Assembly: GCA_021815405.1 (NCBI GenBank) | Contig: JAKAGV010000001.1 | Location: forward strand, 558,001 to 622,000 | Direction of reading: 5' to 3' | DNA length: 64,000 nucleotides | Source: Bacteroidota bacterium | GTDB lineage: Bacteria; Bacteroidota; Ignavibacteria; Ignavibacteriales; Ignavibacteriaceae | Shown: positions 1 through 64,000 of the stretch, piece by piece | How positions within the stretch are numbered: the first letter of the stretch is position 1 | Layout: each line of letters opens with the position of its first letter | The notes under the pieces: model-generated | Database searches by the model: none | What the model was told of the DNA's origin: nothing | The model's input: only the letters and a program-made list of their open reading frames with translations | Position numbers and translations under genes: made by a program

Positions 1-53
1 TATCGCGCGGAAATCTTTTTTTCGATATTTGCGCTGCACATTTTGGTACGGGG

Positions 54-473
54 ATGTTTGTGTCATGGTGGTTGAGCAAGGAACGCGCATCCAAAGGGAT
101 CTGGATATTGCTTGCAGCTTTGTTTTTTGCCCTTCTCCTTCTGTACTTGTTGGTTGACAGCTTCGGATTGTTTCTCGGACTATTTTTAGAAATGATTGTT
201 TTGTTTTCTGCATTCATAACCGTTGGCATGCTTGTACAAAAGGGTTCGATACGGATTGAGGATACTCTTTTGGAAGTCCCTATCTTGGGAGCTATCTATG
301 ACCGCCTGTTCCATCCTATGACCTATTACAAAGAAGATACGGCGCTCATGTTTCAGGAGTCGATCCGGTTGGCGGTTAACGAGGTTCTCGACAACATTAC
401 CGCCGCAAAAGGATTAAAAGCGCTGACTGACAATGAAAAGAAACCAATCATGAACGATCTCCTGAGACGGTAG
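54..473 (+). CDS. Small membrane protein upstream of conjugation ATPase, possibly 5'-partial
   Basis: Unrecognised 139-residue protein. Two or three hydrophobic segments fill roughly residues 15-62, followed by a soluble tail ending in a basic LLRR. The reading frame stays open to the left window edge, so the true start may lie outside; the ATG used here has only a weak G-rich stretch before it. It ends 17 bp before the HerA/VirD4-like ATPase gene on the same strand, which suggests one operon and a role as a membrane partner of that ATPase. This is inference from position only. Confidence 0.5.
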   Translation: MFVSWWLSKERASKGIWILLAALFFALLLLYLLVDSFGLFLGLFLEMIVLFSAFITVGMLVQKGSIRIEDTLLEVPILGAIYDRLFHPMTYYKEDTALMFQESIRLAVNEVLDNITAAKGLKALTDNEKKPIMNDLLRR

Positions 474-490
474 AAAGGGAGTGACACATC

Positions 491-3400
491 ATGGCATCTT
501 CGCTTGTTGAACGGCTTACGGTTCAATTTTATACCTGGGAACAGCGCGGCAGAGGATGGCATGTGTGGAACTTTCCCGTTGATCCTGAACCGCCGTTCGT
601 ACCGTTTTATGTGCATGCGGTATCAGAACCGGTCGTGATTGACGATGGGCGCACGCCCACCTTGCTCAGTTCATTAGCGGAGCGCGTGAAAAATGTTTTT
701 CTTAGATCATCTAAGAAAATTCCGGAGAATACATCATACGTACCGCAGTCGTTGGACGACATGACGCCTGTTTCGTATACGCAAGTAGGGGCGATTAAAG
801 AGTTGAAAGTGGTCATTCCGAATGAGTACAAGACTTCCGCCCGATACATAGAACAGTGCCTTCTTACCATGACGATGCAATCGTCTATTATCAGCTTTGA
901 GATTGTCGCCGCCGGCGATTCGATTGCGCTGCAATTTGCGTGTCGTGAATCTGATGTCTCATACGTCGAGCAGCAGCTCACGGCGTATTTTCCCGCATGC
1001 ACGATAACCCGGGGTGAGAATACCTTAGACGCACTGTTTAGTGATGATGAAAAAACAGTTGTTGTTGACTTCGGGCTTTCCGAAGAGTTTATGCTGCCGA
1101 TTAAAACGTATGATTCTTTTGACCCCGATCCGCTGACCGGTTTATTTGGCGTATTGGACAGCTTGCGAAATGATGACATAGCGTTGGTGCAGGTGTTAAT
1201 CAAAGCCGCCGAAGCGCCGTGGGCTGACAGTATCATGCGGTCGGTAAGCAATGCTGAAAGCGATTCTTTCTTTATCGATGCGCCCGATATGGTCAAGCTT
1301 GCGCGGGAGAAATGCAGCTATCCTCTCTTTGCCGTCAACGTGCGTGCAGCGGGAAAGGGATCATCAGAGCGGCGTTCATGGGAGATAGTAAAATCATTAG
1401 CCGGCTGCTTTACGACCTTTAGCGACCCGCACGGAAATGCATTCATTCCGCTGGATAATCAAGAATATGATGCAGATGCACGCATAGACGATGTCATTTA
1501 CAGGCAAACGCACAGAACCGGCATGATTCTCAACAGCGCCGAGCTTATTTCATTGGTGCATTTCCCTTCGGTGTCAATTCTTTCAAAGAAGTTGAGAAGT
1601 AATAATCAAAAGACGATTGAAGCTTCCGCCTCAGTAAAAGGGAATGAATTTATTCTCGGTAATAATGTGCATAGCGGAGAAACGACGGTCGTATCGCTCA
1701 GTCATGAACAGAGGCTTCGACACATGCACGTCCTCGGCGCGACTGGCACCGGCAAGTCTACGCTGTTATTGCATCTCATCATGCAGGACATTGAGCATGA
1801 TGGCGGACTTATGGTTCTTGACCCTCACGGCGACCTTATCGATGCAGTCTTAGAACGTATACCTGAAAATCGACATGAAGATGTCGCCTTATTTGATCCA
1901 AGCGATGAACAAGGTGCGGTTGGCTTCAATATTCTTGAGGCGCAGACTGAAATAGAAAAAAATATTTTATCATCAGATTTGGTAGAAATATTCAAGCGAT
2001 TTGCGACAAGTTGGGGCGACCAAATGAGCGTCGTACTTGGCAATGCCATTTCTGCTTTAGTGGAAAGCAACGCGCCCAACTCTCTTCTCGAACTTCAGAG
2101 ATTTTTAATTGAAAAGGATTTTAGAGAAGAATTATTACAAGGAATTTCCGATAGTCATATCAAATACTTTTGGGAGAGAGAATATCCTCTGCTCAAAGGT
2201 TCGTCACTTGGCTCAATCCTAACCCGTCTTGATTTCTTTCTACGCCCGAAGCTGGTTCGAAATATTGTCGGGCAAAAGAGAGGCGTGAGCATCAAAGATA
2301 TTGTTGATCATAAAAAAATATTTTTGGTGAAGTTGGCGCAAGGCATCATCGGAGATGAAAACGCATATCTTCTCGGATCACTTCTTGTCTCAAAACTCCA
2401 TCAGGTTGCTATGCAGCGGCAAACGCAAAGTATGCAAGAAAGAAGTCCTTTTTATCTATATGTTGATGAGTTTCAAAATTTTATTACGCCGTCTATGAAG
2501 GCGATTCTTTCAGGTGCTCGCAAATATCATTTGGGGTTGATTCTGGCTCATCAAGACTTGCATCAGCTCTTTGAAGCGGACGCGGCGCTTGCCAATGCGG
2601 TTATATCAAATGCCGGGACGCGCGTATGTTTTCGTATCGGTGACTTTGATGCACAAAAGCTGCAAGGCGGATTCGCGCACTTTGATACCAGCGATTTGCA
2701 AAACCTCAGTGTCGGTGAAGCCATTGTTCGCGTTGAGCGATCGGATAATGATTTTAATATAACAACATCAGTACCGGGTAAAATTGACAGAGAAAATGCT
2801 GTACAAAATAAAGAAGCAATCATTGACTTATCTCGAAGGAAATATGGAAGAACATTTGATTCGACAGAAAAAATTCAACATGAAACAAAAATATATCCAA
2901 TTCAAAATTTAACTAAATCTGAAGTAAGTGTTAAAAAAGAGAGCTCGAAAGATTTCAGAATAGATGAGATTAAGCCAATTGACGTTATTGAAAATACAAA
3001 AGAGCCGACACAGCACCGGTACTTACAAGCGCTCATTAAGCGCTTAGCGGAACAAAGAGGATTTAAGGCGGTTATTGAAGCCCCTACTTCAGATGGACAG
3101 GGAAGGATTGATGTTGCACTTACGAGAGATGATGAAAAGATTGCATGTGAAATTTCTGTTACAACGGATAATGAGCACGAGTTGAAAAATATTGAAAAAT
3201 GTTTTCGTTCGGGTTACGACAAGGTTCTATTTTGCACTTCCGATAAGAAACGAATCAGTACACTTTCTAAGTTAGTTACCGAAAGATTAGATCCCCAACA
3301 AGCTGCTAAAGTAGTCTTTTATCTGCCTGACGAATTAGTTTTGTTTTTTGAGGATGAGAAAGACAAAAATGCCAAAGCCCGAAATGAAAATACAATTAAA

Positions 3401-3520
3401 GGATATCGAGTTAAGGTTGGGTACAATGAAGTATCCGACAAACAGAGGCATGAGAAACGTGCGGTCGTGAGTGGTGTTGTCGCTCGTGCACTTAATCGAT
3501 TAAAAGCGGCAAACAAATGA
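491..3520 (+). CDS. HerA/VirD4-TraG-like conjugation ATPase with C-terminal nuclease-like domain
   Basis: A 1009-residue DNA-pumping ATPase of the type IV secretion coupling / HerA class. The Walker A motif GATGTGKSTLL is near residue 417 and Walker B LYVDEF near residue 655; the segment GARKYHLGLILAHQDLHQL is the arginine/sensor region usual for this class. Residues 1-400 form the poorly conserved N-terminal half seen in candidate-phylum and conjugative versions. The last ~150 residues contain GRIDVAL and ACEISVT, compatible with a PD-(D/E)xK restriction-like fold. GGGAG lies 8 bp before the ATG. The stop overlaps the next start by 4 bp (ATGA), so the two are probably translationally coupled. 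The family call is firm; the nuclease-like domain is inference. Confidence 0.85.
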   Translation: MASSLVERLTVQFYTWEQRGRGWHVWNFPVDPEPPFVPFYVHAVSEPVVIDDGRTPTLLSSLAERVKNVFLRSSKKIPENTSYVPQSLDDMTPVSYTQVGAIKELKVVIPNEYKTSARYIEQCLLTMTMQSSIISFEIVAAGDSIALQFACRESDVSYVEQQLTAYFPACTITRGENTLDALFSDDEKTVVVDFGLSEEFMLPIKTYDSFDPDPLTGLFGVLDSLRNDDIALVQVLIKAAEAPWADSIMRSVSNAESDSFFIDAPDMVKLAREKCSYPLFAVNVRAAGKGSSERRSWEIVKSLAGCFTTFSDPHGNAFIPLDNQEYDADARIDDVIYRQTHRTGMILNSAELISLVHFPSVSILSKKLRSNNQKTIEASASVKGNEFILGNNVHSGETTVVSLSHEQRLRHMHVLGATGTGKSTLLLHLIMQDIEHDGGLMVLDPHGDLIDAVLERIPENRHEDVALFDPSDEQGAVGFNILEAQTEIEKNILSSDLVEIFKRFATSWGDQMSVVLGNAISALVESNAPNSLLELQRFLIEKDFREELLQGISDSHIKYFWEREYPLLKGSSLGSILTRLDFFLRPKLVRNIVGQKRGVSIKDIVDHKKIFLVKLAQGIIGDENAYLLGSLLVSKLHQVAMQRQTQSMQERSPFYLYVDEFQNFITPSMKAILSGARKYHLGLILAHQDLHQLFEADAALANAVISNAGTRVCFRIGDFDAQKLQGGFAHFDTSDLQNLSVGEAIVRVERSDNDFNITTSVPGKIDRENAVQNKEAIIDLSRRKYGRTFDSTEKIQHETKIYPIQNLTKSEVSVKKESSKDFRIDEIKPIDVIENTKEPTQHRYLQALIKRLAEQRGFKAVIEAPTSDGQGRIDVALTRDDEKIACEISVTTDNEHELKNIEKCFRSGYDKVLFCTSDKKRISTLSKLVTERLDPQQAAKVVFYLPDELVLFFEDEKDKNAKARNENTIKGYRVKVGYNEVSDKQRHEKRAVVSGVVARALNRLKAANK

Positions 3521-3837
3521 ATGAAAATTTACGTGATATAATAGCTATCCTAAGCTTTTCCTTAACTTTAATTGAAGGAATTATTTTGATTCCGTTACTT
3601 ACTCTGTGCAACGAAAATGAAGAGGTAATGCCACATTTTCATAAATCAAAGTCAAGAAAAAGTATGATAATTTTATTTATCATAGTATTGTATTTGGTTG
3701 TCCTTATTATAGCTGGGATGTTACTAAAAATTGAATGGCTGAAGAATTTTGTTTTTGTTCAAGCTTTGAGTCCTATTTTGCTATTTGTTTTATCGATTCC
3801 TGAAATTATTCAAGAACTTATTCACAAAAAATATTAA
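3517..3837 (+). CDS. Small three-TM membrane protein coupled to conjugation ATPase
   Basis: Unrecognised 106-residue protein with three predicted membrane segments (about residues 9-30, 48-72, 80-98) and a charged loop between the first two. Its ATG overlaps the stop of the upstream ATPase gene (ATGA), a sign of translational coupling and of a shared complex or mobile-element function. No catalytic motif is visible. Downstream, 190 bp without a gene separates it from the AAA/radical SAM cassette. Confidence 0.6.
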   Translation: MNENLRDIIAILSFSLTLIEGIILIPLLTLCNENEEVMPHFHKSKSRKSMIILFIIVLYLVVLIIAGMLLKIEWLKNFVFVQALSPILLFVLSIPEIIQELIHKKY

Positions 3838-3980
3838 TTATGCTTGATTAACCTACTTAGTAGAAATCATAACGTTGCTTATGAAAAGTTGCAGTGCAAA
3901 ACATTCAGAAGAAAGATTAGAAAATGAAGGAAAGCGGTTTCTTAGTCTCAATAACCTTTGTTATATGAAAATTGTGTGGT

Positions 3981-4010
3981 TTATTATAGAGAATTTAATT
4001 ATGTTATAAT
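3981..4010 (+). promoter_or_regulatory. Candidate promoter for the AAA/radical SAM cassette
   Basis: A perfect TATAAT at 4005-4010 lies 18 bp downstream of TTATTA (3981-3986), a weak -35. It is 18 bp before the ATG of the AAA ATPase gene, which has no clear Shine-Dalgarno sequence. The AT-rich setting makes a chance match possible. Confidence 0.35.
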
Positions 4011-4028
4011 AAAACAGAATTTATTTTT

Positions 4029-4763
4029 ATGCCTTTTCTTAAACGACTAAAAATTGATAATAATGGTTACGACAAGAAGGTTTTCCCTTTTAATATCCCA
4101 GCTATTCAAGATGGCGTAGAATTGGAATTCACAGAAAATGTAACCTTCTTTGTAGGAGAAAACGGTTCGGGAAAATCTACTATTTTAGAAGCTATCGCTG
4201 ATATATGTGGATTTAACCTATCCGGTGGAAGTAAGAATCATAATTATGAATTCTATAAAACTGAGTCAAATCTGTCTTCAGCAATGAAATTATCTTGGTA
4301 TCCATCAAAAGTTACCCAAGGTTTTTTTATGAGAGCAGAAAGTTTTTTCAATTTTGCAACCTATGTTGATAAGCTAATTGAAGATGATGCACGACTGGCA
4401 CATGCCTATGGTGGTAAATCACTCCACAAACAGTCACACGGAGAGTCTTTTCTTTCTTTATTCAAAAATAGATTCGAAAAAGGAATTTATATACTGGACG
4501 AACCAGAAGCCGCACTATCTCCACAAAGGCAGCTTTCGTTTTTGTTAATCATACATGAATTAGAAAAATCCGGAAAAGCACAATTCTTAATCGCGACTCA
4601 CTCGCCTATACTCTTAAGTTATCCGAATTCTACCATATTTAGTCTGGACGATGATCATATTAAAAGAATTGACTATAAAGAAACTGAGCACTATAAACTC
4701 ACTAAACAGTTTTTGGACTCTCCCGAAAGGTACTATAGAAATTTGTTCAACAATGATGGATAG
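4029..4763 (+). CDS. AAA-family ATPase (ABC-like, single domain)
   Basis: A 244-residue ABC-class ATPase without membrane segments. Visible motifs are Walker A GENGSGKST (near residue 43), a signature-like SHGES, Walker B with catalytic Glu in YILDEPEAALSP, and an H-loop in IATHSP. Proteins of this size act as stand-alone OLD/RecF-like or RiPP-accessory ATPases rather than transport subunits. It is the first gene of a tight same-strand cassette with a radical SAM maturase and a Cys-rich peptide. That suggests an accessory role in maturation, immunity or release of the peptide; function otherwise unknown. Confidence 0.8.
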   Translation: MPFLKRLKIDNNGYDKKVFPFNIPAIQDGVELEFTENVTFFVGENGSGKSTILEAIADICGFNLSGGSKNHNYEFYKTESNLSSAMKLSWYPSKVTQGFFMRAESFFNFATYVDKLIEDDARLAHAYGGKSLHKQSHGESFLSLFKNRFEKGIYILDEPEAALSPQRQLSFLLIIHELEKSGKAQFLIATHSPILLSYPNSTIFSLDDDHIKRIDYKETEHYKLTKQFLDSPERYYRNLFNNDG

Positions 4764-4816
4764 ATGCACTGAATTACTTTTTTCTCAATCCGGACATTTT
4801 ACTCGTTGAAGGCGCC

Positions 4817-6073
4817 GTGAAAGGCGCACTATACAATCTTAACAGTGGTGATATATATAGTATTGCCGAGACGTTGAAGAAGGTATTGAGATTAACTGAA
4901 AAAGGAACCGATTTAGATCAACTTCCTAGTAACTCAATCATAAGGGAAGCGCTCAACAATCTCTCAAAGAAACGATTGGGATTTTATTCAGACTCAAATA
5001 AACCACCTGAAAAGATCAAAATACATTCCCCCAAACCTCATTTGAGGATGATGTGGCTCGCACTTAATTCCAACTGTAACCTACAATGCGAACATTGCTA
5101 TGCAACCAGTAGCCCAGGTCCTTTTGATGGAACATTGGATATAAACGTTTTATTCAGATCAATGGAAGAAGCAAAGAAGCTATTCGATTTGGAATGCATC
5201 CAACTTATTGGAGGCGAGCCTTTACTTCTTGGCAAGACTAAAGTAACTCGGATATTGAATGAAGCCAAAAGACTAAACATTCCTATGATAGAGATCTTCA
5301 CGAACGGTCATCTGATTGATGATTTTTATGTAGATTATTTTATGAAGAACGATATACGTTTGGCAATTAGCATTTATAGCAGCGAAGCGCAAGAACATGA
5401 TGCCGTCACCAACGTAGTCGGTAGTTGGTTAAAAACCATGTCAGCAATACGAAAAGTTACAGAGGTAGGAATCAAAGTCAGATTCGGAATAGTTGCAACA
5501 ACAATGAATCAAAGAACAGTGTCGAGTACCGCTGCTTGGCTCAAAGAAGAGTTCGGGGTTTTTAAAGGGAAAAAATTTGATGTGGTTAGATCGTGTGGGC
5601 GGGGCAATAATTCAAACATAATACCATGGGAACTCTTTCGTTCTCAACATATGAAACTGAAACCGGATTTTTCGCCAGTGACCGTTTCTCGATTGGAAAG
5701 AACCATGTTCAATAATATTTGTTGGGGAGAACAGATTTGTGTTATGCCTAATGGTGATATTACTCCATGTGAAATGGAATTTGAAAATATTGAAGGCAAT
5801 ATTACACACAATTCTTTAGCTGAAATATTGTTGGGTGAGGGAGGAGATTTTTCGCAAAAACTGAATAAAGATAAGATTGACATTTGCAAAGATTGCGAAT
5901 ATCGATATGCGTGTTGGGAATGCAGAGCAATGGCACATCAGTTGGACATAAAAAAATTTAGTAAACCTCTGACTTGTACATACGACCCATACACTGGAGA
6001 ATGGAAGAATCCACCAGATAACTTAAAATTGCTTTTTCCAAAATTTAACAAAGATAGAAAGGACAAAAAATGA
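4817..6073 (+). CDS. Radical SAM/SPASM peptide maturase
   Basis: A 418-residue radical SAM enzyme. The [4Fe-4S]-SAM motif CNLQCEHC spans residues 87-94. The C-terminal SPASM domain binds auxiliary clusters through CWGEQICVMPNGDITPC and the later CKDCEYRYACWECRA. Such enzymes install thioether or C-C crosslinks in ribosomal peptides. The substrate is very likely the Cys-rich peptide encoded directly downstream, whose ATG overlaps this stop. The GTG start at 4817 is uncertain: the frame is open back to 4757 and the upstream codons (LNYFFLNPDILLVEGA) resemble the usual maturase N-terminus, but no ATG/GTG/TTG lies there. Either a frameshift or a rare start (CTG 4769) is possible. Confidence 0.88.
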   Translation: MKGALYNLNSGDIYSIAETLKKVLRLTEKGTDLDQLPSNSIIREALNNLSKKRLGFYSDSNKPPEKIKIHSPKPHLRMMWLALNSNCNLQCEHCYATSSPGPFDGTLDINVLFRSMEEAKKLFDLECIQLIGGEPLLLGKTKVTRILNEAKRLNIPMIEIFTNGHLIDDFYVDYFMKNDIRLAISIYSSEAQEHDAVTNVVGSWLKTMSAIRKVTEVGIKVRFGIVATTMNQRTVSSTAAWLKEEFGVFKGKKFDVVRSCGRGNNSNIIPWELFRSQHMKLKPDFSPVTVSRLERTMFNNICWGEQICVMPNGDITPCEMEFENIEGNITHNSLAEILLGEGGDFSQKLNKDKIDICKDCEYRYACWECRAMAHQLDIKKFSKPLTCTYDPYTGEWKNPPDNLKLLFPKFNKDRKDKK

Positions 6074-6321
6074 ACGAACTGTTGAAATTGTCAGAACTCT
6101 TTACACGCGAAGATGTAGAGATCGTCAAAGTAACTTCATCCCAAAAAGAGAGAGAGGACAAAAATTTAGAATGTAGCCCGGATTGCAATCCTAACTGTAG
6201 CCCAGAATGTAACCCTGAATGCAATCCCAATTGCGTTCCTTCATGTAACCCACAATGTTCACCAAATTGTAGTCCATGTTATCCTTATGGAAAGTGTGAC
6301 CCTGAACTTTTTCGACGCTAG
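6070..6321 (+). CDS. Cys-rich RiPP precursor with Cys-x-Pro-x tetrad repeats
   Basis: An 83-residue peptide with an acidic/Leu-rich leader (residues 1-34) and a core in which Cys falls at 35, 39, 43, 47, 51, 55, 59, 63 and 67: a perfect four-residue period with Pro always two after Cys (C-[SNV]-P-x). Further Cys are at 70 and 76. No signal peptide is seen. The ATG overlaps the TGA of the radical SAM gene (ATGA). Regularly spaced Cys next to a SPASM enzyme is the hallmark of sacti-/ranthipeptide type thioether peptides; the product class is inference. A plain metal-binding peptide is the alternative. I do not recognise a named family with this tetrad. Confidence 0.8.
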   Translation: MNELLKLSELFTREDVEIVKVTSSQKEREDKNLECSPDCNPNCSPECNPECNPNCVPSCNPQCSPNCSPCYPYGKCDPELFRR

Positions 6322-6342
6322 TATGTGCTACTAATAAAAAGT

Positions 6343-6777
6343 TTAGGGTTCTAGTAATCTTAATATTCTTTTCCGCATCTTTCCAATAGGATTATGTTTG
6401 CAGCTTTCCCAATCTCTAATGGTAGTTTGATCTACTGCCCATAGCTCTGCAAGTTTCCTTTGACTTAATCCGTATCTTCTTCGATACGCTTTCACCTTTT
6501 CGCCAAATGTCTCTTTTGATAATTCTGAAGGCATATATCCCAGGAAATCGTTAATTTTAGGAAGCAGATGTATTTGTGGTTGAAAACGATTCTGTTCCCA
6601 ATTGACGATTGAATCAGTTTGAACGCCGATAAGTTGGGCAACATCCTTTTGGAATAGATTGAGGTCGAGCCGTTTTTTCTTTAAGTGGTCTCCCATAGTG
6701 ACTAATTTCTTTGGATATGGTTTTTCGTTCGGTTTTGAGGCTTTCAGTGTTATTTGACAGATGGGCAACGCGACCAT
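6343..6777 (-). CDS. Helix-turn-helix DNA-binding protein (Xre-like)
   Basis: A 144-residue protein with two consecutive HTH units: one around LFQKDVAQLIGVQTDSIVNW and a second around LSQRKLAELWAVDQTTIRDW. The N-terminal PICQITLK...KPYPKKL block is typical of a common small HTH family in environmental bacteria, which supports the start at 6777 rather than the later ATG at 6696. It converges on the Cys-rich peptide gene (22 bp between stops). Its start overlaps the first intact codons of the comM remnant on the opposite strand, so it marks a recombination junction. It might regulate the RiPP cassette, but the arrangement does not prove this. Confidence 0.7.
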   Translation of the reverse strand: MVALPICQITLKASKPNEKPYPKKLVTMGDHLKKKRLDLNLFQKDVAQLIGVQTDSIVNWEQNRFQPQIHLLPKINDFLGYMPSELSKETFGEKVKAYRRRYGLSQRKLAELWAVDQTTIRDWESCKHNPIGKMRKRILRLLEP

Positions 6778-7262
6778 GTTTGTGCGGCTTCTATACACAC
6801 CCAGACAAGGAATGCTCGTGTACGCCCCAGCAGATTCAGAAATATATGGCACGTATTTCGGGTCCGTTGCTTGACCGAATTGATATTCATATAGAAGTAC
6901 CAGCGGTAAAATACAAAGAGCTTTCATCCGAAGGTAAAGGCGAAACATCCGAAGCGATTCGGGAACGAGTCATCAAGGCACGGCACATACAGTCGCAGCG
7001 ATTTAAAAATGTAAGGTATATTTTTAACAACGGCGATATGGGAACGAGAGAGGTGCGTCAGTACTGCGTGCTTGATACTGCAAGTTCTGAACTCCTCAAA
7101 ACGGCGATGACCAAACTCGGACTTTCTGCTCGGGCGTACGATAGAATTTTAAAAGTGAGCCGCACGATTGCTGATCTTGAAGGCTCCGAGAATATTCTGC
7201 CGCAGCATGTGAGCGAAGCGATTCAGTATCGGAGCCTCGATAGAGAGCTGTGGAAACATTGA
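6774..7262 (+). pseudogene. comM: C-terminal remnant of Mg-chelatase-like ATPase ComM/YifB
   Basis: About 160 residues homologous only to the C-terminal third of ComM: the Cys-rich PCLCGFYTHPDKECSC, the strongly conserved ISGPLLDRIDIHIEVP, the sensor/lid helix and the C-terminal SRTIADLEGSE...AIQYRSLDR. The N-terminal Lon-like domain and Walker A region are absent. Homology begins at about 6774, precisely where the antisense HTH gene starts; the upstream ATG in this frame (6711) lies in non-homologous sequence. ComM promotes branch migration during transformation. Without its ATP-binding half this copy cannot work. Confidence 0.82.
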
Positions 7263-7316
7263 TAGGTGAGTTTCTTGGGAGTAGTATAGTATTGATCTTA
7301 TTTGATATTTCACGGT

Positions 7317-7628
7317 ATGAAAAAAACAAGTACTAATAAAAACGAAGTTGTCATCTACCAGGCAAAGTCCGGTGCTATCGAAATTAAAAAGGATGTTCGG
7401 GCGAATACGGTGTGGGCAACCCAGGCGCAGATTGCTGAAATCTTTAATACGGAACGCTCGGTTATTACGAAACACATTCGAAATATTTTAGCGGACAAGG
7501 AACTGGACGCCGATGCAGTATGTGCAAAATTTGCACATAGTGGAACTGACGACAAAACCTATAAGGTACAATTTTATAAGCTGCATATCACGTTAGTTGA
7601 CTTAGGCAGCTTTTCCTCTATAATATAA
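7317..7628 (+). pseudogene. N-terminal fragment of RhuM-family protein
   Basis: The first ~90 residues match RhuM family proteins: VVIYQAKSGAIEIKKD, TQAQIAEIFNTERSVITKHI (an HTH-like element), AVCAKFAH and KTYKVQFYKL. After QFYKL, at about 7585, the sequence stops matching and ends within 14 residues, whereas RhuM proteins usually have ~330 residues. The rest has been replaced by the promoter of the following toxin-antitoxin pair. RhuM function is poorly known (phage- or pathogenicity-island associated). Confidence 0.75.
7597..7624 (+). promoter_or_regulatory. Sigma70-type promoter of the AbiEii toxin-antitoxin pair
   Basis: TTGACT (7597-7602) and a perfect TATAAT (7619-7624) are separated by 16 bp. 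The -10 ends 31 bp before the antitoxin ATG at 7656, which has an AAGAGG ribosome site. The promoter lies inside the end of the RhuM remnant frame, showing that the TA module brought its own promoter to this junction. Confidence 0.7.
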
Positions 7629-7655
7629 TTGGTTATATTAACAAGAGGTTTAACT

Positions 7656-7925
7656 ATGAAACAAATTCCAAAACATTTACATCCGCTCTTTTGGGACGTG
7701 AACATTGCAACATTCGACCCGCTTGAGCATCCGCAGTATACTATCAGCCGTATACTTGAATTGGGAGACAAGGAAGCAATCACATGGATGAAAGAGAATT
7801 TTTCCGAATCCCAGATTGAGGAAGTCCTAAAGGCAGAGACAAGGCTCTCTCCTAAATCCGCGAACTTTTGGGCAATCATATTCGGCGTTCCCTTTCATGA
7901 CGTTGCTGCATTAAAACATAACTGA
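7656..7925 (+). CDS. Antitoxin-like protein partnering an AbiEii nucleotidyltransferase
   Basis: An 89-residue protein without membrane segments. It contains HLHPLFWDVNIATFDPLEHP and a helical middle segment, the pattern of the short DUF6922-like proteins that precede AbiEii/AbiGii nucleotidyltransferase genes. ATG 7656 is preceded by AAGAGG; the upstream TTG in frame has none. The toxin gene begins 11 bp after the stop. It probably neutralises the toxin and/or represses the shared promoter. Family assignment is by recollection of the pattern and context. Confidence 0.7.
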   Translation: MKQIPKHLHPLFWDVNIATFDPLEHPQYTISRILELGDKEAITWMKENFSESQIEEVLKAETRLSPKSANFWAIIFGVPFHDVAALKHN

Positions 7926-7936
7926 GAAGGTGTCAT

Positions 7937-8581
7937 ATGAATTCATCATTGTGGCATCAAGAAATTCTTCCTCCTGCTTCTCACGAGGTTTTGAGTGAGC
8001 TTATGCGGACACTTCCGCTTTCTCAGTTTTATCTTGCCGGAGGGACAGGACTATCGCTCTTGCTTGGTCACCGTCTCTCGCGAGATTTCGATTTTTTCAG
8101 TACCCAGTTGTTTGACGAAGAATCGCTGATTCAAAAGATGCAAGGGTTAAATGATCTCACCATCGTTGCTAAGAGCGAACACACACTTCATATCAACTTA
8201 AAGGAGCTGAAAGTAAGTTTCCTTGGATATACTTATCCGCTTCTTTACGAGACAAAAAAATATCAGCATGAGAATGGTATCTCCATTGATGTTGCCGACG
8301 AAAGAGATATTGCGTGCATGAAGATAAGTGCGATCAGCAGCAGGGGGACGAAACGGGATTTTGTTGACCTATACATTGTAGCTAAACAATATACCCTATC
8401 TGAACTGTTTGGATTGTTTAGACAAAAATTCTCTCTCACGCCGTATAATAATGTGCATATTCTTAAATCGCTCACGTATTTTGCCGATGCTGAGTTGGAA
8501 CCTATGCCGGATATGCTGATTCCTCTTTCGTGGGATTCGGTGAAACAATTTTTTGTCTCGGAAGTTCCTAAGCTATTGTAG
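7937..8581 (+). CDS. Nucleotidyltransferase AbiEii/AbiGii toxin-like protein
   Basis: A 214-residue nucleotidyltransferase-fold protein. The signature YLAGGTGLSLLLGHRLSRDF followed by DFF gives the GG-(S/T)-x9-DxD catalytic arrangement of DNA-polymerase-beta-like enzymes; KISAISSRGTKRDFVDLY is the second conserved block of AbiEii. The family acts as the toxin of type IV toxin-antitoxin and abortive-infection systems, transferring nucleotides to tRNA or other targets. GAAGGTG precedes the ATG. It is the second gene of the pair, followed by a strong terminator. Confidence 0.85.
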   Translation: MNSSLWHQEILPPASHEVLSELMRTLPLSQFYLAGGTGLSLLLGHRLSRDFDFFSTQLFDEESLIQKMQGLNDLTIVAKSEHTLHINLKELKVSFLGYTYPLLYETKKYQHENGISIDVADERDIACMKISAISSRGTKRDFVDLYIVAKQYTLSELFGLFRQKFSLTPYNNVHILKSLTYFADAELEPMPDMLIPLSWDSVKQFFVSEVPKLL

Positions 8582-8597
8582 AACTTTGTGACTTATT

Positions 8598-8641
8598 AAG
8601 CGCCTCCTAGTTTATCCATAAGGCGCTTTTTGTTTCTACGA
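8598..8641 (+). terminator. Rho-independent terminator after the TA pair
   Basis: A perfect 7-bp stem, AAGCGCC (8598-8604) with GGCGCTT (8632-8638), is followed by a T run. It lies 17 bp after the toxin stop and closes the left mosaic region. Confidence 0.8.
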
Positions 8642-8747
8642 AAGCACTATACCACCCGAAAGCTTTTCAAATAGATAACAGTACCAAGGATCACAATTAA
8701 AAATAAATATCATTGTTAAGGAAGATAAATTAATTAAGTTTATAGCA

Positions 8748-9071
8748 ATGATGAAAAACAATTTCTCAAAATATTTAATCCTCGTACTGATTGCTCTCTT
8801 CTTCGCTTCAACAAGTGAAGTGTGCACTAAAGAAGCCGAAATGAATTATAAAACGGAAAGACATTCCTTTCTTGATACCGGCAGTTATACTTTAAACATT
8901 TCACGCGATAATTTTCAAAATGATTTGACGAAAGCTTTTCATGCTTTTTCTTTTGCCGATTATCCAGGAACTTGTAGCTCCTTAAATTTTCTTCCCGGGC
9001 TCATCTTAAAAAACGCTCCCCCGCTAATTAGCAAACACAGATATTTAGACAACTCAATACTCCGCATTTAG
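8748..9071 (+). CDS. Small secreted protein, first gene of the RND efflux operon
   Basis: Unrecognised 107-residue protein with a signal-peptide-like N-terminus (basic MMKNNFSK, hydrophobic core to about residue 22, then Ser/Thr). Only three Cys and no metal motif are seen. It is 90 bp upstream of the RND adaptor on the same strand. Small leader ORFs of this kind often precede cation efflux operons, but no function can be assigned. Confidence 0.5.
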   Translation: MMKNNFSKYLILVLIALFFASTSEVCTKEAEMNYKTERHSFLDTGSYTLNISRDNFQNDLTKAFHAFSFADYPGTCSSLNFLPGLILKNAPPLISKHRYLDNSILRI

Positions 9072-9160
9072 AAATTCTTTTTGTTGTTTTGATTAACTTT
9101 GAAGACCTTAGTGTGTTGTCTTTAAGGTTGTTTTTGCATAACAAACAAAAAGAGTTTCAA

Positions 9161-10234
9161 ATGAGTATCAATAAAAAATCCAAAGTAGTTTTTTACTTCC
9201 TAACTTTTATTATTCTGTTTGCAGCCGGTTGGTACTTTATACAAAGCAGAAGTGATAGACCGGATAAAATCGCTGCAAAAGATTCTACCGAAACATCCTC
9301 ACGAATTCAAGTAGTAGATGGAATTACAACTATTGAATTGAGTAAGGAAGAACAGAAAAATTCGGGCATAACAACAATCAAATTAAATCAAGCTAAGCAT
9401 CAAGCTCAATTAACTGCGTACGGCACGGTGGTTTCGATTCAGGATTTGTCAAAGGATTTTCAAAACTATGAAGCAGATAAAGTGCAGTTAGCAAAATCAC
9501 AAGAGAATCTTTTAATCTCTCAGAAGAATTATGAACGTACTAAAAGTCTTTATGAAAAGAAGTTTGCAAGCGAACAGGATTTTCAAACTGCACAGGCTTC
9601 CTTTTTATCCGATCAGGCTGATGTAAGCTCGGCGAAGTCAAATTTAAGCGGCTTGAGAAGTTCAATAGTTGAACAATGGGGAAATGAAATTTCGAAATGG
9701 ATATTTAATAATTCTGCTACTCTGCAAAATCTTCTTGAGCTAAAAGAAGCCTTGATTCAGGTTTCGTTTTCTCCAGATGAAATGGATACAAAAATTCCGG
9801 AAAATATTTTTATTCAGCTTCCCTCTGAAAACGGAAAAAGAATTTCTTGCAGGTTTGTTTCAGCCGGTCATCTTGCAAATTCCCAGTTTCAAACGAAGAC
9901 TCTTTATTACATTGCCTCCAACACTTCACTAAGCGGCGGTATGAACGTTAGAGCATTTCTTCCGGTTGGAAAAAATTCAAATGGTGTTGTCGTTCCATCA
10001 GAATCAATCCTTTGGTATCAAGGTAAAGAGTGGATTTATGTTGAGAAGCAGCCGGATAAATTTATACGTGTTGAAGTTGACACTGATAATAATGATGATG
10101 GATTTTTTATTCCAGGAAATCACGGGCAAATAAGTCCAGGAGTTACAGTTGTAAAAGAAGGCGCGCAGCTTTTACTCTCCGAAGAATTAACCCCAACTCA
10201 AAGCAGCGGCGGCGGGGAGGGAGATAATGATTGA
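9161..10234 (+). CDS. RND efflux periplasmic adaptor (CzcB/HlyD type)
   Basis: A 357-residue membrane-fusion protein. It has an N-terminal membrane anchor (about residues 8-26) and a beta-barrel/lipoyl region around GTVVSIQDLSKD. A long coiled-coil hairpin (about residues 90-150) includes KNYERTKSLYEKKFASEQDF, followed by the barrel domain FLPVGKNSNGVVVPSESI. It bridges the inner-membrane RND pump to an outer-membrane channel. The ATG at 9161 gives the anchor directly; the frame extends upstream without supporting homology. Its end overlaps the pump gene by 8 bp. No TolC gene lies nearby, so it may share the channel encoded at 55.8 kb. Confidence 0.85.
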   Translation: MSINKKSKVVFYFLTFIILFAAGWYFIQSRSDRPDKIAAKDSTETSSRIQVVDGITTIELSKEEQKNSGITTIKLNQAKHQAQLTAYGTVVSIQDLSKDFQNYEADKVQLAKSQENLLISQKNYERTKSLYEKKFASEQDFQTAQASFLSDQADVSSAKSNLSGLRSSIVEQWGNEISKWIFNNSATLQNLLELKEALIQVSFSPDEMDTKIPENIFIQLPSENGKRISCRFVSAGHLANSQFQTKTLYYIASNTSLSGGMNVRAFLPVGKNSNGVVVPSESILWYQGKEWIYVEKQPDKFIRVEVDTDNNDDGFFIPGNHGQISPGVTVVKEGAQLLLSEELTPTQSSGGGEGDND

Positions 10235-13200
10235 AGAACATGGTTTGTTAAATTCTGTTGTCCGCTTTTCACTGCGGTTCAGAGGAATCATAATAGCGTT
10301 AGGTATTTTGTTTTTGGGATATGGGATCTATACACTTACGCAGGCAAAGTTCGGAGTTTTCCCGGAGTTTGCACCGCCGCAGGCAGTAATCCAAACCGAA
10401 GCGCCGGGGCTTTCGCCGGAACAAGTTGAAGTACTTGTTACACAGCCGATTGAAAATGCTGTGAACGGGATTATCGGCATTGAGTCGCTTCGCTCAAGGT
10501 CAATTCAAGGACTCTCCGTAGTAACAGCTACTTTTAAAGACGGTACAAATATTTTTATCGACCGCCAGTTCGTAACGGAACGCCTTTCAACTTTAACCGG
10601 GCAGCTTCCTGTTGGCGTAAAGCAGCCGCAGATGACTCCGCTTGTTCCATCTACCGGGCTTACTCTTGTTATCGGACTAACATCTTCACAAAAAACTCCA
10701 ATGCAACTTAGAACTTTTGCAGATTGGATTTTAAGGCGAAGACTGCTTTCAGTAGCCGGAGTTGCAAATGTAACAGTGTTCGGCGGCGAAGTTAAACAAT
10801 TTCAAATTCAAGTTCGCCCAGATGAGCTTATAAAATATAATTTATCTATTGAAGATGTACTTACTGCGGCAAAGCGGGCTACTGCTGTAGAAGGTTCCGG
10901 CTTCATTGAAAATAATAATCAGCGGATTGTGATGCAAACCGAAGGGCAATCCTTAACTGCGGCAGATATTGCTAAGACGATTATTCGTCATAAAGATAAT
11001 ATGAACATTACCCTCGGCGATGTTGCAAATGTTGTTGTAGCTCCCGAACCGCCTATTGGCGGCGCAACGATAGAAGGCAAGCACGGTGTAATGATGATGA
11101 TTTACGGTCAGTACGGAACCAACACACTTGAGGTGACTAAAAATGTTGAAGCTGCATTAACAAACATGCAGCCGGCGTTCAAATCTGAAAACATTAATTT
11201 GATAAACTTATTCCGCCCGGCTGATTTTATTAATACCTCACTTGGGAATATTTCGGTATCATTAATACTCGGTGCAGTTTTAGTAATTCTAGTTCTGCTT
11301 CTCTTTCTTTTTAATTTTAGAACTGCGGCAATTTCATGCACGGCAATTCCGTTTTCTCTGCTTGCCGGAATTGTAGCTTTACAATCCTTCGGTTTAACAA
11401 TAAACACAATGACTCTAGGTGGACTTGCAATTGCGATCGGCGAGGTTGTTGACGATGCTGTAATTGATGTTGAAAATATTCTTAGAAGATTAAAAGAAAA
11501 TCGTTCACTTGAAATTCCAAGGTCCAATTTCCGTGTAGTACTAGATGCGTCGCTTGAAGTTCGTACAGCGGTTATTTATGCTACGTTTGCTGTGGTGCTT
11601 GTCTTCATTCCAATATTAACATTATCCGGAGTAGCGGGTAAACTATTTTCGCCGCTTGGAATTGCTTACATATTTTCTGTTCTTGCTTCACTCGTTGTTG
11701 CACTTACTGTAACGCCCGCTCTAAGTCTTGTTCTGCTTGGAAATCAAAATAATGTTGAGCGTAAAGAATCGCCTTTTGCGCTTTGGCTTAAGAATAAATA
11801 CAAAATTATTTTGCACAAGGTAGAGCTTAATTCCAGAAAAGTAATTTTAGTTGTTGTAATAATTACGCTGGCTGGTTTTGCGTCTCTTCCATTCTTTGGC
11901 GGAAGCTTCATCCCAAAGCTTAAAGAAGGACACTTTATAGCGCATGTTTCCGCTGTTCCCGGGACTTCAATAAATGAATCTTTGGAGCTGAGCAAAAAAA
12001 TTTCTGCCGCTCTTATGAAACTACCATTCATCGAAACTATTGGCGAGCGAACAGGACGTGCAGAAAAAGGCGATGATACCTGGGGAACAAATTACAGCGA
12101 GTTTGAGATTCAATTAAAACCGATGAGCAGCAGCGGAGCAGAAAAAGCTCAGGAAGAAATTAGAAAGACGCTTACTTCATTTATCGGCGTTAATTCAAGC
12201 GTGAATACTTTTTTAACTGAACGGATGGAAGAAACTCTTTCGGGATACACGTCTTCAGTTGTTTTGAATATTTATGGAAATGATTTAAACACTTTAGATG
12301 CGCTTGCGCAAAATACGGCTGGGGTGCTTTCTAAAGTTACGGGCGCTGTTGATGTTCAAATACAATCGCCTCCCGAAATGCCTCAGCTAACTATTCATCT
12401 GCGGAAAGATGATTTGCAGCGCTGGGGATTTGATGCAAAGGACGTTCTTGATGCTGTGCAGACAGCATATCAAGGCACTGATGTTGGACAAGTTTACGAC
12501 GGCAATCAAGTATTTACCGTTTCAACTATTTTGGATACAAAGGACCGAGAGTCCGTAAATAATGTTTCAAATCTCCTACTTAAAAATTCAGACGGCGTTT
12601 ATGTTAAGTTAAGTCAGCTTGCTGATGTTTATGAGACTTCGGGAAGATATATAATTCTGCATGACGGAGCCAGGCGTGTGCAGACTATTACATGCAACGT
12701 TAACGGGACTGATGTCGTTTCATTTGTTAGAGCAGCACGGAAGAAAATTGAGTCGTCAATAAAATTCCCGGAAGGGACTTATATTGAATTTGGCGGAACT
12801 GCAGCAGCTCAGGCAAAATCGAGGAGGGAACTGCTTTTCTATTCGGCAATAGCCGGTGTGGGAATTATTCTGCTCATTTTTATTGCGCTGAAAAATTTAA
12901 GAAATCTTTTTCTTGTGTTATCAAACTTGCCTTTTGCATTTGTCGGGGGAATTATTTCTGTTCTTTTATCCGGCGGACAAATGAGTCTTGGCTCAATGGT
13001 TGGGTTCATTACTTTGTTCGGAATAACTATGAGAAATTCGCTTATGCTTATTTCGCATTACGACCATTTGGTAAAGCATGAAGGAAAAGAATGGAATTTA
13101 GAAACGGCAATATTAGGTGCCTCGGAAAGACTTGTTCCGATATTGATGACAGCATTAGTTACAGGCCTGGGATTGCTGCCACTGGCAATTGGCAGCGGTT

Positions 13201-13343
13201 CTGCGGGTAAAGAAATAGAAGGACCGCTTGCGATTGTAATTTTAGGAGGACTTGCGACATCAACGTTACTAAATCTTCTTGTGCTCCCTACTTTGTCGCT
13301 TCGCTTCGGAAGGTTTGGTAAAAATAGTTTTGATAGAGATTAA
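10227..13343 (+). CDS. Heavy-metal RND efflux permease (CzcA/CusA family)
   Basis: A 1038-residue inner-membrane RND pump of normal family length. It shows two large periplasmic loops, the N-terminal FGVFPEFAPPQAVIQTEAPG block, and the TM4 segment GGLAIAIGEVVDDAVIDVEN with the paired Asp used for proton relay in the heavy-metal branch (the usual motif is DxxxD/E). The second half repeats the architecture (ITLFGITMRNSLMLI). It is translationally coupled to the adaptor. The divergent sequence does not match the CusA at 59 kb closely, and lack of obvious Met-pair motifs leaves the substrate (Zn/Co/Cd/Ni versus Cu/Ag) open. Confidence 0.9.
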   Translation: MIEEHGLLNSVVRFSLRFRGIIIALGILFLGYGIYTLTQAKFGVFPEFAPPQAVIQTEAPGLSPEQVEVLVTQPIENAVNGIIGIESLRSRSIQGLSVVTATFKDGTNIFIDRQFVTERLSTLTGQLPVGVKQPQMTPLVPSTGLTLVIGLTSSQKTPMQLRTFADWILRRRLLSVAGVANVTVFGGEVKQFQIQVRPDELIKYNLSIEDVLTAAKRATAVEGSGFIENNNQRIVMQTEGQSLTAADIAKTIIRHKDNMNITLGDVANVVVAPEPPIGGATIEGKHGVMMMIYGQYGTNTLEVTKNVEAALTNMQPAFKSENINLINLFRPADFINTSLGNISVSLILGAVLVILVLLLFLFNFRTAAISCTAIPFSLLAGIVALQSFGLTINTMTLGGLAIAIGEVVDDAVIDVENILRRLKENRSLEIPRSNFRVVLDASLEVRTAVIYATFAVVLVFIPILTLSGVAGKLFSPLGIAYIFSVLASLVVALTVTPALSLVLLGNQNNVERKESPFALWLKNKYKIILHKVELNSRKVILVVVIITLAGFASLPFFGGSFIPKLKEGHFIAHVSAVPGTSINESLELSKKISAALMKLPFIETIGERTGRAEKGDDTWGTNYSEFEIQLKPMSSSGAEKAQEEIRKTLTSFIGVNSSVNTFLTERMEETLSGYTSSVVLNIYGNDLNTLDALAQNTAGVLSKVTGAVDVQIQSPPEMPQLTIHLRKDDLQRWGFDAKDVLDAVQTAYQGTDVGQVYDGNQVFTVSTILDTKDRESVNNVSNLLLKNSDGVYVKLSQLADVYETSGRYIILHDGARRVQTITCNVNGTDVVSFVRAARKKIESSIKFPEGTYIEFGGTAAAQAKSRRELLFYSAIAGVGIILLIFIALKNLRNLFLVLSNLPFAFVGGIISVLLSGGQMSLGSMVGFITLFGITMRNSLMLISHYDHLVKHEGKEWNLETAILGASERLVPILMTALVTGLGLLPLAIGSGSAGKEIEGPLAIVILGGLATSTLLNLLVLPTLSLRFGRFGKNSFDRD

Positions 13344-13350
13344 TAATTTT

Positions 13351-13704
13351 TTAAAAAGTTAAGACCTTATCAGATTCGATTGTCCATTGAGTTAGCTCTG
13401 CCATGGTGCTGATTTGTGCATCTGCAATTAGAGGAAGATTTTTTATTTCTCTTGCCTCGGCGCAGGTGCCGCATATTTTATCCTGGCCGCCTTTGTTTAA
13501 TACTGATTTCAGCATTCGTTCAATATTGTAATAACCGGAAGCTGTATTTTGATTTGGTAAAGCACAAGTTGCTGCATCAGCCATAAGAAAAATTCTTACT
13601 TCGTTTTCCAGATAATCTTTTTGAATAGTCATGGCAAGGCGAAGTGCGTTGTATGCCTTTTCAGTTCCGTAAGGGGCGTCGGTAATGATGATTAGATATT
13701 TCAT
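13351..13704 (-). CDS. DsrE-family sulfur-relay-like protein
   Basis: A 117-residue DsrE/DsrF/TusD-fold protein. It begins LIIITDAPYGTEKAYNALRLA, has FLMADAATCALPNQ and carries the candidate active-site cysteines in KICGTCAEARE. Family members bind persulfide sulfur or act in sulfur trafficking. It is the last gene of the mer-type operon on the minus strand and converges tail to tail with the RND pump (7 bp between stops). A role in thiol or sulfide supply during mercury stress is inference. Confidence 0.8.
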   Translation of the reverse strand: MKYLIIITDAPYGTEKAYNALRLAMTIQKDYLENEVRIFLMADAATCALPNQNTASGYYNIERMLKSVLNKGGQDKICGTCAEAREIKNLPLIADAQISTMAELTQWTIESDKVLTF

Positions 13705-13812
13705 GAATGTTCTCCAATTAAACTATTAGTTTGTTTATATAGTTGTTTTTATTTGTTAAAATAAAATTAGAAGCATGGATGCTGGTTGAGCATGATTGCA
13801 TCCTGCCATGAA

Positions 13813-14382
13813 TCACGTTTTTATTCCCACAATTCCGTAATGATATGGCGGCAATTGAATTACTTCACTGCCAAGTTTAAAGCCGGCTTGTTTTAGCCAT
13901 TCGATACATTGTTCCGGCTTCGGTCTAATATCAAGAGATGGACCACGAGGAGTTGATTCAGAATAAACCCAGTGAATGACGCCGACTCTTCCTTCATATT
14001 TTAAGATTCGATATGCTTCCCTTAACAAGAGGACCGGGTCTTCAGCATGAAGAATGTTAAAGAGCATCGCATAGTCAACCGATTCATCTTTAAGCTTTGT
14101 CCCTTCTTTTACAAAGTCAGCCTGGTGAATTTTGACATTAGAAATTTTTTCTTTGCTTAGCTTTTCTTTAAGAATAGAAATCATTTCCGGCTCTATATCA
14201 AAAGCATGTATTTTACCTTTAATAATTTTTGCTGCCGGAATTGTAAATGTACCATAGCCAGAGCCGAATTCCACTACATCGATAGTATTATTATCTAAAT
14301 GCAAATGCGAAAAAATGAATTGAGGATTGAAAAATGATTCCCAGTAGGATTCTTCCGGCATTCCGCTGTCACGTACTTTCAT
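13813..14382 (-). CDS. Class I SAM-dependent methyltransferase
   Basis: A 189-residue Rossmann methyltransferase: motif I VVEFGSGYGTFTIPA, the acidic end of beta-2 in HAFDIEPEM, motif NVKIHQADF, and the post-motif ML FNILHAEDPVLLLREAYRILK. The substrate is unknown. It lies in the mer transcript between the thioredoxin-like and DsrE genes. Similar small methyltransferases often ride in metal-resistance operons; there is no sequence proof that it methylates metals. Confidence 0.8.
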   Translation of the reverse strand: MKVRDSGMPEESYWESFFNPQFIFSHLHLDNNTIDVVEFGSGYGTFTIPAAKIIKGKIHAFDIEPEMISILKEKLSKEKISNVKIHQADFVKEGTKLKDESVDYAMLFNILHAEDPVLLLREAYRILKYEGRVGVIHWVYSESTPRGPSLDIRPKPEQCIEWLKQAGFKLGSEVIQLPPYHYGIVGIKT

Positions 14383-14446
14383 TTGCTAGTTCTTAATCAT
14401 AAATAATTAAAGCATTAGAAATACTTTGCAAAAATAGTAAAAGAAA

Positions 14447-14755
14447 TTAGCTATATAAATCTAATCGCTTTTTAATTTGTTCAACAGTCGGTAATCCTTT
14501 AGGGTAATAACGACATGTTAAAGCCGGGTTTTCAGGCGCTGGCAGATTTTCAAAGTCATTCCCGTTGATAAGCAAAGTAGGCGAACCGCGGAAATTTATT
14601 TTAGCTGCTTGATCGTTTGATTCAACAAGCACTTCTTGATAAATGATTTGTTCATTAAATTCTTTTATTGCTTCTTTAACGCGCTCGATCATTTTAGGGG
14701 AATTCGGACAGCCGTGAAAATGCTGAATTTCAATTACAAGTTTTTCCTTTTCCAT
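14447..14755 (-). CDS. Thioredoxin-like protein of the mer operon
   Basis: A 102-residue thioredoxin-fold protein: IEIQHFHGCPNSPKMIERV supplies the first strand and a CPNS half-motif with a single active-site Cys, and RGSPTLLINGNDF holds the cis-Pro. A further Cys is present in LTCRYYP. It is located 8 bp downstream of merTP. A thiol carrier or mercuric-ion shuttle is plausible but inferred. Confidence 0.75.
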   Translation of the reverse strand: MEKEKLVIEIQHFHGCPNSPKMIERVKEAIKEFNEQIIYQEVLVESNDQAAKINFRGSPTLLINGNDFENLPAPENPALTCRYYPKGLPTVEQIKKRLDLYS

Positions 14756-14763
14756 AATTATTC

Positions 14764-15339
14764 CTAGTTAATAATTTTTGAAGGATATCCTCCATCTTTC
14801 AAAATATTTACAATAATTTGAGAAGTTATCTTTTTAGAATCGTATTCAACTATACCTTTTCTTTCCTTATATAATATTGATGCTGCTTTGACTCCCTTTT
14901 CTTTTATTAATTGACTTTGCAAACCTAACGCGCAAGCTTCACAATCCATATTATCAATTTTTAGTTCTACCGTTTGATATTTAGAATTATCAGTTAATAG
15001 ATTATAACCGGACTTAGCAAAGCCTAAATATGGAAAGGCTATAAAACCAGCAACAATTATAACAGTAAACCAAACAGATATCTTGTTCCATTTGCCAGCG
15101 CTTTCAATCTTGCATGAGCCATCTTCGCATTTTATTTCCCGTTTTCTGTAGGCTAGATAAAATGCCGCAACAAGCAGCAATACAGACGCTAAGATTAGAT
15201 AAGGCCTAAAGGCATTAAAACTTGCAAAGAATTCAAAGCTGCCAATATCGAAACCAACTAATAAAAGCGGACCAATACAGCATACTGAAGCTAAGACGGC
15301 AGCAATAATGGAACCGCTTGTTACAAATTTATTTTTCAT
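14764..15339 (-). CDS. merTP: Fused mercuric ion transporter MerT-MerP
   Basis: A 191-residue fusion. The N-terminal MerT part has three hydrophobic segments, with the vicinal Cys pair in VCCIGPLLL on TM1 that relays Hg(II) inward and a second Cys set in CEDGSCKIE in the loop. The C-terminal ~65 residues are a MerP-like heavy-metal-associated domain with NMDCEACALGLQ (CxxC). In classical operons these are separate periplasmic and membrane proteins. No mercuric reductase merA is visible in this window, so detoxification must use another reductase or an export route. Confidence 0.9.
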   Translation of the reverse strand: MKNKFVTSGSIIAAVLASVCCIGPLLLVGFDIGSFEFFASFNAFRPYLILASVLLLVAAFYLAYRKREIKCEDGSCKIESAGKWNKISVWFTVIIVAGFIAFPYLGFAKSGYNLLTDNSKYQTVELKIDNMDCEACALGLQSQLIKEKGVKAASILYKERKGIVEYDSKKITSQIIVNILKDGGYPSKIIN

Positions 15340-15374
15340 GATTAAATTTCTCCATAAACAAATTGATAATAAAC

Positions 15375-15406
15375 CAATCTAGGCTCGCTTATGCAAGCCT
15401 AGATTG
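15375..15406 (-). repeat. Perfect 11-bp inverted repeat in mer transcript leader
   Basis: CAATCTAGGCT (15375-15385) and AGCCTAGATTG (15396-15406) pair perfectly around a 10-nt loop. The hairpin lies between the 55-aa peptide gene and merTP. It is not followed by a T run on the minus strand, so it looks like an RNA processing/stability or attenuation element rather than a normal terminator. Confidence 0.65.
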
Positions 15407-15427
15407 TGAAGTACTAACTACACTCAG

Positions 15428-15595
15428 CTACTTACAGCATGTTGAAGTACAAGGTTGCTCAAGGCATGCCGATGGATGCGCTGCACACAGCGGACAATTG
15501 CCGCCTTTTTTGACTTCCGGCTTTGAGGCTGAGAAGCCAATTGAACCTAAAGCCAAGCCAAGTATGCTAAGCGTAATTATGAGTTTTCGTCTCAT
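15428..15595 (-). CDS. 55-residue Cys-rich exported peptide in mer operon
   Basis: A small gene missed by length filters. It has an N-terminal signal/anchor (MRRKLIITLSILGLALG), then a short mature part with seven Cys: GGNCPLCAAHPSAC and ending CTSTCCK. A strong Shine-Dalgarno AAGGAGGTG lies 7 bp before the ATG, and the gene begins 18 bp after merR. Such a CxxC plus terminal CC peptide would bind soft metals in the periplasm, handing Hg(II) to MerTP or sequestering it; that role is inference. Confidence 0.8.
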   Translation of the reverse strand: MRRKLIITLSILGLALGSIGFSASKPEVKKGGNCPLCAAHPSACLEQPCTSTCCK

Positions 15596-15613
15596 TTGCT
15601 CATCACCTCCTTA

Positions 15614-16015
15614 TTAAGATGTCAGTGATTTTACTATTGGACAATCGTCCAGAGATAATTCTTCATGTATACACTGAGTTGCCAATTTCTCCAGATGCTT
15701 TTTAATATTTCTCAAATCTTTTATTTTTTCTTCAATGTCTCTCATCTTTTCATCAGCTAATTTTTTAATGTCACCACATTTCGTTTTGGAATCTATTCTG
15801 AGTGAAAGCAATTCGGATATTTCTTTTAGCGTAAAGCCAAGTTCTTTTGAACGGATAATAAATTTAAGCCTTGCAAAATCATTTTCATCGTATATCCTAT
15901 AACGCGATTCTTTTCTTTTAGGCTTAGGCATCAAGCCGATCTTTTCATAATACCGAACTGTTTCCAAGTTGATGCCGGCATTATCCGCTAAGGTACTGAC
16001 TGTGAATGAATTCAT
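15614..16015 (-). CDS. merR: Mercury-responsive MerR-family regulator
   Basis: A 133-residue MerR protein: winged HTH with INLETVRYYEKIGLMP, a long dimerisation helix, and three Cys at 80, 115 and 125. This is the arrangement of the three Hg-binding Cys of MerR (the last in DDCPIVKSL). It represses and, with Hg(II), activates its own promoter by DNA twisting. TTAGGAG precedes the ATG. It is the first gene of the operon, followed at 18 bp by the Cys-rich peptide. Confidence 0.92.
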   Translation of the reverse strand: MNSFTVSTLADNAGINLETVRYYEKIGLMPKPKRKESRYRIYDENDFARLKFIIRSKELGFTLKEISELLSLRIDSKTKCGDIKKLADEKMRDIEEKIKDLRNIKKHLEKLATQCIHEELSLDDCPIVKSLTS

Positions 16016-16039
16016 AAAGTCTCCTAATCACTAATGCAA

Positions 16040-16070
16040 ATATAAACAACGGAGTATAGTACGGAGTCAA
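16040..16070 (-). promoter_or_regulatory. MerR-type promoter/operator with 19-bp spacer
   Basis: On the minus strand TTGACT (16070-16065) and TTATAT (16045-16040) are separated by exactly 19 bp, the over-long spacer characteristic of MerR-controlled promoters. The spacer contains CCGTAC and a repeated ACTCCGT forming the imperfect operator. The -10 ends 24 bp before the merR ATG, so the regulator and structural genes form one autoregulated transcript. Confidence 0.85.
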
Positions 16071-16170
16071 GATAATGAAATGAAAATTGTTATTCTTATT
16101 GTGCGATAGTTAAGCAAATCACATCGAATTTATTAAAGTTGAAAATATAGTAGCTGAATTTAAGTATGAT

Positions 16171-16197
16171 AAAAAAAGAAGAGGCGTTGCGCCTTTT
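16171..16197 (-). terminator. Terminator of the downstream DsrE-like gene
   Basis: A short G/C stem (AGGCG-TTG-CGCCT with flanking A/T pairs) is followed on the minus strand by TTCTTTTTTT. It lies just beyond the stop of the minus-strand gene ending at 16207. Confidence 0.6.
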
Positions 16198-16206
16198 CAT
16201 AATAAA

Positions 16207-16563
16207 TTAAAAAATGATTACTGAATAACCCTGAGCAATATAGCTGCGCAAACTCGGATGTTTGTGGTACTCATTAATAAGTGTGAAGTTGAGTTCTTTA
16301 ATCTTATCCTTGACACCGAAAGCCCCGGCGCAAAATTCACAAGCACCGGTAACTTTTTCTTTTACTTTGTCAAACAGGATATGAGCTTTGTGATCCTTGT
16401 TTGCAAGTTCAGGAATCCATTTTGTACCGGCGCCGTCAAAAACGATTTTAACTTCATCATTATTTTCTTTGTCTTCAAGTGCGGTTTCCAAAGCGTTAAC
16501 AACACGCGCTATGCCTTCGTGCGATTCAGTATCTGCAAAAACAACCAATGCTAATTTAGCCAT
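16207..16563 (-). CDS. DsrE-family protein
   Basis: A 118-residue DsrE-like protein: LALVVFADTESHEGIARVVNALE, then VKIVFDGAGTKWIPEL and the paired Cys motif GACEFCAGAFGVKDKI. It belongs to the small sulfurtransferase-like family found in intracellular sulfur and metal stress; the second copy in this window. AAGGAG precedes its ATG and it has its own terminator, so it is monocistronic. Confidence 0.8.
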   Translation of the reverse strand: MAKLALVVFADTESHEGIARVVNALETALEDKENNDEVKIVFDGAGTKWIPELANKDHKAHILFDKVKEKVTGACEFCAGAFGVKDKIKELNFTLINEYHKHPSLRSYIAQGYSVIIF

Positions 16564-16817
16564 GATTTTTACTCCTTAAGTTTTTGATAAAATAATTTAC
16601 GACCTAAACTTCTTTTAACAACCGGGAACAGTCTATCAATTACTTTACAGTAAGTATTATTACTTCGTATTAATATATTCAACTTAGCGGGCTAATTCAT
16701 TTACATTTTCCTTGGCTGAAGGAACTTACGCAATTGTAAATTACTTGACAGAAGCAGAAGAACCCCATCTATATTTTTCCCTTTGAAATTATTATTAACA
16801 AAAAATGGAGTTACAAA

Positions 16818-17288
16818 ATGAAAAATCGAATTAACTTGAAATCGGCAATAGTTTCTGGCATAGCCGCAACTGTCGCGATGACGTTATTTACGTTCATGGC
16901 GCCTTTAATGGGGATAAAAATGAGTATCCCCGCAATGCTTGCGTCTACTATGGGCCTGCCAATTGTGTTTGGATGGATTGCTCACTTTATGGTAGGAATT
17001 GTCCTGGCATTAATTTATTCCGGAATCTATTTGCGGATAACAAAAGGAAAAAGCAGTTTAAAAAATGGAGCGGCGTTTTCACTTTTTCCCTGGTTAATGG
17101 CTCAGATAATAGTTATGCCAATGATGAAGGCTATGAATGGAATGAGCTTTATAGCAGGACTATTTTCAGGTTCAATCGTGTTAGCAATGGCAAGTCTTGC
17201 AGGGCATTTAATATACGGCATAGTGCTGGGTAGGTTATATAATCCGGAAAAAGAAAAAAGTTATGTTGAAAATTTGTCCGTCAGATAA
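16818..17288 (+). CDS. Four-TM membrane protein (DUF6789-like)
   Basis: A 156-residue polytopic protein. Four segments (about residues 9-28, 45-67, 84-102, 114-136) carry Gly/Met-rich helices, including IAATVAMTLFTFMAPLMGIKM and AGHLIYGIVLGRLYN. This resembles the DUF6789/YagU-like membrane family of unknown function. GGAG precedes the ATG. It is first in a three-gene same-strand group with a DUF302 protein and a second membrane protein. Confidence 0.65.
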   Translation: MKNRINLKSAIVSGIAATVAMTLFTFMAPLMGIKMSIPAMLASTMGLPIVFGWIAHFMVGIVLALIYSGIYLRITKGKSSLKNGAAFSLFPWLMAQIIVMPMMKAMNGMSFIAGLFSGSIVLAMASLAGHLIYGIVLGRLYNPEKEKSYVENLSVR

Positions 17289-17387
17289 AAAACAGAACTG
17301 TCAATTGATTGACAGACAGTCCGGCATAGAGCATGTAGTTTTATATCGAACAAAAAATAATTTTAATAAACATAAGGAGTACATATT

Positions 17388-17867
17388 ATGAAGAAGCTTA
17401 ATCTCAACTTAGCAGCTTCGCTGTTTGCGGCAATTCTTTTTGCTGCATCGTTTGCACATTCCAACCAAATATTAGCGCAGGGTACTGGCTTGGTTACAAT
17501 TCAATCCAAATACTCATACGATCAAACTGTTACGGAGCTTAAACAGGCTGTAGCAAAGGGCGGTATGATGGTTATGTCAGAAATTAACCAGGGAAAGATG
17601 CTTGCAATGACAGGAATAAAGTTAAATGCCGTTTCAATCTTTGTCGGAAGTCCTACGGTAGGCAACAAACTTTTTACGGCCGATCGCGCAGTAGGATTTG
17701 TCGTCCCGATTCGTGTAAATGTTTATGAGAACACCGATGGAAAGACTTATATCAGCTATGTGAAACCGTCATCTCAGCTTAATAGTTTTAATAACAAACA
17801 GGTTGATATGATTGCTACTATGCTTGACCAGAAACTTGAAATGCTTACCGGTATGTTGGCTAAGTAA
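17388..17867 (+). CDS. Exported DUF302-domain protein
   Basis: A 159-residue protein. A Sec signal peptide ends near residue 30 (SNQILAQG), followed by one DUF302 domain starting YSYDQTVTELKQAVAKGGM and ending near YVKPSSQLNSF. DUF302 proteins are small periplasmic proteins of unknown function, common near metal and sulfur genes. AAGGAG lies before the ATG. A long leader of 99 bp separates it from the membrane protein upstream. Confidence 0.8.
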   Translation: MKKLNLNLAASLFAAILFAASFAHSNQILAQGTGLVTIQSKYSYDQTVTELKQAVAKGGMMVMSEINQGKMLAMTGIKLNAVSIFVGSPTVGNKLFTADRAVGFVVPIRVNVYENTDGKTYISYVKPSSQLNSFNNKQVDMIATMLDQKLEMLTGMLAK

Positions 17868-17970
17868 TCTTTAATTGGGAATGCGGCTGAGCCTGTTCGT
17901 CTTAAGACAGATTTGCATGGCTCATCCGCTTCCACCATTTATCGGCGAAATGATTAAGGAGGAAAAGAAA

Positions 17971-18654
17971 ATGAAAAATGAATATAAAAAAATAGTACTA
18001 AGCATTATTGCTTTATTGGCGGCCGGCGTAAGCCCTAACTTATTTGTAATATCTCAGGCGGGATATGCTCAGTTGAGTGACCTGGCAGTAAGCTTTCTTC
18101 TTCCCTCAATAGCGATTCTAATAATTGTATTTGTATTAAGTTATTTACCCGGCTTACATGATTTTAATAGACAACTAAAAACCGGATTTGCTGCTGGGCT
18201 AGTAGGAACAATCGGGTTGGAAATAGTTAGGGAGACGGGATTTCACTTAGGCGGAATGCCCGGAGATTTACCAAAATTAATGGGCGTGTTATTGTTGAAT
18301 CAATTTGCTTCCGGACCTGATACATTATCTAATATTGCGGGCTGGTCATATCATTTCTGGAACGGCGCAGCTTTCGGAATTATATATAGCATCATACTTG
18401 GTAAAGGGAAAATATGGGCTGGAACATTGTACGGCGTTTTAGTGGGAATAGGTTTTATGATAAGTCCTGTGGTTGTTGCACTTGGTGTTGGACGCTTTGG
18501 GATTGACTTCGGATGGGGATTTCCGGTTATAGTAGCGGCAGCGCATATTGCATTTGGAACTACTTTAGGTTGGCTGGTATTTAAATGGAATGATGTTAAT
18601 TCGGGTTTTTTAGTTACACTAAAGCATTTATTACAGAAACGTGTAGAAAAATAA
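17971..18654 (+). CDS. Polytopic membrane protein
   Basis: Unrecognised 227-residue protein with about six hydrophobic segments. The start at 17971 is set by AAGGAGG just upstream; the longer frame from 17875 has no ribosome site. Motifs such as GWSYHFWNGAAFGIIYSIILG recall the Gly/aromatic repeats of the 16818 protein, so the two may be related. Function unknown. Confidence 0.65.
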   Translation: MKNEYKKIVLSIIALLAAGVSPNLFVISQAGYAQLSDLAVSFLLPSIAILIIVFVLSYLPGLHDFNRQLKTGFAAGLVGTIGLEIVRETGFHLGGMPGDLPKLMGVLLLNQFASGPDTLSNIAGWSYHFWNGAAFGIIYSIILGKGKIWAGTLYGVLVGIGFMISPVVVALGVGRFGIDFGWGFPVIVAAAHIAFGTTLGWLVFKWNDVNSGFLVTLKHLLQKRVEK

Positions 18655-18718
18655 AAGGAAATTTAACCTGTCAAGTAATTTTTTGAGATATGGAAGAAAC
18701 CTAAAAACTTATTGCGCT

Positions 18719-18952
18719 TCATTTTTGTTTTATAAATCTGACAAGAAGTTCACTCTCGTCTAAATCGCCATAAGAAAATAACTCATCATTAATAAAAAGC
18801 GCCGGTATGATATTGATGCTTTGTCCGTCGTAATCATTTGCATCAATTATATCCAATGAAATTTCAGGATATCTAATCGATAGATTTCTTAACGCAGATT
18901 CAGCCCGGTTACAAGCTGCACAATTTTGAGTAATAATTAAAGATAGTTTCAT
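18719..18952 (-). CDS. Small glutaredoxin/thioredoxin-like protein
   Basis: A 77-residue thioredoxin-fold protein: LSLIITQNCAACNRAESAL with a CxxC active site at the start of helix 1 and IIPALFINDEL with the cis-Pro loop. It would reduce disulfides or deliver thiols. Convergent with the upstream plus-strand membrane protein gene and head-on to no other gene. Confidence 0.75.
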   Translation of the reverse strand: MKLSLIITQNCAACNRAESALRNLSIRYPEISLDIIDANDYDGQSINIIPALFINDELFSYGDLDESELLVRFIKQK

Positions 18953-19053
18953 TTTTTTATTTTAAAGATAAAAAGAAGATGTAAAGAACAATGTCAAGTA
19001 TCTTACAAAATATTATTACGACAGTTTTTTTAATTCATCTGGTTTTAAAATTA

Positions 19054-19701
19054 TTAACTTTTTACGGTCAAAGCTGATAATATTCTTGTTGCGCAAATCC
19101 GTGAAAGATAATTGACAGTCTGGCGGGAACATGCGGTAATTTCGCCAATATCCTGGTGCTTTAGAAATGGTTTGATGAATATTTGACCGCCTAAAATTTT
19201 ACCGCTTTTTTCAGCAAGCCTTAGGATGAAAGAAATAATTCTCTGATTGGCATCTTTAAAAACAAGATCTTCTATTCGTTCGGAAAAACTTCTTAACTTC
19301 AAACCAATTAATTTTGTAAGCTTTAGATTTAAGGAAGGATTAGTATTAATAAATCCGGCAAGGTCGATTTTATTTATGGCACAAATTAAAGATGGTTCTA
19401 TAGTAACGGCATAATCGGTTCGCTGTTCTTCCTCGAGATAAGCCATTTCGCCAAAGATTTCTCCCGGACTAATTAAGGTTAAAATGTTTTCCTTCCCATC
19501 GGTCGAATATTTAACAATTTTAACTCTGCCGGTTTTAAGAAAGAATATTGACTTAGAAGGCTCGGATGCAAAGTAAATATGCTTATCTTTAGAGATTTCT
19601 TTCATTGATGAAATTTTATTTAACTCCATCATGTTTTTTTCGTTTAATCCTTTAAAGAGATTAAAATTTTCAAGATACCAAAGTTTAGATTTTTCTGCCA
19701 T
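19054..19701 (-). CDS. Crp/Fnr-family regulator, C-terminus apparently frameshifted
   Basis: A 215-residue Crp/Fnr protein with an N-terminal cNMP-like beta-barrel (FFLKTGRVKIVKYSTDGKEN, GEIFGEMAYL), a dimerisation helix, and an HTH whose recognition helix is ITACSRQTVNYL. No Fnr-type Cys cluster is visible. After NYLS the frame ends with unrelated residues; reading the next frame from about 19115 gives DLRNKNIISFDRKKLIIL and a stop at 19016, the usual family ending. So one base is missing near 19105-19120, either as a real mutation or an assembly error. With the defect the DNA-binding wing is lost. Confidence 0.8.
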   Translation of the reverse strand: MAEKSKLWYLENFNLFKGLNEKNMMELNKISSMKEISKDKHIYFASEPSKSIFFLKTGRVKIVKYSTDGKENILTLISPGEIFGEMAYLEEEQRTDYAVTIEPSLICAINKIDLAGFINTNPSLNLKLTKLIGLKLRSFSERIEDLVFKDANQRIISFILRLAEKSGKILGGQIFIKPFLKHQDIGEITACSRQTVNYLSRICATRILSALTVKS

Positions 19702-20044
19702 AAAATTACTGATTTGTAATATATGATTATGTTAAGATAAAAACGCAAGCAAGTTATTATCTGCAAAATAATGATTTTAGAAACGCGATACTAAAGGTAA
19801 CCTTGCATTCAAATATTAAAATAGAATGCGATAAATATGTGCTGTAGAAAATTTACCGCATCTATAAATCTGCCTTCATAAGCACTTTTATTTTTCAACT
19901 GAACTTACTCAATCGTAGACTGAATATTAAGTCGTTTGGATAATTTCTTCTCCAATTCTTGAACCTAAACTTTTAAAATATCTTGTTACTAAAATAATCC
20001 TTATTTATATTTAATCTTAATAATTAAAGTAATGTTGAGCACCA
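19702..20044. other. 343-bp intergenic region between divergent regulators
   Basis: No gene is seen. The region is AT-rich and separates the divergent Crp-type and LuxR-type regulators, so it must hold both promoters. Its only recognisable element is a degenerate copy of the TTWAGA-N5-TCTWAA box at 20004-20020 (TTTATA-N5-TCTTAA), 24 bp before the LuxR-type ATG. Confidence 0.5.
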
Positions 20045-20683
20045 ATGACAAGTATTGCTATTGCGAGTCCTGCATTTTTATCGAGAGAGGGATTCAGGAT
20101 GATCATAGAAAATAATAAAAATTTTCAATTGGTTGGGGAGATAACAAATAAAAGAGAATTCAAGGAAGGATTACAGCCTCTTAAACCAGACATACTTGTT
20201 GTAGATAATGATTCGGAAGATTTTATCGGCATTGATGAATTAAGCAAGCTAACCAGACTTTCCGCCGGGATAAAAGTTCTGATCATATCAGACTACCTTA
20301 AAAAAGAAAATATTCAGAAACTCTTAGATGATGGCATACTCGGGTATTTGACTAAAGCATGCGAGAAAAATGAAATACTGACTGCCTTGGAATCAATTGC
20401 AAAGGGAGAGAAGTTTATTTGCAATAAAATTCTTGATGTCGTCCTTGAAAAAAAACGTGAAGGAGACAGAAATGAAACCGGCTTAAGCGAAAGAGAAATC
20501 GAAATAGTAAAGCTGATTGCAGAAAAATATTCTTACCAGGAAATCGCCGAAAAATTATTTATCAGCATCCACACCGTATACACTCACCGTAAAAACATAA
20601 TGAAGAAACTCAACATGAGATCACCCGTGGAATTAATTCTGTATGCCATGGATAAGGGCATAATTCTACCCTACCAAAATTAG
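20045..20683 (+). CDS. NarL/LuxR-type response regulator, orphan
   Basis: A 212-residue two-domain regulator. The receiver-like domain (residues 1-120) keeps the phosphorylatable Asp region ILVVDNDS and the KVLIISDY strand, but its N-terminus, IAIASPAFLSREGF, lacks the usual acidic pair, so phosphorylation may be weak. The C-terminal LuxR HTH is complete: LSEREIEIVKLIAEKYSYQE, TVYTHRKNIMKKL. No kinase gene is adjacent. It lies directly upstream of a FecA-like receptor with an inverted repeat at its own stop, so it probably controls that iron-uptake block. Confidence 0.85.
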   Translation: MTSIAIASPAFLSREGFRMIIENNKNFQLVGEITNKREFKEGLQPLKPDILVVDNDSEDFIGIDELSKLTRLSAGIKVLIISDYLKKENIQKLLDDGILGYLTKACEKNEILTALESIAKGEKFICNKILDVVLEKKREGDRNETGLSEREIEIVKLIAEKYSYQEIAEKLFISIHTVYTHRKNIMKKLNMRSPVELILYAMDKGIILPYQN

Positions 20684-20724
20684 GTATATCGATTACCTAA
20701 AATCATTAAGAAATTTACCTAAAA
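20680..20724. promoter_or_regulatory. Candidate operator: TTAGGTA inverted repeat plus extra half-site
   Basis: TTAGGTA (20680-20686) and TACCTAA (20694-20700) form a perfect 7-bp inverted repeat with a 7-bp spacer. A third half-site TACCTAAAA follows at 20716. It sits at the stop of the LuxR-type regulator and about 110 bp before the TonB receptor start, a position that suits binding by that regulator. Confidence 0.5.
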
Positions 20725-20765
20725 CAGAGTATTGTGTTGAAGAAACAAACACGGTAGTTTTGCTA

Positions 20766-20782
20766 TTAAGATTCAGTCTAAA
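20766..20782. promoter_or_regulatory. Candidate iron-regulator box upstream of FecA-like receptor
   Basis: TTAAGA-TTCAG-TCTAAA is a 6-5-6 inverted repeat of consensus TTWAGA-N5-TCTWAA. The same box lies upstream of the FTR1 gene at 23184. Its position 46 bp before the receptor start fits an operator for a Fur/DtxR-type repressor. Confidence 0.5.
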
Positions 20783-20827
20783 TAAATATAACAAGTAATA
20801 GACATAATAATTAGATGTGAGGTAACC

Positions 20828-23035
20828 TTGAAGTTGTTTTTTGTTTCGTGTCTCTTTGTAATAGTTTCTGTCTTCAACAATTTGTTACTGGCACAAGCGT
20901 CAGATTCAGCTTATGTATTAAAGGAAGTTATTGTTACAGGCAATCATTTGAACGGTATAGGATGGCTGAGTGATTATTCGGGTCAGACGATTTACTCCGG
21001 AATGAAGAACGAAGTTCTCTATATAGATAGTTTAGATGCCAATAAGGCAATAAACAATACGAGACAAATTATCGGCAGAATACCCGGAGTCAACATAACC
21101 GAAAATGAAATGGGAGGCTTTACCGCCAACGGAATAGGTTTTCGTGGTTTAAATCCATATCAGAGCATCGAAACCAACACACGGCAAAACGGGTACAATA
21201 TTTCGGCAGACCTTTACGGATATAACGAATCCTACTACTTGCCGCCAATGGAGGCAGTGAAAAGTATAACCATTCTTCGTGACGGCGCTGCCTTAGCATT
21301 TGGGCCACAATTAGGAGGCATGGTAAACTACGAACTCAAAGACGGTAGTGAGCATCCTGTTTCAATTACCTCTTCACAAACAGGCGGGGCATATGGACTC
21401 TTCAATAGTTTCAACTCGATTGGAGGCACGATTAAAAATTTCAAATATTACGGTTTTCTTCAGTACAGGCGCCTTGAAGGTTGGCGCGCAAATTCGCAGC
21501 AAACTCAATGGTCGGGTTTTGCAAGCTTAAAATACAATCCAACTGATAGGCTTCAGATTGGGATTGAGTATACAATGCTTCGCAACCTCATTCGAATGCC
21601 GGGTGGATTGAATGACTTTCTGTTTTACGAAGACCCTCAGCAATCGCTCCGAAGCAGAAACTGGCTAAGCAGTCCATGGAACATTTTGTCAGCTCATATC
21701 AATTACAAATTTAATGATATAGCCTCAATAAGCTTTATTTCGTCTTATCTTTTAAGCCAGCGAAATCTGATTTGGCGTAACGAAGACGGCGGACCGGCAG
21801 CGATAGACTCAATTACACCAGGTTTAACATATGTTCCGCGTGAATTAGAGCGTGAATATTTTAATACTTTTACAAACGAACTTCGATTTTTATCAAATTA
21901 TAATTTACTTGGGAAAAGGCAGACATTTTCTTTTGGTCTGCGTGCCGCATATTCTCATTTAATAAGGCATGAAGGGGCAGACGGAACAACAGGTACCGAC
22001 TTCGACTTAGCGCAGCTTTCGCCCTGGGAACAGGATATGAATTTTTACACGACAAATATTGCGCCTTATATTGAGAATATTTTTCACATTACTGATGCAT
22101 TGAGCATAACACCGGGACTGCGTTTAGAATACTTGAGTACTACTGCCGATGGTTATGCGCCAAACGAAGCAGGTGACAGCGGTAATGAATATGTTTATGC
22201 AAATAATAAAAAGAGCACGCGTACTTTTTTGTTAGGTGCAGTTAGTGCGGAACTTAAAACTTCCGATAACGCCAACTTCTACTTAAATCTTAGCCAGTCA
22301 TATCGGCCGATAACGTACAGCGATTTAACGCCGTTCGGCTCTATCGCAAAGATAGATCAAAATCTTAAGGATGCTTCCGCTTATGATATTGATTTTGGAT
22401 TTAGAGGGATTGTCGGCAGCTTCCTGAACTTTGATTTCAGTTTCTTTTACATGCACGTGAAGAATGACATCGGCATCATTGAGCAGACTTCCGACACGCT
22501 CACTTACCAGTTCAAGACCAATATCGGCGTCGATGATCATAAGGGAATAGAAATGTATGCAGAACTAAATCTTCTCGGAGGTTTGGTACCGGATAATGAA
22601 TTTGGCAGGCTTGGTATTTATAACTCATTTGGATATACAGATGCACGCTATGTCTCAGGTGAATACAACCGTAAGTACGTTCCATACGCTCCGAAGTATA
22701 CAAACAGGTTAGGAATAGACTATAGTCTTGGTGCTTTTTCAATGAACATACAACATTCGTACACTGCCTCATCCTATGGCGACCCGGCAAACACAGTTTA
22801 TTCAGCAGCCGGATTGGTGGGGGTTATACCTTCGTACAGCGTAATTGACATATCGGCAGCTTACAGAATTTCAAATTATGAATTCAGACTTGGAGTAAAC
22901 AACCTTACTGATAAAAAATATTTTACGATGAGAACGGATGAATATCCGGGCCCGGGGATAATCCCTTCGATAGGGAGAATGTTTTATGCGGGTATATCAC
23001 TGGATTTGACGGCAGGTTCAAATAATAATTATTGA
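20828..23035 (+). CDS. TonB-dependent receptor, FecA-like
   Basis: A 735-residue outer-membrane receptor. A signal peptide ends near residue 23 (NLLLAQA), followed by a TonB-box-like LKEVIVTG and a plug domain with NTRQIIGRIPGVNITENE, GIGFRGLNP and SITILRDGAALAFGPQ. The barrel ends in a terminal aromatic (NNNY). The FecA type takes up ferric citrate or related chelates. The start is TTG, set by GAGGT 5 bp upstream; no FecR/FecI pair accompanies it. It opens an iron block with the FTR1-FtsX-LolD genes downstream. Confidence 0.88.
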   Translation: MKLFFVSCLFVIVSVFNNLLLAQASDSAYVLKEVIVTGNHLNGIGWLSDYSGQTIYSGMKNEVLYIDSLDANKAINNTRQIIGRIPGVNITENEMGGFTANGIGFRGLNPYQSIETNTRQNGYNISADLYGYNESYYLPPMEAVKSITILRDGAALAFGPQLGGMVNYELKDGSEHPVSITSSQTGGAYGLFNSFNSIGGTIKNFKYYGFLQYRRLEGWRANSQQTQWSGFASLKYNPTDRLQIGIEYTMLRNLIRMPGGLNDFLFYEDPQQSLRSRNWLSSPWNILSAHINYKFNDIASISFISSYLLSQRNLIWRNEDGGPAAIDSITPGLTYVPRELEREYFNTFTNELRFLSNYNLLGKRQTFSFGLRAAYSHLIRHEGADGTTGTDFDLAQLSPWEQDMNFYTTNIAPYIENIFHITDALSITPGLRLEYLSTTADGYAPNEAGDSGNEYVYANNKKSTRTFLLGAVSAELKTSDNANFYLNLSQSYRPITYSDLTPFGSIAKIDQNLKDASAYDIDFGFRGIVGSFLNFDFSFFYMHVKNDIGIIEQTSDTLTYQFKTNIGVDDHKGIEMYAELNLLGGLVPDNEFGRLGIYNSFGYTDARYVSGEYNRKYVPYAPKYTNRLGIDYSLGAFSMNIQHSYTASSYGDPANTVYSAAGLVGVIPSYSVIDISAAYRISNYEFRLGVNNLTDKKYFTMRTDEYPGPGIIPSIGRMFYAGISLDLTAGSNNNY

Positions 23036-23183
23036 GCAAATGAATATAAAGAACCCGTCATTGGATCAATTGATTTTATATTGATATTGAGAACAATTTT
23101 TTCTGGTTTCTTAATGCTGGGAAAAAGTGATGCAAAAATCGCTATTCTCCAGAGCAAAAGACAACGCCAAATTTGGCATGTTA

Positions 23184-23200
23184 TTTAGATTTAGTCTTAA
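23184..23200. promoter_or_regulatory. Candidate iron-regulator box upstream of FTR1
   Basis: TTTAGA-TTTAG-TCTTAA, a 6-5-6 inverted repeat, matches the box at 20766 in arrangement and in most bases. It is 105 bp before the FTR1 ATG, and the intergenic region holds no gene. Confidence 0.5.
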
Positions 23201-23304
23201 TAAAAATTAAGCATTAAGCTTGCAAATGATTTTTAAATCAAAAGCACCGATAAGGCTATATAAAATCATTTTACAAGAAATTTATTGTTTAGAAAGGACA
23301 CGGA

Positions 23305-24531
23305 ATGATAGAAGCCGCAGGCATAACGCTTCGGGAGTCCATCGAAGCGATTTTGGTCATTTTTATTATGACAGCCTATCTGGAAAGGACACATGAGATT
23401 AGCAGAAAAAGGTATGTGTATTACGGGGCGCTTATAGCGGTCGGGCTCAGTCTGCTTTTTGCGTTCATCCTTTCTGCTCTCAAGATTGATCCTGAAAACG
23501 ATTTGATGGAAGGAATAATGTACTTGGCGGCAAGTATTCTGGTGGCAACACTCGTCATCTGGATGGGAAGGCATGCGAAGCATTTCAAAACGGAAATAGA
23601 AGGGAAGATAGCAAAGTCGTCGGGCAATTTTGCACTGGGGTTCATCGCCTTTGTAATGGTATTCAGGGAAGGGGCGGAAACGGTAATCTTTCTTCAAAGC
23701 CTGCTGCTTGCCGGAACGACACCTGTGCAAAATTTTCTGGGAGGAGTTATTGGTGTAACGCTGGCAGTTGTATTCGGGATAGTCTTTTTGAGAGGCACTG
23801 CACGAATAAACCTGTCACGATTTTTTAAAGTGACCACTGCTATCCTGCTTGTACTCTCATTTGAGCTTTTTGTAGACGGGTTCCATGAATTCTTTGAGGC
23901 GCAGTATCTTCCCTCTACCAAAGCGCTGCTCGCAATTGTAGGACTTTTCAAAAGAGATTCTACAAGTGCGGCGATAATAACGTTGATGCTTTTAGCGTTA
24001 ATATTAACTGTCCTATACGATATGCTGAAAGCAAGGCAGCCTGATTTATCTTCACTAAAACCTGCGGAAAGACGAAAAGCCAAGTATAATTTCTTAAAAG
24101 AAAAATATACCAAAGCTACACTTGCCTCGATAATAACACTCACTGTTGTGGTTCTCTTTGCGCCGATAATTACCGCATCTGATATATTTGTTCCCAAACC
24201 AATAATGCTGAGGGACAGTAATGGCATTTTAAAAGTAGCGGTGCCGGATAAAGACGGTCTTTACCGCTACCAATACAAAGACGCGCGCTTTTTAATTGCG
24301 GTTAAGGATAACGCAGCACACGTAGCACTGGATGAATGCAGTGTTTGCCCCCCGGTTGGCTACGGCTATGACGGTAAGACTCTCATTTGCCTCAATTGCG
24401 ATACGCCCATTCCCATTGAGAATGTAGGACGTCCCGGAGACGGCTGCGATCCGCTGAAAGCTCCATATACAATTACGAACGATACTGTAATGATACATTC
24501 CGATTCCTTATTAAGCGCATGGAGTAAGTAA
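23305..24531 (+). CDS. FTR1-family iron permease with C-terminal DUF2318 domain
   Basis: A 408-residue inner-membrane protein. The N-terminal FTR1 part has about seven TM helices with the two REXXE iron motifs RESIE (residues 10-14) and REGAE (near residue 120). The C-terminal ~120 residues are an exported DUF2318-like domain carrying Cys in ECSVCPPVGYGY and CLNCDTPIPIENVG. This architecture with two FtsX-like permeases and a LolD-like ATPase downstream matches the Campylobacter Cj1658-Cj1663/FetM-type iron uptake locus. A P19-like partner is not seen. AGAAAGGA precedes the ATG. Confidence 0.88.
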   Translation: MIEAAGITLRESIEAILVIFIMTAYLERTHEISRKRYVYYGALIAVGLSLLFAFILSALKIDPENDLMEGIMYLAASILVATLVIWMGRHAKHFKTEIEGKIAKSSGNFALGFIAFVMVFREGAETVIFLQSLLLAGTTPVQNFLGGVIGVTLAVVFGIVFLRGTARINLSRFFKVTTAILLVLSFELFVDGFHEFFEAQYLPSTKALLAIVGLFKRDSTSAAIITLMLLALILTVLYDMLKARQPDLSSLKPAERRKAKYNFLKEKYTKATLASIITLTVVVLFAPIITASDIFVPKPIMLRDSNGILKVAVPDKDGLYRYQYKDARFLIAVKDNAAHVALDECSVCPPVGYGYDGKTLICLNCDTPIPIENVGRPGDGCDPLKAPYTITNDTVMIHSDSLLSAWSK

Positions 24532-24533
24532 TT

Positions 24534-25802
24534 GTGATTTCATTCTTTTTGAGATTGGCATTCAAGGCGGTAGTTGTTCAGAGAGTTAGATTTTTGTCTT
24601 TGACCTTGACAATCTCCGCCGCATCTCTGCTACTAATTATTCTTTCAGCATTGTATTTGAATAACGAGAATCAAATGACGGTTAAGCTAAGCGGCGTTCC
24701 GAACATGGTGATCGAAACGAAAGAAGGTTTAGGCGATGTGAGCGTCTTACAGAATTCAGGGAAGCTTACCGATAAGGATATCCGGGCAATAAAATCTCCA
24801 GACTATTTTTGGCATGCGAACATTGTTACTGTTGCGCCGGTTATGCTCGGCAGCGCCATCGTAAACGGCAAGCCAGTCAAGCTTGCCGGCACGTGGTTCA
24901 GCAGGGACTTCCTTGTAGACAAGCAATTATACAGATTCGGAATGTTCACCTTTACCGGCTGGAATTATGTAAGAGGAAATTCATGTCCTTTCTGCTCGGT
25001 GTCACTAAATCCGGCTTTACAAAATCAATTCATAATTGCAGGCGCCAATGTAAAGCTTACCGACTCGGTTCTAATGGACGTGAACGGTAAAACGAGGGCA
25101 TTTCATGTTGCAGGAAGAATTTCGACCGGCTCTTATTGGGACGATTACCTCTTTGTTGATTCGAAGACTTTTTCAGCACTGACAGGTAAGCAAGGCTACG
25201 ACGAGATTCTGGTGAGCACAATGCTGAAGCCGGATGATAAGCTTTCAGTTCAAGCGGATCAATTCGGTATGAACACACTTTCTTCATCCGACATGGAAAA
25301 GTACATGTGCTCTGCATACCCCGGCGTCATACAGCAAACCATGCAGGAAGCTTTGCCTAATGCAAAGGTAAAAATATTGAGAGCCATTACCGAAGTTCAG
25401 GCGGGAATCATCACTACCTCAAGAAGCATTTTCTTAGATCTGTTCGTCCTTACTTTGATTGCCTCGCTTACCGCAATATTCAGTGCTGAAAAGATGTATG
25501 CCACTTCCCACATAAAAGATTTTGGAATAATGAGCGCGCTCGGCGCAGAGCATAGCAGGATGCTTATTCAATTGTTTGCTGAAATCTCCATCGCATCGTC
25601 CGCAGCCTCTCTGCTCGCACTGGCGGCGAGCGGTGTACTTGTGCCTTTCATCAGCCAGGCGGTTTATGGAATCAGCTTCCCTCTTAGCCCTTCATTTGTC
25701 ATTGGAACGGTTGCTGCACCGTTCGTTATTTCTTTCACCGCTCTGATTTTCTTGAAGAACAGGTTCAAGCAAAATGTGGCAGAGTTATTAAGGACTGCAT
25801 AA
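24534..25802 (+). CDS. ABC transporter permease, FtsX/MacB-like (first)
   Basis: A 422-residue permease. It has one N-terminal TM (residues about 20-42), a large periplasmic domain with a CPFC motif (GNSCPFCSVSLNP), then three C-terminal TM helices with the FtsX core KDFGIMSALGAEHSRMLIQL. It starts at GTG two bases after the FTR1 stop. The periplasmic CxxC suggests iron or thiol chemistry, as in the analogous Campylobacter genes. It pairs with the next permease. Confidence 0.85.
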   Translation: MISFFLRLAFKAVVVQRVRFLSLTLTISAASLLLIILSALYLNNENQMTVKLSGVPNMVIETKEGLGDVSVLQNSGKLTDKDIRAIKSPDYFWHANIVTVAPVMLGSAIVNGKPVKLAGTWFSRDFLVDKQLYRFGMFTFTGWNYVRGNSCPFCSVSLNPALQNQFIIAGANVKLTDSVLMDVNGKTRAFHVAGRISTGSYWDDYLFVDSKTFSALTGKQGYDEILVSTMLKPDDKLSVQADQFGMNTLSSSDMEKYMCSAYPGVIQQTMQEALPNAKVKILRAITEVQAGIITTSRSIFLDLFVLTLIASLTAIFSAEKMYATSHIKDFGIMSALGAEHSRMLIQLFAEISIASSAASLLALAASGVLVPFISQAVYGISFPLSPSFVIGTVAAPFVISFTALIFLKNRFKQNVAELLRTA

Positions 25803-26773
25803 TGTTTTTTAAGATAGTCATATCGTCGATTAAACGGAGAGCCGGGCTTTATATCCCGATGCTGGCAGCTGTTTCGATATCGCTTTGCCTGGTCGGCACT
25901 GAGGTAATCGTTTCTTCAAGCTTCAATAAACTGATGAATAAAGAAATGTTGAAGTATGGTGCTAACGTAATTTTAAGACCCCCACTGCCCGCGAAGATTT
26001 ACTCTACTGATGAAGCTGTAAGGATGTTTGTATCGGATAATTTAATCAATGGAAAAAAGGTGCCAACCGCATTTGTTTCCATTCCGGATTTATTGAAGAT
26101 GAACGGCGCATGGCTTGTAAAAGGCAGCTCCGGTATTTTAGTTGGAGAAGACGCGGCATCAAGGATTCATGTTCATATAGGTGAGGAAATGAAAGTAGAC
26201 GGAGCGCAGGGCAGTGTTGCGATACTTGAGTCTGGAACAGAATTCGACTCGTATATTTTCATCAACAAGAAAGCAGACACACCGAATATGGAACTAATAA
26301 GAACGAGTAAACCGGAAAGGTACTCAGGAACAAACTCAATCATTTTGAGCGAGATGATTAAGACCAAGAATGCAGTGCTCGAAAGCATCAAAAAGCTAAT
26401 GTTCTTCGTTGCGCTCATCTCAATGCTTGTAGCCGCAGCGGCTGTTATCAATCTTTCACGAACGGATGCCGGTGCAAGGCGGAAAGAGTTTGGTATATTC
26501 AAATCCCTGGGTGCATCATATACATCCATAATAAAGCTTATTAGCGGTGAGTTCATGCTGCTGGCATTGGTTTCTCTTGCCATTGGTGCTCTTGCTGCAG
26601 AGCTCCTCTCATGGATGATACTGTCTTCCACCGCCGGGACAGTTCCTCAAATAGAGATCGGTAGTTTTCTTACCGTTGCTGCCATTTCATTTGCGGCTTT
26701 CTTGATGGCGGTATTAGTTTATTTAATTGAATCAAAGAGAATGGATGCAGCCGAGGAATTAAGAAATGAATAA
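25802..26773 (+). CDS. ABC transporter permease, FtsX/MacB-like (second)
   Basis: A 323-residue permease with the same topology: one N-terminal TM, a periplasmic domain and three C-terminal TMs including RRKEFGIFKSLGASYTSIIK. No CxxC is present. Its ATG overlaps the stop of the first permease (TAATG), and its stop overlaps the ATPase start by 8 bp, so the three subunits are translationally coupled. Confidence 0.85.
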   Translation: MFFKIVISSIKRRAGLYIPMLAAVSISLCLVGTEVIVSSSFNKLMNKEMLKYGANVILRPPLPAKIYSTDEAVRMFVSDNLINGKKVPTAFVSIPDLLKMNGAWLVKGSSGILVGEDAASRIHVHIGEEMKVDGAQGSVAILESGTEFDSYIFINKKADTPNMELIRTSKPERYSGTNSIILSEMIKTKNAVLESIKKLMFFVALISMLVAAAAVINLSRTDAGARRKEFGIFKSLGASYTSIIKLISGEFMLLALVSLAIGALAAELLSWMILSSTAGTVPQIEIGSFLTVAAISFAAFLMAVLVYLIESKRMDAAEELRNE

Positions 26774-27476
26774 TATTGAAAATTCCGCCGATAGGCGAAT
26801 AATAACTTTAAGAAATACCACAAAAAATTTTGGAACACTGATGGCGTTAAACGACGTTTCCTTATCAATTAAAGAGGGGGAAGAAGTGACCATAATGGGG
26901 CCTTCCGGCAGCGGTAAGACAACGCTGATAAATCTGATAGCTGGACTTGAGATGCCAACTTCGGGTTCAATCACCGTTAACGGTATTGAACTTAACAGCT
27001 TGAAGCAGGAAGGACTTGCCGAATTCCGTAGAGATAATATTGGAATAGTATTCCAGCAGTTTCATCTTATACCGTACCTCACAGCGGTAGAAAACATTAT
27101 GCTTGCCCAGTATTTTCACGGCTTGCCTGATAAGGAAGATGCTATGAATACGCTTGAGATTGTCGGACTTAAGGATAGAGCAAGGCATCTGCCATCGGAG
27201 CTAAGCGGCGGCGAGCAGCAGAGAGTAGCAATTGCGAGAGCAATCGCAAATGAACCTTCTATAATTTTAGCCGACGAGCCTACAGGCAATCTTGATGAGG
27301 AGAATGAACAGACTGTCCTCTCGATTTTTAGACAGCTAAAAGATGAAGGGAAAACGTTGATATTGGTTACGCACAATGCAGATATATCTGCCGGCAGCGA
27401 TGCGATTATCCGGCTTGAACACGGGAGAATCAAACAACCGACTACCCCTATTGAAGCACTCAAAGAAACAGGATAA
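26766..27476 (+). CDS. LolD/MacB-type ABC transporter ATPase
   Basis: A 236-residue ATPase: Walker A GPSGSGKTTLINLI, Q-loop VFQQFHL, signature LSGGEQQRVAIARAI, Walker B IILADEPTGNLD, H-loop LVTHN. It belongs to the LolD/MacB/FtsE branch that powers FtsX-type mechanotransmitters rather than substrate channels. It would energise the two upstream permeases in the FTR1 iron locus. Confidence 0.92.
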   Translation: MNNIENSADRRIITLRNTTKNFGTLMALNDVSLSIKEGEEVTIMGPSGSGKTTLINLIAGLEMPTSGSITVNGIELNSLKQEGLAEFRRDNIGIVFQQFHLIPYLTAVENIMLAQYFHGLPDKEDAMNTLEIVGLKDRARHLPSELSGGEQQRVAIARAIANEPSIILADEPTGNLDEENEQTVLSIFRQLKDEGKTLILVTHNADISAGSDAIIRLEHGRIKQPTTPIEALKETG

Positions 27477-27486
27477 GGAATTCATC

Positions 27487-27930
27487 ATGTACGGATTAGT
27501 TTTAATACTTCACATTCTTGGTGCAACGATATGGACGGGCGGACATCTGATTTTAGCATTAACAGTATTGCCGGTAGCGTTAAAAGCGAAAGCACCCGAA
27601 GCATTATTGAGATTCGAACCGCAGTATGAAAGAATCGGACTCCCTGCGCTTCTTGTTCAAGTAATTACCGGGATATGGCTCGCACACAACCTGGTGCCGG
27701 ACTTTAGTCAGTGGGCAGACTTATATAACCCGGTCACTCGTTTAATATTGCTCAAGCTTTCGCTCTTGCTTATTACGGTGCTGTTTGCTGCTGATGCCAG
27801 GATAAGAGTCTTTCCTAAGCTCACGAAGCATAATCTAAAATCTATGTCATTCCATATAATTGCCGTCACTATCCTATCGGTACTTTTTGTAGTCGTGGGT
27901 GTTTCGTTTAGGACAGGATGGTTGTACTGA
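27487..27930 (+). CDS. CopD-like membrane protein
   Basis: A 147-residue protein with four TM helices. Conserved ILHILGATIWTGGHLILAL on TM1 carries a His pair typical of the CopD / YcnJ-type family. The ATG at 27487 follows AAGGAATTC 10 bp after the ATPase stop; the upstream part of the frame is within the ATPase gene. It may bind copper or heme in the membrane. A role in the iron/copper locus is inferred from position. Confidence 0.75.
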   Translation: MYGLVLILHILGATIWTGGHLILALTVLPVALKAKAPEALLRFEPQYERIGLPALLVQVITGIWLAHNLVPDFSQWADLYNPVTRLILLKLSLLLITVLFAADARIRVFPKLTKHNLKSMSFHIIAVTILSVLFVVVGVSFRTGWLY

Positions 27931-28002
27931 ATATGGTGAAGAGATCAATAATAACAAAAAAAATGAAACCTCGCGCTAGTTTTTATCGCAGGGGTGTGCA
28001 AC

Positions 28003-29238
28003 ATGAAGAAGTCAAGATGGATTATTGTAATAACGTTCAATATATTCTTTCTCTCTTTAAGTCAGAACCTGTTACCGCAAAATAAGCTTTTAGAGGAAAG
28101 GCAGAAGAAGGTAAGTAAGCGTTCACTGCTCATGGAAATAATTAGGGGAAGCGAGTTTGATTATAAGGGAGAGGTCTTCTCGGATTTTTCCGGCGGCAAA
28201 CAAGAGAAAAGTGCTTACCTGGATAACTTCAATCTTATTTTGAACCTCGATCTTGACAATTGCTTAGGCTGGAAAGGTGCGAGGCTGAAAGCTTTTATAT
28301 TGGGAATTCATGGGAGAGATCCAAATGAGTATGCGGGTACTGAGCAAGGTATCAGCAATATTGCCGCAGCGAACACATGGAGGCTATATGAATTCTAGCT
28401 TGAACAAAACTTCTTCAATAATGATTTATCAATACTCGCAGGCTTGTTCGATATTAAGTCCGAATTCGATTCACGGCAAACCTCATCTATATTTATAAAT
28501 CCTTCGCAGGGCATTGGGGCAGAGTATTCGCTTACCGGAGTGAAGGGACCATCTATTTTCCCCAATACGTCTATTGCGCTGCGAATAAAATATAACGTCT
28601 CCCCTTCTTTTAATATTAAGGCGGCAGCATTTGATGCGGTACCTGGGGACCTACTTGATAAACATGATGGTCTTTTACTGACGGGAGAATTAAACTATAA
28701 GAGTGCTTCAGAGGAGTTAAATAAAAATTATTTCAGCTATCTCGTTGGCGGGTGGCTGTATACGGGTAAGTTTGATAGACTTTTAGATTCCGAGCCTTCC
28801 GGCGATCCAATTTATCAAAGAGGCAATTACGGGATTTATTTCTCCGCAGAAAAATTTCTTATAGCAAAAGCAGAAAGCTTAGACGAAGGATTGTCTGCAT
28901 TTTTTAGATTAGGATTTGCCGACAGGAATATAAATAAAGTGGATGCATGTATTGGTGCCGGTGTAAATTATACCGGATTAATTCCAGGAAGAAATAAGGA
29001 TGTTTTCGGATTAGCCGCTGCTTCAATACACAACAATGAAAAATACATTGCTCAAATGTTTCAGGAAGGAGTAGAAGTCTGCGAGTATGAAAATATAATT
29101 GAGCTAACATACATTTTTCATTTATCCGATTGGTTTAACGTGCAGCCGGATTTGCAATATGCTATTGATCCAACATACTGCAGGCGTGAAAACCATTCCT
29201 TTCTTGGTGGAATAAGTTTGGAATTCTCTCTCAACTGA
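28003..29238 (+). pseudogene. OprB-like carbohydrate porin interrupted by one amber codon
   Basis: One continuous 412-codon frame with a signal peptide (residues 1-26) and the OprB-type barrel: NFNLILNLDLDNCLGWKGAR, LAGLFDIKSEFDS, a NPSQGIGAEY segment and a terminal SLEFSLN. A TAG at 28396-28398 follows WRLYEF, and homology continues without a shift into LEQNFFNN. Family members usually have a sense codon here, probably Trp (TGG), so a single G-to-A change explains it. It could be real, a read-through codon or a base error. Confidence 0.7.
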
Positions 29239-29305
29239 TTTAAAACTCAAGAACACATTTGTGAAGATGAAAATTTCATAAATAGCTTATATCGGGCATT
29301 CAACT

Positions 29306-29683
29306 TCATTTCACAATCAGCTTGCCTCTTAGCATTCCCATAGCGCAATGAAATTCATATTCGCCCGGCTTATCAATTTTTAATTCTATTGGAATTGTTT
29401 TGTTAGTTGTAAGCGTTGCTTGCTTCTGAAAATCATCAAAAATAACCTGCTCAGAGCAAGCCGCAGTTTCTTCACGGTGGAAGTTAAGCTTAATTGGTTT
29501 TCCGGCATCAAAAATTAATACATCAGGCGTATAACCTCCCTTAACAGTAATGAAAGCCTCTTGTATACCGGATAAAGCAGTTTGAATTTTAACTGCTTTC
29601 TTTTCCGAAAGCCAAAAATACCAGGCTACCCAAATTGCTGTACCTATTCCGCCTATCGTTACAAGTATTTGTTCTATTGTCAT
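29306..29683 (-). CDS. Cupredoxin-domain membrane-anchored protein
   Basis: A 125-residue protein: an N-terminal TM (residues 7-24) and a cupredoxin-like beta-sandwich with KGGYTPDVLIFDAGKPIKL, ACSEQVIFDDF and GEYEFHCAMGMLRGKL. The Cys, the HC pair and the Met give blue-copper-type ligands. It lies 12 bp downstream of copA and probably carries Cu exported by the ATPase. Confidence 0.85.
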   Translation of the reverse strand: MTIEQILVTIGGIGTAIWVAWYFWLSEKKAVKIQTALSGIQEAFITVKGGYTPDVLIFDAGKPIKLNFHREETAACSEQVIFDDFQKQATLTTNKTIPIELKIDKPGEYEFHCAMGMLRGKLIVK

Positions 29684-29695
29684 GATTCTACCTAT

Positions 29696-32431
29696 TTATT
29701 TTTCTTTCTGTCTAAAATTTCTTAATCTGTTTGCATTTGTTACTACGGTTACGGAACTAAAAGCCATTGCCGCGCCTGCAATCATTGGCGAAAGTAAGAT
29801 GCCGAAAAAAGGAAACAAAAAACCGGCAGCTATCGGAAGTCCGAGCGCATTATAAAAGAATGCACCGAATAAATTCTGTTTAATATTTTTCATTGTAGCC
29901 TTGGAAAGCTGTATTGCCAGCACAACGCCTTTCAAGCTTCCTTTTATAAGAGTTATATCCGAAGCTTCTATTGCGACATCGGTTCCTGTGCCTATAGCTA
30001 ATCCAATATCAGCCTGCGCCAATGCCGGTGCATCGTTTATTCCATCTCCAACCATCGCAACTTTCTTTCCTTCATCTTGAAGCTTTTTTACATTAGCTGC
30101 TTTATCTTCTGGGAGAACTTCTGCCAATACTCTATCAACGCCTACTTGCTTCGCTATTGCATTAGCAGTACGCGCATTATCTCCCGTAATCATAACAATT
30201 TCCAATCCGATTTTTTTAAGCTCTTCAATAGCTTCTTTTGAATCTCTTTTAACAATATCGGCAACTGCAATTATTCCTGCAGCCTGTCCATCTATCGCCA
30301 CAAACATTGGCGTCTTGCCTTCATCTGCTAATTGAACGCTTTTCTCCTCCAGACCGTTAAGAGTAATATTGAACTTTGTCATCATTTTTTTATTGCCGAG
30401 AAGAACTTTCCTTTCGTTTACTGTTGCTTCCACACCGTGTCCCGGGACTGCATTAAAATTTTTCGGCTCGAATAATTCAAGTGATTTTTCTTCAGCTCCT
30501 TTTACAATTGCATCAGCTAACGGATGCTCGGACGCCTTTTCAATGCTGGCGCTTAAAGCTAAGATTATACTTTCATCAAAGCCGTTTGTTGAAATTACAT
30601 CTGTAAGGGAAGGCTTTCCTTCGGTAATAGTTCCTGTCTTATCCAAAACAATTGCATTAATTTTTTGTGCTGTCTCAAGTGCATCACCGCTGCGAATTAA
30701 GATTCCGTTCTCTGCGCCTTTGCCCACCCCTACCATTAAAGAAATTGGTGTTGCCAGCCCCAATGCACACGGGCAGGCAATTACAAGAACTGTTACAAAT
30801 ACAATCAAAGCATAAATAAGATTCGGCTGAGGACCGAAATCGAACCAGCCGACAAAAGATAAAATTGCAATTATTATTACTGTAGGTACAAAATATCCTG
30901 CAACTTTATCAACAATTTTTTGGATTGGCGCCTTTGAGCTTTGAGCCTGCCCGACCATCTGAATAATTTGTGCAAGTGCAGTGTCCTTGCCGACTTTTGT
31001 AGTTTTGAATTTAAATGAACCTGTCTTGTTAATTGTTCCTCCGATAACTTCATCGCCTTCACGTTTCTCAACAGCAATCGGCTCGCCGGTAATCATCGAC
31101 TCATCAACCGAAGAATACCCTTCAGTTAATACTCCGTCAACTGGAATCTTTTCTCCGGGCTTCACAATTATAATATCGTCAAGCACTACTTCTTCAACCG
31201 GGACATCAGTTTCCTTCCCTCCGCGCAGAACTTTTGCCGTCTTTGCTTGTAACCCGATTAATTTCTTTATCGCCTCCGAGCTTCTTCCTTTAGCTTTTAT
31301 TTCCAGTGCCATTCCTAAAACAACCAATGCAACTACAACAGCAATTACATCAAAGAATTGTCCGGTTAATTTTTCATTTGGAAATATTGAAGGAAAATAA
31401 GTGGCTACAGCAGAATAAATCCATGCAGCGGAAATTCCCGTTGCAATTAAAGTGTGCATGTTCGCAGATTTATTTTTAAATGCTACCCAGGCGCCGGTAT
31501 AAAACTGTGAACCCGACCAAAGCATAACAGGCAGGCTTATTAAACTCATAGCTATCCAAATGTATCTTAGCATTTCACTTCCTTTTTGAAATTGAACTGG
31601 AAGTCCCCAAAGCTCCGGGTAACTAAAAAATACTACCGGCAATGCCACCATTGCGGCAAAAATGAATTTGCGCATTAATGTTTTATATTCTTTCTCACGC
31701 GCAACCTGATCTTCATCAACCGGTTCTTCTGCCCCTTGTTTTTCATCTTTAGCCTTAATGGGTTTAACTCCTGAGGTTGAGTAGGTTTTATAACCAAGCT
31801 TTTCAATTACACCTTTTATTTCGGGAATATTAACTGACGATGGACTATAATCTATCAATGCTGTGTCGGTTCCCAACTCAACACTTGCAGACATTACGCC
31901 ATGCACTTTTTTTAATTCATTTTCAATTTTTGTTACGCAGCTTCCGCAGTACATTCCACCAATCCCAATCTGCAGCGTTGCTTTATTTGTTTCATAACCC
32001 GCTTGATTGATTTTTTCAATTATATCTTTTGCAGAAATTTCTTTATTGTTGAATTCCACGTGAGCGCTTGATGCAGCAAAATTTATTTTAGCCGACTTTA
32101 CTCCAGACAGCTTTTTAATTTCATCTTCGACTATATTGATCCCCGCTGCATAATGAAGCGCCGAAATTGGAATCGTAATTTTTTCAATTCCTTCTGAAGA
32201 AATCTTGTAGGTTGCATCGGTCTTCTTTTCATGCGCACTGTTATTGTGGTGCTTGTGCTCTTCTGATGTTAAATCAGAATTTAAATTATCACCTTTAATA
32301 TATTTTGCCGGTTCTGCTTTAAACTTATTCATACAATTTTCAGAGCAAAACTCGTAATGCTTGCCGTCGTAATGGACATAAAATTTTGAAGGTGATTTTA
32401 CTTCCATTCCGCATACAGGATCAAGTGCCAT
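29696..32431 (-). CDS. copA: Copper-exporting P1B-type ATPase with N-terminal YHS and HMA domains
   Basis: A 911-residue heavy-metal P-type ATPase. In order: YHS domain (residues 1-45, DPVCGMEV...FCSENC), a degenerate HMA-like domain without CxxC, a true HMA domain with GMYCGSC, eight TM helices, actuator TGEP, the CPC transport motif in [10 protein letters not shown], the phosphorylated Asp in DKTGT, and the hinge [17 protein letters not shown] with the preceding Tyr/Asn pattern indicates Cu(I)/Ag(I). It is third in the minus-strand operon behind a sigma54-like promoter. Confidence 0.93.
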
Positions 32432-32555
32432 TTTTAACTCCTAAATTTAAACTAATTTTAGTATCGAACTTTCCAACGAACAATTACCTTGTTGGAATTC
32501 TGGAGTAATGGCTTAATTCCATTACTCCATCACTCCGGTTAGTGTTCAACAACAA

Positions 32556-32951
32556 TTACTTTTCCCCGTCTATCTTTTTGTTCTTTTCCCTTTGGTACTG
32601 AAAATAGCCGTAGCTGCCTTTCTTAGTGCCAGAGTCTATATTTGCATCATTATTTTTAGCATTATTGCTCATGCTGCTAATCTTGCTGCACATACTCTCG
32701 CATTTCTGCATCATAGCCATCATATTGCTGTGATTCATCATTGTGGAATCTCCGTGATTATTATTCATCATCATTGAGCCGTCTTGATTTCCACTCATCA
32801 TAGATGAACCTGAATGATTATGATTCGTCATTGTTGAATCACCCGAATCGCTTCCTGTATTTTCGTTTGCAAGTGCATTTGCTTTTACTATATACGAAGC
32901 AGAGAATAAGACTGCAATTACAAGAACTAAAATTACCTTTGTCGTTTTCAT
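32556..32951 (-). CDS. Exported Met/His/Asn-rich copper-binding-like protein
   Basis: A 131-residue protein with a signal peptide (residues 1-28). The mature part is built of Met-Asn-His repeats (SMMSGNQDGSMMMNNNHGD and similar) and an isolated CESMC motif near residue 85. The low-complexity Met/His composition is typical of periplasmic Cu/Ag chaperones (PcoE/SilE-like in style, not in sequence). Directly upstream of copA in the same transcript. Confidence 0.7.
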   Translation of the reverse strand: MKTTKVILVLVIAVLFSASYIVKANALANENTGSDSGDSTMTNHNHSGSSMMSGNQDGSMMMNNNHGDSTMMNHSNMMAMMQKCESMCSKISSMSNNAKNNDANIDSGTKKGSYGYFQYQREKNKKIDGEK

Positions 32952-33048
32952 TTTTTCCTCCGTGTATAAATTTAAATTATAAATCGCTCATTTCATATTA
33001 CCGTTACTTTGTTATCATCCTAATCCCCATTCGGGGGATTTAGGGGGC

Positions 33049-33216
33049 TTAGCAGCATCCGTGTCCTTTATGATTTTGATGCCCTTCGTGCGATGCTGCA
33101 TTTGAAGCTTGATTGCCGAGCTGCGTCTGGCTAATGTAATTTGACTGCTTCCTTCTTCCGAAGGCAAAAGCTGCATAAACAACAGCTAAACCGATTAGAA
33201 CATATAACAGTGTCAT
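33049..33216 (-). CDS. 55-residue single-TM protein with His-rich, CC-ended tail
   Basis: A short gene with one TM at the N-terminus (MTLLYVLIGLAVVYAAFAFG), a polar linker, and a tail HEGHQNHKGHGCC. It starts 41 bp after a sigma54-like element and is the first gene of the copA operon. It is probably a membrane-tethered metal chaperone; no named family. Similar layouts recur at 36957 and 62286. Confidence 0.7.
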   Translation of the reverse strand: MTLLYVLIGLAVVYAAFAFGRRKQSNYISQTQLGNQASNAASHEGHQNHKGHGCC

Positions 33217-33256
33217 TTTAATCTTCCTTTCAAAATTTTATTCTTGTAAAGGATTA

Positions 33257-33272
33257 TCCAATATATATGCCA
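33257..33272 (-). promoter_or_regulatory. Sigma54-like promoter, copA operon
   Basis: On the minus strand TGGCATATATATTGGA: the -24 element TGGCA with GG, ten bases, then GG at -12 (consensus GC). It is 41 bp before the start of the CC-tailed peptide gene and 61 bp downstream of a TTTAAA array. Confidence 0.55.
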
Positions 33273-33332
33273 TCTTGAGAAGCCAAATAGATTAAATTTT
33301 AGTGGTTTATTTGCGCAAACAGAGTTTAGAGT

Positions 33333-33366
33333 TTTAAATTATTTAAAGGTTTTTAAGAAAGTTAAA
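33333..33366. promoter_or_regulatory. TTTAAA array (candidate activator site), copA operon
   Basis: Four hexamers, TTTAAA 33333, TTTAAA 33342, TTTAAG 33352 and GTTAAA 33361, are spaced 9, 10 and 9 bp. The same array recurs before six other operons in this window, always upstream of a TGGCA promoter element. Confidence 0.6.
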
Positions 33367-33443
33367 AATAGAACTTGCTCAATCTGCAATGCATTTTAAA
33401 CTGATTTGCCATCCAACTTCCGGTAATTTGATTTCTGTTCACT

Positions 33444-35048
33444 TTACTTTGCAGCAGATAAACCCGTTCCAACCTTTTGGACAAAATCGACAAAATGATT
33501 CAACGTAGAATTAATCGGGTGAATTAAAATTGAAGGGAATATGCCGAGTAGAATTGCAATTACCAGGAGCGGAACGAGTATGGTAAGCTCTCTTCTATTA
33601 ATGTCGGGAAGTGATTTCCATTTTTCGGGAAGCCGACCAAAGAATATTTTTTGAAAACCGCCAAGCATGTATGCTGCCGTGAGCACTATTCCAATTGCAG
33701 ATATTATTGTTATCCAAAGGAAGGATTGGAATGCCCCCAGATAGGAAAGAAGTTCGCTTACAAATTCATTTAGTCCGGGCAAACCAATTGCCGCGAAGAA
33801 AGCTACTGTTGTAATTGCGGTATAAACCGGCATCTGTCCCGCCAGCCCGCCAAAATCATCCATGCCGCGGGTATGTGCGCGGTCGTAAATAACTCCTACT
33901 GTCAAGAATAGCAAAGCAGTAACAATGCCGTGATTAAACATCTGAAGAACTCCGCCTGTAACACCCAGTATATTTATCGCCGAAATACCCAATAAAACTA
34001 CACCCATGTGGCTTACACTCGAGTATGCAATCATCTTTTTGAAATCTTTCTGAGCCATTGCACAAAATGCGCCTTAGATAATATTTATTACTCCCAATAT
34101 GGCCATAGGTACAGCGTACTTAAGCATTTCATCCGGAAAGATTGGAAAACTAATTCTCAATAACCCGTAGCCGCCTAACTTCAGCAGGACTCCGGCAAGA
34201 ATTACACTTATAGCTGTAGGCGCTTCAACATGAGCGTCCGGCAGCCATGTGTGAAAAGGAAAGACCGGCACTTTTATAGCAAAGCCGATGAATAAAGCAA
34301 TAAAAGCAACAGACCTCCAGTACGTATTGATTCCACCAAGTAAAGAATTCTGGATGTAATTTTTAGGATCCATCATTGCAAGCTTATTGAAGGTGTGTGT
34401 GGTTTGTCCCGTAACCGGATCGATTAGCTTAACGCTGGAATACAATCCTAATATTACAAGTAAAATAAGCGCAGAACCGAGTAAAGTATAAATGAAAAAC
34501 TTTATGGCTGCATATTCTCTTCTCGGACCACCCTAAATGCCAATTAAGAAATACATCGGCAGAAGCGTTAACTCCCAGAAAAGATAGAACAGGAAAAAGT
34601 CCAATGCAACAAAAACGCCCATCATTCCGGTATCGAGCATTAAGTAAAGTGCAAAGTATTCCTTTTGCGCTTTATCTATTTTCCACGAAGCTATAACTCC
34701 GACGAATGAGATAATTGCCGTAAGCATAATCATCGGCAAGCTAAGCCCGTCAATTCCAAGAAAATAATCAATTGCTACATGACCTACCCATGCCATGCCC
34801 TGCAAATCGATCCACCTGCTTTTCTCTATGAATTGAAATCCGTCCGGATTATTTATTCCGGTGAGCGCCGGTTTGAAATTTATCCATATTAACGCTGCAA
34901 CAAAAAGTTGAAGCGATGTTGTAATAAGAGCAGTCCACTTTACTGCGTTAGCATTGCCTTTCGGCATCAGCATAACTATAATCATTCCGATGAGCGGTAG
35001 AAATGTTATCCAGGTTAGATAACCAATTCCCAAGAATTCATACTGCAT
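33444..35048 (-). pseudogene. nuoM: nuoM (complex I proton-pumping subunit) with two in-frame stops
   Basis: One uninterrupted 535-codon frame encoding the whole NuoM antiporter-like subunit: conserved Glu region in FLFYLFWELTLLPMYFLIGI, the Lys/His channel segment FPFHTWLPDAHVEAPTA, and AYSSVSHMG. It is broken by TAG at 34533-34535, where the family has Trp in GIWGGPRR, and by TAA at 34074-34076, where it has Tyr in NIIYGA. There are no frameshifts, and sequence on both sides of each stop remains well conserved. AGGAGC precedes the ATG. NuoL and NuoN are not present next to it. Confidence 0.85.
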
Positions 35049-35112
35049 TATTGCTCCTAAAAATTTCGTTGTTGAAAAAGATTACCCAATATATTGTTTG
35101 AGTTCAATAAGT

Positions 35113-35295
35113 TTACTTCCTAAAAACGAAAAACATTACAATGCTTATTACAACCATAAACAAGAAAAATGATAAATGACTTACCGGGGTTTTATTTACC
35201 CACAGGATGATTAAGATTATTATAGGAATTAAAACTGCAAAAAAATCCTCTATCTTTCTTCCGATCTTAAATTTATCATTCATATTATTTAGCAT
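35113..35295 (-). CDS. Small two-TM protein
   Basis: Unrecognised 60-residue protein with two hydrophobic segments (about residues 17-33 and 39-58) and a short basic N-terminus. Sits between the site-2 protease and the nuoM remnant, 10 bp after the protease stop, so it belongs to the same transcript. The second Met (MNDKFKIG) is an equally good start. Confidence 0.5.
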   Translation of the reverse strand: MLNNMNDKFKIGRKIEDFFAVLIPIIILIILWVNKTPVSHLSFFLFMVVISIVMFFVFRK

Positions 35296-35305
35296 GATTA
35301 ACTTT

Positions 35306-36661
35306 CTAAATATAAGGGCAGTAAATTCCCAACGATTGATAGAATGAATGCGGCAAAGGAATAAGAATTAAGAATAAAATTATAAATGCAATCAAGCCGA
35401 GCGCAGTTCTTTTATTGTCGAGCTTTGAAATATCGTTCAGCGGCGGCGCACTTTTAATTCCTGCTAAGAAGAAAATAATAATTGCCCAGGTAAGAAGTCC
35501 GCTCCAAACAAATAAACCAAGCAGAAGCAGTGCGAACATAGCTACCACGCCGATTGTATGCGCATTCTTTCCGCCGAACAATGCGTGTGCAACATGCCCG
35601 CCGTCCAACTGCCCAACCGGCACAAGATTCAGACCCGTTACAAGCAAGCCAAGCCATCCGGCAAAAGCCAATGGACTTAACAGCAGCGTGTGCCCGGCAA
35701 GGAGTTCCTGTCCTAATGTTAACTTAGCTATGAGTGCAAATAAAATTGAGGATCCGACATCTGCGCCGCTTTGCATCGCCGATTGACCTGTTAAAGGAAT
35801 GATTGTTGAACTTTGAATGCCGATAATTAATGCAGGGATTGCAATTACTAAACCGGCTAAAGGTCCTGCAATGCCTACATCAAAAAGAGATTTTCTATTC
35901 TTTGCAATTGATTTCATCTGAATAAAAGCGCCGAATGTACCAAGAGCAAACGGTACAGGAATAAAATACGGCAGAGTAACTTTTATTACATGCTTACGTG
36001 CGGCGAAATAATGACCAAGCTCATGCACCCCTAAAATTAATAACAGAGGAATAGAGTACGAAAGTCCGGCAGAGAATTTAACGGGTTCCTTCAGTAAGTT
36101 TATTCCAACTTGAGCGGCGCCAGCCCAGGTAGTAGTAAGAAGCGTAAGGATGAACAATAAAGCGTTTATCCATGTTTTTTGTTTTGATTCTGAGGTTGTT
36201 TTTGGTATGCCTGAGGTAACAATTATAAAATTTCTTCCGGCGTCATCTTCCTGAAGAAGAGCTTTAGAACCGGAATTTCTTAGTTCTTCATTTAGTCTTT
36301 TGTACGCACTCTCTGAATCAATTAAAAGCCTTCCCTCATAAACTAAATCGCCTTCGGCTTTGTAAGCTTTGTCAGTCTGAAATATTCCATACAAATAATT
36401 TGGTACAGTAATTTTCTGTTCCTCAATTTGATTTTGGTGATGGAGCGCTTCTTTATCCGATTCTTCATTGTCGGATACCGGGCGACCGTGCGAAGCGCCC
36501 ATCATATAGTACATGGCTATGAAGCAGATTGCAATGAACAAAAAGAAAAATATTGGGCTAATTGTAACACCGTTTGACATCAGTACAAAGAAAATAAATA
36601 TTGGAAGAATGCAGACGAGTATCATCAGCAAGGTGTGTTGAAAATCGTTCTTAGCTTTCAT
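35306..36661 (-). CDS. Site-2 protease family zinc metalloprotease
   Basis: A 451-residue M50 intramembrane protease: the zinc motif in LGVHELGHYFAARKH (HExxH) and the second ligand motif NLVPVGQLDGGHVAHALFG, with many TM helices and about 170 N-terminal residues carrying two TMs and a soluble domain. Such enzymes cleave membrane-bound anti-sigma factors or short TM peptides. It lies in a TTTAAA-array operon and its ATG overlaps the upstream gene stop. Substrates could include the small TM peptides of this region; that is speculation. Confidence 0.88.
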   Translation of the reverse strand: MKAKNDFQHTLLMILVCILPIFIFFVLMSNGVTISPIFFFLFIAICFIAMYYMMGASHGRPVSDNEESDKEALHHQNQIEEQKITVPNYLYGIFQTDKAYKAEGDLVYEGRLLIDSESAYKRLNEELRNSGSKALLQEDDAGRNFIIVTSGIPKTTSESKQKTWINALLFILTLLTTTWAGAAQVGINLLKEPVKFSAGLSYSIPLLLILGVHELGHYFAARKHVIKVTLPYFIPVPFALGTFGAFIQMKSIAKNRKSLFDVGIAGPLAGLVIAIPALIIGIQSSTIIPLTGQSAMQSGADVGSSILFALIAKLTLGQELLAGHTLLLSPLAFAGWLGLLVTGLNLVPVGQLDGGHVAHALFGGKNAHTIGVVAMFALLLLGLFVWSGLLTWAIIIFFLAGIKSAPPLNDISKLDNKRTALGLIAFIILFLILIPLPHSFYQSLGIYCPYI

Positions 36662-36936
36662 TTTATCTCTCCGTTTGAATTAATCTTTCTTGGGATTTTG
36701 CTTATGATTAAAAATATTGTCCCCGGTATCAGTCCAAATAGAAGCCCGTCAATAAATGCAAAGATAAAGCCCGAAAACACGGTATCTAATTGTGCGTTAA
36801 AAATTCTTGCAATAAAAAAGATAAAATTATTGTTAAACATTACAGGCATTTGATGAAAAGCGGCAAAAAGTAAATAGATTATTCCCCATGCAATGCCGTA
36901 AACAATGCTCGCGCCAAAATAAATTAGACTTTTCAT
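36658..36936 (-). CDS. Small membrane protein (DUF5676-like unit)
   Basis: A 92-residue protein with two TM segments; the second, SGFIFAFIDGLLFGLIPG, has the Gly/Asp pattern of DUF5676-type membrane proteins. The ATG at 36936 is preferred over the TTG at 36945. The stop overlaps the site-2 protease start. Function unknown. Confidence 0.55.
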   Translation of the reverse strand: MKSLIYFGASIVYGIAWGIIYLLFAAFHQMPVMFNNNFIFFIARIFNAQLDTVFSGFIFAFIDGLLFGLIPGTIFLIISKIPRKINSNGEIK

Positions 36937-36956
36937 TCTTATCAAAAGTTATTTAT

Positions 36957-37166
36957 TTAGTGATGATGCTGATATTCATATTCTTGTCCGGCATTCGTGT
37001 TTTCTGGGGCGGATTCATTGTTCTTTTGGGAATGCCCTTCATGCCCTCCGTGTGAATGCCCGCCGCCGCAGCCGCCCATTCCTCCACCGCCGTGCGCGCC
37101 ATGCCCTCTGTGCATAAAAAACATAATTGCTGCAAATATTATTATATAAATTAATGTTGCCGACAT
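36957..37166 (-). CDS. Single-TM protein with Gly/His-rich metal-binding tail
   Basis: A 69-residue protein: one N-terminal TM (residues 2-18), then HRGHGAHGGGGMGGCGGGHS and further HGGHEGH, ending QHHH. It is the first annotated gene of its operon, downstream of the best sigma54-like promoter in the window. Probably binds Cu/Ni/Zn at the membrane surface. Its layout matches the CC-tailed peptide of the copA operon. Confidence 0.75.
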   Translation of the reverse strand: MSATLIYIIIFAAIMFFMHRGHGAHGGGGMGGCGGGHSHGGHEGHSQKNNESAPENTNAGQEYEYQHHH

Positions 37167-37245
37167 TTTCTCATCTCCTTACTCTTATATGTGTGATTTT
37201 GTTTTTACTTTAACCGCTGCATGTTCCTTATTACCAAAATTCCTT

Positions 37246-37311
37246 TTATAAAAAAGCCGCAGTAAACAAACTTAGTCCAAGTATTAAAATTTCACTTAGC
37301 ATTTTTATCAT
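37246..37311 (-). CDS. Possible 21-residue hydrophobic leader ORF
   Basis: A 22-codon frame encoding MIKMLSEILILGLSLFTAAF and one Leu lies in the long leader between the sigma54-like promoter and the His-rich protein gene, about 11 nt after the expected transcript start. The ribosome site is weak (GAG). Could be a small membrane peptide or chance. Confidence 0.25.
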   Translation of the reverse strand: MIKMLSEILILGLSLFTAAFL

Positions 37312-37332
37312 CTCATTTTTTATTTATGATAA

Positions 37333-37348
37333 AGCAAGAGAAATGCCA
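37333..37348 (-). promoter_or_regulatory. Sigma54-like promoter, His-rich/S2P operon
   Basis: On the minus strand TGGCATTTCTCTTGCT matches the -24/-12 consensus exactly (GG-N10-GC with TTGCT). It is the strongest of the seven such elements and has a TTTAAA array 42 bp upstream. Confidence 0.75.
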
Positions 37349-37389
37349 CAATCGAATTGCGTTTTTAGAGCATTATAGAGTTTTTGGCT

Positions 37390-37423
37390 GTTAAAGAATT
37401 TAAGAATCTTAAAAATTTTTAAA
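37390..37423. promoter_or_regulatory. TTTAAA array, His-rich/S2P operon
   Basis: Four hexamers, GTTAAA 37390, TTTAAG 37399, CTTAAA 37408 and TTTAAA 37418, are spaced 9, 9 and 10 bp upstream of the best sigma54-like element. Confidence 0.6.
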
Positions 37424-37438
37424 TATGTTTATGATGAA

Positions 37439-38125
37439 CTACTTTATTTTATACCATAAAATATGCTCATACAAGCTGGACCAAAGCATTCCAAAAGAAA
37501 ATGCAAACAGCAGTTCTTCAAGCGGAATGCCGAGAAAAAGAATTCCGGTTAGGGCTTTTAAGTTCCAAACGTGAACCACATAATCAGGAAAGACAGCAAG
37601 CAGGCTGACGAAGAAAATAAAATAATAAACTAAGAATAATAATCCGCCAACCCATATCTTCCACTTCAAGTCCGGTCTGCAATACAAGGTTAGTAATGCG
37701 CCGGCAAACATTGAAATTACTCCGCAATAAATATGGTTCAGATTTGTAAATACAGCCAGTAGAAGAAAAATTGGTATTGGTGAAGTTAAGATGTAAATAT
37801 GAAACTTGTGGCGGCCATGCTTCATTTCGGAAGTATCCATTTTAGAAACATTCTTCTTGTAGATGAACCTGTATAAAATCGAACTAGTACCGCCGATAGC
37901 AAATGTAAATATTAGGCTTTCGATATCGAATCCCGTTCTTTGCGCTAAGTTGAGCAGAGTCGGCGGGTTCCAATACGCCGGTACAAACAACGGTTCCGTA
38001 AGACCTAATAACATTGTAGCCAGACTAATAGACATCATTTCTTTTCTGAAAAGAGGTTTTGATAAATATAGAATCAGCCAAAACATCAGAAAGAACAAAG
38101 ACCAAACCAACCAAACATAGTGCAT
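37439..38125 (-). CDS. Lycopene-cyclase-domain-like membrane protein
   Basis: A 228-residue protein with about seven TM helices. GTSSILYRFIYKK and the acidic motif GIPLEELLFAFSFG (PxEE) are the marks of the CrtYc/d-type carotenoid cyclase fold. No carotenoid desaturase is nearby. It lies last in the run with nuoK, nuoJ and a geranylgeranyl-reductase-like gene, which hints at an isoprenoid-quinone or carotenoid modification; the substrate is unknown. Confidence 0.75.
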   Translation of the reverse strand: MHYVWLVWSLFFLMFWLILYLSKPLFRKEMMSISLATMLLGLTEPLFVPAYWNPPTLLNLAQRTGFDIESLIFTFAIGGTSSILYRFIYKKNVSKMDTSEMKHGRHKFHIYILTSPIPIFLLLAVFTNLNHIYCGVISMFAGALLTLYCRPDLKWKIWVGGLLFLVYYFIFFVSLLAVFPDYVVHVWNLKALTGILFLGIPLEELLFAFSFGMLWSSLYEHILWYKIK

Positions 38126-38159
38126 AATTTTTTTCTTTCTTTAAAAAAATGATGGTGAC

Positions 38160-38462
38160 TCACCACTTCAATATATTTATTTCGTTTATGTTTACCGTGA
38201 GCTTATTCCGGAAAATTGCAATTATAATTGCCAGCCCAACAGCGGATTCAGCGGCAGCTACAGCAATAACAAAAAACACAAATATTTGTCCGACCGGGTT
38301 ATCAAGAAAAGCTGAGAAGGCAACAAGCGTAAGGTTAGCGCCGTTCATCATCAACTCAATGCACATAAAAACCATTATAGCATTCCGTTTTGTTAGGACT
38401 CCTACCATTCCAATTGTGAAAAGGATTGCGCTTAAAATTAAGTAAAAACCAAGAGGCATCAT
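38160..38462 (-). CDS. nuoK: NADH-quinone oxidoreductase subunit K
   Basis: A 100-residue three-TM complex I subunit of normal length. The membrane Glu residues are conserved in [12 protein letters not shown] and [17 protein letters not shown]. It follows nuoJ by 14 bp. The expected nuoL gene does not follow; a lycopene-cyclase-like gene does. Confidence 0.92.
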
Positions 38463-38476
38463 AACTCCTATAATTT

Positions 38477-38989
38477 TTAATCTAACTTTTTCTTTGCTAA
38501 AATAAGAGCGCCGATAATTGCGGCAAGCAGCAGAAACGAGACAGCTTCAAACGGCAATAAATAGCTTGTGTACAGAGCCTTCCCTATAGATTCTACCGTT
38601 CCTAATCTCGCAGCGCTCTCCGGCAGAGAAGAAGCTTTACGGCTTGCGGACGAGACAATTAAAATTATCATTTCAGTAAGGAAGCCAACGCCAATTGCAA
38701 TTGCAAGCAGTGCGTTAAATTTCGACTTGCCAGCCGAATGCTGTGTATCTCTAATATTTAAAAGCATTATTACAAAAAGGAACAACACCATAATTCCGCC
38801 TGCATATACAAGTATCTGCAGAACGGCAATAAACTGTGCATTGAGTGTAAGGTATAATATCGCAAGGCAAATGAAATTTAAAATCATACTCAAAACGCTC
38901 ATAACCATGTTTCGAGATAGAACCATTGTGATTGCAGAAGCTACAGCCGCTGCTCCAACAACCAACTCAAAAATTTGCTCAAGACTCAT
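38477..38989 (-). CDS. nuoJ: NADH-quinone oxidoreductase subunit J
   Basis: A 170-residue five-TM complex I subunit. The conserved TM3 block is [20 protein letters not shown]. It starts the nuoJK pair; no other upstream nuo genes (A-I) are in the window, so this is an isolated fragment of the usual operon. Confidence 0.92.
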
Positions 38990-39042
38990 TTGAATCCTTT
39001 CCTCATTGCAATACTATGATGCAATAAATTTGCTATCCCAAA

Positions 39043-39068
39043 ATTCCTCCGAAGGAGTCCATCGGACA
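39043..39068 (-). repeat. 26-bp intergenic hairpin repeat, copy 1
   Basis: On the minus strand it reads TGTCCGATGGACTCCTTCGG followed by AGGAAT. The same 26-bp sequence with one mismatch occurs at 53183-53208. It lies in the 155-bp gap between nuoJ and the flavoprotein gene. Confidence 0.6.
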
Positions 39069-39144
39069 TTACTCCAAATAATGCGAAAGCTAAGTGATGA
39101 CTATTTAATGCCGATGCAACCTTCGAGGCGACGCATCATTTCGT

Positions 39145-40281
39145 TCAATGCGCATGCTTACCGTGCCTGCACCAAACGCAGTCGCAGTTTTTGTGCATAC
39201 ACTGCTTGTCTATTAATCTTGTCTTGTACCATCTTTTAGCAATCTTATACGCTATCCTTTTTTGTACTGAAGTATTGTAATGATTTCTTAATGTGGGAAT
39301 AACATCATCTAACCTTGCCATCGCATCAAACATAATTGAATATCCGGTATTGTATAAATGAGAAAAGAGCCATCGATTCGCCAAAGACGTTTTAAATTTA
39401 GGAAACAAATTTGTTCTGCACAGCTCCGTATAATCCTGGTTGCACATAATACTTTGCGCAGCATAATAGCCCGAAAGCATAGCGTACTTAATTCCGAATC
39501 CCCAAAGCGCATCCTGGAAGCCTGCATTCTCGCCAATGTAAAGTATGTTATTTTTTGCAACAATAGGCTCGTTAAAAAAATTGGCAAAACCCCCGAATTC
39601 TTTTGCTTCATTTATATCGATGTTAATCGAAGAATTTAGAGCCGATAATGCTCTATCGAAATATTTCCTTTCATTTTTAAAATCTTCAAACATGCATGTA
39701 GCAAAAGTAGCCTTGCCGTTATTTACTAAAAGATAAGCGTAGGCTTTCGGGGCAATTCTATTATCTGCAAAGCCGATGGAAATATTTTTATGAGATGTTT
39801 TAAATACAATACCCTTTGCGATTGCATCTGCAGCCTTCGGTCCAGTTCCTACAATTGCAATTTCATCTTTTATTGAATCAAGCTTTTGATTCCAATGGAT
39901 GTTAACGCCGGCTTTCTCTGCCTGTCTCTTCAATCCCTGGTCTAATGAATTAGTATCCGTTCCTCTTTCAATCAGGTAAAAAAGCGGGCGGGAAGTTTTA
40001 ATATGCACGCTTTTCTTATTCGGTCCTATGAAAAGGCAGTCTTCTCCATCATAAGGATGACAGACAAAATTAACTTTGATGCCGATCCGTCTTAAGATGC
40101 TTAAAGTATCTTCCTCATCCGACCAGTTTTCAAGCCCTTGAAAATCACCGTTAAATCTTAATCCTACTTCTTCGTTCTGTTCGTACAAATTTACTTCGTA
40201 TCCGTTTTGGGCAAGATTTATGGCGGCGGTTAATCCGCCCGGACCGGCACCAACTATGGTAACAGCTTTATTTTTGTTCAT
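39145..40281 (-). CDS. Geranylgeranyl-reductase-like FAD oxidoreductase with Cys/His tail
   Basis: A 378-residue flavoprotein: N-terminal dinucleotide motif VTIVGAGPGGLTAAINLA, a middle segment with GTGPKAADA, and the C-terminal FAD block ILYIGENAGFQDALWGFGIK. The family reduces isoprenoid chains or related lipids. An unusual C-terminal tail, KQCMHKNCDCVWCRHGKHAH, has four Cys and four His and looks metal-binding. It follows two YHS proteins in the same run of genes. Confidence 0.82.
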   Translation of the reverse strand: MNKNKAVTIVGAGPGGLTAAINLAQNGYEVNLYEQNEEVGLRFNGDFQGLENWSDEEDTLSILRRIGIKVNFVCHPYDGEDCLFIGPNKKSVHIKTSRPLFYLIERGTDTNSLDQGLKRQAEKAGVNIHWNQKLDSIKDEIAIVGTGPKAADAIAKGIVFKTSHKNISIGFADNRIAPKAYAYLLVNNGKATFATCMFEDFKNERKYFDRALSALNSSINIDINEAKEFGGFANFFNEPIVAKNNILYIGENAGFQDALWGFGIKYAMLSGYYAAQSIMCNQDYTELCRTNLFPKFKTSLANRWLFSHLYNTGYSIMFDAMARLDDVIPTLRNHYNTSVQKRIAYKIAKRWYKTRLIDKQCMHKNCDCVWCRHGKHAH

Positions 40282-40361
40282 ACATGAATTTTAGCATAGT
40301 TCTCAGAATAAAAGCATGAGTGCATGGCTGCATGTAATCATACAGTCATCCAAACATGCAA

Positions 40362-40547
40362 TCAGTGGTGATGATGCTCGTGCCCATGCTCTTTATCATC
40401 ATCTTTCTTAGCGTATTTATTCGGGTCAAGTAAAAATTTTGTTTTACATGAGTCCGAACAGAAGTGATATTCAGTGTTGTTATAAACAAGAGTTACTGCT
40501 TTGGAAACATCTTTAATTTCCATTCCGCAAACCGGGTCGTGTATCAT
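40362..40547 (-). CDS. YHS-domain metal-binding mini-protein with His tail
   Basis: A 61-residue protein that is a single YHS domain: HDPVCGMEIKDV, then YNNTEYHFCSDSCKTKFLLDPNKY, with a poly-His tail. The Cys set resembles the TRASH/YHS domains that bind copper or silver. Its ATG lies inside the end of the preceding YHS gene (35-bp overlap in another frame). Confidence 0.85.
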   Translation of the reverse strand: MIHDPVCGMEIKDVSKAVTLVYNNTEYHFCSDSCKTKFLLDPNKYAKKDDDKEHGHEHHHH

Positions 40548-40797
40548 TGTAGTGTCCTTTCATTTTGTTTTGAAGTGTTTTATCAAAATTATTTTTATTC
40601 AATAAAGGATGATGATGCGGGTTCTTAATGCCAATATCTTTTTTGACATATTTTTCAGGTTCTTCCTCAAATTTAATTTTGCATAAGTTTGTGCAGAAAA
40701 AATAAGCTTTACCTTGATAAATATATGCGGGGGCTTTAATTGTGTCCTTTATTTCCATACCGCAAACCGGGTCGTGTGTCTTATTATTGTTCAACAT
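40513..40797 (-). CDS. YHS-domain protein, first gene of its operon
   Basis: A 94-residue protein: YHS domain at the N-terminus (HDPVCGMEIKDT, YFFCTNLCKIKFEEEPEKYV), then a His/Asn-rich linker ending in the overlap with the next YHS gene. It starts 32 bp after a sigma54-like element with a TTTAAA array. Confidence 0.85.
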   Translation of the reverse strand: MLNNNKTHDPVCGMEIKDTIKAPAYIYQGKAYFFCTNLCKIKFEEEPEKYVKKDIGIKNPHHHPLLNKNNFDKTLQNKMKGHYNDTRPGLRNGN

Positions 40798-40828
40798 TTT
40801 AAATTCCTTTTGTTTTCATTACTTAACC

Positions 40829-40844
40829 TCAAAGTACAAGCCAA
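40829..40844 (-). promoter_or_regulatory. Sigma54-like promoter, YHS/flavoprotein/nuoJK operon
   Basis: On the minus strand TGGCTTGTACTTTGA: TGGC at -24, then GA at -12 (consensus GC). Weaker than the others, but it has the same position and an upstream TTTAAA array. Confidence 0.45.
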
Positions 40845-40892
40845 AGGAAAGCTTGATTTTTAGAGCAGAATACAGCCTAAGGTTTTAATTCT

Positions 40893-40927
40893 TTTTCAAT
40901 AATTTAATTATTTTTAAAATATTTAAA
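40893..40927. promoter_or_regulatory. TTTAAA array, YHS/flavoprotein/nuoJK operon
   Basis: TTTAAT 40903, TTTAAA 40913 and TTTAAA 40922 are spaced 10 and 9 bp, with a degenerate fourth unit near 40893. Confidence 0.5.
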
Positions 40928-40944
40928 AATCTATTATGTAATTG

Positions 40945-41214
40945 CTACAAAATCCTAAATCTTCCATCTAAGAAATCATTCGGATTACCCGGATCGTAAT
41001 GTCCTTCTTCCTTATCTGCGTAGGCAGAAGGATTGTTATCGAAGACCTTCTTACAAGTCCTGCAGCAAAAATAATATTTTGCATTCTTATAAACGCTGAT
41101 TCCTTTCGCTTCTTCAGAACTTATAACTTCACCGCAAACCGGGTCGCGCTCAAACTCAATTCGCTTTACAATAGTAATTGAATTTTCTTCATTAATTATA
41201 ATATCAGTTTCCAT
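40945..41214 (-). CDS. YHS-domain protein
   Basis: An 89-residue protein with a YHS domain in its middle (ERDPVCGEVISSEEAKG, YYFCCRTCKKVF). It has an extra Cys next to the canonical pair. It is the last gene of the operon running from 44662 and lies just inside the TTTAAA array of the next operon. Confidence 0.8.
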   Translation of the reverse strand: METDIIINEENSITIVKRIEFERDPVCGEVISSEEAKGISVYKNAKYYFCCRTCKKVFDNNPSAYADKEEGHYDPGNPNDFLDGRFRIL

Positions 41215-41226
41215 ATATCCCTCTGC

Positions 41227-41478
41227 CTAATTTACATTTTCACTCAAATACTTTTCGGGTTCTTTTAAGAATTTAGTTTTGCATTCCATACTGCAGAAAT
41301 AATATTTTATATTGCCGTCTATAACCATAGCGCCGGCATATTTTGGCGCTTTAATTATCTTGCCGCAGACAGGATCACGCAGCAGCTCATCCGAAAGTGA
41401 ATTTACTGAATCTATTTCGCCATTCAAATAAATTTCACGCATTTTAACTAAACTCCATATATCTTCCGTATCTAACAT
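41227..41478 (-). CDS. YHS-domain protein
   Basis: An 83-residue protein. About 35 residues precede the YHS domain (RDPVCGKIIKAPKY, YYFCSMECKTKFLKEPEKYL). The gene lies 30 bp after the TonB receptor stop and 12 bp before the next YHS gene. Confidence 0.8.
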   Translation of the reverse strand: MLDTEDIWSLVKMREIYLNGEIDSVNSLSDELLRDPVCGKIIKAPKYAGAMVIDGNIKYYFCSMECKTKFLKEPEKYLSENVN

Positions 41479-41508
41479 TTTACATCCGTATTTTTATTTA
41501 TTATCAGC

Positions 41509-43719
41509 TTAAATTTTCAAATCAATTCCGATAACCGGCGTTATCGTGCTGAAGAACGTCATGAATTTCTTAGCCGAGTAATCGCTGCTGTACATCCAGT
41601 GGATTGCATTCTGATTATCAAGTACGTTCAAAACTTCCAAATAAACTGTAAACGGCATTCTTCCAATTTGCAATAATCTTGTCAATCGCAAGTCAAGCCT
41701 ATTGTAAGCCGGGTAACGGGCAGAGTATTGAACGCCCAGTTCAGGTATGTACTTATCTTTTGCTTGATTAAAATAACTTCCAACGACCGGTGTATAAGGA
41801 GTTCCTGTACCGTATCTGTATTTGCCGCCGAAAGACCAATTGCCGGAAAAGTTGTAGTCAAAAACCGCGCTGACCATGTTAGTCCTGTCAAAGTCAAAAT
41901 ACTGCTCGGTAGTAACAATACCCGCTTTTCTTTTTGACACTGAATATGAATATGAAACCCATCCTACAAGCCTTTTATCCAACTTGAATGTTACATACAA
42001 CTCCGCTCCCCGTGCATAACCGAATCCGGTGTTCGTTACGCTCTCACTTGCAGCATCGTAAGAAATCAAATTAAAATACCTTTTGTTGTAAAACTCAAGG
42101 TCAGCGCTAAATGCATCCGACAATTGATGCTTAATTCCTATGCCGATATTTTCCGCCTTCTCAAAATTAAGCGAGCGGTTGCCGCCAATCTCATAAGCCT
42201 CCGGCGATTGATAATACAATCCGTAATCAAACGAAAGGCTCATGTGATTATTCCATCCGTAAACAAGATTGAACCTGGGAGACAGAGCGCCTTTATCAAT
42301 TACAGTGAGATCATCGTACCTTATTCCAGCATTGAAGGAAATCTTATCTGTAAGTTTAACCTTGTCCTCGGCATATCCGGAATAAAGTGTAGCCTTACCG
42401 GCACCATAAAAGCTGTAATCCTTAAGTGTGTAAATGTTTTCATTAGCAGCAAGATTAACTGAAGCCCGGTCGTCTTTAAAAACAAGCCATCCGCCTACAT
42501 GGACGTCGTTGCTGCCGAATGTAAACGACAAGTCGTTCTTAATCCCGTATTCCTTTTGATTATAATTTTCAAAGGAATTCTGCGGATACGTGCCCTTCCG
42601 GTTGTCTTCTGAATAATAAATATTCAGTTCATTGACTGCATTATTAGAAAGAAATAAATCCAACTGCGCACCGAAGGACTGGTTGAGAGCATCGCCCGTC
42701 CAGATTCCGTTTGTCAGCGGATAGTCTTTAAGATTATAATCGGCATATTCACTTTCATACGAATCAAGCCCGGTAAGAGTAAGCTTCCCTAATCCCGAAA
42801 GATTGAAATCCAGCTTACCATAATAATCATAAAAGTAAGGTGTAGACGTGAATCCGCTGCTCAGGTCAGGTAACAGCTTCATAACAACGTCAAAATAGCT
42901 CCGGCGCGCTGCGAAAAACCCTGAGCCATTTAGTCCTTTTAGCGGGAACTCAACAATTCCATTTAAGCTTGTAAGGCTTAGGTCTACTTCTCCTTTTAGC
43001 GAATCCGGGTTTGCCGTCTTATTAGTAATGGCAAGGACTGACGACAGTCTATCGCCGTACCTTGCAGGGAATCCGCCTTCGTAAAATTTTACTCTTTCGA
43101 TGAGTGCTGAATTAAAAACGCTGAAAGCCCCGCTGCCTTCAAGCGCGAAATGATAGGGATTGGGAATGGTAGTGCCGTCAAATAATATCAAGTTTTCGGA
43201 GGGATCTCCTCCACGCACATAAAGCTCCGACATATCGCTTCCGCTTGTAACTCCCGGAAGCGTTTGAAGCGTCCAGAAAATATCTTCTGCTGAGCCCGGA
43301 GAGCGCATTATGCTGTTTCTATCTAATTGCGCAGTTAATCCACTTGCATCAAACCTCTCAAGCTTAGGCGCCACTATCACGGACTGCAATTGAATATCCT
43401 TTTCTTTTAAGGACCTATCAATTGTAACAACCTTATCAACGGCAGCATTAACGTTCTCAACCAATAACGTCCCATAACCAACCATCGATATTCGAATACT
43501 ATATTTGCCTGCCGGAACCTTAAACGAAAAATTTCCATTCAAGTCTGTAGCAGCTCCGAAATCAGTCTTTTCTACTTTAACGTTTACACCGATGAGCGGC
43601 TGACCTTCGGCGTTTTTTATTCTACCCCGGATTGTAGAATTAAAATTTTTAACTTGCCCAAATACAAAACTGCCGGACAAGAGAACCAACAATAATATTT
43701 TTATATCATGTTTCAACAT
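41509..43719 (-). CDS. TonB-dependent receptor with carboxypeptidase-regulatory-like domain
   Basis: A 736-residue outer-membrane receptor: signal peptide (residues 1-21), a CarboxypepD_reg-like domain (about residues 28-105, AEGQPLIGVNVKVEKTDFG), then the plug with NSIMRSPGSAEDIFWTLQTL and LYVRGGDPSENLILFDGTTI, and a barrel ending in DLKI. This Bacteroidota-type receptor is in an operon with YHS proteins. It may import a copper-chelate or metallophore; substrate not deducible. Confidence 0.87.
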   Translation of the reverse strand: MLKHDIKILLLVLLSGSFVFGQVKNFNSTIRGRIKNAEGQPLIGVNVKVEKTDFGAATDLNGNFSFKVPAGKYSIRISMVGYGTLLVENVNAAVDKVVTIDRSLKEKDIQLQSVIVAPKLERFDASGLTAQLDRNSIMRSPGSAEDIFWTLQTLPGVTSGSDMSELYVRGGDPSENLILFDGTTIPNPYHFALEGSGAFSVFNSALIERVKFYEGGFPARYGDRLSSVLAITNKTANPDSLKGEVDLSLTSLNGIVEFPLKGLNGSGFFAARRSYFDVVMKLLPDLSSGFTSTPYFYDYYGKLDFNLSGLGKLTLTGLDSYESEYADYNLKDYPLTNGIWTGDALNQSFGAQLDLFLSNNAVNELNIYYSEDNRKGTYPQNSFENYNQKEYGIKNDLSFTFGSNDVHVGGWLVFKDDRASVNLAANENIYTLKDYSFYGAGKATLYSGYAEDKVKLTDKISFNAGIRYDDLTVIDKGALSPRFNLVYGWNNHMSLSFDYGLYYQSPEAYEIGGNRSLNFEKAENIGIGIKHQLSDAFSADLEFYNKRYFNLISYDAASESVTNTGFGYARGAELYVTFKLDKRLVGWVSYSYSVSKRKAGIVTTEQYFDFDRTNMVSAVFDYNFSGNWSFGGKYRYGTGTPYTPVVGSYFNQAKDKYIPELGVQYSARYPAYNRLDLRLTRLLQIGRMPFTVYLEVLNVLDNQNAIHWMYSSDYSAKKFMTFFSTITPVIGIDLKI

Positions 43720-43773
43720 ATTAGCAATTCTTCTTTGAACTTAATCTCGAACTTAAACTTGTACTTTGGTACA

Positions 43774-44436
43774 CTATGTATTATCCGAAGATAACTTCGA
43801 ATATTGTATAACCTGGTGCCACTGTCCTTTTACTGGAATAAACATAGGTACATGCCTCTTGTATTCAATATATTCTTCTCCAAATTGCTCAATCACCTTC
43901 CGCTCTTCTTTCCGTGCAAGCAAAGTGTATGCTATTATAATAATTGGAAACAAGCCTACAGAGAAAAATGTAGGCCAGTGTACAATGCCTTCACCGAAAA
44001 GACCGAGAAATAAACCTGTATATTGCGGATGCCTTACAAAGCTATATAATCCTTCTGTTGCAAGCTTATTCTCTTGATGAGCCCTGTAAAGCTCACGCCA
44101 TCCTTGAAGAAAAATTCCAAAACCAATAAAAAGAATAATGTAGCCGATTATCATCGAAATCATCATTCCCGTATCGCCTAATCCTATTAATGTCGACCAA
44201 AGATTTGCATTTAAATAAGTCCGGTCTAATCCAAAGAACCGTACAAGCAGATAAATTGTAAGCGGGAAGCCGTACATCTCAGCGTATAATGCTATGATGA
44301 AAGCTTGGATGAGTCCTGCGCCAGCCCATTCCCGCCATGTCTTTGGCGCAAGGTATTTGTAAAGCAGCCATGATGCAATTACAATCATAATAATTGCAAC
44401 AGCCCATGCGCCCGAATGTGCGATAGTTCTTTGCAT
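43774..44436 (-). CDS. Isoprenylcysteine/phospholipid methyltransferase-like membrane protein
   Basis: A 220-residue ICMT/PEMT-family protein with five or six TM helices and the conserved C-terminal block LYSFVRHPQYTGLFLG and EERKVIEQFGEEYIEYKRHV. It transfers a methyl from SAM to a membrane lipid or isoprenylated substrate. It starts one base after a YHS-domain gene. The substrate is unknown. Confidence 0.82.
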   Translation of the reverse strand: MQRTIAHSGAWAVAIIMIVIASWLLYKYLAPKTWREWAGAGLIQAFIIALYAEMYGFPLTIYLLVRFFGLDRTYLNANLWSTLIGLGDTGMMISMIIGYIILFIGFGIFLQGWRELYRAHQENKLATEGLYSFVRHPQYTGLFLGLFGEGIVHWPTFFSVGLFPIIIIAYTLLARKEERKVIEQFGEEYIEYKRHVPMFIPVKGQWHQVIQYSKLSSDNT

Positions 44437-44437
44437 T

Positions 44438-44662
44438 TTAAAGTTCCTTTCTATGATTTATTTCTTTGCAGTTACACTTGTCCGGTTTATGCAGGCTGTA
44501 ATTCATTTCAAAGCGAATACCTGAAGTAAACGATTCAGGTTCTGCGTCAAACATTTCCTTGCACACCCCGCAGCAAAAGTAATATGTCTTGCCTCTGTAC
44601 CTGCTTTTCAAATCGTCGTATTCTTTAATCAAGTACATTCCGCAAACTACATCCTGTACCAT
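44438..44662 (-). CDS. YHS-domain mini-protein, first gene of its operon
   Basis: A 74-residue protein: DVVCGMYLIKEYDDLKSRYR, then YYFCCGVCKEMFDAEPESF, and a C-terminal DKCNCKE. The ATG at 44662 is preferred because it starts MVQDVVCGM like its paralogs and leaves about 26 nt of leader after the sigma54-like promoter; the upstream ATG at 44680 would leave only about 8 nt. Confidence 0.75.
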   Translation of the reverse strand: MVQDVVCGMYLIKEYDDLKSRYRGKTYYFCCGVCKEMFDAEPESFTSGIRFEMNYSLHKPDKCNCKEINHRKEL

Positions 44663-44698
44663 TTCAATTTTCTCTTTCATGTTTCTTAATTACCATTT

Positions 44699-44714
44699 AA
44701 CAAAATATCTGCCA
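44699..44714 (-). promoter_or_regulatory. Sigma54-like promoter, YHS/ICMT/TonB operon
   Basis: On the minus strand TGGCAGATATTTTGTT: GG-N10-GT. It is preceded, 52 bp upstream, by a TTTAAA array. Confidence 0.5.
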
Positions 44715-44765
44715 AAAGAAAGTTTGATTATTTAAGCAAAAAACAAACAGTCATCGCTTTTTATT

Positions 44766-44799
44766 TTTAAGTTATTTAAATTTTATTAAATAATTATAA
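44766..44799. promoter_or_regulatory. TTTAAA array, YHS/ICMT/TonB operon
   Basis: TTTAAG 44766, TTTAAA 44775, ATTAAA 44785 and a degenerate fourth unit near 44794 are spaced 9, 10 and 9 bp. Confidence 0.55.
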
Positions 44800-44830
44800 T
44801 GGAAGCTGCTCAATAAGCGTAAACCACTTA

Positions 44831-47197
44831 TTATCTTGTGATAGACAAAATCTCTTTCACATCTTTTAAAACCAAAACCAGCAGCACCGTTATCGAATAA
44901 ATAACTATTGCTGCAGCGACAATTACTTCATATCCCCAGACAGTAGCGCCGATAACAACTGCAATTGAGCCGATAAAATATCCAATGCCCGATACGCCTA
45001 AAAGCATCGCAATTCCGTTCCTGTCGTTTAATTGGGAAATGTAAGACAGAATTACCGGGAATGGTATGCTGATAAAGATTGCCGGAAACAGTACGATTAG
45101 AAGAAGCAAACCGCTTGCAGTAACATTAACCGCTGAAGGCAAAATAAAAAACACCTCTACTCCGGTTATTGCAATTGCAAGCGAGAGAGTGAGCTGCAAT
45201 AATTTAAGCGACGGCTTAAACAGCTTTGTTAAAAGGCTGCCAATGCCGCTTCCCAATAGGAAGCCAAATAAAAGTATCGTAAAGGATTTTAACGGACTGC
45301 TCAAATTCAAATTTAATTTTTGAAATATAAATGCCTGAATAAGTATATCAGAAATATTTATTAATAGCACAAGGAGCGCAGCATATTTGAACAACCGGCT
45401 ATAACTTTTGTCTTTATCATTCTCATTGAATTCTACAAACCAATTTTTTCCAAATGCCCAGAATGTAAACGCGACTGTGAAGATTAAAACAACCAGCAGC
45501 GAATCAAGATTGTCCGGCAGTCCTAACTCGTAATTGAAAAAGTACGGCGAGTTATCATACACCGGACGAAAATTGACCGCGGCATTCTTCGAGAACTGAT
45601 GGAAATTGTATTTGCCCCCGGAAACATCAACTAAAATTTGATTGAACATGGTTAAAGTATATCTCTCTCCGTTTGGTAGGGTCGTATCAATACTTAACTG
45701 TTTTATGAAAGGAAAAAACAAAATACCTTTATCGAGTCCGGCGTAATGCGCCACAACATGTCTGGGTTGAATCTCATCAAATGTAAAAGGCTCTTTCTTA
45801 ATTACTAAAACCGGCATCATGCCGTCGGATATTACGTACACGTGCTTCATTGCTTCCTGTTGTGTAATACCGCGGCTTTCCATTAACGTTAGATAGTTGC
45901 TCAGCATTTTAAAAACCTCTTCCTCATTGTGAAGGGTAAAAATAATCCTTCCGTTATCTGAAACTGCGTTTAAATAATCTTTAAGCGCTTCAACTGTAAA
46001 AAGATAATCTTCTGTTAAGTTAAGGTAGTTAGCCGATCTAATTCCTTTCGTAACCGGGATTGTTAAAAATATTATATTGAATTTGCTTTTAGTTGTTCTT
46101 ACAAAATTTCTTCCTTCCTGAACTTTAACATGAATGTTGGGCTTATCTATAAAAGTTCCGGGATTATATTTTCTCATCAGCTCTACAAATGAAGGATTAA
46201 CTTCAACCGCCTTTATATATTTAGCTCCGCCAAAGTAAGCTGCTGCTATATCAATGCCGCCGCCCGGGCCGATAATTAAAACAGAATCTTTTTCATCTTC
46301 TTTTAAAAAATTAAATGGAAAGAAAGCACTGAAGTGCATTAAGGTATGCTTAAGCTTAAGCGTATCCTTTTCTAATTTTGAAATATCAACCACTTCCGTT
46401 CCGGCAGCACCATCAATAAACATTGACCTTGAAGTTGTTCCGTCTGGATAGGCGAATCTTACAAGGTCTGTTCTGCCGAAGGAGCTCCACCGGCTGGCAA
46501 TCTCTTTTGTCTTAACGTAAGGATTGCTTTCCAACCTTACTAAATCTTTATCCGGATTCTTTACTATCTTAAAATCAAAATCATAATTCTGCAGAATAAC
46601 TATTGCAATGATAACGGCAGCAGCTAAATTTATGGAAATAAAGATTTTGTTAATTCTTTGATTAAGCAAGCCAGCCGTAATCGAAGCGGCAATCAAAAAA
46701 ATCAAAACTATTCCAAACAGATTTATTAAGTTGAATGAGTTCAGCAGATAGTATGAAGCTAAAGCAGCCGATGCGCCTCCTAACAAATCGAAGCCGTAAA
46801 TAAGCCCGCTGTTTGCGCTGTTGGTTTGAAATATATATCCGGATACAATTCCTATTGCCGCAAAAGGTAAGATTGAACAAATTATGAATGCAATTAAGCC
46901 AATCGCTCCTATGCTGAATAGCTCCGTGTGTGGAAGAAATATTAAAAATACAACACTTACGATAAGCGAGAGTATTACTATGACAAAGTAAGAAAGAACT
47001 TTCGAATAAATCCACTCAAACTTTCTAGCAAAGAATATCTGTCCAATTGATAATCCTAAAAGCGAAAAGGCAATTATTATAAAAATAAAATGGTAAGTTA
47101 AGATGTATGAAAAATAGCGGGACAAAGAAATTTCAAATAGGATTACAGCGAAGGATAAGAGATAAATGGTAAACAGCGATAGTATTAATTTTCTCAT
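44831..47197 (-). CDS. Polytopic membrane protein with spermidine-synthase-like SAM domain
   Basis: A 788-residue protein. N-terminal ~210 residues hold about seven TM helices. A soluble Rossmann SAM-binding domain follows (SVLIIGPGGGIDIAAAYFGG, then KAVEVNPSFVELM and HVKVQEGRNFV), and six or so C-terminal TM helices close it. It belongs to the fused transporter/spermidine-synthase-like family of unknown function. It could methylate or aminopropylate a membrane substrate. Third gene of a TTTAAA-array operon. Confidence 0.82.
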   Translation of the reverse strand: MRKLILSLFTIYLLSFAVILFEISLSRYFSYILTYHFIFIIIAFSLLGLSIGQIFFARKFEWIYSKVLSYFVIVILSLIVSVVFLIFLPHTELFSIGAIGLIAFIICSILPFAAIGIVSGYIFQTNSANSGLIYGFDLLGGASAALASYYLLNSFNLINLFGIVLIFLIAASITAGLLNQRINKIFISINLAAAVIIAIVILQNYDFDFKIVKNPDKDLVRLESNPYVKTKEIASRWSSFGRTDLVRFAYPDGTTSRSMFIDGAAGTEVVDISKLEKDTLKLKHTLMHFSAFFPFNFLKEDEKDSVLIIGPGGGIDIAAAYFGGAKYIKAVEVNPSFVELMRKYNPGTFIDKPNIHVKVQEGRNFVRTTKSKFNIIFLTIPVTKGIRSANYLNLTEDYLFTVEALKDYLNAVSDNGRIIFTLHNEEEVFKMLSNYLTLMESRGITQQEAMKHVYVISDGMMPVLVIKKEPFTFDEIQPRHVVAHYAGLDKGILFFPFIKQLSIDTTLPNGERYTLTMFNQILVDVSGGKYNFHQFSKNAAVNFRPVYDNSPYFFNYELGLPDNLDSLLVVLIFTVAFTFWAFGKNWFVEFNENDKDKSYSRLFKYAALLVLLINISDILIQAFIFQKLNLNLSSPLKSFTILLFGFLLGSGIGSLLTKLFKPSLKLLQLTLSLAIAITGVEVFFILPSAVNVTASGLLLLIVLFPAIFISIPFPVILSYISQLNDRNGIAMLLGVSGIGYFIGSIAVVIGATVWGYEVIVAAAIVIYSITVLLVLVLKDVKEILSITR

Positions 47198-47237
47198 GGT
47201 GTTTCCTGGTTTAGTTTAATATATCGTTACAAAAAAT

Positions 47238-48149
47238 TTAGTTCTGATTTTGCTTTGCGGTTCTTCTATCGAAGAAGTGGTATATCAGTATAAAAAAGTA
47301 GCCCAAAATAGAACCCCATAAAAATGAAACTACGATTCCTCCTAAAGCTGCAAATGCGTTTAAGGAGTTGAAGAACGGAATAAACGGTTTAAAAATAGTG
47401 GGGTTGTTTTCACCTGAGAAAATCAATTTGATTATAGCCAGAAGAAAAACAATTACCGCAAAGACTCCGGCTGCAATTCCAAAATATTTTTCATCGTACT
47501 TTTTGCCGTTGTAAGTTGTTTTCGTTCCTTTCAACTCGTTAAATTTAATTTGTGATTCAACTTCTTGAGAAAGATTATTTCCCTCCAATTTTTTTAGTTC
47601 GGATTTTTCATAATTGTTCAGTGTCTTGGAAAAGATGAACGCGGTGTAAGCGCTGTATATTAAGATATCAAGAAGTCCAAATAAATAATTCGGAAACGTT
47701 GGGCTGATGAACCCCGGCAGCAATGTTTTCCATAGAATCGTCATTTTATATCCGGCTGGTACAAATAAATCGTAAATAAGGCAAAGAGTAAAAAGAATGG
47801 AAGTATAAGCCGCAAAAGTAAAAAACAAAGTTTTAAACCTTATAATGATTGGCTTTATTTCTATCTTGTGTTTGCTTAGTCTTTTCTTAGCTAAAAAATT
47901 ATAAAGCGGCACTATTATGTATCCAATAAAATATGAACCAACAGAAACTTCCAGCAATCCAATTACAATGCTTAGTGAATCCAAGCCGTTGAACCAAGGC
48001 AGAACGGCTTCCCAAATTTTGTGCATGTGCCAGAAACCCACAATGCCGAGGCTTGAAAGCAAAAGCTCAACACCAATGCACACCAAGTACAAAACGGCAA
48101 ATATAAAAAATAACGCACTGGCAATCGGATAAGGTTCTAACTTTTTCAT
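47238..48149 (-). CDS. Membrane protein with three internal membrane repeats
   Basis: A 303-residue protein with about eight TM helices. Three repeats of one unit are visible: WEAVLPWFNGL with IVIGLLEVSVGSYFIGYIIV, WKTLLPGFISP with YLFGLLDILIYSAYTAFIF, and a third with FKPFIPFFNSL and GYFFILIYHFF. Each resembles the DUF5676-type unit also seen singly at 36658. Function unknown. It shares the transcript with a YHS protein and the spermidine-synthase-like gene. Confidence 0.65.
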   Translation of the reverse strand: MKKLEPYPIASALFFIFAVLYLVCIGVELLLSSLGIVGFWHMHKIWEAVLPWFNGLDSLSIVIGLLEVSVGSYFIGYIIVPLYNFLAKKRLSKHKIEIKPIIIRFKTLFFTFAAYTSILFTLCLIYDLFVPAGYKMTILWKTLLPGFISPTFPNYLFGLLDILIYSAYTAFIFSKTLNNYEKSELKKLEGNNLSQEVESQIKFNELKGTKTTYNGKKYDEKYFGIAAGVFAVIVFLLAIIKLIFSGENNPTIFKPFIPFFNSLNAFAALGGIVVSFLWGSILGYFFILIYHFFDRRTAKQNQN

Positions 48150-48278
48150 TTTAATCTCCGTTAAAATTATTTCTTTAAATATTCAAAACTCAACTCACTC
48201 AACTCTTTATTCAATATTCCATTACTACATTACTCCACCACTCCATTATTACAGTCGCACTTTGCATAACAAAAGCCA

Positions 48279-48464
48279 CTAAACATTAATCTCTTTATAT
48301 CTCTCAACATATTTCTTCGGGTCCTGCATAAACTCCGCTTGACATCTGGGGCAGCAGAGGTAGTAAATTCCATTTTCAAATTTTATTTTAGCGTAAGCTT
48401 TATTTTTATTCATTCTTCTCATACAAACCGGATCCCTTAGAATGTTATTCTTTTTGGTCTTCAT
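48279..48464 (-). CDS. YHS-domain mini-protein, first gene of its operon
   Basis: A 61-residue protein: LRDPVCMRRMNKNKAYAKI and YYLCCPRCQAEFMQDPKKY, a compact YHS domain with an extra Cys. It begins 61 bp after a sigma54-like element and is divergent from the histidine kinase gene. Confidence 0.8.
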   Translation of the reverse strand: MKTKKNNILRDPVCMRRMNKNKAYAKIKFENGIYYLCCPRCQAEFMQDPKKYVERYKEINV

Positions 48465-48524
48465 TATTCAATATCCATTTTTATTTTTTAATTCGTTATT
48501 TTAGAACTATCTCTTTTAATAAAT

Positions 48525-48540
48525 GCCAAACTATATGCCA
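48525..48540 (-). promoter_or_regulatory. Sigma54-like promoter, YHS/repeat-protein operon
   Basis: On the minus strand TGGCATATAGTTTGGC: GG-N10-GG. The TTTAAA array lies 53 bp upstream and also precedes the divergent histidine kinase gene. Confidence 0.55.
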
Positions 48541-48592
48541 ATGGCAATATTCTTTTTTCTGATGGATTTTCTTAATATGTCATGGATGCAGT

Positions 48593-48626
48593 ATTAAATA
48601 ATTTAAAAGTTTTTAAATTCTTTAAA
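48593..48626. promoter_or_regulatory. TTTAAA array between YHS operon and histidine kinase
   Basis: ATTAAA 48593, TTTAAA 48602, TTTAAA 48612 and TTTAAA 48621 are spaced 9, 10 and 9 bp. It could serve both the YHS operon and autoregulation of the kinase operon. Confidence 0.6.
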
Positions 48627-48683
48627 ACTTACAGAACTAATTTATTCTGATAAGAAAGAAATCTTGAAGGTATAAGATTTGTT

Positions 48684-50486
48684 ATGAAATCAATTATGAA
48701 CTTAGATGTTTCCCAGTTGTTATTTCTTATCGTTACTTTCTTAAGTGCGGTCGGACTAATCTTTATTATATTCTCCCGGGCGGGCAAAGATAAGAAGAGT
48801 CAGCTTTTTATTTTAATATTGGTTCTTATAATCGGCTACTTGATTTCTCACAGCGTTCATTTCTTGCTCATGACTTCCGAGGACGTTACTATTTTAGACA
48901 TCTCGTGTCATTCGCTTCTGCTTTTGATAATCGTAACTATGACTTTTTTCACCTGGAATTTTCCACATCCTCGAAAGATGGGTATTATTAAAAGCCTTTC
49001 AATTTTAGTCCCGTCGGCTTTGCTCTTTTACTTTTTATGGAGCGATAATCTAATCCACCAATCGCATATTCATGGAAGCATGTTTGAAGCGCATTTCGGC
49101 CCGCTTTATCCGTTATATTTAATCTTTTATATGCTGCTTATCGCTCTAAATTTTTATTGGCTAATAAAAAAATATTATAAAGAAACTGATGAACTTCTTA
49201 GGAAACAAATTCTTTTATTCGCAATAGGATTAATCATTACGAACCTTGTTACTTTTATCTTTGGATTATTCCTGCCGTGGTATCTGGGATTTTATTTTCT
49301 TGTTGAAATGAGTCCGGTCGCATTCTTATTCGGCGTCATACTCTTCACTACTTTTGCTGTCAGCAAATATGATATGTTTCCTGCATTGGGAAGGCTGCAC
49401 AATTTAAGCATAAAGAAGAAAATTATTTTAAGCTCGCTTATTCTTGTGCCGATAATAATTTTGTTAATTCAAATCCCGCTTATAAAAATTATATTTGATA
49501 TAAAATCCAACACCGAGCTTATGCGCTACTTCATGCTCAGTGTTTTGGGCGGACTGATTGTAAGTGTTAGTATTGCCTTTGTAATAATCAAAGTAATTTC
49601 AAATCCGCTTAATCAGCTTAAGGCTAAAGCGCATGAGATTGAAAAAGGTAATTACGGTATTAAATTAGAGACACGCACTAATGACGAAATAGGCGAGCTT
49701 ACCGAAGCCTTTAATAATATGTCCCAAACCTTAAAAAGCAACACGGAAGAATTAATCAAAAGGGAAAAGCTTGCTGCGCTCGGTAAAATGGCTGCCGTGC
49801 TTGCACATGAAATTAAAACACCCTTAACTTCGATTAAATTGAATGCCGATATTATTGCCGAGACTCTCGATTTAAGCGAAGATGACAGAGAGAATTTTGA
49901 AATTATGAAAACGGAAATCAATCGCTTAAACAATCTTGTAAAGGATGTCCTCCAGTTTTCCCGTCAAATGGAATTAAGCTGCTCTCAAATTAATTTAAAA
50001 GATTTAATAAATGATGTTCATAATCAACTTTGCAAAAAGCTGGGAGAAAAAAATATTACGTTAATTAATAACACAGAAAACATACGTCTTTATGTTGATG
50101 CCGATAGATTGAGGCAGGTATTCATCAATATGATTGATAATTCAATCGAGGCAATCAGCCGGGAAGGCTTAATTGAAATAAATTCACAAATCCATGAAGA
50201 AGAAAATTTTATTTCTATCTTTGCAAAAGATAATGGAAGCGGCATAGCCGCAAGCAGTATCGAGCCTGAGCTGAAAATATTCGAGCCCTTCTTTACTACT
50301 AAAGCCTCAGGAACCGGCTTGGGGCTTTCAATCTCACAAAAAATAATTGAGCAGCATAACGGAGAATTTAATCTTGTGTCATCAAAGAAAGGCGAAACAA
50401 TTTTTGAAATTAAACTGCCGTTGAAACCTAAAAACATAGAAGAAAATATTCCTCTTATTCAAAGAACAGACCTAAAGGAAAGTTAG
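48684..50486 (+). CDS. 7TM sensor histidine kinase, proposed sigma54 copper-type sensor
   Basis: A 600-residue kinase. Residues 1-240 hold about seven TM helices (HisKA 7TM-type). A loop near residues 121-140 carries His125, His128, His130, Met133 and His137, a good metal site. Another TM and a HAMP-like region (KVISNPLNQLKAKAHEIEKG) follow, then the HisKA box LGKMAAVLAHEIKTPLTSIK and an ATPase domain with DNSIEAIS, DNGSGI and GTGLGLSIS. It stops 3 bp before the activator gene, so they form a cognate pair. The kinase-regulator call is firm; the metal is inference. Confidence 0.9.
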   Translation: MKSIMNLDVSQLLFLIVTFLSAVGLIFIIFSRAGKDKKSQLFILILVLIIGYLISHSVHFLLMTSEDVTILDISCHSLLLLIIVTMTFFTWNFPHPRKMGIIKSLSILVPSALLFYFLWSDNLIHQSHIHGSMFEAHFGPLYPLYLIFYMLLIALNFYWLIKKYYKETDELLRKQILLFAIGLIITNLVTFIFGLFLPWYLGFYFLVEMSPVAFLFGVILFTTFAVSKYDMFPALGRLHNLSIKKKIILSSLILVPIIILLIQIPLIKIIFDIKSNTELMRYFMLSVLGGLIVSVSIAFVIIKVISNPLNQLKAKAHEIEKGNYGIKLETRTNDEIGELTEAFNNMSQTLKSNTEELIKREKLAALGKMAAVLAHEIKTPLTSIKLNADIIAETLDLSEDDRENFEIMKTEINRLNNLVKDVLQFSRQMELSCSQINLKDLINDVHNQLCKKLGEKNITLINNTENIRLYVDADRLRQVFINMIDNSIEAISREGLIEINSQIHEEENFISIFAKDNGSGIAASSIEPELKIFEPFFTTKASGTGLGLSISQKIIEQHNGEFNLVSSKKGETIFEIKLPLKPKNIEENIPLIQRTDLKES

Positions 50487-50489
50487 TAA

Positions 50490-51866
50490 ATGGAAAAAAT
50501 TTTAGTAATCGACGACGACCAGTCAATAAGAAAAACTTTGACAAGCTACTTAAAGAAACAAGGCTACGAAGTCTTGTCTGCCGAAAACGGCACTGCCGGA
50601 ATTGAAATTGTTAAGAGCGAGCCGCCCGACCTCATAATTACGGATATAAGAATGCCTGGAGCTGACGGCTTTGAAGTGCTCAAGAATGTGAAAGAAATCG
50701 ACCCGCACATCCACGTAATAATAATTACTGCCTTCGATGACATGCACACCACCGTTAAGGCAATGCAGCAAGGTGCTTACGACTATATTGAAAAGCCGCT
50801 TGAGATTGATAAGCTGAAATTAACTATTCAGCGTGCGCTTGAAAATAAAAAGCTGAGCGACGAGCTTAATTCATTTGTAAGCGAAAAGACCGAAGAGTAT
50901 GAACTTGAAAATACCTTAATCGGCAAAACTCAGCAGATGAAACAAGTCTATAAAAAAATTGGACAAGTTTCATCAAGCCGGGTTACTGTTCTAATCGAAG
51001 GTGAAAGCGGTACCGGGAAAGAATTAGTGGCTCGCGCAATTCATTATAGCGGAATTACTAAGACACATCCGTTTGTAGCTGTTAATTGTACTGCGCTAAC
51101 CGAATCGCTTCTTGAAAGCGAGCTATTCGGACATGTTAAAGGCGCTTTCACCGGCTCTATTAAAGATAAAAAAGGAAAATTTGAGCTTGCCGGAGAAGGC
51201 ACAATCTTTCTTGATGAAATTTCCGAAGTCTCTCCAAATCTTCAAGTAAAGCTTTTGCGGATTCTTCAGCAAAAAGAATTTGAGAAAGTTGGCGGAGAAA
51301 ATTTAATTCCTATGAAAGCCAGAGTAATTGCTGCTACCAACAAGCGCCTAAGCGAGCTTGTTAAAGCCGGAAAGTTTCGCGAGGATTTATATTACCGCCT
51401 AAAGGTTTTTTCAATCGATATCCCGCCGCTAAGAGAAAGAATTGAAGACATACCTTATCTTGTCAGCCACTTCTTAAAAAAAATAAATCTTGAACTTCAT
51501 AAAAACGTAAACAAAATTCCGGAAGATGTTATGGATTTACTTAAGAATCATTTCTGGATAGGCAACGTTAGGGAACTGGAGAATACACTTATGCAGGCAG
51601 TGGTTCTTTCAAGCGATGATGTACTTCTTAAAGAAAATATTCTGCTTAGAAAGTCAGAACAGCTTGAAGCTAAAGATAGTAAACTGGAAACCAAAGTTGA
51701 ATACATTACGCTTGAGGAATTAGAAAAGCGGCACATCAAAAATATTCTGGATGCTTTGAAGTGGGATAAAAGTAAAGCTCATAAAATCCTTGGCATTTCT
51801 TTGCCTACGCTGTACTCCAAGATTGAGCATTATAAGCTTTCTCCGTTTGAAGAAAAAGCGGATTGA
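50490..51866 (+). CDS. NtrC-family sigma54-dependent response regulator
   Basis: A 458-residue activator: receiver domain with DDD near residue 8 and phosphoacceptor Asp in LIITDIRMPGADG; central AAA+ domain with Walker A GESGTGKELVARAIH, the sigma54-contact motif GAFTGS, and Walker B GTIFLDEIS; C-terminal Fis-type HTH (LGISLPTLYSKI). It should act from upstream sites by contacting sigma54, which fits the TTTAAA arrays and -24/-12 elements on both sides of this gene. Cognate kinase directly upstream. Confidence 0.95.
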   Translation: MEKILVIDDDQSIRKTLTSYLKKQGYEVLSAENGTAGIEIVKSEPPDLIITDIRMPGADGFEVLKNVKEIDPHIHVIIITAFDDMHTTVKAMQQGAYDYIEKPLEIDKLKLTIQRALENKKLSDELNSFVSEKTEEYELENTLIGKTQQMKQVYKKIGQVSSSRVTVLIEGESGTGKELVARAIHYSGITKTHPFVAVNCTALTESLLESELFGHVKGAFTGSIKDKKGKFELAGEGTIFLDEISEVSPNLQVKLLRILQQKEFEKVGGENLIPMKARVIAATNKRLSELVKAGKFREDLYYRLKVFSIDIPPLRERIEDIPYLVSHFLKKINLELHKNVNKIPEDVMDLLKNHFWIGNVRELENTLMQAVVLSSDDVLLKENILLRKSEQLEAKDSKLETKVEYITLEELEKRHIKNILDALKWDKSKAHKILGISLPTLYSKIEHYKLSPFEEKAD

Positions 51867-51914
51867 ATTTTCTATTCAATTTGCTATATTTAATTATTAA
51901 AAATTGGTGATATA

Positions 51915-52115
51915 ATGACGAAGATAAAAAAACTTGAAAGTGAAGTTCAGCAGCTTAATCGTGAAGAACTTGCTAAATTTCGCGATTGGTTTAAACAATA
52001 CGACTCCGACGAGTGGGATAGAGAAATTGAAGAAGATGCGCTGAAAGGCAAATTCGATAAATTGGCACAAGAGGCAATTGCAGCACATAAAGCCGGCAGG
52101 ACAAAAGAAATTTGA
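51915..52115 (+). CDS. Antitoxin-like small acidic protein
   Basis: A 66-residue acidic helical protein (LESEVQQLNREELAKFRDWF, then a Glu/Asp-rich segment). This is the style of antitoxins partnering RelE/ParE-type toxins. Its stop overlaps the next ATG (TGAAG / ATGA-type overlap), which couples the two. Confidence 0.7.
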   Translation: MTKIKKLESEVQQLNREELAKFRDWFKQYDSDEWDREIEEDALKGKFDKLAQEAIAAHKAGRTKEI

Positions 52116-52369
52116 AGCATTACGCAGCACCTTCTTTCTGGGAAAATTATGAATTGCTTCCGGCAAATATTAAGAACTTGGCAGATGAGTGTTATGAAAT
52201 CCTCAAATTAAATCCTCAGCACCCTTCTCTTCACTTCAAAAAAATTGGTATTTATCGCTCGGTCAGAATTGGTCTCCATTACCGCGCACTTGCTGTTAAT
52301 CAACTTGATGGCTTGTTATGGTTCTGGATTGGAACTCATGATGAATATCAGAAAATGCTTAAGAAATAA
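52112..52369 (+). CDS. RelE/ParE-superfamily toxin-like protein
   Basis: An 85-residue protein with the RelE/ParE/HigB fold pattern: FWENYELLPANIKNLADEC, PSLHFKKIGIYRSVRIGLHYRAL and a terminal FWIGTHDEYQKML. Together with the upstream antitoxin gene it forms a compact type II pair between the regulator and the DUF3347 operon. Confidence 0.8.
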   Translation: MKHYAAPSFWENYELLPANIKNLADECYEILKLNPQHPSLHFKKIGIYRSVRIGLHYRALAVNQLDGLLWFWIGTHDEYQKMLKK

Positions 52370-52389
52370 AGAAAAATATTTTTCCATTT

Positions 52390-52423
52390 TTTAAATTCTT
52401 TAAAAATATTTAAACTTCTTAAA
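52390..52423. promoter_or_regulatory. TTTAAA array, DUF3347/multicopper oxidase operon
   Basis: TTTAAA 52390, TTTAAA 52399, TTTAAA 52409 and CTTAAA 52418 are spaced 9, 10 and 9 bp. The first 31 bp are identical to the array before the TolC operon at 55612. Confidence 0.65.
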
Positions 52424-52484
52424 AGCTCAGCCATTCAAAAAACATAAAAACCTTTATTATTTGTTAAATTGAGGCTGCCCCCTT

Positions 52485-52500
52485 TGGCATTAAAATTTCT
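52485..52500 (+). promoter_or_regulatory. Sigma54-like promoter, DUF3347/multicopper oxidase operon
   Basis: TGGCATTAAAATTTCT: GG-N10-TC, 62 bp downstream of the TTTAAA array. Nearly identical to the element before the TolC operon. It leaves a leader of about 125 nt. Confidence 0.5.
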
Positions 52501-52639
52501 TTTAGCTAAGTGCGGACAAAATCTAATTGTAATTTCAATAACAATTTTACCATTAAAAATATTATAACTTAACATTAGCTCAAGTGGTAATAAAAAAACT
52601 TCTTAGATCAAATAAATTTTTTATTTTGAAAGGATAGCC

Positions 52640-53158
52640 ATGAAAACCCTAATTCTCTCAATTCTTTTTGTTTGTTCTTCTTCCCTTGGAATGTTTGCTG
52701 CAAGCAGCAGATTTGCAAAAGAAGATACAGCGTCTCAATCTTCATTCGAGCAGCTGCTTTCTTTATATTATAACATAAAAGATGCACTCGTAAATTCCGA
52801 TGCCTCTTCAGCAGCTTCGAAAGCTGATGAGTTTGTTAATGTAGTCAAGAAAATTGATTCGAAAAAACTTCCGGAGTCGGAACAAAAGGCTTTTACCTCT
52901 TTGCAGAATAAACTAACTTCCGACGCTAAAAATATTTCGCAAAACAAAGACCTTGCAAAACAAAGAATCTATTTCGCTTCTTTATCGGATAACATTTATT
53001 CGCTCGCTAAAGAAGTTAAATTGTCAACTGAGCCAATTTATTACGATTACTGCCCGATGAAAAAGAAGTACTGGCTCAGCAGCGAATCTGCAATTAAGAA
53101 TCCCTACTTCGGAAAAGCTATGCCAACTTGCGGCGAAGTGAAGGAGACCTTAAAATAA
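52640..53158 (+). CDS. Exported DUF3347-domain protein
   Basis: A 172-residue protein with a signal peptide (residues 1-20) and a helical DUF3347 domain that ends in a C-terminal metal-site-like YYDYCPMKKKYWLSSE and MPTCGEVKE. DUF3347 proteins occur in copper-resistance operons, often fused to CusB adaptors. It precedes a multicopper oxidase gene on the same strand. Confidence 0.8.
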   Translation: MKTLILSILFVCSSSLGMFAASSRFAKEDTASQSSFEQLLSLYYNIKDALVNSDASSAASKADEFVNVVKKIDSKKLPESEQKAFTSLQNKLTSDAKNISQNKDLAKQRIYFASLSDNIYSLAKEVKLSTEPIYYDYCPMKKKYWLSSESAIKNPYFGKAMPTCGEVKETLK

Positions 53159-53182
53159 TGGAGTATTGAAATAATGGAGTAT

Positions 53183-53208
53183 TGTCCGAAGGACTCCTTC
53201 GGAGGAAT
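53183..53208 (+). repeat. 26-bp intergenic hairpin repeat, copy 2
   Basis: TGTCCGAAGGACTCCTTCGG followed by AGGAAT; the core TCCGAAGGA-C-TCCTTCGGA folds on itself. One mismatch from the copy at 39043. It is flanked by degenerate GGAGTATTG/GGAGTAAT words that also occur in other gaps (32495-32540, 48210-48250, 55540-55580). Confidence 0.6.
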
Positions 53209-53297
53209 GTTGAGGTAATGCTATAAGTTGTTCTACTCCATCACTCCACTATTCCAAAATGTTTGTTAAGCAAAGTGAGTAAATTCCCGAGGTAAAA

Positions 53298-55511
53298 TTG
53301 AAACAAATAAAACTAGTCAGACCTTTAATATTTCTTTTTTTCATAAGTTCTTTACATCTTGTATTTTCTCAACAGTTAGGTACAAGCCATTTGTATACTA
53401 CAGTTGCAAACGATACAACGTTTAATACATATAAACCGGACGCTAAACCCCAAGCTGTCCGTTATGATTTATATGTAAGAGACACTACCGTAAATTTTAC
53501 TGGCGAAGAAGCACATGCAATTTCTACCAATGGCTCGGTTCTCGGTCCTACTTTATATTTTACTGAAGGCGACACCGCAGAAATTTATGTTCATAATGAA
53601 ATGGACAAGCAAACGTCTATTCATTGGCACGGAATGATTGTGCCGAATCAATATGACGGCGTTGAATATCTTACGCAAGAACCTATCGATCCCGGACAAA
53701 CATTCTTGTATAAATTCCCCATCGTCCAAAGCGGTACATATTGGTATCATTCGCATTCCGGTCTTCAAGAGCAAAGCGGTTTGAACGGCGCATTGATAAT
53801 CTATAAAAGGCATGAGCCGAAGATGAAGGAATATACCTTGCTACTTAACGACTGGACGAACGAAAATCCTTACGAAGTTGAACGCTCTTTGCACATGGCA
53901 ACTGACTGGTACGCAATCGAAAAAGGCAGCGTGCAAAGTTACGGCGAAGCCTTAACGCAAGGCTATTTTTTCACTAAGCTTACCAACGAATGGAAGCGGA
54001 TGCTGTCCATGGATGTAAGCGACGTCTATTATAATGCATTCCTTACGAACGGTAAGATAGCACAAACCTTACATGACGCTAAGCCCGGCGAGAAAATTAG
54101 GTTAAGAATAATCAATGGCTCTTCATCAACTTATTTCTGGCTTCAGTTTGCCGGCGGTAAAATTACTGTAGTTGCAAGCGACGGCAGTGATGTTGTTCCG
54201 GTTAGCGTTGATAGAATGATTGTCGGTATTGCCGAGACTTACGATGTAATTGTTACTGTCCCCGACAGCGGCAAAAGTTTTGAGTTCCGTGCAACTTCCG
54301 AAGATAGAACTCATCATACTTCGCTGTGGCTTGGCAGCGGTGAAAAAATTTACGCTCCCACTCTTCCTACCTTGGAATATTTTGAAGGTATGAAGATGAT
54401 GAACGGCATGATGAATATGGACGGCACCATGAACAATATGGGCATGCAAATGAGTCTTCAGCAGATGGACATGAACACGGTAATGTACCCGGAAAATTTG
54501 GATACTACCACAACTCTCAATTATGCTATGCTTAAAGCCCCATTCAAAACAACATTGCCTAAAGGTCCGTTAAAGGTTTTACATTTTAATCTTACCGGAA
54601 ATATGAATCGTTATGTTTGGAGTATCAATAACAAGACTCTTTCCGAAGCGGATAAGATTTTAATTAAAAAGGGAGAGAACGTAATGATTGTTCTTTACAA
54701 CGGCACTATGATGCGCCACCCGATGCATCTTCATGGTCATTTCTTTAGAGTACTTAACGGACACGGCGATTATGACCCGCTGAAAAATGTTCTCGATATA
54801 ATGCCGATGGAAACTGACACAATAGAATTTGCAGCTAATTATTCCGGCGATTGGTTTTTCCATTGCCATATCCTTTACCACATGATGAGCGGTATGGGTA
54901 GAATTTTCAGCTATGTAGATTCTCCGCCCAATCCATTTTTGCCCGATTCCCAAAAGGCAATACAAAATTTATACGATGGCGATAGAATGTTTCACTTGGG
55001 CGCACGCGTTGGCTTGGAAAGCAGCGGCAGCGACGGCGAAGCAATGCTTGCTAATACACGCTACGAATTCCATACTGATTGGCATATCGGTATAAACAGC
55101 ATGAAAGGCTATGAGGATGAAACTGAATTTGGAAGATACCTTGGCGTTATGCAATGGTTGTTTCCTTATATTGGCTGGGATGTTAGATATTGGAATATTC
55201 ATGAACGCGGCAAAAATATGTTCGGTCAAGCTAATACCGCCGATAAGCGTAAAGTTTTAATTGCCGGAGTAAGGTACACTTTGCCCATGCTCGTCTTTGC
55301 CGATTTCAGAATCGATACTCAAGGGAGATTAAGATTTCAACTAAGCAGAGATGATATTCCGATTACTGCAAGACTGCGGTTAAATTTTATGGTTAACACT
55401 GATAGAGAAAGTATGGTTGGATTCAGATACATTATTACCAAATATTTTGGCATCTCAACACATTACGACAGCGACATGGGCTTCGGCGCCGGCATTACAA
55501 TAAATTATTGA
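53298..55511 (+). CDS. Multicopper oxidase fused to a CopB-like outer-membrane barrel
   Basis: A 737-residue exported protein (TTG start, GAGGT upstream; signal peptide to about residue 24). The multicopper oxidase part has the Cu ligands HWHGMIVPNQYDG, WYHSHSG, HPMHLHGHFF and HCHILYHMMSGMG, with a Met-rich insert near residues 360-400 as in CopA/CueO Cu(I) oxidases. The last ~180 residues (from DSQKAIQNLYDGDRM) form beta strands and end GAGITINY, like PcoB/CopB barrels. This fuses the oxidase to an outer-membrane module. Confidence 0.88.
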   Translation: MKQIKLVRPLIFLFFISSLHLVFSQQLGTSHLYTTVANDTTFNTYKPDAKPQAVRYDLYVRDTTVNFTGEEAHAISTNGSVLGPTLYFTEGDTAEIYVHNEMDKQTSIHWHGMIVPNQYDGVEYLTQEPIDPGQTFLYKFPIVQSGTYWYHSHSGLQEQSGLNGALIIYKRHEPKMKEYTLLLNDWTNENPYEVERSLHMATDWYAIEKGSVQSYGEALTQGYFFTKLTNEWKRMLSMDVSDVYYNAFLTNGKIAQTLHDAKPGEKIRLRIINGSSSTYFWLQFAGGKITVVASDGSDVVPVSVDRMIVGIAETYDVIVTVPDSGKSFEFRATSEDRTHHTSLWLGSGEKIYAPTLPTLEYFEGMKMMNGMMNMDGTMNNMGMQMSLQQMDMNTVMYPENLDTTTTLNYAMLKAPFKTTLPKGPLKVLHFNLTGNMNRYVWSINNKTLSEADKILIKKGENVMIVLYNGTMMRHPMHLHGHFFRVLNGHGDYDPLKNVLDIMPMETDTIEFAANYSGDWFFHCHILYHMMSGMGRIFSYVDSPPNPFLPDSQKAIQNLYDGDRMFHLGARVGLESSGSDGEAMLANTRYEFHTDWHIGINSMKGYEDETEFGRYLGVMQWLFPYIGWDVRYWNIHERGKNMFGQANTADKRKVLIAGVRYTLPMLVFADFRIDTQGRLRFQLSRDDIPITARLRLNFMVNTDRESMVGFRYIITKYFGISTHYDSDMGFGAGITINY

Positions 55512-55611
55512 ACTACTTTCAGGAAAATTATACTTATGGAGTATTGGAAGTTTGTAGTATTCTAATACTCCTTCGCTTCATAGAAAAAAATTACAAATAA
55601 TGAATAAGAAA

Positions 55612-55646
55612 TTTAAATTCTTTAAAAATATTTAAACTTCTTTAAT
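55612..55646. promoter_or_regulatory. TTTAAA array, TolC-CusBA operon
   Basis: TTTAAA 55612, TTTAAA 55621, TTTAAA 55631 and TTTAAT 55641 are spaced 9, 10 and 10 bp; identical over 31 bp to the array at 52390. Confidence 0.65.
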
Positions 55647-55707
55647 AAACCTCAAACCTTCCCGCTTAAAAAACTTCATTACCAAACTAAAATTAAACTT
55701 TCTTTTC

Positions 55708-55723
55708 TGGCATTATACTTTCT
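55708..55723 (+). promoter_or_regulatory. Sigma54-like promoter, TolC-CusBA operon
   Basis: TGGCATTATACTTTCT: GG-N10-TC. It is 62 bp downstream of the TTTAAA array, the same distance as in the DUF3347 operon. Confidence 0.5.
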
Positions 55724-55839
55724 ATATCATTTGCAAAAAATGGAAAATTACAAATAGAATGGAAATACCGGTAACAAAAAATTCAACTCATAATAATCTT
55801 AAAAAGACTTTTCAAACTCATGCTTACAAGGAGAATCAT

Positions 55840-57138
55840 TTGGAAAGAAAATCAAATTCATTTTACGCTTCCTTCTTAATCATTTTAACAATTTTATTTA
55901 CCCCGCTCTCGATTTATTCGCAAACAACCGGCGGCAGTGAGAATCTTAATGACCTTGTTAAAGAGGTGCTGCTAAACAACCCCCAGTTAAAAGCGGCGCG
56001 CAGTCAAACGCTTGCAGAGCAGACAAAAGTAAAACAAGTAACCGCATGGGATCCGCCGCAAGTTGGTGTTTCTTTTTATCAAACTCCAATTCAATACTTA
56101 AACCCGATAACAAACGGAATGGAAACTGATTACTACGTCCAGCAGATGTTTCCCTTTCCCGGCAAGCTTGGCAATATGGGCGATGCCGCATCGAGCAACG
56201 CTAAAATGTACGTTGAGCAATACACAGCTTTAAAGAATAAAATTATTAACGACCTAAAATCCAATTACTATATGCTTTACTTTGTTGAAAAGAAAATTGA
56301 AATCAACAAAGAGAATCAAGCGCTTTTGCAGCAGCTTGTTAATATTACGGCAAAGCAGTATGAAGTTGGAACCGGCAGCCAGGCTGATATGCTTAGAGCG
56401 CAAACGGAGCTATCAACTTTGATTAACGACGGCATAAATCTCCTCAAAGAAAAAACAAACGTTGAGACGATGATAAACACAATCCTAAGCCGTCCAGTTT
56501 ATACACCGCTGCCGGAGATTAAAGATATTCAAGATACAATCCCGGATTGGACTTACAGTCAGCTTTCTGATTTAGCTTTTCAAAACAGACCGGAGCTGAA
56601 AGCAATGCAGTTTAATGTTGATATGAATAAGTCTGAGTTAAAAGCATCGAAGCTTGAGTATTACCCGGACTTTATGGTTCAGCTTATGTATAAAAACATG
56701 GCAAACACTTCAAATGATTTTTGGTCTGCTATGGTTGGCGTAAATATTCCGCTTGCGTTTTGGTCTAAGGATAAATTTACCGGCAAGGTTCAAGAGAACG
56801 AAATAAACATAAGCACAGCGCAAGAACAATTAAGCTCGATGAAGAATATGGTTGCAAGTGATGTCCAGAATGCGCTGATAAAGATTCAATCAAATAAAAA
56901 TTTAATAGACCTTTATAAGAATACCGTTATACCGCAGGCTGAACAAACGCTTCAATCAACACTTGCAGCATACCAAACCGGCAAGACTGAATTCTTGATG
57001 TTTATCGATGCGTATAAAATGGTTCTGATGGCTAAGCAGGATTATTACATGTCGCAGATGAGTTACATGCAGAGCCAGGCGCTGCTTGAACAAGCCGTTG
57101 GGCTAAGCATAGATCAGATTAAAGAAAGAATTAAGTAA
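55840..57138 (+). CDS. TolC-family outer-membrane efflux channel (CusC-like)
   Basis: A 432-residue outer-membrane efflux protein with two OEP repeats (helical hairpins around LVKEVLLNNPQLKAARSQT and LSDLAFQNRPELKAMQFN). The TTG at 55840 is preferred: AAGGAG stands 6 bp before it and a signal peptide follows. An ATG at 55759 would add 27 residues without a ribosome site. It would form the exit duct for the downstream CusB-CusA pair and perhaps for the pump at 10 kb. Confidence 0.85.
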   Translation: MERKSNSFYASFLIILTILFTPLSIYSQTTGGSENLNDLVKEVLLNNPQLKAARSQTLAEQTKVKQVTAWDPPQVGVSFYQTPIQYLNPITNGMETDYYVQQMFPFPGKLGNMGDAASSNAKMYVEQYTALKNKIINDLKSNYYMLYFVEKKIEINKENQALLQQLVNITAKQYEVGTGSQADMLRAQTELSTLINDGINLLKEKTNVETMINTILSRPVYTPLPEIKDIQDTIPDWTYSQLSDLAFQNRPELKAMQFNVDMNKSELKASKLEYYPDFMVQLMYKNMANTSNDFWSAMVGVNIPLAFWSKDKFTGKVQENEINISTAQEQLSSMKNMVASDVQNALIKIQSNKNLIDLYKNTVIPQAEQTLQSTLAAYQTGKTEFLMFIDAYKMVLMAKQDYYMSQMSYMQSQALLEQAVGLSIDQIKERIK

Positions 57139-57160
57139 TGACTTTAGATGCTGGATACTC

Positions 57161-57250
57161 GATTCTGGATTCTGGATTCTCGATTCTGGATTCTGGATTC
57201 TCGATTCTGGATGAGTATCGAATATCGAGTATCAAGCATCGAGTATCGAG
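57161..57250. repeat. Tandem GATTCTS heptamers and GAGTATCGA words
   Basis: Seven head-to-tail copies of GATTCTG/GATTCTC (57161-57209) in the order GGC-GGC-G form a 21-bp period. They are followed by repeated GAGTATCGA/CATCGAGTATCGAG words to 57250. Non-coding, between the TolC and CusB genes. Confidence 0.75.
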
Positions 57251-57274
57251 TTTTAAGAATAAGGAAAATTAGTG

Positions 57275-58966
57275 ATGAAAAAATTTATCGTAGTTGGAAT
57301 AGTTTCAATAATAATAGGTCTGGGCGCAGGATGGCTGCTGTTCAGAAGTTCATCTTCTTCAACTTCTTCAGGCAAGCCGGGCGAAAGAAAAATTCTTTAC
57401 TACCGCTCGCCGATGAACCCAACGGTAACTTCAAAAGTGCCGATGAAAGATGCTATGGGAATGGATTACGTTCCGGTTTATGCCGATGACGGCGGCAGCG
57501 GCGGTGAAAGAAAAATTGCTTACTACCGCTCGCCGATGAATCCACAAGAAACTTCTCCCGTTCCAAAAAAAGATGAAATGGGAATGGACTACGTTCCCGT
57601 TTATGCTGACCAGGTCAGCTCGAATCAAATTCATATAGACCCGGCAACGCAGCAGAACATCGGCGTAACAACTGAGACTGCCGAGAAAAGAAAATTATCG
57701 CGAAACATCAGAACAACCGCTAACATTACTTACGATGAAACTAAGCTCTACACAGTCTCAACTAAAATTATGGGCTACATAGAAAAGCTTTATGTAGATT
57801 ATACCGGTCAGTATGTGCGCAAGGGACAGCCGCTGCTAAGCATTTACAGCCCGGATTTAGTCAGCACTCAAGAAGAATATCTTCAAGCAATAAAATATCG
57901 TAATCAAATTTCCGGCAATGGCTCTGCCATAAGCAAGCAAGGCGCTGAACAATTGGTACAAAGCGCAAAGCGAAGACTTCTTTACTGGGACATCTCTGAA
58001 AATGAAATTAAAGCTCTTGAAAAAAGAGGAACTCCGGAAAAGACAATGACGATTTATTCTCCGGCAGATGGAATCGTTACGGATAAAATGGTAATCAACG
58101 GTCAAAACATAATGCCCGGTATGGCGCTTTATAAAATTGCAGACCTCTCAACTGTTTGGGGTCTTGCTCAAATTTATCAGTACGAGCTTCCGTGGATTAA
58201 GCTTGGCGATAAAGTTGATTTACAGCTTTCTTACATTCCCGGAAAAACTTTTCAAGGAAGAATTACCTACATCTATCCTTACCTTGATACCGACGCAAAG
58301 ACAGTTCAAGTAAGAATTGAAATTCATAACTCAAGCAATTATGAATTTAAACCCGGCATGTTTGCAGATGCAGATATTAAATCTCCAATTACGCTTGAAA
58401 CAGTTGCGGTACCAAATCAAGCTATAATTCATACCGGCACAAGAGACGTAGCAATAATAGCCCTTGGTAACGGCTACTTTGAGCCTCGAACAGTTGTGCT
58501 TGGCGTCCGCGGAGACAGCGGCTACGTGCAAGTTCTAAAAGGTATAAATCCCGGCGATGAAGTTGTAACTTCTTCTCAGTTCCTTATCGATTCTGAAAGC
58601 AACTTGAACGCTGCATTAAATAATATGACGCTGCCGGATACTTCAGCAAATTCAAATCCTCCGGCGCAAAATAATTCTTCTGAAAATAAATCTGAAGGCA
58701 AAACTAAAAAAGAAGAATCGAAAAAAGATGATATGAGCGGTATGAATATGGGCGGCAATCATTCTACGCCGGTTGCATATAAAGGTGTAATTGATGTGGC
58801 CTCTATTGATGACAACATGGACGGCAAAGTTTATCAATGCCCGATGGACTTCAATGTTCTTTCCGATAAGCCCGGCGTAGACCCGAAATGCGGAATGAAA
58901 CTTCAAGAGGTTACTATTAAGCAGGCAGAAAAGAATTTAATAAAGCATGGTTTCAAAATAAAATAA
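57275..58966 (+). CDS. cusB: CusB-type RND adaptor with two N-terminal and one C-terminal metal-binding domains
   Basis: A 563-residue membrane-fusion protein. After one TM anchor come two copies of a ~35-residue HMBD domain (YYRSPMNPTVTSKVPMKDAM and YYRSPMNPQETSPVPKKDEM). The lipoyl/hairpin/barrel core contains GQYVRKGQPLLSIYSPDLV and VTDKMVINGQNIMPGMALY. A flexible linker precedes a C-terminal YQCPMDFNVLSDKPG...DPKCGMKL domain. The same C-terminal domain occurs in the protein at 62415. AAGGA precedes the GTG/ATG pair; the ATG is used. It delivers Cu(I)/Ag(I) from periplasm to the pump. Confidence 0.88.
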   Translation: MKKFIVVGIVSIIIGLGAGWLLFRSSSSSTSSGKPGERKILYYRSPMNPTVTSKVPMKDAMGMDYVPVYADDGGSGGERKIAYYRSPMNPQETSPVPKKDEMGMDYVPVYADQVSSNQIHIDPATQQNIGVTTETAEKRKLSRNIRTTANITYDETKLYTVSTKIMGYIEKLYVDYTGQYVRKGQPLLSIYSPDLVSTQEEYLQAIKYRNQISGNGSAISKQGAEQLVQSAKRRLLYWDISENEIKALEKRGTPEKTMTIYSPADGIVTDKMVINGQNIMPGMALYKIADLSTVWGLAQIYQYELPWIKLGDKVDLQLSYIPGKTFQGRITYIYPYLDTDAKTVQVRIEIHNSSNYEFKPGMFADADIKSPITLETVAVPNQAIIHTGTRDVAIIALGNGYFEPRTVVLGVRGDSGYVQVLKGINPGDEVVTSSQFLIDSESNLNAALNNMTLPDTSANSNPPAQNNSSENKSEGKTKKEESKKDDMSGMNMGGNHSTPVAYKGVIDVASIDDNMDGKVYQCPMDFNVLSDKPGVDPKCGMKLQEVTIKQAEKNLIKHGFKIK

Positions 58967-59030
58967 ACAAAAGAATTTAAAGCATTCAATCATGCGTCCA
59001 TAAATCCATGCATTTTTTTAGGAGTTTTTA

Positions 59031-62000
59031 ATGTTAGAAAAAATAATTGAGTACTCAGTCAAGAACAGATTCCTTGTAATCCTTGCAGTCGTCTTCTTGA
59101 TGGGCTGGGGAATTTACTCGCTGTACACAATGCCGGTGGATGCAATACCCGACTTAAGCGACGTGCAGGTAATCATCTACACAAAGTATGAAGGACAATC
59201 CCCGCAGATAGTTGAAGACCAGGTTACCTACCCGCTTACCACTGCGCTCGTATCTGTTCCAGGTGCAAGTGTTGTAAGAGGATATTCGTTCTTTGGTTAT
59301 TCACTTGTCTATGTCATTTTCAAAGATGGCACAGACCTTTACTGGGCGCGCAGCCGTGTACTGGAATATCTAAACTACGCAGCAAAGAGACTGCCCACTG
59401 GAGTTGTTCCGACTTTAGGACCCGATGCAACCGGTGTTGGATGGGTGTTTGAGTATGCGCTTACATCAAATAAACGCTCGCTTGCAGATCTCCGTACAAT
59501 TCAAGATTGGTATTTAAAATATCAGCTTAGTACAGTACCAGGTGTTGCTGAGGTTGCAAGCGTTGGCGGATATGTTAAGCAGTATCAAGTTACTGTTGAC
59601 CCTGCAAAGCTTCTTGCATACAACATTCCGTTAAGCGATGTTGAAATGGCACTCAAGAAATCGAACAATGATGTCGGCGGTGAGACGATTGAAATGGGCG
59701 AATCTGAATTTATGATAAGAGGCTTGGGTTATATTAAAACTCTTCAAGATGTTGAGAACATTCCGGTAATGGTTGATAAAAAAACTAACACCCCGGTTTA
59801 TATTAAAGATATTGCTAACGTAGCCTATGGTCCGGAGATGCGCCGCGGCCTGGCGGAGCTTAACGGCAAAGGCGAAACTGTTGGTGGTATAATCGTTATG
59901 CGATATGGTGAGAACGCACTAAAAACTATAGAAGGCGTAAAAGCCAAATTAGCTGAGCTTAAACAAGGTCTTCCGCCGGATGTTAAGATTACTACCGTAT
60001 ACGATCGCTCCGGCTTAATTGAAAGAGCTATTGATACACTCAAAGATAAACTAATAGAAGAAATTTTAATCGTAGCTCTTGTTTGTATTTTATTCTTAAT
60101 GCACGCACGAAGCGCTTTTGTTGCAATCTTTACTCTGCCTACTGCAATCTTGATGTCGTTCATCGTGATGAAGATGCAGGGAATAAATGCTAATATAATG
60201 TCGCTTGGCGGAATTGCAATTGCCATAGGGGCTATGGTGGACGCTGCCATCATCATGATAGAAAACGCCCACAAGCATATCGAGCATGATAACTTGAAGC
60301 CGCCTGAACAAAGGCGCGACCGCTGGCAGCTAATAATAGAAGCCGCTAAGGAAGTTGGTCCTTCACTGTTCTATTCGCTGCTTGTAATAACTGTTTCCTT
60401 CATCCCAATCTTTACCATGGAAGCGCAGGAAGGAAGATTGTTCAAGCCGCTTGCTTTCACAAAAACTTATTCAATGGCTGGCGCGGCAATTTTATCTATT
60501 ACACTTGTGCCCGTACTGATGGGTTACTGGATTCGCGGAAGAATTATGCCGGAGGAGAAAAATCCTATAAATAAATTCTTGATAAAAATTTATCATCCGG
60601 TAGTAAACTTTGTAATCAAGCATTGGAAGTATGTACTGATTACAGCCCTTGTTCTGATTAGCATAACTTATATCCCATTTTCAAAAATCGGCAGTGAGTT
60701 TATGCCGCCTCTTTATGAAGGCGATTTGCTTTACATGCCTACTACGCTTCCGGGTATTTCTATTACAAAAGCAAGAGAGCTGCTTCAGCAGGCGGATAAG
60801 ATTATCGCATCCTTCCCGGAAGTGCATCATGTATTTGGTAAGATTGGAAGAGCCGAAACTGCAACAGACCCCGCCGGTCTTGATATGACAGAAACTACCA
60901 TCATGCTTAAGCCCGAAAGCGAATGGCCCAAAGGAATGACGGTAAAAAAACTTATCGACCAGATGAATGAAGCAATTCATTTCCCTGGGGTAACTAATGC
61001 ATGGACGATGCCTATTAAAACAAGAACAGACATGCTTTCAACCGGAATTAAAACTCCAGTCGGAATTAAAATCTCCGGTCCTAATCTCGATACTCTTCAA
61101 TCAATCGGAGAAAAGGTTGAAGCAATTATGCGCACTGTTCCCGGCACTCTCAGTGCTTATGCTGAAAGAACCGTCGGCGGCAATTATGTTGACGCAAATA
61201 TTAATCGCGAAGAAGCTGCAAGGTATGGATTAACAATTCAAGATGTCGAAGATGTTGTTCAATCTGCGATGGGAGGAATGAATGTAACAACTACGGTTGA
61301 AGGGCTTGAACGTTTCCCGGTTAATTTAAGATATGGAAGAGAAGAACGAGACAATATCGATGCTTTGAAAAGAGTTCTCGTTCCAACTCCAACCGGTGCG
61401 CAAGTTCCAATGGGACAGCTTGCAGACTTTACCATGCACAAAGGTCCGATGGTTATTAAAACCGAAGGCACAAGACCAAACGCCTGGGTTTATGTTGATC
61501 TTAAAACTTCCGACATTGGCTCGTACGTTAAAAATGCTCAACGGATCGTTTCGCAGAATATCAAAATACCTGCCGGTTACAGCCTTGTCTGGAGCGGCGA
61601 GTTTGAGTACATGCAGCATGCAAACCAGCGGCTGATGATTGTAATTCCTTTGACGTTGTTCATCATATTCTTAATCATCTACTTGAATACAAAGTCTTTG
61701 AAGAAAGTTGCCATCATCTTCCTTGCAGTTCCGTTCTCTCTTGTTGGAACTTTCTGGCTGCTTTACATACTCGGTTATAATTTAAGTATCGCAGTCTGGG
61801 TTGGTATAATTGCGCTTGCCGGGCTCGATGCAGAAACCGGCGTGGTTATGCTTCTCTACTTAGATGTTGCTTACAAAGAATGGCAGGATAAAGGAATGAT
61901 GAGAGGCATTAAAGACTTAATTGATTCAATCCATCACGGCGCTGTAAAGAGAGTAAGACCAAAAATAATGACGGCGTCTGTAATCGTTGCAGGTTTAGTT

Positions 62001-62183
62001 CCAATCATGTGGAGCAACGGCGCGGGTGCAGATGTAATGAAAAGAATTGCTGCGCCAATGCTTGGCGGCGTTGTTACATCAGTGCTGATGGAGCTTGCTG
62101 TCTATCCGGTTATCTATTACCTGTGGAAATCTTACGAGCTTAAAAAGGAAGCAAAGAAAAACGGACTCGTTTTAGAGAATTAA
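59031..62183 (+). CDS. cusA: CusA/CzcA-type heavy-metal RND permease
   Basis: A 1050-residue RND pump of normal length: N-terminal DAIPDLSDVQVIIYTKYEGQ, TM4 motif GGIAIAIGAMVDAAIIMIENA with the proton-relay Asp, and the second-half TM10 segment GIIALAGLDAETGVVMLLYL. Several Met pairs in the periplasmic part (DMTETTIMLK region) suit a Cu/Ag substrate. It follows the CusB gene by 64 bp and is followed by two small metal-binding proteins. Confidence 0.93.
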   Translation: MLEKIIEYSVKNRFLVILAVVFLMGWGIYSLYTMPVDAIPDLSDVQVIIYTKYEGQSPQIVEDQVTYPLTTALVSVPGASVVRGYSFFGYSLVYVIFKDGTDLYWARSRVLEYLNYAAKRLPTGVVPTLGPDATGVGWVFEYALTSNKRSLADLRTIQDWYLKYQLSTVPGVAEVASVGGYVKQYQVTVDPAKLLAYNIPLSDVEMALKKSNNDVGGETIEMGESEFMIRGLGYIKTLQDVENIPVMVDKKTNTPVYIKDIANVAYGPEMRRGLAELNGKGETVGGIIVMRYGENALKTIEGVKAKLAELKQGLPPDVKITTVYDRSGLIERAIDTLKDKLIEEILIVALVCILFLMHARSAFVAIFTLPTAILMSFIVMKMQGINANIMSLGGIAIAIGAMVDAAIIMIENAHKHIEHDNLKPPEQRRDRWQLIIEAAKEVGPSLFYSLLVITVSFIPIFTMEAQEGRLFKPLAFTKTYSMAGAAILSITLVPVLMGYWIRGRIMPEEKNPINKFLIKIYHPVVNFVIKHWKYVLITALVLISITYIPFSKIGSEFMPPLYEGDLLYMPTTLPGISITKARELLQQADKIIASFPEVHHVFGKIGRAETATDPAGLDMTETTIMLKPESEWPKGMTVKKLIDQMNEAIHFPGVTNAWTMPIKTRTDMLSTGIKTPVGIKISGPNLDTLQSIGEKVEAIMRTVPGTLSAYAERTVGGNYVDANINREEAARYGLTIQDVEDVVQSAMGGMNVTTTVEGLERFPVNLRYGREERDNIDALKRVLVPTPTGAQVPMGQLADFTMHKGPMVIKTEGTRPNAWVYVDLKTSDIGSYVKNAQRIVSQNIKIPAGYSLVWSGEFEYMQHANQRLMIVIPLTLFIIFLIIYLNTKSLKKVAIIFLAVPFSLVGTFWLLYILGYNLSIAVWVGIIALAGLDAETGVVMLLYLDVAYKEWQDKGMMRGIKDLIDSIHHGAVKRVRPKIMTASVIVAGLVPIMWSNGAGADVMKRIAAPMLGGVVTSVLMELAVYPVIYYLWKSYELKKEAKKNGLVLEN

Positions 62184-62185
62184 TA

Positions 62186-62236
62186 ACTTCTCTGTGAAAC
62201 TCAGTGTTACCTCTGCGATACTCTGTGTAACAAAGC
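62186..62236. repeat. Intergenic CTCTGTG-type degenerate repeat
   Basis: Three related words (TCTCTGTGAAACTC, CCTCTGCGATACTC, CTCTGTGTAAC) follow the CusA stop. They read like a decayed tandem repeat. No ORF or hairpin is visible. Confidence 0.4.
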
Positions 62237-62285
62237 CTTAAGAAATTAAGCAGAGTTGAACAGAGAGAAAACTTAGGAAATAAAA

Positions 62286-62384
62286 ATGAAATACATAGTT
62301 CTAATAATAGTTGCAGCCTTGTTCGTCTTCTTCCTCTGGAGAAAGTTTAAGAAAGCCTCCGAAGGAAAAGACTGCTGCAAGTAA
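62286..62384 (+). CDS. 32-residue single-TM protein with CC tail
   Basis: A tiny protein: one TM (MKYIVLIIVAALFVFFLW), a basic stretch, and GKDCCK at the end. It resembles FeoB-associated Cys-rich membrane proteins in layout. Located between CusA and the Met/His-rich protein. The copA operon has a similar CC-tailed protein. Confidence 0.6.
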   Translation: MKYIVLIIVAALFVFFLWRKFKKASEGKDCCK

Positions 62385-62414
62385 AATCAAATAAAAATAT
62401 ATGGAGTACATAAA

Positions 62415-62822
62415 ATGAAAAACATCATAAAAATTTCGTTTCACTCTGCCGTTATTCTTTTTATAGCGGCTTCTCTTTCGTTTGCTCAGGATTCAACCAA
62501 GAAAGCAGACCATCAAATGAACCACATGAAGATGGATATGAATGGAATGAAAATGGACCACAACATGAACATGGACAGCAGCAAGAAAACTGAAGGAATG
62601 GACATGAAGAAAGAACATTCATCGCCCGTTGCATACGAAGGTGTAATTGATTTGAAATCAATTGACGATAACAAAGACGGAAAAATCTATCAATGCCCGA
62701 TGGATTTTAACGTTCTATCAGATAAGCCCGGTACTGACCCAAAGTGCGGAATGAAGTTGAAAGAAGTTACCCTGGCTCAAGCGAAAAAAAATTTAATTAA
62801 GCACGGCTTTAAAGTAAAATAA
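62415..62822 (+). CDS. Exported Met/His-rich protein with C-terminal CPM...CGM metal-binding domain
   Basis: A 135-residue protein: signal peptide (residues 1-24), a Met/His/Asp-rich repeat region (MNHMKMDMNGMKMDHNMNMD), then the C-terminal ~60-residue domain YQCPMDFNVLSDKPG...DPKCGMKL ending with a helix. That domain is nearly identical to the C-terminus of the CusB adaptor, showing domain duplication. A free periplasmic Cu/Ag chaperone for the pump is likely (CusF-like in role, not in fold). Confidence 0.85.
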   Translation: MKNIIKISFHSAVILFIAASLSFAQDSTKKADHQMNHMKMDMNGMKMDHNMNMDSSKKTEGMDMKKEHSSPVAYEGVIDLKSIDDNKDGKIYQCPMDFNVLSDKPGTDPKCGMKLKEVTLAQAKKNLIKHGFKVK

Positions 62823-62858
62823 TCTACTTAATCACAAATAAAATTTCTCGAGGTTAAA

Positions 62859-64000
62859 ATGTTACGTAAATCGGCTATACCCTGTTTCTTATGTGTCATT
62901 CTTTCTTTTATTATTTCTAATTCAATTTATGCTATTCCTGCTTTTTCGCGCAAGTACAAAGTTGGCTGCGATATGTGCCATACTATCTACCCGCAGCTTA
63001 ACGCCTTCGGAAGAGACTTTAAGAACAACGGATTCCGCACGCCCGATGAACTGGTTTCTCCTAGCAAAGAGAAAAGCTTTTGGGATAAAGGATTCGGCGA
63101 AGTGCCGCTTGATTTGCATGGAAAAATAAATCAAGAATTTTATCCTAACGATCAACGCATAGGCACAGAAACCGGCATAGATGAAATTCAGCTTAACGCC
63201 GGAATAAACTTCTCTCAAAAAGTTTCATTCTATTTACACACGCATCTTTGGGAATCTGGGCATGCAGGCGAGCCTTTGGCAATTGAAGTTCGCATTAATG
63301 ATTTGTTCGGCAGCAGCCTTGTTAATCTCCGCGCCGGACAATATGAATTGCCTCTTTCATTCTCCCCTGAAATTGAAAGGCTCATGGCATTCAATTATTT
63401 AATTTATAGCCAAACAATTGGCGGTAATTCATTTTCTATAGACCAGCCTCAGCTCGGTTTAGAATTATCCGGCGATCTTGGCAATGATTTTTGGTACTGG
63501 GCAGGCATGGTAAACGGCAACGGCTTTGAGACAGACCCGATTACCGGTTTATTTGACAACAATCCGGCGAAAGATTTTTACTTCCGCCTTGCCAAAAATT
63601 TTGATGAGAGCACAATAGGTTTATTTAGCTATGTTGGCAGCAATTCAGTTTTCCCGGACAGCATAAGCTTTAGTCACACAGATAATTTTATTAGAACCGG
63701 CGGAGATATTCATGTGGTTGTTAATGATATGTGGGACTTTAAGACAAGCGTTGTTTACGCACAAGACAACAATTATAACGGGCTGAAAAATAAAACTTCT
63801 TACTACGGCGGCTTTATTGAATGTAATTATTTCCCGGCTGATAGATGGGTAATTGTAGGAAGGTATGAAATGGTTCAACTTAAAGATGCTGCTGCTGCAC
63901 CTGACCCGGAATCTCCTAAAACAACTTGGGCTATTACTCCGGGTTTCCAGTATTTAATTCTTCCAAATGTTAAGGTCGGATTGGAGTATCAAGTACGGCA
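62859..64000 (+). CDS. Outer-membrane barrel protein with N-terminal CxxCH heme motif (3' end outside window)
   Basis: At least 380 residues, open at the right edge. A signal peptide ends near residue 27; then KYKVGCDMCHTIYPQLNAFG gives a c-type heme site (CxxCH) followed by FGRDFKNNGFR, and a long beta-rich region typical of outer-membrane porin-like proteins. It probably exposes a heme to the periplasm for electron transfer or metal reduction. GAGG precedes the ATG. It closes the CusBA operon in this window; its true length is unknown. Confidence 0.8.
   Translation, partial: MLRKSAIPCFLCVILSFIISNSIYAIPAFSRKYKVGCDMCHTIYPQLNAFGRDFKNNGFRTPDELVSPSKEKSFWDKGFGEVPLDLHGKINQEFYPNDQRIGTETGIDEIQLNAGINFSQKVSFYLHTHLWESGHAGEPLAIEVRINDLFGSSLVNLRAGQYELPLSFSPEIERLMAFNYLIYSQTIGGNSFSIDQPQLGLELSGDLGNDFWYWAGMVNGNGFETDPITGLFDNNPAKDFYFRLAKNFDESTIGLFSYVGSNSVFPDSISFSHTDNFIRTGGDIHVVVNDMWDFKTSVVYAQDNNYNGLKNKTSYYGGFIECNYFPADRWVIVGRYEMVQLKDAAAAPDPESPKTTWAITPGFQYLILPNVKVGLEYQVR

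Follow-up and report, generated by a model that had tools for sequence, protein, structure and literature searches.

The stretch of DNA analysed here (the window) comprises 64,000 nt of an Ignavibacteriaceae genome (Bacteroidota; GCA_021815405.1, 4.97 Mb; contig JAKAGV010000001.1, positions 558,001-622,000 of the forward strand). It contains a copper-resistance island, with CopA, a Cus-type pump, a multicopper oxidase, a cupredoxin and metal-binding proteins all present, in which seven TTTAAA arrays, each with a sigma-54-type promoter 39-59 nt downstream, precede both metal-resistance operons and operons combining small YHS genes with putative membrane enzymes. The island may represent a two-component, sigma-54-type metal regulon carrying a mobile membrane-enzyme cassette that remodels the respiratory membrane, a reading held with even confidence; the metal is probably copper. 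That a regulon and a cassette form part of the explanation is highly likely, and a contribution of lipid or quinone chemistry, for which the fold of the flavoprotein and the lipid and respiratory neighbours of its homologues speak, is judged slightly short of evenly balanced.

TTTAAA arrays, promoters and candidate regulator

Single TTTAAA boxes are not enriched in the window (66 observed vs 93 expected), whereas the spaced pair TTTAAA-N3/4-TTTAAA is (8 vs 0.3 expected). A tolerant four-box scan found exactly seven arrays, compared with four matches in twenty Markov-generated 64-kb control sequences. Genome-wide, there are 23 occurrences of the exact pair; 8 fall in the window, and the remaining 15 look like chance, given that a reversed control pattern gives 14. 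The three-box array is nearly confined to the island: among the matches listed (at most one mismatch, both strands), 10 of 11 belong to it.

On the minus strand, arrays with their downstream sigma-54-like elements precede the genes leading to CopA and the cupredoxin (array 33333-33366, 22 of 24 in the four-box scan; element at about 33257-33274), the genes for a His/Gly-rich protein (36957) and an M50-type protease, both named from their translations (37390-37423, 21/24; TGGCATTTCTCTTGCT at about 37333-37350), the flavoprotein operon (40894-40928, 22/24; TTTGGCTTGTACTTTGAG at 40828-40845, scoring 20.5 of 26) and the methyltransferase operon (44765-44798, 20/24; TTTGGCAGATATTTTGTT at 44699-44716, scoring 22.5). 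The array at 48593-48627 (23/24) lies between the YHS-DUF5676-SpeE-like operon and the divergent kinase and regulator genes, with a clear promoter on the minus side only (48525-48542, 21.5 of 26). On the plus strand, arrays at 52390-52424 and 55612-55646 (both 23/24), with promoters at about 52483-52500 and 55706-55723, precede the DUF3347 and multicopper oxidase genes and the outer-membrane factor-CusB-CusA genes, respectively. Array and promoter are of the same kind for the cassette operons as for those of CopA, the multicopper oxidase and Cus.

The window and its relatives provide 45 distinct arrays, those of relatives not being independent. For 41 of them, a matrix hand-weighted from the consensus finds a sigma-54-like element with a score of 20 or more out of 26 no further than 150 nt away (200 shuffles: mean 1.58, maximum 6). 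When offsets were restricted to 44-52 or 56-62 nt, ranges fixed after the first promoter scan, the element was present at 37 of the 45 arrays and at six of the seven in the window (200 shuffles: mean 0.195, maximum 2). The divergent genes encode a histidine kinase (48684-50486, plus strand; HisKA, HATPase_c, HAMP) and an NtrC-type response regulator (50490-51866, plus strand; Response_reg, Sigma54_activat, HTH_8), and one RpoN was found in the genome. An NtrC-type activator with HTH_8, a genomic RpoN and a -24/-12 element at a set distance together characterize a sigma-54-dependent regulon, in which the regulator is the presumed binder of the arrays. Regulator and kinase each lie within 10 kb of the flavoprotein gene in only 3 of 40 loci, so the sigma-54 switch is limited to part of the carriers; at one locus with arrays (L053), the nearest regulator is only 42 percent identical.

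Proteins of the cassette operons

The flavoprotein, lycopene-cyclase-like, methyltransferase and SpeE-like genes and the YHS genes all lie on the minus strand where the preliminary description had placed them. Its assignment of these genes to the TTTAAA array holds for three operons (YHS-YHS-flavoprotein, YHS-methyltransferase-TonB receptor-YHS-YHS and YHS-DUF5676-SpeE-like) and is not confirmed for the lycopene-cyclase-like gene, which has no array of its own. Six small YHS genes are distributed over these operons, five of them above the PF04945 cut-off of 30.3 bits: two overlapping genes, first in the flavoprotein operon (40362 and 40513, spanning 40362-40797; 54.2 and 54.9 bits), one first and two last in the methyltransferase operon (44438-44680, 57.2 bits; 40945 and 41227, spanning 40945-41478, 39.1 and 36.3 bits), and one first in the DUF5676/SpeE-like operon (48279-48464; 29.6 bits, just under the cut-off). 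The methyltransferase operon also encodes a TonB-dependent receptor (41509-43719; PF00593, PF07715), and the SpeE-like operon a DUF5676-like membrane protein (47238-48149; PF18926, 31.7 bits, cut-off 27.6).

The flavoprotein (39145-40281) has the fold of geranylgeranyl reductases and, at its C-terminus, a Cys/His tail (C-x-H-xx-C-x-C-x-W-C). It passes several generic FAD-domain Pfam models and lies under the curated cut-off of every NCBIfam model listed (25 of 58 matched), the best match listed being the geranylgeranyl reductase family TIGR02032. The predicted model (pLDDT 84) has geranylgeranyl reductases as its nearest solved folds in Foldseek, with 3oz2 best, followed by entries for the S. 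acidocaldarius reductase. The earlier label "geranylgeranyl-reductase-like" is borne out by the fold and not by the curated family score, and since 69.3 bits falls below 158.8, the protein is filed as a relative of the fold rather than as a family member. Geranylgeranyl reductases carry the motif PxxYxWxFP; in the flavoprotein homologues P178 and Y181 are invariant, and Y183 and L185 replace W and F (PxxYxYxL). An alignment of 31 homologues shows the Cys/His tail conserved in 90 percent or more of them, and it is recognisable in four proteobacterial plasmid proteins of 36-39 percent identity. It looks metal-binding, and could point to direct metal chemistry in place of lipid chemistry.

The cofactor residues of ICMT/PEMT methyltransferases are RHPxY and EE. 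In the PEMT/ICMT-like membrane methyltransferase (43774-44436; PF04191, 29 bits, cut-off 25; PF04140, 27.5 bits, cut-off 24), R135, H136, P137, Q138, Y139, E177 and E178 are invariant across 17 sequences. The equivalog model for ICMT proper, NF040696, gives 41.5 bits, below its cut-off of 160.

The remaining large membrane protein (44831-47197) has a SpeE-like domain that misses the PF01564 cut-off (19.3 vs 22.9 bits). The catalytic motif of spermidine synthases is DSxDP, and the DSTDP of 1inl aligns with LTIP-VTKG of the window protein, which offers no aspartate; the name "spermidine synthase" is not supported.

The lycopene-cyclase-like membrane protein (37439-38125; PF18916, 64.9 bits, cut-off 27) has E69, E203, E204, H106, H109 and Cys149 invariant in 10 homologues. 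Its gene follows copies of nuoJ and nuoK (38160-38989, minus strand, named from translations), which begin 155 nt after the flavoprotein gene; nuoJ is present twice more in the genome, in copies with identities of 48 and 38 percent. At the nuoK stop there is a weak terminator-like hairpin, a structure that is frequent here (18 found vs 8.9 expected), and the lycopene-cyclase-like gene is not clearly behind an array in the window.

Recurrence in other genomes

Among 146 genomes, the flavoprotein (host included) and the methyltransferase each occur in 18, and 13 genomes have both (Fisher p 5e-11). The SpeE-like protein (at least 43 percent identity) was found in 15 genomes, 14 of which also have the flavoprotein (p 4e-15), and the lycopene-cyclase-like gene in only 2 of the 146. 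YHS genes lie within 10 kb of the flavoprotein gene in 26 of 40 loci, compared with none of 20 control regions. Corresponding counts are 27 of 40 vs 1 of 20 for CopA and, each against 0 of 20, 21 for the methyltransferase, 17 for the SpeE-like protein, 15 for cupredoxin and 10 for the lycopene-cyclase-like protein. Co-occurrence with YHS proteins recurs in many genomes; its absence from other genomes, which the preliminary description named as a refutation, is thereby contradicted. The order SpeE-like, lycopene-cyclase-like, YHS, methyltransferase, flavoprotein is found in four Bacteroidetes MAG loci (L094, L095, L102 and L113), where the SpeE-like proteins are only 25-30 percent identical, and an Ignavibacteria locus (L075) has the order lycopene-cyclase-like, YHS, methyltransferase, YHS, flavoprotein.

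The wider neighbourhoods include genes for cyclopropane-fatty-acid synthase, FabI, a cardiolipin-synthase-like protein, Lgt, Rieske and Nuo proteins, and these lipid and respiratory neighbours vary from lineage to lineage. A Rieske gene lies less than 800 nt downstream of the flavoprotein gene in 9 of 40 loci; a search of the 64-kb window for the Rieske motif found none. Cyclopropane synthase adjoins the flavoprotein in L105. In seven plasmid records with a flavoprotein homologue, cyclopropane synthase is adjacent or one gene away in four, and FabI, the cardiolipin-synthase-like gene and Rieske lie nearby in three, three and two, respectively. Three of the 40 loci (L100, L103 and L105) have none of the tested metal markers, and some neighbourhoods resemble general stress or energy-metabolism islands, suggesting that the function of the cassette need not be metal-specific.

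Proposed mechanism, alternatives and known systems

In the proposed regulon, the kinase would sense metal or metal damage and phosphorylate the NtrC-type regulator, which would bind the TTTAAA arrays and switch on RpoN promoters situated about 50 or 60 nt further downstream. The putative cassette would comprise the flavoprotein, the ICMT/PEMT-like methyltransferase and the SpeE-like protein, joined by the lycopene-cyclase-like protein in part of the carriers. Its enzymes may modify lipid-soluble components of the inner membrane, be they polyprenoids, quinones or phospholipid chains, such that the respiratory membrane would suffer less damage from copper or react less with it; the metal itself would be removed by CopA, Cus and the oxidase. 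A more specific version, advanced tentatively, is a horizontally moving arm under the sigma-54 two-component switch, in which the Cys/His-tailed flavoprotein, the lycopene-cyclase-like protein and the ICMT-like enzyme would make a copper-inert quinone, polyprenoid or membrane lipid when needed, the tail allowing metal to gate or report the activity; such an arm might, with similar reserve, be a previously undescribed one.

It is rather unlikely, though the best of the alternatives, that these proteins handle metal with folds taken over from lipid enzymes and change no lipid. The flavoprotein would then reduce or oxidise copper or a copper thiolate, its tail handing metal to FAD much as the cysteines of mercuric reductase deliver mercury to FAD, and the lycopene-cyclase-like protein would be a membrane metal-binding protein. 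The conserved tail, the altered PxxYxYxL motif, the invariant His106, His109 and Cys149 and the frequent YHS and CopA neighbours all favour this possibility. However, the tail is modelled at pLDDT under 50, so that the model does not support tail-FAD contact, and the lipid enzymes among the plasmid neighbours, the three marker-free loci and the retained RHPQY and EE of the methyltransferase argue against it. The patchy distribution, occurrence on plasmids, varied neighbours and loci lacking metal markers would also suit generally useful stress genes riding copper-gene mobile islands with no joint pathway; this is improbable given the tight co-directional order with YHS genes repeated in several lineages, and the arrays and promoters shared among Ignavibacteria relatives. 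Still less probable is a modification of exported proteins or lipoproteins by the ICMT-like enzyme and its partners. It would resemble the action of Lit2 and Lgt2, described as induced by copper and transcribed together with copper genes (PMC8275575), and an Lgt gene adjoins that of the flavoprotein in L098, as does one recognised by its similar translation in L101; yet Lgt was noticed, without a family search, in only 2 of 40 loci, the methyltransferase misses the ICMT equivalog cut-off, and the flavoprotein and lycopene-cyclase-like protein are left without a role. Metal-induced carotenoid synthesis with a true (CrtYcd-type) lycopene cyclase is very improbable despite the PF18916 match: phytoene synthase was not found in the host, whose only PF00494 genes found are HpnC and HpnD beside HpnE (squalene synthesis), identity between the metal-island proteins and four weak phylum-search matches located elsewhere (the one checked being PF18916) is only 24-28 percent, and a 30 percent homologue in Ilyobacter adjoins a prenyltransferase. 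The carotenoid modification proposed in the preliminary description is accordingly unsupported.

Copper resistance is usually told as metal export, sequestration and oxidation. A recurrent, regulated enzyme cassette beside the pumps would, if the membrane-remodelling reading is correct, imply that bacteria, in addition, alter the membrane under attack by the metal. The cassette provides a way into the so far unexplained ICMT-like proteins found in metal islands and draws attention to a family of flavoproteins whose Cys/His tail is conserved; the clear array and promoter signature can be used to find further regulon members.

Among known systems, the merR-copA-cupredoxin-DUF2933-ICMT islands of Alteromonas and other Gammaproteobacteria (PMC8478169) likewise combine CopA, a cupredoxin and an ICMT-like methyltransferase, to which the cited passage assigns no role; they are under MerR control, unlike the sigma-54-type two-component system of the window, and the cited gene lists include no flavoprotein, lycopene-cyclase-like or SpeE-like protein. 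ICMT-like proteins also occur within metal-resistance clusters, as CzcN/NccN in Cupriavidus and, in Pseudomonas putida, as the product of a czcN homologue flanked by cusF and copF (PMC7563307, PMC3056050), and czcN1 is described as rising on copper (PMC7563307); the cited passages, unlike the window, show no companion flavoprotein by name. For the ICMT-like protein, which has been described as accompanying copA clusters (PMC8478169, PMC3056050, PMC7563307), the earlier view that such enzymes do not normally belong to copper resistance is wrong. Envelope enzymes induced by copper, Lit2 and Lgt2, are known in the Gram-positives Listeria and Enterococcus (PMC8275575). These belong to a mobile copper operon whose enzymes change envelope lipoproteins, a similar arrangement with different enzymes, for which the chemistry is reported as demonstrated whereas the window is known from sequence. 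In Lactococcus, menaquinone is described as driving copper reduction (PMC8965153, citing Abicht 2013); this account offers a rationale only, without modifying enzymes such as those of the cassette, in that membrane quinones can worsen copper toxicity, which would be a reason for modifying them. A chlP gene annotated as geranylgeranyl reductase is drawn, according to a figure legend, near copper genes among the predicted copper determinants of acidophiles (PMC5328820), a likeness by name. The archaeal geranylgeranyl reductases (3oz2, 4opt and 3atq) share the fold and FAD motifs of the flavoprotein, which at 13-17 percent identity (Foldseek) is distinguished from them by its altered substrate motif and added Cys/His tail.

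The metal island and its gene groups

The metal island spans about 29-63 kb of the window, within a host genome of 4.97 Mb (31 contigs, window included), and encodes CopA, a cupredoxin, a multicopper oxidase, an outer-membrane factor, CusB, CusA and small metal-binding proteins, with CopA bearing a YHS domain at its N-terminal side. The genes considered here lie on the minus strand in three groups, within each of which order and spacing suggest co-transcription. In transcription order, the first comprises a YHS gene (48279), a DUF5676-like gene (47238) and a gene for a SpeE-like membrane protein (44831-47197), followed by a second group of YHS (44438), a PEMT/ICMT-like methyltransferase (43774-44436), a TonB receptor (41509) and two further YHS genes (41227 and 40945). 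The third contains two YHS genes (40513 and 40362, overlapping by 35 nt in different frames at 40513-40547), a flavoprotein with a geranylgeranyl-reductase fold and a Cys/His tail (39145-40281), nuoJ, nuoK and a lycopene-cyclase-like gene (37439-38125). Array control of this last gene, which nuoJ and nuoK separate from the other cassette genes, is only putative. The nuoJ/nuoK pair occupies 38160-38989 (minus strand); a genome search turned up three nuoJ genes, the window's among them. A nuoM copy inside the island (33444-35048, minus strand) carries two in-frame stop codons; an intact 535-residue relative of the latter occurs in a similar setting at another flavoprotein locus, L079. Elsewhere, nuoJ/nuoK and other nuo pieces adjoin the flavoprotein and CopA (L112, 1227-2261), and a Paracoccus plasmid (L171) has a nuo block close to its flavoprotein gene.

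TTTAAA arrays and sigma-54-type promoters

Lone TTTAAA hexamers are rarer in the window than expected (66 versus 93), so an excess of the plain hexamer was rejected, and it is the spaced array that matters. Pairs of boxes separated by 3 or 4 bases exceed expectation (8 in the window against 0.3), and a four-box scan, with boxes 9 or 10 nt apart, returned seven window arrays, compared with four matches over twenty control sequences. The exact pair has 15 genome sites outside the window, about as many as the 14 that a reversed control pattern has across the whole genome. Among the 11 three-box matches listed for both strands with at most one mismatch, 10 lie in the island; the sole off-island array among them is on another host contig (C12, 227165-227189).

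A -24/-12 type element was found beyond each array. It was scored with a hand-made matrix (threshold 20 of 26) in 45 distinct arrays from the window and the fetched relatives, with 200 shuffles as the control. Elements of at least 20 of 26 accompany 41 of the 45 (shuffles: mean 1.58, maximum 6), a set that is partly homologous and counts two overlapping matches in one locus (L052) as separate. In 37 arrays the element lies at 44-52 or 56-62 nt (shuffles: mean 0.195, maximum 2), ranges that were chosen after the first promoter results had been seen; these two distance classes differ by about one helical turn. Six of the seven window arrays fall within them, and the seventh, at 37.4 kb, has its element at 39 nt with a high score of 24.0. 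By position, the arrays at 40.9, 44.8 and 48.6 kb (three of the seven) serve the lipid- and isoprenoid-like groups, and the other four precede CopA, His-rich/M50, oxidase and Cus genes. The island also encodes a histidine kinase (48684-50486, plus strand) and an NtrC-type regulator with a Fis-type HTH (50490-51866, plus strand), and the search of the host genome turned up one RpoN; towards the kinase, the 48.6-kb array has no clear promoter (score 17.5). The array, which the preliminary description had taken as the mark of a metal regulon, is real and, judged by these patterns, reads as a promoter feature.

Recurrence of the cassette in other genomes

The refutation named in the preliminary description, that these families do not co-occur in other genomes, was tested three ways and fails. 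Across 146 genomes, the host included, the flavoprotein occurs in 18, the methyltransferase in 18 and both in 13 (Fisher p 5e-11), and SpeE-like proteins reach 43 percent identity or more in 15, of which 14 also have the flavoprotein (Fisher p 4e-15), with p values that treat related genomes as independent, which they are not. The 43 percent cut was chosen after the list had been seen, and 32 genomes match at 1e-20. The lycopene-cyclase-like gene is present in only 2 of the 146.

Forty named loci, titled Ignavibacteria, Melioribacteraceae, Calditrichota, Neomarinimicrobiota, Bacteroidetes and others, were fetched by flavoprotein alignment, and neighbours were counted up to 10 kb away where contigs allow. 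YHS was found near the flavoprotein in 26 loci, CopA in 27, the methyltransferase in 21, the SpeE-like protein in 17, a cupredoxin in 15 and the lycopene-cyclase-like protein in 10, versus a single CopA and none of the others in 20 control regions set by hand at fixed coordinates in five relatives. The regulator and the kinase each occur in only 3 of the 40 loci (controls: 1 and 0, respectively). YHS or CopA is present in 35 loci, and 3 lack any metal marker tested. Translations place the flavoprotein among apparent general stress or energy-metabolism genes in L100, L105, L107 and L114, of which the first two show none of the tested metal markers and the last two have P-type ATPase matches. 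When the neighbours were clustered independently of the window, the ranking came out similar, with DUF302 in 14 loci, a methyltransferase cluster in 11 and a Rieske protein in 9 as additions; two typed members of the methyltransferase cluster have demethylmenaquinone and phospholipid N-methyltransferases as best matches, below cut-off.

Gene order also recurs. Four loci titled Bacteroidetes (L094, L095, L102 and L113) share the order SpeE-like, lycopene-cyclase-like, YHS, methyltransferase and flavoprotein; their SpeE-like proteins are only 25-30 percent identical, that of L094 being read as two ORFs. In L075 (Ignavibacteria) the order is lycopene-cyclase-like, YHS, methyltransferase, YHS and flavoprotein, and in L091 and L097 (Calditrichota) it is methyltransferase, flavoprotein and lycopene-cyclase-like. 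Within the phylum, 8 of 395 genomes match the lycopene-cyclase-like family, 5 of them strongly, including the window. Within 1.5 kb of this gene lie YHS and the methyltransferase in G040, YHS in G324, an HMA protein in G322 and, by translation, a Met-rich protein in G415; around the weaker matches, in three further genomes and a second G040 copy, similar-sized stretches contained no such neighbours.

Membrane and respiratory genes are further neighbours. In 9 of the 40 loci (L075, L079, L080, L090, L097, L099, L103, L106 and L109) a Rieske motif protein comes no more than 800 nt after the flavoprotein, and it is absent from the 20 controls and the window; two typed examples exceed the Pfam Rieske cut-off and fall below the NCBIfam ones. 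In single lineages the neighbours include Lgt (L098 and, by like translation, L101), cyclopropane synthase (L105) and, in L108, a LolA-like gene together with an MMPL-family exporter. L098 comes from the cultured Fodinibius roseus DSM 21986 and has YHS genes and CopA next to its flavoprotein. Seven plasmid records, three fetched at 6 kb only, carry flavoprotein homologues of 36-39 percent identity, with cyclopropane synthase adjacent or one gene off in 4, FabI and a cardiolipin-synthase-like gene in 3 each, Rieske in 2, and YHS and a Nuo block in 1 each. Of the four records fetched to 9 kb, three have an ICMT gene in that range, and the fourth record ends too early to span it. Plasmid homologues of the lycopene-cyclase-like protein occur in six records, five of them fetched: a 48 percent homologue adjoins a Cus-type pump and CopA in Methylophaga, one in two annotated pieces comes after DUF2933-ICMT in Croceicoccus (another Croceicoccus record is unannotated), a prenyltransferase adjoins a 30 percent homologue in Ilyobacter, and a partial match in Polaromonas has an RND pump about 4 kb away. 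On sequence evidence, the regulon and the cassette are well supported.

Enzyme assignments and relation to known copper systems

The family names first given to these genes are correct to varying degrees. The methyltransferase retains its cofactor residues. In the SpeE-like domain the glycine-rich loop is present and the DSxDP motif, which was sought, is absent, so that polyamine synthesis was rejected and the spermidine-synthase reading is not supported. The lycopene-cyclase-like family conserves glutamates in both halves, and its weak structure model (pLDDT 67) gave no significant Foldseek match. Of squalene/phytoene-synthase genes, the host search brought up HpnC and HpnD alone, next to HpnE (contig C11, 121518-123106), all three exceeding NCBIfam cut-offs; a carotenoid pathway was rejected for this host on this basis, and the suggested carotenoid modification is not upheld.

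For the flavoprotein, the structure model (pLDDT 84) has archaeal geranylgeranyl reductases as best matches, followed by halogenases and hydroxylases of the same superfamily, and a profile search against PDB sequences hit many flavoprotein families weakly, for the most part over the N-terminal FAD-binding part. In the geranylgeranyl-reductase substrate motif, P178 and Y181 are invariant among homologues, and W and F are changed. The main rival to a role in membrane chemistry is that the Cys-tailed flavoprotein acts directly on metal: the tail C-x-H-xx-C-x-C-x-W-C, modelled with low confidence, is kept in at least 90 percent of 31 homologues and can still be made out in four plasmid proteins at 36-39 percent identity. 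Membrane chemistry by the cassette, a reasoned inference, would be the preferred reading. Menaquinones can reduce copper, raising its toxicity (PMC8965153, citing Abicht 2013), copper-induced Lit2/Lgt2 change lipoproteins (PMC8275575), and YHS domains are proposed metal binders, probably of copper (PMC4626032).

Open-licence PubMed Central literature yielded nothing joining YHS domain, copper and geranylgeranyl reductase, or Ignavibacteria, copper and sigma-54, and titles and abstract openings retrieved for 'lycopene cyclase domain' with copper held nothing on copper resistance. As far as the excerpts of that literature extend, flavoprotein, lycopene-cyclase-like and SpeE-like genes in copper islands have no description besides a figure legend on acidophile copper determinants that names the geranylgeranyl reductase chlP (PMC5328820). 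That legend indicates that a gene so named has been drawn near copper genes before. The view in the preliminary description that such modification is not usually part of copper resistance gives way, for the ICMT-like gene, to published copA clusters that include ICMT-like genes (PMC8478169, PMC3056050, PMC7563307). ICMT in copper islands is ordinary, and the new element is the cassette as a regulated, recurrent unit.
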